Shown: positions 1 to 21,434, numbered from the stretch's first letter. The stretch is 21,434 nucleotides of DNA from a bacterium (GCA_040755755.1 JBFLZW010000065.1:1-21434), one strand, 5' to 3'. Made by a program: numbers and translations. Notes: generated by a model not told the origin, from the letters alone.

Positions 1-33
1 GACTTTCATCAGGCCCTTGCCGGATTGGTTGCT

Positions 34-61
34 CTCTGCGCCTCTGCGTCTCTGCGGGAGA
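34..61. repeat. Intergenic GCAGAG-type repeat, copy 1
   Basis: This 28-base CTCTGCG/TCTCTGCGGGAGA-type stretch is an exact reverse complement of bases 19117-19144, so it belongs to a repeat family with a second, inverted-repeat copy near the other end of the window. Here only one arm is visible. It lies directly upstream of the DUF2283 gene. Similar 'cgcagagacgcagag' strings are common as intergenic repeats in environmental bacterial genomes; that comparison is from general knowledge. Confidence 0.75.
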
Positions 62-80
62 TCGTTTTCCCCTGTGCGCT

Positions 81-323
81 TTGTGTTCTCTCTATATTAT
101 AAGCTTAGCTTATGTAAGTGCCATTCGGCTTAAGATAGATGAGAAGAATGATGCCCTGTACTTTCGGCTGGATGAGTCTATTATTGTTGATTCTGAAGAG
201 ATTAAACCAGGTGTGATTCTCGACTACGATGCCAATGAAAATGGAGTGGGAATCGAGATTCTGGGCTTAAGCAAGCGGGTCTCGCCGCACACACTCAAAA
301 GTTTGCAATTCGAGACGGTGTAA
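81..323 (+). CDS. DUF2283 family protein, start uncertain
   Basis: This is a short protein of the DUF2283 family. The recognisable core runs from residue 18 to the end: K-I-D-E-K-N-D-A-L-Y-F-R-L-D-E-S, then a V-D-S-E-E-I-x-P-G-V-I-L-D-Y-D block and G-I-E-I-L-G-L-S-K-R, which are family hallmarks. The function is unknown. Family members are small and often sit beside small DUF4258-type genes in possible toxin-antitoxin-like pairs, but no such partner is visible here. The start is a problem. The listed frame opens with TTG at 81, giving about 14 extra residues unlike the family and no clear ribosome-binding site. By alignment the normal first Met falls on an ATT codon at 123-125. Either ATT or TTG is used, or the start codon was lost and the gene is decaying. 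The 3' end is intact. Confidence 0.7.
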   Translation: MCSLYIISLAYVSAIRLKIDEKNDALYFRLDESIIVDSEEIKPGVILDYDANENGVGIEILGLSKRVSPHTLKSLQFETV

Positions 324-372
324 ACCTCCACTCGTATTCGGGAATCAGGAGAAAAGAAAGCCTTTATTCTGA

Positions 373-393
373 CTCCTGGCTCCTGGCTCCTGA
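373..393. repeat. Heptamer tandem repeat (CTCCTGG x3)
   Basis: Three head-to-tail heptamers, CTCCTGG, CTCCTGG and CTCCTGA, lie in the gap after the DUF2283 gene. The same CAGGAG motif recurs nearby in the opposite sense at about 347-352 and 406-411, so the region could fold weakly. A second, unrelated period-7 array is at 19064-19098. Nothing else was recognised in the 324-575 gap except the promoter described separately. Confidence 0.6.
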
Positions 394-455
394 CTTCTGA
401 ATTCTCAGGAGAGGTGCCTGCCATACGGTGCAGTTGAATAACCTCCGCGGATTCC

Positions 456-484
456 TTGACAATTTCCTGAATCCTTTTTATTAT
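456..484 (+). promoter_or_regulatory. Sigma-70-type promoter for the fusion gene at 576
   Basis: A perfect -35 hexamer TTGACA at 456-461 is followed after exactly 17 bases by TATTAT at 479-484, five of six matches to the -10 consensus. Transcription would start near 491 and give a leader of about 85 bases before the ATG at 576. It would serve the fusion gene and, by read-through, the radical SAM gene. This is a sequence match only. Confidence 0.65.
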
Positions 485-575
485 TTAGCTTGAGTGCATA
501 TGGATAGCTTGCGGTGATTGGTTAATTGAAGGAAATTGCCGATAAGCTTCACAAAGTAATAAGAAGGATAAAGGG

Positions 576-3500
576 ATGGCAAAAAATAGCAAGATTTCGC
601 AATTGATACTGACTCTGTTCTTTCTCTCCGGATTTTGTGGCCTGCTGTATGAGATTACCTGGTCCCGGTTGATCGGCCTCACCCTGGGCAATTCCACGGA
701 AGCAATCACGGCAACCGTGGCCGCTTTTATGGCTGGCATGGCCATTGGCGGATATGCCGGCGGGAAGGTGGCTGACCGCCGGATCAATTCTCTCTGGCTC
801 TACGGGATACTGGAGGGGCTGGCGGGGTTGTATGCCCTGGCGCTTCCCTTTCTGCTTCGGTTGGCCAGGCCGCTGCTGTCATCATTATATCAGAATGCCC
901 AGGCTGGCCAGAGCACCATGATTCTGGCCAGGTTCGCTGTCTGCTGCGCTGTCCTGCTTGTCCCGGCTGCGCTCTTTGGGGCCATGCTTCCGCTGCTCAG
1001 CAGGTTTTTGATCCGCCAGCCCGATCAATTCGGCAACCTGATAGGAAAGCTTTACGGGCTGAATCTCTTCGGTGCCGCGCTGGGAGCCCTGGTCAGCGGC
1101 CTTTGGCTGATTCCGCATCTGGGGGTCAGCAAGACGATTTACCTGGCTGCCCTGATTGAATTTCTCATCTGCGGATGGGTGCTGATCCTGAGCGGCAAAG
1201 AAGGCCATGATGCCGTGACATCGGCATCCGCACCCGCACAGACTGATGGCATCGATCTCCCCTTCCGGGATTCCTCTCCGCTGTCCTCCCCGCTGATTCT
1301 CCTGGCTATGGCCCTTTCCGGTGCCTCGGCCCTGGTCTATGAGATTACCTGGACGCGGGCTATCATTATGATTATCGGCTCTACAGTTTATGCTTTCAGC
1401 CTGATGCTGACCGCGGTCATTGCCGGGCTGGCTCTGGGGAGCATGTGTGCGGCCAGGCTCATTGACCGGAGAAAGGATCTTGTCCTGATTTTTGGCCTGC
1501 TTGAAATCGGAGTCGGCGGGGCAACGTTCGGCCTGGCACCCTTCTTCGAAAAGCTGACCCTGGTTGTGATCCCGATGTTCAACCTTTTCGGCAACAACTT
1601 TGCCGCCCTGCAGGCCATAGAATTGAGCGGTCTGTTTTTCCTGATGCTTCTTCCATCCCTGCTGCTGGGGATGATTTTTCCCCTGATGTCCACAATGTAT
1701 GTAAGGGGCACGGACCGTCCGGGGGGCGGTGTCGGTGCCACATTGATGGCCAATAGCCTGGGGGCCGTTGCAGGAACCGTGGCCTCCGGCCTGTTCCTGA
1801 TTCCGGCCATTGGCATTCAGAAAACCATGCTGGCGGCCAGCATGGTCAACGTTTTCCTCGGATCATCGGCCCTGCTGTTTTCCCCCTCCCTGTCCGGGAT
1901 TAAAAAGGCAGCGGCCTTTCCGCTGGCTTTTGGCTGCGGCCTGCTCTTTTTTATTACCCAGCCGGAATGGAATAAAGCCCTGATTTCGGGGGCACCCTAT
2001 GTCTATGGACGGGTCTATGCCGGTCTCAGCCGCCAGGGGTCTGGCCAGAGCGTGAAGGAAATCGTCCTGAACCAGGCAGACCTCCTCTTTTACCAGGAGG
2101 ATGCCCAGACTACGGTTTCGGTGAAAAAGGACAAGGGAGAGCAACTGTTCCTGCAATTGAATGGCAAAACCGATGCTTCTTCCCGTGAGGACAACTGTAC
2201 CCAGCGCCTTCTGGCCCATATTCCCCTGCTGCTTCATCCGGACCCTCAGCAGGTAATGGTGCTGGGCCTTGGCAGCGGAGTAACTTTGGGTGCGGCTGAA
2301 AAATATTCGACGGTCAAGCACCTGGATTGCATCGAGATTTCACCTGCCGTGATCAGGGCGGCTGCCTGCTTCAATGAGGTGAATGGGCGAAGCCTCGATG
2401 ATCCCCGGCTTCGGATTATCGTCGGCGATGGCCGGGAGCACCTTGCCCTGACCGATCAAAAGTATGATGTGATCATTTCCCAGCCGTGCAGCCCCTGGAT
2501 TGCCGGGATGTCCGGCCTTCTGACCCGCGAATTTTTCCAGCTCTGCCGGGAGCGGCTCAACGGGACTGGCCTGTGCTGCATCTGGCTCCAGACCTGCAAC
2601 CTGGACATGGCCAGTTCGCAAAGCGTGGTCAAAGCCTTTGGGGAGGTTTTCCCCTCCCTGTCCATCTGGGAGGCACGACCGGGCATCGATTACCTTCTCA
2701 TTGGCGGCACAGGTGAAATCAAACTTGACTACCAACTGGTGCAGCGGAAAATGGCTGGAGAGAGTCTGCACCGGGAATTAAAAACTGTCGGCCTGCCAAG
2801 GCCGGATGACCTGCTGGCCCGCTTTGTCATGAGTAAGGAAGGAGCGGCCCGCTATGTCCAAGGGGCTTGTGCCCATACGGACGACACTACCTGGCTGGAG
2901 TTCCATGCACCCAAACTCCTGTATCAGGAAACCATAAACGAGCACCTGCAAGCCTTGAATGCCCTGCGCGGATTGGATTTTGCATCCCTGCTGACTGCGC
3001 CTGCGGCTGAGGCGGGGAGCCTCAAAGATACCCTTCCGAAAGCCTTCGAAGCTCAAAAGCACTATGCCCTGGCAGAGATGGATCTGCTCAGAAACAAGCA
3101 GGAAGAGGGAGCCAGGAAGATCAAGGAAGCCTACCTCCTCGACCCCGCCGATGCCAGGATCAGGGAGAGATATTATCGCCTCCTGCTGAATGCGGCCTCA
3201 AATTGCAGTCTCAAGGGAATGCACGAGGTGGCTGCCCAGATCCTTCAGTCCGCGATCAGGGTGAATCCGGATGGATTTGAAGGATACCTGAACCTGGGAC
3301 TGGCCTGCTTCCATACCGGACAAGTCCAGGCAGCCATTCAGCAGTTCCGGTTGGCTCTTCTGATTCAGCCGGATAACGAGCAGGCACATCTGAATCTCGG
3401 AGCATGCTATCTTCGGGCCGGCAACCTGGAAGATTCCATTCAGGCAAACCTGACCGCACTCCGGATCAAGCCGGGTCTGGTCAATGCCCACTTTAACCTT

Positions 3501-3740
3501 GGCATAGCCTACATGAGATCAAACCGTGTTGCCCAGGCCATTGCCGAATATCAGGAAGCCATTAAATACCAGCCGAATTACGCTGAAGCCCATCTCAACC
3601 TCGGTATTGCCTATCAGACCTCCGGGGCCTGGGACCAGGCAGCCAGAGAGTACGAAGAATCGCTTCGGCTCAGACCTGACCTGCCCAATGCCAGACAGCT
3701 TCTGGATCAGGTCCAGGCGGTATTGAGGCAGGGGAGTTGA
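576..3740 (+). CDS. Membrane/spermidine-synthase-like/TPR fusion protein
   Basis: This 1054-residue protein has three parts. Residues 1 to about 460 are a polytopic membrane region of the kind called 'fused MFS/spermidine synthase'. It holds an internal duplication: L-x-Y-E-I-T-W-S-R near residue 25 and V-Y-E-I-T-W-T-R near 255, each followed by a glycine-rich helix and a D-R-R loop. Residues about 480-720 form a class I Rossmann domain like spermidine synthase, with L-G-L-G-S-G at about 563, E-I-S-P-A-V at about 587 and G-D-G-R-E-H at about 617. Its loop near 635 reads S-Q-P-C-S-P-W, without the D-x-(S/T)-D-P acidic residues that true aminopropyltransferases use, so polyamine synthesis is doubtful. 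From about 826 there are one or two weak and at least four good TPRs, probably protein-binding. The ATG at 576 follows AAGG/AAAGGG purine runs. The radical SAM gene starts 18 bases after the stop, which suggests one operon. The substrate is unknown. Confidence 0.88.
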   Translation: MAKNSKISQLILTLFFLSGFCGLLYEITWSRLIGLTLGNSTEAITATVAAFMAGMAIGGYAGGKVADRRINSLWLYGILEGLAGLYALALPFLLRLARPLLSSLYQNAQAGQSTMILARFAVCCAVLLVPAALFGAMLPLLSRFLIRQPDQFGNLIGKLYGLNLFGAALGALVSGLWLIPHLGVSKTIYLAALIEFLICGWVLILSGKEGHDAVTSASAPAQTDGIDLPFRDSSPLSSPLILLAMALSGASALVYEITWTRAIIMIIGSTVYAFSLMLTAVIAGLALGSMCAARLIDRRKDLVLIFGLLEIGVGGATFGLAPFFEKLTLVVIPMFNLFGNNFAALQAIELSGLFFLMLLPSLLLGMIFPLMSTMYVRGTDRPGGGVGATLMANSLGAVAGTVASGLFLIPAIGIQKTMLAASMVNVFLGSSALLFSPSLSGIKKAAAFPLAFGCGLLFFITQPEWNKALISGAPYVYGRVYAGLSRQGSGQSVKEIVLNQADLLFYQEDAQTTVSVKKDKGEQLFLQLNGKTDASSREDNCTQRLLAHIPLLLHPDPQQVMVLGLGSGVTLGAAEKYSTVKHLDCIEISPAVIRAAACFNEVNGRSLDDPRLRIIVGDGREHLALTDQKYDVIISQPCSPWIAGMSGLLTREFFQLCRERLNGTGLCCIWLQTCNLDMASSQSVVKAFGEVFPSLSIWEARPGIDYLLIGGTGEIKLDYQLVQRKMAGESLHRELKTVGLPRPDDLLARFVMSKEGAARYVQGACAHTDDTTWLEFHAPKLLYQETINEHLQALNALRGLDFASLLTAPAAEAGSLKDTLPKAFEAQKHYALAEMDLLRNKQEEGARKIKEAYLLDPADARIRERYYRLLLNAASNCSLKGMHEVAAQILQSAIRVNPDGFEGYLNLGLACFHTGQVQAAIQQFRLALLIQPDNEQAHLNLGACYLRAGNLEDSIQANLTALRIKPGLVNAHFNLGIAYMRSNRVAQAIAEYQEAIKYQPNYAEAHLNLGIAYQTSGAWDQAAREYEESLRLRPDLPNARQLLDQVQAVLRQGS

Positions 3741-3758
3741 TTATACAAGGCAGGAGTA

Positions 3759-5024
3759 ATGATAATAGAAAATTTCATCACCTGGTTCATGAGGCAGAAA
3801 AATGCCCGCTACCTTCAGTTTCAGGCAGACGGGGGCATTGAGCTTGCGGATAACACCAGGGACAAGAAGTATCTTTTATACATTCATATCCCTTTCTGTG
3901 AACGGCTCTGTCCTTACTGCTCCTTTAACCGCTATCCCTTCGAGGAACCGCTGGCCCGGAGCTACTTTGCGGCCCTGCGGGAGGAGCTGAAAATCTATCG
4001 CCACAAGGGGTATGACTGCACCGGCGTCTATATCGGAGGCGGCACGCCCACGATCATGCTGGATGAGCTTGAAAAGACCCTGGCCCTGGTGCGCTCCCTG
4101 TACTCTGTCCGCGAAGTTTCCGTGGAAACCAATCCCAACCATCTGACGAGGGAAAAGCTGGAGGTGCTGACATCCCTTGGAACAAACCGGCTTTCGGTAG
4201 GGGTCCAGAGCTTCGATGACAAAATCCTTCGCTCCGTGGACCGATACGAAAAGTATGGCAGCGGCCAGGAAATCCGGGAGAAAATCCATCTGGCTAAAGG
4301 GAATTTTGACACCCTGAATGTGGACATGATTTTCAATTTTCCCAATCAGACCATGTCCATGCTGGAGAAGGATCTGGATATCCTGCTCGATCTTCAGGTC
4401 GATCAGATCACCTTTTATCCCCTGATGGTTTCAGCATCCACGCAGAAAGCACTTTCCGAGAAGCTGGGCAGGGTAGATTACCGCAAGGAGCGGGCCTTCT
4501 ACTTCAAAATTCTCGAAAAACTGACCGGTCAGTTTCAGCCTGCCTCGGCCTGGTGTTTTTCCCGGACCGGGGGTATGATCGATGAATACATTGTCGATTA
4601 CGATGAATATGTCGGCGCAGGCAGCGGCGCTTTCGGCTACCTGAACGGCTGCATCTATGCCAATACCTTTGATCCTGGGGAGTATATCAGAGAGCTCAGG
4701 CAGGGGAGGCTGCCCCTTGGCTTTAAAAAAGCCTTTCCCATCAAAGAGCAGATGCGCTATGATTTTCTCATGAAGCTGTTTGGCCGGTGCCTGGACATCG
4801 AAGGGCTGAAAGCCAAATTCAGGGGGAGCTTCTCCCGTTACCTCTGGCTGGAAATCCTTTTCTTCAAACTCGCTGGCGGCATCCGGTTTGATGCCGGGCA
4901 AATCCTCCTGACTCCCAAGGGCCAGTATTACTGGGTAATCATGATGAGGGAGTTTTTTATCGGAGTCAATAACTTCCGCGATTGCTGCCGCAGCAGAATC
5001 CTGTCCGTGAATTCAAATAATTAA
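3759..5024 (+). CDS. Radical SAM protein, coproporphyrinogen III oxidase (HemN/HemW) family
   Basis: This 421-residue protein has the radical SAM cluster motif Cys47-x3-Cys51-x2-Cys54 within Y-I-H-I-P-F-C, the usual HemN/HemW context. It is followed by G-G-G-T-P at 93-97, E-T-N-P-N-H, the R-L-S-V-G-V-Q-S-F-D strand and D-M-I-F-N-F-P-N-Q-T. These support a 4Fe-4S, S-adenosylmethionine-dependent enzyme. The C-terminal third looks like a HemN_C-type helical domain ending in M-M-R-E-F-F-I-G-V-N-N. It is not clearly classical HemN (oxygen-independent coproporphyrinogen dehydrogenase) or HemW (heme chaperone), as the D-L-I-Y-G-L-P-G-Q-T motif of HemW is altered, so no symbol is given. AGGAG lies just before the ATG at 3759. 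The 18-base gap to the preceding gene implies co-transcription and perhaps a joint role. No terminator is obvious after the stop. Confidence 0.87.
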   Translation: MIIENFITWFMRQKNARYLQFQADGGIELADNTRDKKYLLYIHIPFCERLCPYCSFNRYPFEEPLARSYFAALREELKIYRHKGYDCTGVYIGGGTPTIMLDELEKTLALVRSLYSVREVSVETNPNHLTREKLEVLTSLGTNRLSVGVQSFDDKILRSVDRYEKYGSGQEIREKIHLAKGNFDTLNVDMIFNFPNQTMSMLEKDLDILLDLQVDQITFYPLMVSASTQKALSEKLGRVDYRKERAFYFKILEKLTGQFQPASAWCFSRTGGMIDEYIVDYDEYVGAGSGAFGYLNGCIYANTFDPGEYIRELRQGRLPLGFKKAFPIKEQMRYDFLMKLFGRCLDIEGLKAKFRGSFSRYLWLEILFFKLAGGIRFDAGQILLTPKGQYYWVIMMREFFIGVNNFRDCCRSRILSVNSNN

Positions 5025-5452
5025 CATAATCCTTCGAGCAGTCATGGCCGGGTCATGCCCTGGTGTTGTACCACGTTCATCGATCACCTTATGAGAGATG
5101 TATTGAGATATACTTTTCGCAGGTGTGAGTGATGGTAAGACGTATGGTTTAGTATACATTTTTTTCACCTTGTGGAAGATATCTTCCCATTCAGGCATTA
5201 ATCTTGCGTATGACCAACCAATTTGAATTGTGAACACATACCTGATCCTGGATTTTCATATGTCATAAGTGCTGTGCAAAAATGTATAATTTTTACCTCC
5301 TTCAAATCTCTTCTTGTAAGCAAAGGTTTTGGCATGTTCAGCAGATCATACGAAAAGAACCCCAAGAACACCGGGTATTCCCGTGTGCCTTACTAGTCAT
5401 TTCGCCAAGTCCGTAACGCACCGGATAAGTGGCCACTCCCTGATACGGAGTC

Positions 5453-5490
5453 TCCTGCGTCATTCCCGCCTGCGCGGGAATGACGCGGGG
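5453..5490. repeat. REP-like GC-rich hairpin
   Basis: The arms 5453-5469 and 5474-5490 form a 17-bp stem, including two G-U pairs at 5453/5490 and 5456/5487, with a 4-base CTGC loop. The 12-bp core CGTCATTCCCGC/GCGGGAATGACG is perfect. The 'CATTCCCGC..GCGGGAATGAC' type is a familiar dispersed intergenic palindrome in many proteobacterial and related genomes. No U-tract follows, so a repeat is preferred to a terminator. Confidence 0.75.
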
Positions 5491-5506
5491 ATAGACCTCC
5501 TCCATT

Positions 5507-5534
5507 CCCTCACCCCCATTTTGGGGGGAGAGGG
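5507..5534. repeat. Hairpin repeat, CCCTCACCCCC/GGGGGGAGAGGG
   Basis: Bases 5513-5517 pair with 5523-5527 around a 5-base ATTTT loop, and the outer bases continue the stem with one bulge on each side, giving about 10 bp. It lies 17 bases after the REP-like hairpin, so the two may be parts of one larger mobile intergenic element. Similar CCCTCACCCCC-type strings are common dispersed repeats in other genomes. Confidence 0.55.
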
Positions 5535-5871
5535 CTGGAGTTTATTGAACGGCTCGCGTCATTCCTCTGCCGTGTACTTGGGCAGAGGATATCTCTGCAT
5601 TCTTGGTACCTATGGTTATTCGAATATGGCATGTGCTTTGCATACAAGCGGAAATGCATATATTAAGAAACATAATGCTGATCTTTACTTCTAACTCTGT
5701 TATTTCGAGGAGCTTCACTGCAGGGAATCCTGAATCGGTGGCAGGATTCAAGGTTCCTCACTTTGCTCGGAGTGACAATGAGTTTACCAAATAATTTATC
5801 ATTTAGCTTATCATTATAGTAAAAGGGATATCTGTACCGGAAACACGGGGAGAAAAGCAGAGGAGTAAATC

Positions 5872-8800
5872 ATGAATAACACAAATACCAAACAATATCA
5901 TATGGGAATCAATATGGGCCATGATCGCTCGGTGGCTATCGTCAAAGATGGTGAGCTTGTCGTTGCCATCGAGCAGGAGCGGCTTGATCGTAACAAACAC
6001 AGCGTAGGTTATATGCTGCAATCTCCGGTAACGTCCCAGATTCAGGTTCCTGTAGAGGCTTGTCGCTACTGCCTTGAAACCTGCGAAATAAAAATAGAAA
6101 ATCTGGCAACAATTACTCCGAACATGCCCGGTCAGGACATTGCTCCTGATATTATTCGCAACACGTTTCTCAAGTATGTTGCCGATAAAGTGCTCAGGAT
6201 TCCGAGTCACCATCTGGCGCATGCCTATTCCGCTTTCTGGCCATCCGGTTTCGATGAGGCGCTGATCCTTGTGGTCGATGCAACCGGCAGCACCGACGCC
6301 AGCCAGCGGACCGAGTCCTATACCCTCTATGAGGGCCGGGGCACCACGATCACTCCATTGCACGCTGAAAAAGTCGCTGCACACCTGGCCGGGCTTTCAA
6401 CACTCGGTTTTATTTACGAATACGTTACCCGCAAAGCCGGTTTCGTAACTTCCGTTGGCCCGGCTTTACGCATTGCAGAAGCTGGCAAGCTGATGGGGCT
6501 GGCACCCTACGGCGGCGAGCAGATTAACTGGCACCGCTGGATTCGCGCGGAAAAGGACTCATATAGTCTGGGTATTTCCGCCTATGACATTTTCCTGGAA
6601 GTGGCTGCGCTTGAAAAGCGCTATGACCGGGGCGAGGGCAAGGCGTATTTCCGGCCATACCTGGTTGACCTTGCCTACAAGGTCCAGAAGGAACTCGAAG
6701 AGGTCCTGCTTCACCTTGTCGATCTGGCCATGAAGCAGACCGGCCTTCGCAAGCTCTGCATAGCCGGTGGTGTAGGTCTGAACTCGGTAGCCAATTACCA
6801 ACTGCTGCATCATCTCAAGCTTGACGATATTTTTATTTTTCCTGCTGCTGGAGACAGCGGCATTGCGGCAGGCAGCGCTCTATGGGCGTATCATACCATC
6901 GAGGGCGGAGACAAACGCCCGCAAATGCGCAGAGCGACTCTTGGCCGGGGCTATACTGCCGATGAGGTATCTGCCGCCGTCAGGAAATTTGAATCCTCGA
7001 TCATGGCCGAGGAACTGACGCCCTCTGAAATGATTGCCCGCAGTGCCGAAGCCCTGAAGAACGGCCACATTGTTGCCCGTTTTGAAGGAGGCTCCGAATA
7101 CGGGCCCCGTGCTCTGGGGCACCGGTCCATTATGGTCGATCCCACGTTCTCGAAAATGAAAGACATTCTCAACGCCCGTGTCAAGCACAGGGAGGCATTC
7201 AGGCCATTTGCTCCGGTTATTCCGCTCGAAAACATCTCGGAAGTCTTCGAGCAGAAGGTGGCCTCACCTTTCATGCTGGTAGTTCCCATGATCAAGAAGG
7301 AGCTTCAGAAGCAGATTCCTGCGGTAACTCACCAGGATGGCACCGGGCGTGTGCAAACGGTCACGGAGGAAGACAACTCCTATTTCTACCAGCTCTGTCA
7401 TAAACTGGTCGAGTTGCGAAAGGGGCCGCCGGTACTGCTCAATACCAGCTTCAATGTGGCAGGTCAGCCAATTGTGGAGACACCGAAAGAGGCGATCGAA
7501 ACCTTTCTCTCGACAGACATCGACTATCTGTCGCTCGAAAACTACTGGATTTCCAAGCGGGATGTTCCGGTATTGTCCTATGAGGCAAACGCAAAGAGAG
7601 TGGCAGAAAGCGCGATGCCCAAGGGACTTCCTCCGGAACAGCCCGGTGTGACAGACCTCATGGAAAAGCTCGACCGGGCTTTATTCTTTGGGGATACCAC
7701 AGAGTGCCCCTGGTCGGATGAGGAACTGCGGAACCTGTCCTCACTTGGTGGCCTGTATAAGGAAACCAGTGTACTGTTCCCGGAGACCCCGTTCTCCGGC
7801 CCCTTGCGGACACAACTGTCGGAAAATGTAGTCCTGCTGCTCGATCCCCTCGGCAAATCCAAACTGGTTGATCTGAGTCAACACCGTAAGCCATCATCAT
7901 ACACCTTCGATGAGGTTAAAATCCTGTTAGCGGTGAGCAATGCCTCGCAGGAGGAGTGGGAAACACTGCGCCTCAGGCTTCGTCTTACGACTCTCGAATT
8001 TGACCGGCGTGTTCAGTGGGCCATCGATCAATTGGGTGCCTTTGGCATCAAGCCAAAACATGGACACCTGCAGCAGCCTGGTGCGGATTCAAAACTGCCA
8101 GGAGAGTGCAATCAAACATTTGCGCCTTTTGAGGATGAAAACTTCTCTGCACGGCAGGCACTTTTGAAACTCAATGAGTGCCTGAGCCGGGCCGGATACA
8201 CCAAAGAGAACATCTGCTCCCTGCTCGGTATCAACTCGCTTCAGGAGATCGAACCAACGCGCCTTTGCTATTACGACCAGTTCCTTCTGCCCGGAGAATC
8301 CCGGCCTGAAGATTCCGAGTCCGATAATTCCGGATCAAAACCGGCAGATCCCGGGCTGGTGCTCCTTGCTGACCTGATCCGGCTTTTCCAGCTTCGTGCA
8401 GCGCTGCCGGAGGAAAGACTTTGCGAAATCTTCACCGCTGAGCTGTTCAAAATCCTCGTCTCTCTGGGCATGTTGATCCGGCGGGGAGAAGAGTACGCTT
8501 CCCGGGTTGACCTGTTCTGTGCCGAGGGCCTGTATCTGGCCACTGACCACCGCTTCATGATCCTGCCGGAAGATCAGATCGACGAGAGCCCGGTGATGTA
8601 TCTTGGTCTGGACAGTATGGGGCTGGTCTACACTGCCCCGCAGTGTGATGCGGATCAGCTCCTTGATCTGTGCTGCGGCAGTGGGGTCCAGGGCCTCGTG
8701 GCCAGCCGCTATGCCCGTCAGGTTACCTGCGTGGACATTAATCCGCGCAGCATCCGCTTCTCGCGCTTTAACGCCCAACTCAACGGCATCCGGAATGTCC

Positions 8801-9741
8801 GTTTCTGCAAGGGAAACCTGTACGAGCCGGTCCGGGGAAGGAAGTTCGACACTATTCTGGCCAATCCTCCCTTCGTACCAAGTCCCAAGAGTGAATACCG
8901 CTTCCGGGACGGCGGCGGCAGGGGTGAGGACATTTTAAGCCGTATCATCAAAGAGAGTGCCCATCACCTGGCAAAAGACGGTAAACTCTTCATCGTGAGC
9001 GATCTGGTCGATGTGGAGAGCTATCAATCCAAGCTCGACCGCTGGTGGCAAGGCGGAGCGGCCCACAAACTGGTTCTTCAGACAGCCAATCGCAATGATA
9101 TTCTTTTCTCGGTTCCCCACAGCCATGCTCCTTTTGGCCAGAGCTTTGAAGAATATAACGCCGAACTGGCCCAATGGCTCAGGAATTTCCATAAAGAGAA
9201 GATGACGGCGGTTAATTTCGGTTATATCCTGATCTGCCGTCTGCCGGAAGGCAAGACTGATTCGTACTACACACGGACTATTCATAATCCGACATCCCCG
9301 ATCCATCAGCAGGTGAAAAAATATTTCGACCAGAGGAAACTCCTTGAAAATGGCCACAGCAGCAATAAATTTATCCTTCTCTCTCATGACCTTTACTTCA
9401 GGGTGGAATCCAACCATAGGGTCGCCTCTGAAACTATCGAGCTGTTTTCACCGCACAATCCATATTTTACCACCTACAAGGTAAGTGATCAGGTCTATCG
9501 GATGCTGAGAGATATCGATGCTCTTCAACCCCGGTTGGGTGACTTTTTGACTCCAGCGAACCGTGAGTGGCTGTATGACTTTATTTATAAAGGCATTCTT
9601 TACCTGAGCGATGAACGGATAAAAGACAGGGGAAGTCAGCAGCAGAAAGCCGCTGTCGACTCATTCGGCATGTGGATACAGGAGCAGCAAACCAAGACAA
9701 CGCCAACCTGTCTTTCCGCATATCTTTGCCACCGGTCGTAA
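5872..9741 (+). CDS. O-carbamoyltransferase fused to an NPPF-type methyltransferase
   Basis: This is a 1289-residue fusion. Residues 1 to about 565 are a complete NodU/CmcH/TobZ-type carbamoyltransferase. It has G-I-N-M-G-H-D at the N terminus, H113-H-L-A-H117 and D136 at places matching the metal ligands of TobZ, A-G-D328-S-G, then a C-terminal domain with Y-G-P-R-A-L-G-H-R-S (410-419), F-R-P-F-A-P and L-L-N-T-S-F-N. It should move carbamoyl from carbamoyl phosphate to a hydroxyl through a carbamoyl-adenylate. Residues about 570-750 are unassigned. About 755-900 resembles the helical/winged-helix domain in front of some actinobacterial methyltransferases. The SAM-binding domain has D932-L-C-C-G-S-G938, D955 and N998-P-P-F1001, typical of enzymes that methylate planar nitrogens. 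About 1080-1289 is unassigned. GAGGAG lies 6 bases before the ATG. carA follows after 37 bases and would supply the carbamoyl phosphate. Confidence 0.9.
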   Translation: MNNTNTKQYHMGINMGHDRSVAIVKDGELVVAIEQERLDRNKHSVGYMLQSPVTSQIQVPVEACRYCLETCEIKIENLATITPNMPGQDIAPDIIRNTFLKYVADKVLRIPSHHLAHAYSAFWPSGFDEALILVVDATGSTDASQRTESYTLYEGRGTTITPLHAEKVAAHLAGLSTLGFIYEYVTRKAGFVTSVGPALRIAEAGKLMGLAPYGGEQINWHRWIRAEKDSYSLGISAYDIFLEVAALEKRYDRGEGKAYFRPYLVDLAYKVQKELEEVLLHLVDLAMKQTGLRKLCIAGGVGLNSVANYQLLHHLKLDDIFIFPAAGDSGIAAGSALWAYHTIEGGDKRPQMRRATLGRGYTADEVSAAVRKFESSIMAEELTPSEMIARSAEALKNGHIVARFEGGSEYGPRALGHRSIMVDPTFSKMKDILNARVKHREAFRPFAPVIPLENISEVFEQKVASPFMLVVPMIKKELQKQIPAVTHQDGTGRVQTVTEEDNSYFYQLCHKLVELRKGPPVLLNTSFNVAGQPIVETPKEAIETFLSTDIDYLSLENYWISKRDVPVLSYEANAKRVAESAMPKGLPPEQPGVTDLMEKLDRALFFGDTTECPWSDEELRNLSSLGGLYKETSVLFPETPFSGPLRTQLSENVVLLLDPLGKSKLVDLSQHRKPSSYTFDEVKILLAVSNASQEEWETLRLRLRLTTLEFDRRVQWAIDQLGAFGIKPKHGHLQQPGADSKLPGECNQTFAPFEDENFSARQALLKLNECLSRAGYTKENICSLLGINSLQEIEPTRLCYYDQFLLPGESRPEDSESDNSGSKPADPGLVLLADLIRLFQLRAALPEERLCEIFTAELFKILVSLGMLIRRGEEYASRVDLFCAEGLYLATDHRFMILPEDQIDESPVMYLGLDSMGLVYTAPQCDADQLLDLCCGSGVQGLVASRYARQVTCVDINPRSIRFSRFNAQLNGIRNVRFCKGNLYEPVRGRKFDTILANPPFVPSPKSEYRFRDGGGRGEDILSRIIKESAHHLAKDGKLFIVSDLVDVESYQSKLDRWWQGGAAHKLVLQTANRNDILFSVPHSHAPFGQSFEEYNAELAQWLRNFHKEKMTAVNFGYILICRLPEGKTDSYYTRTIHNPTSPIHQQVKKYFDQRKLLENGHSSNKFILLSHDLYFRVESNHRVASETIELFSPHNPYFTTYKVSDQVYRMLRDIDALQPRLGDFLTPANREWLYDFIYKGILYLSDERIKDRGSQQQKAAVDSFGMWIQEQQTKTTPTCLSAYLCHRS

Positions 9742-9778
9742 CCGATTACTTCATTTTCGACGGCTTGCAGGAGGTTAT

Positions 9779-10855
9779 ATGGGAAGTAGAAAAGTCAATG
9801 CCCACCTGGAATTGGAGGATGGTTCCGTATTTTCCGGATATTCCTTCGGGGCGCAAAAACCGGTGGCTGGAGAGGTTGTCTTTAACACCAGCATGGTTGG
9901 TTACCCCGAAAGTCTGACCGATCCATCCTATCACGGCCAGATTCTGGTTCTCACCTATCCTTTGATCGGCAATTACGGCGTACCGGAAAAGAGGATTGTC
10001 GATCAACTGGATGCGTGGTTTGAGTCTGACAAGGTGCATATCCGGGGGTTGATCATCTCGGAATATTCCTGTGATTTCAGCCATTGGAGCGCCGGCAAAA
10101 GCCTGAGTGACTGGCTGAAGGAGCACGATGTGCCAGGCATCTCCAATATCGATACCCGCATGCTCACCAAACGACTGCGCGAAGAGGGTACCATGCTGGG
10201 CAGGATCAGGTATTTCAATGAGGAGCTCAGCTTCGATGACCCTAACAAAGAGAACCTGGTGGAGCAGGTGAGCATAAAAAAGCCCGTTGAATACGGCAAT
10301 GGCAATGGAAGCAAAATTGTTGTCCTGGTTGATTGCGGGTGCAAGGAAAATATCGTCCGGAGCTTGCTGGCCTTACACCTGCACGTGCGGCGAGTGCCGT
10401 GGGATTATGATTTTACTCAGGAGCGGTGTGACGGGGTCCTCATTTCCAATGGTCCCGGGGATCCCAAGATCTGCCGGGAAACCATCAAAAACGTGCGTAC
10501 GGCCATGGAACGGCAGATGCCGGTTTTTGGCATCTGTCTGGGCAACCAGATCCTCGCTCTGGCCGCAGGGGCTGATACCTATAAGCTCAAATTCGGGCAT
10601 CGCAGTCAGAACCAGCCATGTATCGAGGTCGGCACCCGGCGATGTTACATCACCTCCCAGAATCATGGCTTTGCCGTCGATGGCCGGACCCTGCCCGAAG
10701 GGTGGAAGCCCTGGTTCGTGAATGCCAATGACAACACCAACGAAGGCATTCGCCATGTATCGAAGCCCTTCATGAGCGTGCAGTTCCATCCCGAAGCCGC
10801 ACCGGGACCGGTGGATACCCATATTTTATTCGAAGACTTTCTGAGGATGCTGTAA
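9779..10855 (+). CDS. carA: Carbamoyl-phosphate synthase small (glutaminase) subunit
   Basis: This 358-residue subunit hydrolyses glutamine and passes ammonia to CarB. The N-terminal CarA domain is clear (L-E-D-G-S-V-F-S-G, then F-N-T-S-M-V-G-Y-P-E-S-L-T-D-P-S-Y). The class I glutamine amidotransferase domain keeps its triad: Cys253 in G-I-C-L-G-N-Q, His337 and Glu339 in F-H-P-E. The His normally after C-L-G is Asn here. Several strings look like the glutaminase part of animal CAD rather than E. coli CarA: N-Q-P-C, T-S-Q-N-H-G-F-A-V, F-V-N-A-N-D-N-T-N-E-G-I and S-V-Q-F-H-P-E. AGGAGG at 9769-9774 is 4 bases before the ATG. The gene is 37 bases after the carbamoyltransferase fusion and 18 bases before carB, so one transcript is very likely. 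It may serve arginine and pyrimidine synthesis, the carbamoyltransferase, or both. Confidence 0.95.
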   Translation: MGSRKVNAHLELEDGSVFSGYSFGAQKPVAGEVVFNTSMVGYPESLTDPSYHGQILVLTYPLIGNYGVPEKRIVDQLDAWFESDKVHIRGLIISEYSCDFSHWSAGKSLSDWLKEHDVPGISNIDTRMLTKRLREEGTMLGRIRYFNEELSFDDPNKENLVEQVSIKKPVEYGNGNGSKIVVLVDCGCKENIVRSLLALHLHVRRVPWDYDFTQERCDGVLISNGPGDPKICRETIKNVRTAMERQMPVFGICLGNQILALAAGADTYKLKFGHRSQNQPCIEVGTRRCYITSQNHGFAVDGRTLPEGWKPWFVNANDNTNEGIRHVSKPFMSVQFHPEAAPGPVDTHILFEDFLRML

Positions 10856-10873
10856 ATGTGAGGATATTATCCC

Positions 10874-13800
10874 ATGACCATGATGACTAAGCCCCAAAAG
10901 ATACTGATTCTCGGCAGCTCGGCGCTCAAGATCGGCGAAGCCGGGGAATTCGATTATTCCGGCAGTCAGGCAATCAAGGCATTGAAAGAAGAAGGCATCA
11001 CCATTATTCTTGTCAATCCCAATATTGCCACCATTCAAACCTCGGAGCATCTTGCCGATCAGGTTTATTTCCTTCCGGTAACCCCGTATTTTGTCGAGCA
11101 GGTGATCAAAAAAGAAAAACCGGATGGCATATTGCTGGGTTTTGGCGGACAAACGGCTCTGAACTGCGGTGTAGCCCTGGAGAAAGAAGGGATCCTTCGG
11201 CGCTACGGCGTCAATGTGCTGGGTACGCCTGTCGAGGCAATCGTCAATACCGAGGACCGGGAGCTGTTCGTGGCCAAATTGCGCCAGATCGATGTCAAGG
11301 TGCCCCGCAGCTTTGCGGTGACGACTATCAACGATGCCGTCCGGATGGCTGAGGAAATCGGCTATCCGGTCATGATCCGGATTGCCTATGCTCTGGGCGG
11401 CCTGGGCTCCGGGATCTGCCGGGATGAAGAACAGGTCAGGGACAGGGCACAGAAGGCCTTTTCCTATACCCGGCAGATTCTGATCGAGGAGTATCTTTTA
11501 GGGTGGAAAGAAATTGAATACGAGATAGTCCGGGATCAATTCGATAACTGCCTGTCCGTATGCAATATGGAAAATTTCGATCCCATGGGTATCCATACGG
11601 GTGAGAGCATCGTCATTGCACCGAGTCAGACCCTGACCAACCGGGAATATCATTCATTGCGCGAAATCGCCATTCGTACGGTCCGGCATCTTGGCATCAT
11701 CGGTGAATGCAATATCCAGTATGCACTCAATCCCCGCTGTGAGGACTACCGGGTGATCGAAATCAATGCCAGACTCTCCCGCAGCTCGGCCCTGGCCTCG
11801 AAAGCGACCGGATATCCTCTGGCTGCGGTGGCGGCCAAGCTTGCCCTCGGATACAGCCTGGTTGACCTGAAAAATTCAGTCACGGCCGTTACCAGGGCGA
11901 GCTTTGAACCTGCCCTCGATTATGTGGTGGTCAAGATTCCCCGCTGGGACCTGAAAAAGTTCCGGCTCGTCTCCAATAAGCTTGGCTCCGGGATGAAGTC
12001 CGTCGGCGAGGTCATGGCTATTGGCCGCAAGTTCGAGGAGGCGCTCCAGAAGGGCCTGCGCATGCTTGAAATCGGGGCCAGGGGACTGGTTTTGAATAAA
12101 GAGATGGAATTCAGCGACCTCGAAGAGGAACTGGCCGAGCCGACCGATTTGCGGATTTTCGCCATTCCCGAAGCCATGAAACGAGGATTCTCCATCGAGA
12201 GAATCCATGAATTAAGCCACATAGACAACTGGTTCTTATACAAAATCAAAAATATCGTTGAAATGGAACAAGACCTGAAGAGCGTGGGTGAGCAGCGTAT
12301 CCCGAAAGATCTGCTGTACAGGGCCAAGCAGTATGGTTTTTCGGATGCTCAGATCGGCTGCGCCGTGAAGCTTGGTGAAGACGAAATCCGAAACCTGCGC
12401 AAGAATTATGGATTAACGCCCCATGTCAAGCAGATCGACACCCTGGCGGCAGAGTATCCGGCCCAGACAAATTATCTCTATCTCACCTACAACGGTTCCG
12501 AGGACGATGTCAGCTTCACTGAGCGGAATTCAGTCATGGTTCTTGGCAGCGGTGCATACCGGATCGGCAGTTCGGTGGAATTCGACTGGTGCTGCGTCAA
12601 TTCCGTCAAGACCCTGAAGCAACTGAATTATCATACCATTATGGTCAATTATAACCCTGAGACCGTAAGCACCGATTATGATGAATGCGACCGGCTGTAT
12701 TTCGATGAATTGACCTTTGAGACCGTGGTCGATATCTATGAAAAACAAAGACCCCTTGGGGTCATTATTTCCATGGGCGGCCAGATCCCCAATAATCTTG
12801 CACTCAGGCTTCACCAGGCAGGCGTCCGGGTGCTGGGTACCAGTGCTTTGAGTATCGATGCGGCGGAAGACCGCCACAAGTTCTCGAAGCTTTTGGACGA
12901 GCTGAAGATCGATCAGCCGCCGTGGAAGGAGCTGACCTCTCTGGCCGAGGCCAAATCCTTTGCCCGGTCCGTGGGTTATCCCGTCCTGGTCCGGCCTTCC
13001 TATGTGTTGAGCGGTGCAGCCATGAGCGTGGCTTCCACTGATCAGGAACTGGAAAAATTCCTCAATAAAGCTTCGTGCATCTCATCCGATCATCCGGTGG
13101 TCATTACCAAGTTTATCGAAAATGCAAAGGAAATCGAAATCGACGCCGTTGCCCGGGAAGGGGAGTTGATTGTTTTTGCCATTTCCGAACATGTGGAGAA
13201 TGCCGGGGTTCATTCCGGAGATGCCACACTCGTGCTTCCACCGCAGCGTACCTTTCTGGAGACCACGAGGCGCATCAAGAAGATCGCCCGGCAGCTCGCC
13301 AAGGCCCTGATGATCAACGGCCCCTTCAATATCCAGTTTATCGCCAGGGATAACGAAGTCAAAGTGATCGAGTGCAACCTCCGGGCATCCCGCAGTTTTC
13401 CCTTTGTTTCGAAGATTTTCAAGATTAATTTCATCGATCTGGCCACCCGGATTATTATGGGCTGCCAGGTGCCAAAAGTCGATCGATCGGTTTTCGATCT
13501 CGAATATGTGGGCGTCAAGGCACCCCAGTTTTCTTTCACCCGGCTCAGCGGTGCCGATCCGACAACGGGAGTGGAAATGGCTTCTACCGGCGAAGTGGCC
13601 TGCATCGGTGACGATTTCGAAGAAGCGTTTTTAAAAGCCATGATTTCAGTAGGCTATCAGCCTTTTGTCAAGAGCATCCTGCTCTCGACCGGGCCGATTG
13701 AAAGCAAGACAGCCTTTCTTGAAAGTGCCAGAAAACTGCACGAGCTTGGCATCCAGTTCTACGCCACACCAGGGACAACCCGATTTATGCACAACAATGG

Positions 13801-14071
13801 AATCCCGGTAACAGAGCTGCACTGGCCATTATCCGGGGAAAAACCCAATATCCTGGATTATCTGACCGGCGGAAAGATCGACCTGGTCATCAACATCCCG
13901 AAAAACTTCCAGGAAGATGAGTTGACCAATGACTATATCATTCGCCGGAAAGCCGTCGATTTTGCAATTCCGCTTTTTACCAATATCCAGTTGGCGCGCC
14001 GGTTCGCGGATGCCGTCTGCAAGAAATCGGTGAAAGACCTGCAAATCAAGAGCTGGAGCGAATATGAATGA
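10874..14071 (+). CDS. carB: Carbamoyl-phosphate synthase large subunit, CAD-like type
   Basis: The 1065-residue length is normal for CarB. The first ATP-grasp half (about 1-400) makes carboxy phosphate and carbamate; it starts I-L-I-L-G-S and has G-E-F-D-Y-S-G-S-Q-A-I-K-A-L-K-E, F-G-G-Q-T-A-L-N-C-G and E-I-N-A-R-L-S-R-S-S-A-L-A-S-K. A linking domain runs about 400-550. The second half (about 552-925) phosphorylates carbamate and begins V-M-V-L-G-S-G-A-Y-R-I-G-S-S-V-E-F-D-W-C. From about 930 an MGS-like allosteric domain has T-G-P-I-E-S-K, Y-A-T-P-G-T-T and N-I-P-K-N with R-R-K-A-V-D-F-A-I-P-L-F-T-N, a form I associate with Bacteroidetes CarB. Many strings match animal CAD from memory, for example V-N-Y-N-P-E-T-V-S-T-D-Y-D and S-E-H-V-E-N-A-G-V-H-S-G-D-A-T-L-V. 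GAGGA at 10860-10864 supports ATG 10874; further ATGs at 10880 and 10883 are less well spaced. No truncation is seen. Confidence 0.95.
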   Translation: MTMMTKPQKILILGSSALKIGEAGEFDYSGSQAIKALKEEGITIILVNPNIATIQTSEHLADQVYFLPVTPYFVEQVIKKEKPDGILLGFGGQTALNCGVALEKEGILRRYGVNVLGTPVEAIVNTEDRELFVAKLRQIDVKVPRSFAVTTINDAVRMAEEIGYPVMIRIAYALGGLGSGICRDEEQVRDRAQKAFSYTRQILIEEYLLGWKEIEYEIVRDQFDNCLSVCNMENFDPMGIHTGESIVIAPSQTLTNREYHSLREIAIRTVRHLGIIGECNIQYALNPRCEDYRVIEINARLSRSSALASKATGYPLAAVAAKLALGYSLVDLKNSVTAVTRASFEPALDYVVVKIPRWDLKKFRLVSNKLGSGMKSVGEVMAIGRKFEEALQKGLRMLEIGARGLVLNKEMEFSDLEEELAEPTDLRIFAIPEAMKRGFSIERIHELSHIDNWFLYKIKNIVEMEQDLKSVGEQRIPKDLLYRAKQYGFSDAQIGCAVKLGEDEIRNLRKNYGLTPHVKQIDTLAAEYPAQTNYLYLTYNGSEDDVSFTERNSVMVLGSGAYRIGSSVEFDWCCVNSVKTLKQLNYHTIMVNYNPETVSTDYDECDRLYFDELTFETVVDIYEKQRPLGVIISMGGQIPNNLALRLHQAGVRVLGTSALSIDAAEDRHKFSKLLDELKIDQPPWKELTSLAEAKSFARSVGYPVLVRPSYVLSGAAMSVASTDQELEKFLNKASCISSDHPVVITKFIENAKEIEIDAVAREGELIVFAISEHVENAGVHSGDATLVLPPQRTFLETTRRIKKIARQLAKALMINGPFNIQFIARDNEVKVIECNLRASRSFPFVSKIFKINFIDLATRIIMGCQVPKVDRSVFDLEYVGVKAPQFSFTRLSGADPTTGVEMASTGEVACIGDDFEEAFLKAMISVGYQPFVKSILLSTGPIESKTAFLESARKLHELGIQFYATPGTTRFMHNNGIPVTELHWPLSGEKPNILDYLTGGKIDLVINIPKNFQEDELTNDYIIRRKAVDFAIPLFTNIQLARRFADAVCKKSVKDLQIKSWSEYE

Positions 14072-14091
14072 GAGGCCGTCCGCTCCAGCTC
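14050..14091 (+). terminator. Hairpin spanning the carB stop codon
   Basis: GAGCTGGAGCG at 14050-14060, the last codons of carB, pairs perfectly with CGCTCCAGCTC at 14081-14091, an 11-bp stem around a 20-base loop that holds the stop codon. No U-tract follows, so it is not a classical intrinsic terminator. It could help end or stabilise the operon transcript. Being partly in coding sequence, it may also be chance. Confidence 0.35.
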
Positions 14092-14539
14092 CCCATCTCC
14101 CGTAATGACCAAAAAGATTACAAGAAGTGGTCAGACATTAAGCATGTTGCTTAATGAAACTTCTCTTCAATCCCGCCTTTCCCGATGTGATAATTAATAA
14201 AACACAATGAAAATCAAAGCATTAGGTATTTTTTACCGTATTACCGTCTTTCAGGCATGAAAAATGCGCATAAAATTTATGAAAAGCAGGTGAGTGGAGT
14301 ATGAAATAAAAAAGTCCCGGTATCCGGCAAAACAGAAAGGAGAGGAGATCAAGAGAGTTATTATAAAAACATGAGCCTGCCCCAAATAACAAATTCACTA
14401 CAGATGATACTTTTGATACCCAAGCCGAATCCATCAGGTCAGGAGTCCTGAGCTCACATCCAAGATTCTCTCAAATCCTCTTGAAAACGTGAGGGCGAGA
14501 GGGAAAATCCGTTGCACTATTCATCTGGAGAGCTATACC
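14072..14539. other. 468-base intergenic region before the porin-like gene
   Basis: No gene was seen. Besides the carB hairpin and the inverted repeat at 14136-14156, the stretch is AT-rich. A possible extended -10 (TGTGATAAT, 14186-14194) and a TAAAAT at 14271-14276 are candidate promoter pieces without good -35 partners. TTACCGTA/TTACCGTC is a small tandem repeat at 14233-14248. I looked for a c-di-GMP or other known riboswitch core in this long leader and did not recognise one. Confidence 0.45.
14136..14156. promoter_or_regulatory. Perfect inverted repeat, possible operator or hairpin
   Basis: CATTAAGCA (14136-14144) and TGCTTAATG (14148-14156) are perfect reverse complements separated by TGT. 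The bases after it are AAACTTCTC, with no T-run, so a terminator on the plus strand is unlikely. The size and symmetry would suit a dimeric regulator site between carB and the porin-like gene. Its role is unproven. Confidence 0.35.
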
Positions 14540-15853
14540 ATGCGTAATCACGTGCTAGCAGGATCAGTTATCTTATTGATGGCCTTAATTCCCAGCCGGT
14601 CTTACGCACAACATGACAATGTTACCCTGTCGCCAGAGAGTATTACCCTCTTACAAGAGCACGTTACAGCTTTGGAAGCCGAGATCGGCAAGTTAAAATC
14701 ACAAATGAAAAAAAATCCTGCCGGAAATCCGAGCCTTGAAAATATCGATCCGGATCTGACTCTGAAACCTTTTTACCATAATAATGGAAGAAATAGAGGC
14801 AGCGGGAACGAAGCGGGTTTTGACCTGATTGCTGATTTAGGATTTAAGGTCGGGATCCAGGATGACTTGAGTGTGTGCTTTCAAAGCAGGTTAAAGTCAC
14901 AAAAGTGCGAATTTTCCAGAAATTATGAATATGAATTCGGCCTGACTAACAGTTATCGGCCAAAAGAAGAGCCGATTTCTCTCAAGCTTGGCTATCTGAG
15001 TTATAACCATACCCTGCTTGGCGATTATAAAATCGGTATCGTGCCAACCATATTTGATATAGATAATTTCTACGATTATCGATACTTATGTATAGGACCC
15101 ATAGATAGTGAGCTGATCCCTTTCAGTGATGTAGGAATTCGATGGGATAAAAATGTAACTGTTAACCCAAATTTATTTATCGGGTTAAATTTATTATTCT
15201 CCAATGGAGAGGGCGATGCTGTGACTAACTCCAATAGTGCGTGCGGAGCAGGTGGCAGCGGTACGATATCTTACTTATTCAACAACAGAGAAGATCTTTT
15301 CAGCATAGGGGTACTGGCCTATACTGGAAAAAAATATTCTACCCCGGTAAAAGAATTATTTGATGTGATCGAACTGCAGAACAACATGGTTTTTAAAAAG
15401 CTGAGACTGTTTCAAGCAGATACGGGTGATCTGGAAATCAAGAACACCTATTCCTGGTATAGAAGAGGATTCAGAGACGAAGACATCGATGCATCCGAGA
15501 TTGCCGAATACGGCTATAGTGAGGCGAGCGAGAATTATCTGGTAAATATGCTTCAGGCAGGTGGTGCCGGCATCATTGATTATCATGCAATAAACATAGA
15601 TATGAAATACACACCTCCTGTGATGAAAAGAAAATTTTCAATAGCTGGCAACTACAGCGAATTGCAGGATAATAAGGAAATACAAGCTCCCTTCAAGAGA
15701 TGGACAGCGGGACTTGAGATCAGGATTCTGGAATCTGAAACCCATACCTTGACCTTCCTGGGTTACTGGGCAAATACCCAGGATGATTTGCCGAAAGATC
15801 CCAGCGACAGGGAATATAGCATTATTACGGGATTACAATTGGTAATGCCATGA
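14540..15853 (+). CDS. Putative outer-membrane porin-like protein
   Basis: From ATG 14540 this is a 437-residue exported protein. Residues 1 to about 23 form a Sec signal peptide: basic start M-R-N-H, a hydrophobic core V-I-L-L-M-A-L-I, and a likely cut after S-Y-A. Residues about 30-55 are predicted coiled coil (L-L-Q-E-H-V-T-A-L-E-A-E-I-G-K-L-K), as in bacterial porins with an N-terminal periplasmic coil. The rest has alternating polar and aromatic strands suited to a beta-barrel, including K-L-G-Y-L-S-Y-N, G-I-V-P-T-I-F-D-I-D and a last segment T-L-T-F-L-G-Y-W-A-N. The frame is open upstream to a GTG at 14489, but ATG 14540 has GGAGAG 7 bases before it and starts the signal peptide. The C terminus is not the usual Phe. 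The gene is visibly more AT-rich than its neighbours. The substrate is unknown. Confidence 0.75.
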   Translation: MRNHVLAGSVILLMALIPSRSYAQHDNVTLSPESITLLQEHVTALEAEIGKLKSQMKKNPAGNPSLENIDPDLTLKPFYHNNGRNRGSGNEAGFDLIADLGFKVGIQDDLSVCFQSRLKSQKCEFSRNYEYEFGLTNSYRPKEEPISLKLGYLSYNHTLLGDYKIGIVPTIFDIDNFYDYRYLCIGPIDSELIPFSDVGIRWDKNVTVNPNLFIGLNLLFSNGEGDAVTNSNSACGAGGSGTISYLFNNREDLFSIGVLAYTGKKYSTPVKELFDVIELQNNMVFKKLRLFQADTGDLEIKNTYSWYRRGFRDEDIDASEIAEYGYSEASENYLVNMLQAGGAGIIDYHAINIDMKYTPPVMKRKFSIAGNYSELQDNKEIQAPFKRWTAGLEIRILESETHTLTFLGYWANTQDDLPKDPSDREYSIITGLQLVMP

Positions 15854-15889
15854 CAATTTGAGCATCCTGATGAGTACCCGACACCCGGC

Positions 15890-15946
15890 CTCCCTTGCCA
15901 CAGGGGCTCCTTACCTCAAGGCGAGGGAGCCCCTGTGGCAAGGGAG
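15890..15946. repeat. 21-bp perfect inverted repeat after the porin-like gene
   Basis: The arms 15890-15910 and 15926-15946 are perfect 21-base reverse complements (each contains CCTGTGGCAAGGGAG or its complement) around a 15-base loop. This is a very stable hairpin 37 bases after the porin-like stop codon. The lack of a following U-run argues against a standard terminator. It could be a dispersed palindromic repeat that also blocks transcription or protects the mRNA 3' end. Confidence 0.75.
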
Positions 15947-16009
15947 CCAAGAATGAAACTGTCCGCCCCTGAACCCCATCCAATCCTGTCATTCATTCCC
16001 GGGTAGTTA

Positions 16010-16046
16010 ATTACAAGCAGTTGCTGGAATTACGGGCAGTTGCTGG
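16010..16046. repeat. Two 18-base direct repeats, period 19
   Basis: ATTACAAGCAGTTGCTGG (16010-16027) and ATTACGGGCAGTTGCTGG (16029-16046) match at 16 of 18 bases and are spaced 19 bases apart. They end 40 bases upstream of the candidate -35 at 16086, where an activator could bind side by side. They may equally be a simple duplication. Confidence 0.55.
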
Positions 16047-16085
16047 CATGGCTTATGCTTTTTACTATCTGAAAAATGAATATCC

Positions 16086-16114
16086 TTGTTATCTATCTCT
16101 GTTTATATTAGAAT
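16086..16114 (+). promoter_or_regulatory. Candidate sigma-70 promoter for the sulfatase-like gene
   Basis: TTGTTA at 16086-16091 (four of six matches to TTGACA) is followed after 17 bases by TAGAAT at 16109-16114 (five of six to TATAAT). The start would be near 16121, leaving a leader of about 80 bases. AT-rich surroundings and the optimal spacing support it; the weak -35 fits an activated promoter using the direct repeats upstream. Confidence 0.4.
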
Positions 16115-16199
16115 TAAATTTATGACCTGGTATTAAAATTATACGATCTCTCGAGCATAGATCATCTTTTGAATATCCATCATGAGGGAATATCAGAAT

Positions 16200-19055
16200 A
16201 TGGGAACGGATAAAAGAAACATCGTGTTTTGGCTCAGTTGTCTGGTTTTTGTTCTTTTTGCTTTTGGCTGTCAGCATCTTACCCCGCAGGTTTCACAATC
16301 CCCGAAGTCACCGCCCGAATGTAACGTGATTGTTATTACTCTTGACACCTTGAGGGCTGATCATCTTGGCTGCTACGGAAACACCAAGATCAAGACCCCT
16401 TACATAGACGCCATAGCTCAAGAGGGAGTGCGGTTTGCCCGGGCCTACACCCCGGTGCCGGTAACTCTGCCTTCCCATACCTCCATCTTTACCGGCCTCT
16501 ATCCTGTCTATCATCAGGTGCGCAACAACGGGACTTTTGAGGCAGGCAGTCAACTGGAGACCCTGGCCGAGGTGCTGAAGAAAAACGGGTTTGCCACCTC
16601 AGCTTTTATCGGTTCCTTTGTCCTGGACAGCCGGTACGGACTGGGTCAGGGGTTCGACTATTATGATGACTATCTGGAAAAGGATTCCAATCAGTCAATC
16701 ATGGTATACAATGAGCGGCCAGCCGCAGAAGTGGTCCAGGCAGCCAATCAGTGGCTGGAGAAGAACTCCGGGAGCCGGTTCTTCATGTGGCTGCATTGCT
16801 TTGATCCTCATGCACCGTATGATCCGCCGCTGCCATTCTGCAAGATTTACCAGAAAAATCTCTACGATGGCGAGATTGCCTATACTGATTATGCGCTGGG
16901 AAGACTGTTTTCCACCTTAAAGGAAAAGAATATTCTTGACCAGACCCTGATCGTAATTACCGCTGATCATGGAGAGGGATTGGGCGAGCATGAGGAAAAA
17001 ACGCATGCGATTTTTATCTATGATACTACACTCCATATTCCCCTGATCATGCGCTATCCCAAGGTCATACCACCGGGTTTGGTCGTTCAGGATACCACCT
17101 CGACCATCGATATCATGCCTACGGTCATGGATATCCTGAATATCCGGACCATGCCCCGGGTTCACGGCTCAAGCCTTCTGGGGCTTATTCAGGGGAAGAA
17201 AGAGGCTCTTCACAAGGAATTTCTCGTCGAGACTTTTTATCCTCTCTATAATCATAACTGGAGCCCATTGGAAGGTCTGATGACAGAAGACTGGAAATAC
17301 ATCAGGGCTCCTCAGTCCGAACTTTACGATCTGAAGAATGACCCCGGAGAGAAAGTTAATCTTTTTGAGCGGAAGCGGGAAGTGGCCAAAAAACTGGACG
17401 CCCGGATGGTGGAGCTGCAAAAGAAAAACTCACCTCCCAAAGATGGCTTTTCCGCTCAGTTTCAAATGGATAAAGATACCAAGGAGCGGCTGAAAAGCCT
17501 TGGCTATGTCTGGACTGTCCCGGTCAATGAGAAGAAGGATCATTATCGTCTGCCCGATCCCAAGGATATGATCGCCACTCTGGACTACCTGAATATGGGT
17601 ACTTTCTACTATACACAGGGAAATTATGACCGGGCTGTCGAGCAGTTTCAACTGATGCTGAAGGCCAATCCCAAGGATGTGTTTACTCACTTTGTTCTGG
17701 GCTACATCTATGACAAGCAGAATCTTCCTGACCAGGCCATTCATGAATTACAGGAGGCCATACGGCTGGATCCCACCTATATCAATGCTTATAACAATCT
17801 GGGAACGGTTTATAATCGCCTCGGAAAGCAGCAGGAAGCGCTTGCGGTGTTTAAAATCGCCAGGGATTTGAACCCTGATTACCTGGAAGTGCACGATAAT
17901 CTCGGAGTAGTTTACTTTGCTCTCAAGGAATATGACAAAGCGCTGGAGTCATTTCAGAGGGCTGCCGAGATTAACCCCAGAGGATATGAACCATATAATA
18001 ATATGGGAAGCGTTTACCTGGCTGTGGGCAAGTATACGGAAGCGGAAAAGATGATCCAAAAAGCGCTCGAAATCAACCCGACATGCCCTGATGCCCTGAA
18101 TAATCTGGGAAGTATTTATATCACTCAAAAGAATTATGAGCAGGCCATTCAAAAATTTCAGGAACTGATCAAACTCGATCCCAATCATGTCGATGCATGG
18201 GTTAATCTGGGCACAGCTTTTCTTGGAGCAGGAAAGTATGAAGAATCCCGGCAGGCACTGGAAAAAGTCATCCATATCAAGCCCGACATTCCCAAGGCCT
18301 ACAATTGCCTGGGAACGCTCTCCATGAAAATGGGCAAGTTCGATCAGGCTATCGAGCAATTTCAAAAATCTCTGAATCTCGATCCCAATTCTTCGGAAAC
18401 CCGGTATAACCTGGGAATCGCCTATTACAATATCGGCCAGATCGGCCAGGCAATAGAGGAGTATAAACGCTCCATCGCTCTTGAACCTTCAAGCCCTTCC
18501 ACCCATGTCAATCTTGGTATTGCTTATTTCCATATGGGAATGCTTGACAAGAGTCAGGCCGAATATCAGGCTGCACTTCGCCTTGAGCCAAATCACCTGG
18601 AAGCCAGGATTAATCTTGGTGTGACCTATTACAATAAGGGAGAATACGACCGGGCTATCGAAGAATATCGAAAGGCTTCGCTCATGAGTCCGGGCAGCAT
18701 TCAGCCGTATGTGAACCTGGGGCTGGCTTATCTGGCCAAGGGACTGACTGATGAGGCTATAACTGAATACCAGAAAGCCCTGAATATCGATCCCAATAGC
18801 CTCGAAGTCCACGTCAATCTGGCCAGCGCATATTTTAACCAGGGGCAATACCAGAGGGCTTTGGCTGAGTACCAGAGTATCACCCAACTCGATCCGAAAA
18901 ACCCGGCTGGCTACTATGGGTTAGGATACAGCTATTTTTATCAGGGCCTTTTTGACCAGGCAATTTCAGCCCTGCGAAATGCGCTTCGCCTGAAGCCGGA
19001 CTACCTGGAAGCCCGCCTTTTGCTGGATAAGGCATTGTCTATAAGGCAGAATTGA
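16200..19055 (+). CDS. Sulfatase-superfamily lipoprotein with about 14 TPRs
   Basis: I place the start at ATG 16200 (951 residues) because GAGGGA at 16184-16189 lies 10 bases before it; ATG 16182 has no such site. The N terminus is basic then hydrophobic and ends L-F-A-F-G-C, a slightly unusual lipobox, so the protein is probably a lipoprotein facing the periplasm. Residues about 40-440 are an alkaline-phosphatase/sulfatase-superfamily domain: I-T-L-D49-T-L-R-A-D-H-L-G-C-Y-G, T89-L-P-S-H-T-S-I-F-T-G, and A-D256-H257-G-E-G-L-G-E-H. The nucleophile position is Thr89, not the Cys or Ser of C/S-x-P-x-R sulfatases. Formylglycine cannot form there, so a phosphohydrolase or phosphotransferase role is as likely as sulfate removal. 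From about 460 there are 14 full TPRs and a partial one, with the N-N-L-G-x-x-Y consensus, for protein binding. The substrate is unknown. Confidence 0.88.
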   Translation: MGTDKRNIVFWLSCLVFVLFAFGCQHLTPQVSQSPKSPPECNVIVITLDTLRADHLGCYGNTKIKTPYIDAIAQEGVRFARAYTPVPVTLPSHTSIFTGLYPVYHQVRNNGTFEAGSQLETLAEVLKKNGFATSAFIGSFVLDSRYGLGQGFDYYDDYLEKDSNQSIMVYNERPAAEVVQAANQWLEKNSGSRFFMWLHCFDPHAPYDPPLPFCKIYQKNLYDGEIAYTDYALGRLFSTLKEKNILDQTLIVITADHGEGLGEHEEKTHAIFIYDTTLHIPLIMRYPKVIPPGLVVQDTTSTIDIMPTVMDILNIRTMPRVHGSSLLGLIQGKKEALHKEFLVETFYPLYNHNWSPLEGLMTEDWKYIRAPQSELYDLKNDPGEKVNLFERKREVAKKLDARMVELQKKNSPPKDGFSAQFQMDKDTKERLKSLGYVWTVPVNEKKDHYRLPDPKDMIATLDYLNMGTFYYTQGNYDRAVEQFQLMLKANPKDVFTHFVLGYIYDKQNLPDQAIHELQEAIRLDPTYINAYNNLGTVYNRLGKQQEALAVFKIARDLNPDYLEVHDNLGVVYFALKEYDKALESFQRAAEINPRGYEPYNNMGSVYLAVGKYTEAEKMIQKALEINPTCPDALNNLGSIYITQKNYEQAIQKFQELIKLDPNHVDAWVNLGTAFLGAGKYEESRQALEKVIHIKPDIPKAYNCLGTLSMKMGKFDQAIEQFQKSLNLDPNSSETRYNLGIAYYNIGQIGQAIEEYKRSIALEPSSPSTHVNLGIAYFHMGMLDKSQAEYQAALRLEPNHLEARINLGVTYYNKGEYDRAIEEYRKASLMSPGSIQPYVNLGLAYLAKGLTDEAITEYQKALNIDPNSLEVHVNLASAYFNQGQYQRALAEYQSITQLDPKNPAGYYGLGYSYFYQGLFDQAISALRNALRLKPDYLEARLLLDKALSIRQN

Positions 19056-19063
19056 GGAAGAAG

Positions 19064-19098
19064 AGTGATCAGTGGCCAGTGGCCAGTGGTCAGTGATC
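19064..19098. repeat. Five tandem heptamers (AGTGRYC)
   Basis: AGTGATC, AGTGGCC, AGTGGCC, AGTGGTC and AGTGATC follow one another without gaps directly after the sulfatase-like gene. The array has period 7 and is built of overlapping small palindromes (TGATCA, TGGCCA). Heptanucleotide arrays like this are known as STRR repeats in cyanobacteria; whether this one is related is not known. It resembles the 373-393 array in period but not in sequence. Confidence 0.7.
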
Positions 19099-19116
19099 AG
19101 AAGGATGGAAGAAGGA

Positions 19117-19191
19117 TCTCCCGCAGAGACGCAGAGGCGCAGAGAATGACCGAAAATGATATCCTCTGCGTCTCAGCGTCTCTGCGGGAGA
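19117..19191. repeat. GCAGAG-type inverted repeat, copy 2
   Basis: Arms 19117-19145 and 19163-19191 are 29 bases long and pair at 26 positions, with a 17-base spacer. The left arm (19117-19144) is an exact inverse copy of bases 34-61. The full unit is thus probably a dispersed palindromic element of about 75 bases; copy 1 shows only one arm. It sits in the gap between two convergent genes, where insertion does least harm. Confidence 0.8.
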
Positions 19192-19210
19192 AATACCAAG
19201 AAGTGTGAAT

Positions 19211-19232
19211 GGGCGGCCTTATGTGGCCGCCC
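19211..19232. terminator. Possible bidirectional terminator between convergent genes
   Basis: GGGCGGCC (19211-19218) and GGCCGCCC (19225-19232) make a perfect 8-bp GC stem with a 6-base TTATGT loop, 156 bases after the sulfatase-like stop and 44 bases past the end of the minus-strand beta-helix gene. The flanks are only mildly T-rich (TGTGTGTT on the plus side), so termination is plausible rather than certain. Position between convergent genes is the main support. Confidence 0.5.
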
Positions 19233-19275
19233 TGTGTGTTCAGGTGGTATTTGAGCTCTTGATTTCATTCTATCG

Positions 19276-21434
19276 CTACCAGGAGAATGCAAAAGGGCCT
19301 TTATAGCTGAAGGGTGAAAGAAAACCGGCATAGCCAAACATTGAAGCTGGATTCAGGCCAAATGCAGCCTGGCTGGAGCTGGAGGAAGAATAAGGGAAGA
19401 GGGAAAAGCCAAGCGAAAAGGAAAAGCCGGGCGAAGAAATAAAGCCATAGCTCAGGGGAGAGTAAAAACCAAAGCTTCCCGTGGAAGAATAGCTGGAGCT
19501 GTAGGGTAGGGAGTATCTTGGTCCTTCGCTGCCTGGCCATCCTGCAACAGTTCCCGTGCTGCCGGTCAATACTCCAATAGGACTGCCGGTCAATGCTCCA
19601 ATGGCAGTTCCGCCGCTGCCTGTGCCTCCTCCCGTGGCAGCGGGAAGGGCTGTTGACCAGAAGGAGGAATTAGCCTGATTTCCCGCAGACGGGCTCTTTA
19701 CCGTTAGAGTAGATGTCTGTGAATCCTCACCTCCCTGCACGTTCAGAATGTGTCCGCTGCATGGCCCTTCACCCTCCCGTGCTCCAATGTCCGGGCTTCG
19801 GCCAGTAAAATCGTCATTCACGCCGCGAATTCGCTCGGCAGCATCGATACAGGGGGATCCAGTCCGAAGGTAATAGCCTTCAGTCAGGTCAGGGTCCTGC
19901 ACGATTGCCCGATTACCGATAGTTCCCCCATCTACGATCCCAAAGAAGCAGTTGGTCGAGGCGGTCACGTCAGCCTCAGCCGTGACCCTTCCCTGATTGT
20001 CGTAGGTGATCTCCCGGGTGATTCCCTTTGGCAGGCAGAGGAAAATGTTATTTCGCACATCGGCTGTGCTGCTGGCATCGACAAACAGGCCATCGCCGGG
20101 ACCATGATTGCCTGGCCCCGCCCCCCCGGTGGCATTGCCGATGATGGTATTATGGTAAATACGGCCGGAAGATTCGTTGACCAGCCTGATCTGATTGTGA
20201 TACCCTGCCGGATCGTGCAGCAGGTTGCGGATAAGGTCAAGATCGCTGTGATCAATGGTTATCTGGCCGCCTCCGGCAAAAGCATTTTTCGAGAATTCGC
20301 ACTGCTCGATACTTCCGGTGGAATTGCTGATCATCAGGCCCCAGTGAGGGCTGTTTTGGACAGTGACCCCGTGCAGATGTATCTCACAGCCATCGATCAC
20401 CAAACTGGCAGTGGCATCTGCGCCGTTAGTATCAAAAAGAGTGTCACGGACAGTGATATTTGCCCCTTTGCTGGCAACCAGCCCCGGCTTGGCGCTTTTT
20501 TGGACCGTACATCCCGACATGGTGAGAATGGTACCGCTGTCGCTGGCCATGATATTGGGAGAGCCTGTGGTTGTAGTCAGTTTGCAGCCGGTTGCCGTAA
20601 CTTTTGCCCCGGCCTGAACAGTCAGATTCGGCCCGTATTGGCACTGACTGCTGTCATTGATGGTGCAGTTTTCCAGCGTTACCGAGGTTCCGGAATCGAA
20701 GATGCCGATGCCCACCGCACCGCTGAAGCTGATGGTGGTATCTTTGATTGTGGCCGAAGAGCCATCCTGGACCGATATCCCGGCGTGACAGGATGCGCCG
20801 TTGTGATCGAGGGTATTGCCAAGGATCAGACCGGCGGTCGATCCCGCAATGAGGGTAATGCCCGGTGCGGAATTGTTCTCGATCAAATTGGAGCGTATCT
20901 CGGTTACCCTGGAAGACACGATGCCAATGCCTGCCCCGCCATTTCCGCTGATCCTGTTTCCATGCTCCACCTCCACCACCACGCTGCCCTTGGACCCATC
21001 ATGCCCGATACCAGCCGCTCCGTTATCGCGAATCTCGTTGCTGCTGATTTCAGTGACTTTAGCCCCTTCACAAAGACCTATGCCAGCCGCATTGTTTTCA
21101 TATGCGGTGTTGCCGGAGATCAGGTCGCAGCTTGCGCCGTTGCGAAGGCCGATTCCAGCTTCGTGGTTAGCGTAGGTGCGATTTGAGCTGATCTTTGAAG
21201 CATGCGCTCCATTCATCCCGATGCCGCTGCCCAGGCCATTGCGGCCACCACCGGTGACTTCGTTGTTGATGATGGTGACATAGCCTGCATTTTGATCCCC
21301 GGAGCGACAGCCAATGGCAGCGTTGGCAGCCCCATTGACGTAATTGCCTTCGATCAGGTGATAGACTATTTTCCCGGTCTTTGGATCGAAGCCGCCGGTT
21401 TCATCGGCACCGATGCCTGCGCCGCACTCTCCGG
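19276..21434 (-). CDS. Right-handed parallel beta-helix protein, 5' end outside window
   Basis: The frame is open from the right edge to the stop at 19276, giving 718 residues; an internal ATG at 21216 is not the true start, because the same repeats continue upstream of it. The first two-thirds are beta-helix coils of about 20-25 residues with recurrent A-G-I-G, S-S-N-x-I and N-N-x-A motifs (PbH1, pectate-lyase-like fold), as in carbohydrate-binding, carbohydrate-cleaving or adhesin-like surface proteins. The helix closes with G-S-P-C-I-D-A-A and S-P-D-I-G-A-R-E, common at the end of this fold. A tail of about 160 residues follows: Gly/Thr/Ser-rich, with a short duplication, then rich in Ser, Phe, Tyr and Gly and ending in F-S-W. 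No catalytic residues can be assigned. An N-terminal signal peptide would be expected outside the window. It is convergent with the sulfatase-like gene. Confidence 0.85.
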   Translation of the reverse strand, partial: GECGAGIGADETGGFDPKTGKIVYHLIEGNYVNGAANAAIGCRSGDQNAGYVTIINNEVTGGGRNGLGSGIGMNGAHASKISSNRTYANHEAGIGLRNGASCDLISGNTAYENNAAGIGLCEGAKVTEISSNEIRDNGAAGIGHDGSKGSVVVEVEHGNRISGNGGAGIGIVSSRVTEIRSNLIENNSAPGITLIAGSTAGLILGNTLDHNGASCHAGISVQDGSSATIKDTTISFSGAVGIGIFDSGTSVTLENCTINDSSQCQYGPNLTVQAGAKVTATGCKLTTTTGSPNIMASDSGTILTMSGCTVQKSAKPGLVASKGANITVRDTLFDTNGADATASLVIDGCEIHLHGVTVQNSPHWGLMISNSTGSIEQCEFSKNAFAGGGQITIDHSDLDLIRNLLHDPAGYHNQIRLVNESSGRIYHNTIIGNATGGAGPGNHGPGDGLFVDASSTADVRNNIFLCLPKGITREITYDNQGRVTAEADVTASTNCFFGIVDGGTIGNRAIVQDPDLTEGYYLRTGSPCIDAAERIRGVNDDFTGRSPDIGAREGEGPCSGHILNVQGGEDSQTSTLTVKSPSAGNQANSSFWSTALPAATGGGTGSGGTAIGALTGSPIGVLTGSTGTVAGWPGSEGPRYSLPYSSSYSSTGSFGFYSPLSYGFISSPGFSFSLGFSLFPYSSSSSSQAAFGLNPASMFGYAGFLSPFSYKGPFAFSW
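19561..19604 (-). repeat. 24-base in-frame duplication in the beta-helix gene tail
   Basis: GCCGGTCAATACTCCAATAG (19561-19580) and GCCGGTCAATGCTCCAATGG (19585-19604) repeat with period 24, differing at two bases. On the minus strand they encode the tandem octapeptides I-G-A-L-T-G-S-P and I-G-V-L-T-G-S-T in the flexible Gly/Thr/Ser linker between the beta-helix and the aromatic tail. It looks like a recent slippage duplication. Confidence 0.7.

Follow-up and report, generated by a model that had tools for sequence, protein, structure and literature searches.

The window, which denotes the whole 21,434-nucleotide stretch of bacterial DNA that was analysed, contains a fusion gene with a single open frame of 1289 codons and no internal stops, followed on the same strand by carA and carB (Table 1). 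The encoded protein comprises a putative carbamoyltransferase and a putative SAM-dependent N-methyltransferase, which are separated by a middle domain of ∼160 residues, and ends in a hypervariable linker and a near-invariant peptide (the tail). The middle domain (residues 566-728) and the tail are absent from the earlier note on this DNA. The whole protein matches no described family that is known or could be found, and no paper describing a carbamoyltransferase–methyltransferase fusion or its tail was found in the open literature.

Table 1. Positions in the window of the fusion gene, its encoded parts and the adjacent carAB genes
Feature	Coordinates	Strand	Remarks
Fusion gene	5872..9741	+	Carbamoyltransferase, middle domain, N-methyltransferase, linker and conserved tail
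Putative TobZ/GdmN/NodU-type carbamoyltransferase, residues 1-565	5872..7566	+	Kae1-like and YrdC-like; Fe ligands, general base H17, YGPRALG
Middle domain, residues 566-728, fusion family only	7567..8055	+	Predicted RRE-like topology only; absent from unfused relatives
Predicted GenN/AerE-type SAM N-methyltransferase, residues 729-1247	8056..9612	+	DUF7059-like N-terminal part, winged-helix-like C-terminal part
Y910 and D914, counterparts of AerE Y137 and D141	8599..8613	+	Invariant in all alignment rows
N998-P-P-F motif	8863..8874	+	N998 corresponds to AerE N231 by position; homologue alignment and AerE comparison
Hypervariable linker, residues 1248-1268	9613..9675	+	19-40 aa among homologues
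Near-invariant tail IxEL-x-TKTTPTC[LVI]S[SA]YL, residues 1269-1285	9676..9726	+	Candidate substrate or recognition peptide
carA, glutamine-hydrolysing carbamoyl-phosphate synthase small subunit	9779..10855	+	37 bp after the fusion gene; contig C69 carries a second, paralogous carA
carB, carbamoyl-phosphate synthase large subunit	10874..14071	+	18 bp after carA; second copy on C69 42-48% identical

A search for the same domain order in other genomes, which the earlier note had proposed, recovered full-length intact copies in Dendronalium (64%), Nostoc T09 (66%), further cyanobacteria and genome G051 (50%). Full-length or near-full-length copies occur in 11 of the 388 sampled cyanobacterial genomes, Dendronalium included, and a broad sample of 386 genomes yielded no additional ones. 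The window's own family also carries copies, of which one is frameshifted (G001) and one is ended by a contig edge (G003); G051 is an unrelated carrier. No plasmid record covered 80% of the query, and among the matches listed the alignment was confined to the carbamoyltransferase part. The odd architecture and the frameshifted relative (locus L023 of G001) might suggest that two genes had been joined in assembly, but 12 further intact full-length copies are present in other genomes. In the 13 full-length copies, the carbamoyltransferase domains group in one clade with a support of 100/100, separate from all unfused carbamoyltransferases compared. Because the same fusion recurs intact in independent assemblies and forms a single clade, an assembly artefact, to which we attach a vanishingly small probability, is rejected, and the fusion is confirmed as a real gene.

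The N-terminal half of the protein contains both Pfam carbamoyltransferase domains, Carbam_trans_N (1.3e-33, 117 bits, cut-off 24) and Carbam_trans_C (1.3e-62, 211 bits, cut-off 27). The best stretch of the N-terminal Pfam match starts at residue 100, and the phmmer range starts at residue 11. In a residue-by-residue comparison, the GdmN iron ligands H133, H137, D156 and D333 correspond to H113, H117, D136 and D328, and the proposed general base H27 of GdmN corresponds to H17. The nearest solved relatives are 7xb6, the NovN-type structure 9s2t, GdmN and TobZ. Judged from the iron ligands and both Pfam domains, residues 1-565 belong to the class III carbamoyltransferases (TobZ/GdmN), and their predicted activity is ATP-dependent carbamoyl transfer from carbamoyl phosphate. 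The half shares the Kae1-like and YrdC-like domains, the iron ligands, the general base and the YGPRALG motif with TobZ, GdmN, NovN and NodU. However, these known members are standalone enzymes that act on sugars or polyketides, whereas the carbamoyltransferase described here is fused to a methyltransferase and a conserved C-terminal peptide.

The region between the two enzymes is found in neither parent family. In a predicted structure of residues 566-1289 (mean pLDDT 73), an RRE-like topology is predicted at residues 653-723, with the order of elements that is required of RiPP recognition elements (RREs). Fusions of RREs to carbamoyltransferases have been reported (PMC12710340). An hhalign comparison found no match between the middle domain and 30 PqqD sequences, with probabilities below 2% that did not exceed those of control regions, and a search of PDB sequences with the middle-domain profile returned nothing credible. 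A PqqD identity thus lacks profile support, and the fit to an RRE is confined to the predicted topology. An auxiliary C-terminal domain for dimerisation occupies the same place in GdmN (PMC9633730); in an alternative reading, the middle domain may be the counterpart of that domain.

The methyltransferase half was recognised in sequence libraries through generic MTS/PrmC-like matches only. The Pfam MTS match (residues 921-1044, 3.3e-20) includes N998-P-P-F, the DUF7059 match (Pfam PF23186) reached 20.7 bits, under the gathering cut-off of 27, and all NCBIfam matches scored far under the family cut-offs. Two standalone methyltransferases (L126 and L127) stop near the position equivalent to residue ∼1247; they presumably resemble actinobacterial DUF7059 methyltransferases, and no paper on DUF7059 was found in the open literature. 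A fold search based on the predicted structure of residues 566-1289 was more specific. GenN was matched with a Z score of 28.7 over 300 residues, and AerE with a Z score of 24.9 over 341 residues, which is all of AerE. The matches to the GenN/AerE fold span Z scores of 24.7-28.7, and every other family among the matches listed, including PrmC and RNA methyltransferases, falls below 15. In the family profile, 'VYIGPDS' of AerE is aligned to 'MYiGmDS', and AerE residues Y137 and D141, which are mutated in deposited structures, therefore correspond to Y910 and D914. Y910, D914 and N998 are invariant across the homologue alignment. By predicted fold and by these residues, the methyltransferase half clearly belongs to the GenN/AerE clade.

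These fold scores also bear on a translation-factor, ribosomal or nucleic-acid methyltransferase that was fused to a carbamoyltransferase by chance, the case that the earlier note had set against its own proposal. The NPPF motif and the Pfam and NCBIfam matches to PrmC/HemK, PrmA and RsmC would fit such an enzyme, but the PrmC score of 65 bits compares with a cut-off of 199, and the Z scores below 15 compare with 25-29 for GenN and AerE. An RNA or ribosomal target is disfavoured on these grounds, and a chance fusion of this kind is very improbable. The sequence observations of the earlier note withstood the analysis, and its interpretation gained partial support; the two domains may or may not act on the same group. 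It had described a carbamoyltransferase and an NPPF methyltransferase in one polypeptide, which the intact frame and the Pfam domains bear out; H113, H117, D136 and D328 stand as counterparts of the GdmN iron ligands, and the SAM methyltransferase with N998-P-P-F is upheld by the MTS match. The proposal of a nitrogen-methylating type gains support from the nearest solved relatives, GenN (acting on an amine) and AerE (acting on the Asn side-chain amide), whose probed residues are kept. The active sites of both domains look complete, and the sequence makes it highly probable that the protein combines carbamoyltransferase and N-methyltransferase activity. The bifunctional assignment is thus strong.

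The C-terminal end of the protein combines extremes of variation and conservation. Within the linker, 0 of 21 residues are identical between the window and G051, and the linker, which directly precedes the tail, is 36% conserved among the homologues. The tail consensus, (T/S)K(T/S)TPTC[LVI]S[SA]Y[LI], is 12 residues long, is common to 17 of 17 copies and lies 0-4 residues before the C-terminus. K1275, T1277, P1278, T1279, C1280, S1282 and Y1284 do not differ among the 17 homologues, although the codons of all seven show synonymous changes. In each of 12 of 13 genomes, a degenerate DNA pattern for TKTTPTC was found a single time, always at the fusion gene, and the thirteenth (G001) has SKTTPTC in its fusion copy; no separate precursor peptide with the exact motif was found in the 13 genomes. 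The tail gave no NCBIfam match and is absent from the standalone methyltransferases and the unfused carbamoyltransferases compared; most of the latter end near residue 563-580. Among the sequences compared, the conserved tail is unique to the fusion family. AlphaFold predicts it to be disordered (pLDDT about 31-43). Its composition includes Lys, Thr, Ser, Tyr and Cys, with no Asn or Gln.

Downstream of the fusion gene, no terminator-like site was called in the gap to carA. The window's carAB genes are paralogues of a second carAB, which lies near trp genes on contig C69, and a private supply of carbamoyl phosphate is therefore plausible. In the sister genome G001, a 91%-identical carB is located elsewhere and not beside the fusion. 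As a conserved partner of the fusion, carAB is rejected, and the idea of a dedicated supply rests on one genome and the second carAB copy.

In cyanobacteria and G051, the fusion often has two recurrent neighbours, an isochorismatase-fold gene and a PAS histidine kinase gene, which adjoin it in L022, L024, L058, L059 and G051 and lie close to it in L066 and L067. The isochorismatase-fold protein keeps the Lys and Cys residues but has Gly (LIGYQNDYF) at the position that we take, from nicotinamidases, to be that of the catalytic Asp. Among the 388 cyanobacterial genomes, 11 carry the fusion, 21 carry an isochorismatase-fold orthologue and 8 carry both, compared to 0.6 expected (P = 2.6e-9, an optimistic value because the genomes are related). 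This recurring neighbourhood hints at a possible signalling role in cyanobacteria. In one such module, the fusion protein would make or modify a signal, and the tail would dock the enzyme to the PAS histidine kinase or the isochorismatase-fold protein. The gene proximity and the co-occurrence in 8 of 11 carriers point in this direction, but the pair is found without the fusion in 13 cyanobacterial genomes, and the tail is equally conserved where the pair is missing. One such genome is G000, which has the tail without an isochorismatase-fold orthologue, so that the tail does not depend on the pair. These observations count against the pair as the binding partner of the tail, not against a functional link, and we regard the docking module as unlikely.

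A flexible, near-invariant peptide on an enzyme with two active sites suggests that the tail enters an active site, and its conservation makes the protein's own tail a better acceptor candidate than a free small molecule. We tentatively propose that the bifunctional protein is self-modifying, with its own flexible C-terminal peptide as the leading acceptor, and that the tail may serve as substrate of at least one of the two domains. The scheme that we infer, including the order of steps, the residue modified and the release, would run as follows. The carbamoyltransferase would use carbamoyl phosphate and ATP to form carbamoyl-AMP and would transfer the carbamoyl group onto a nucleophile of the C-terminal peptide TKTTPTCLSSYL, converting the invariant Lys to homocitrulline or a Thr, Ser or Tyr residue to an O-carbamate. 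The GenN/AerE-type domain would next N-methylate a primary amide or amine. Since the tail lacks Asn and Gln, an AerE-like methyltransferase would find its natural amide in the new carbamoyl NH2. The product, which would be released or still attached, might then be an N-methylcarbamoylated peptide, although the N-methylated carbamoyl group is proposed with slightly less assurance than the role of the tail.

Individual elements of this scheme have counterparts in known systems. StdF, also a carbamoyltransferase fused to another enzyme, is NodU-like, and the Lys that it carbamoylates belongs to a conserved C-terminal peptide motif (PMC13174530), but its fusion partner is a peptidase S8 instead of a methyltransferase, and its precursor StdA is a separate peptide. 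AerE, which together with PoyE represents the proteusin Asn N-methyltransferases, takes up its peptide substrate in extended form (PMC11285071) and resembles the methyltransferase half in its whole fold and in the equivalents of Y137, D141 and N231. In contrast to the arrangement proposed for the fusion protein, AerE and its precursor AerA are two molecules, and the residue methylated is Asn, which the tail lacks. GenN, the gentamicin N-3'' methyltransferase, is the closest in fold but acts on a small aminoglycoside and has Asn-Ser-Pro where NPPF aligns. In the crocagin pathway, carbamoylation and N-methylation are combined on one peptide product (PMC10070186), but by two separate enzymes, CgnI and CgnL, with N-methylation taking place once the core has been cyclised and released. 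Asc-Orf2 (PDB 9l4q), on which no paper was found in the open literature, is structurally more distant (Z score of 13.1) but was deposited as a carbamoyl N-methyltransferase, the chemistry proposed in the earlier note, and carbamoylation followed by N-methylation therefore has chemical precedent. Borosins such as OphMA carry the core peptide at the C-terminus of the methyltransferase, and a conserved peptide at the C-terminal end of the modifying enzyme, as in such cis-acting RiPPs, was likewise found in 17 of 17 copies of the fusion, where its role as substrate is proposed. However, borosins have no carbamoyltransferase, and their backbone α-N-methylation is carried out by a different methyltransferase class. 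The fusion protein contains a class I MTS-type domain of the GenN/AerE clade instead of a borosin-type α-N-methyltransferase domain and is therefore not a borosin.

Several observations count against self-modification. No conserved exporter or dedicated protease was found beside the gene, and no profile match links the middle domain to PqqD. RiPP cores often diversify, but the tail hardly varies between lineages, and a binding peptide would fit equally. The full-length AlphaFold model (residues 90-1289, pLDDT 54) is too poor to relate the two active sites to each other or to place the predicted disordered tail in either of them. As GenN shows, the same methyltransferase clade also accepts small molecules. 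The main rival to self-modification is a small-molecule tailoring enzyme with O-carbamoylating and N-methylating activity on a sugar or other metabolite, in which the tail would be no substrate but a lid or recognition element that activity requires. In favour of this rival, every one of the closest solved carbamoyltransferases acts on small molecules, the methyltransferase has its best structural match in GenN, and a structural role explains a near-invariant tail as well as a substrate role does. Carbamoylation and N-methylation are also classically combined on Nod factors, by the separate enzymes NodU and NodS. However, the tail is placed behind a linker of 19-40 residues that lacks conservation to G051, is predicted to be disordered and is absent from unfused relatives, and the fusion has no conserved neighbours among sugar, polyketide or peptide-synthetase genes. 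A tailoring enzyme of this type is a possible explanation to which we give limited credence.

If the tail is not a substrate, a near-invariant disordered C-terminal peptide that is found in the fused form only still needs explaining. Peptide carbamoylation has been reported only in crocagin and StdF (PMC13174530). If the tail is a substrate, peptide carbamoylation and side-chain amide N-methylation, two rare chemistries, would be united in one cis-acting protein. The fullest form of self-modification, which we put forward as a rather doubtful prospect, is that the substrate peptide is part of the same polypeptide as the carbamoyltransferase and the AerE-type N-methyltransferase. The fusion family would then represent a new class of self-modifying peptide synthases, whose N-methylcarbamoylated product (for example, N-methyl-homocitrulline or an N-methylcarbamate) may be a signal or regulator that is read by the neighbouring kinase.

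The fusion gene is flanked in the window by several further genes. On its 5′ side lie a 1054-residue protein combining an MFS-type membrane part with a spermidine-synthase domain and TPR repeats, and a HemN-like radical SAM protein whose score exceeds the NF006385 cut-off (coproporphyrinogen III oxidase family protein). Downstream of carAB, a 454-residue protein with a signal-like N-terminus has zero matches in Pfam or NCBIfam, and its composition suggests an outer-membrane β-barrel. It is followed by a protein in which approximately 14 TPR repeats are fused to a sulfatase domain.

The sister genome G001 (MAG HOT.CON.50) carries a disrupted copy of the fusion gene, with a frameshift and a stop that lie after the middle domain and before the methyltransferase. 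The two halves on either side remain well conserved, and the frameshift reflects either a sequencing error or recent decay. Several G001 proteins begin with a secretion signal-like segment and continue into long GLYGGLYGGLYG-type repeats.

Cyanobacteria repeatedly carry a two-gene module in which an isochorismatase-fold protein is paired with a cytosolic PAS histidine kinase, both alongside the fusion and without it. The two genes frequently overlap or adjoin, and an orthologue of the isochorismatase-fold protein is present in 21 of 388 cyanobacterial genomes. This protein has glycine at the expected catalytic aspartate position (LIGY/FQNDYF) and retains the lysine and cysteine.

Features in the window and in related loci
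Locus	Position	Feature
Window	576-3740	MFS/spermidine synthase/TPR
Window	3759-5024	HemN-like
Window	14489-15853	454-residue protein
Window	16182-19055	Sulfatase/TPR
L023 (G001)	10663-10760	Frameshift and stop
L141 (G001)	7452-8255	GLYGGLYGGLYG-type repeats
L035 (G001)	16286-17281; 18237-18986	GLYGGLYGGLYG-type repeats
L022	7522-9857	Isochorismatase-fold/PAS kinase module
L058	5914-8122	Same module
L059	13541-15939	Same module
L108-L123		Same module
L142 (G051:C16)	1-4401	carAB

The most divergent fusion copy occurs in G051, a genome of another class. Its carAB genes are 59–65% identical to those of the window, whereas the other lineages compared outside the genus reach about 40–49%. This closer sequence relationship hints that the fusion and carAB may have been transferred together.
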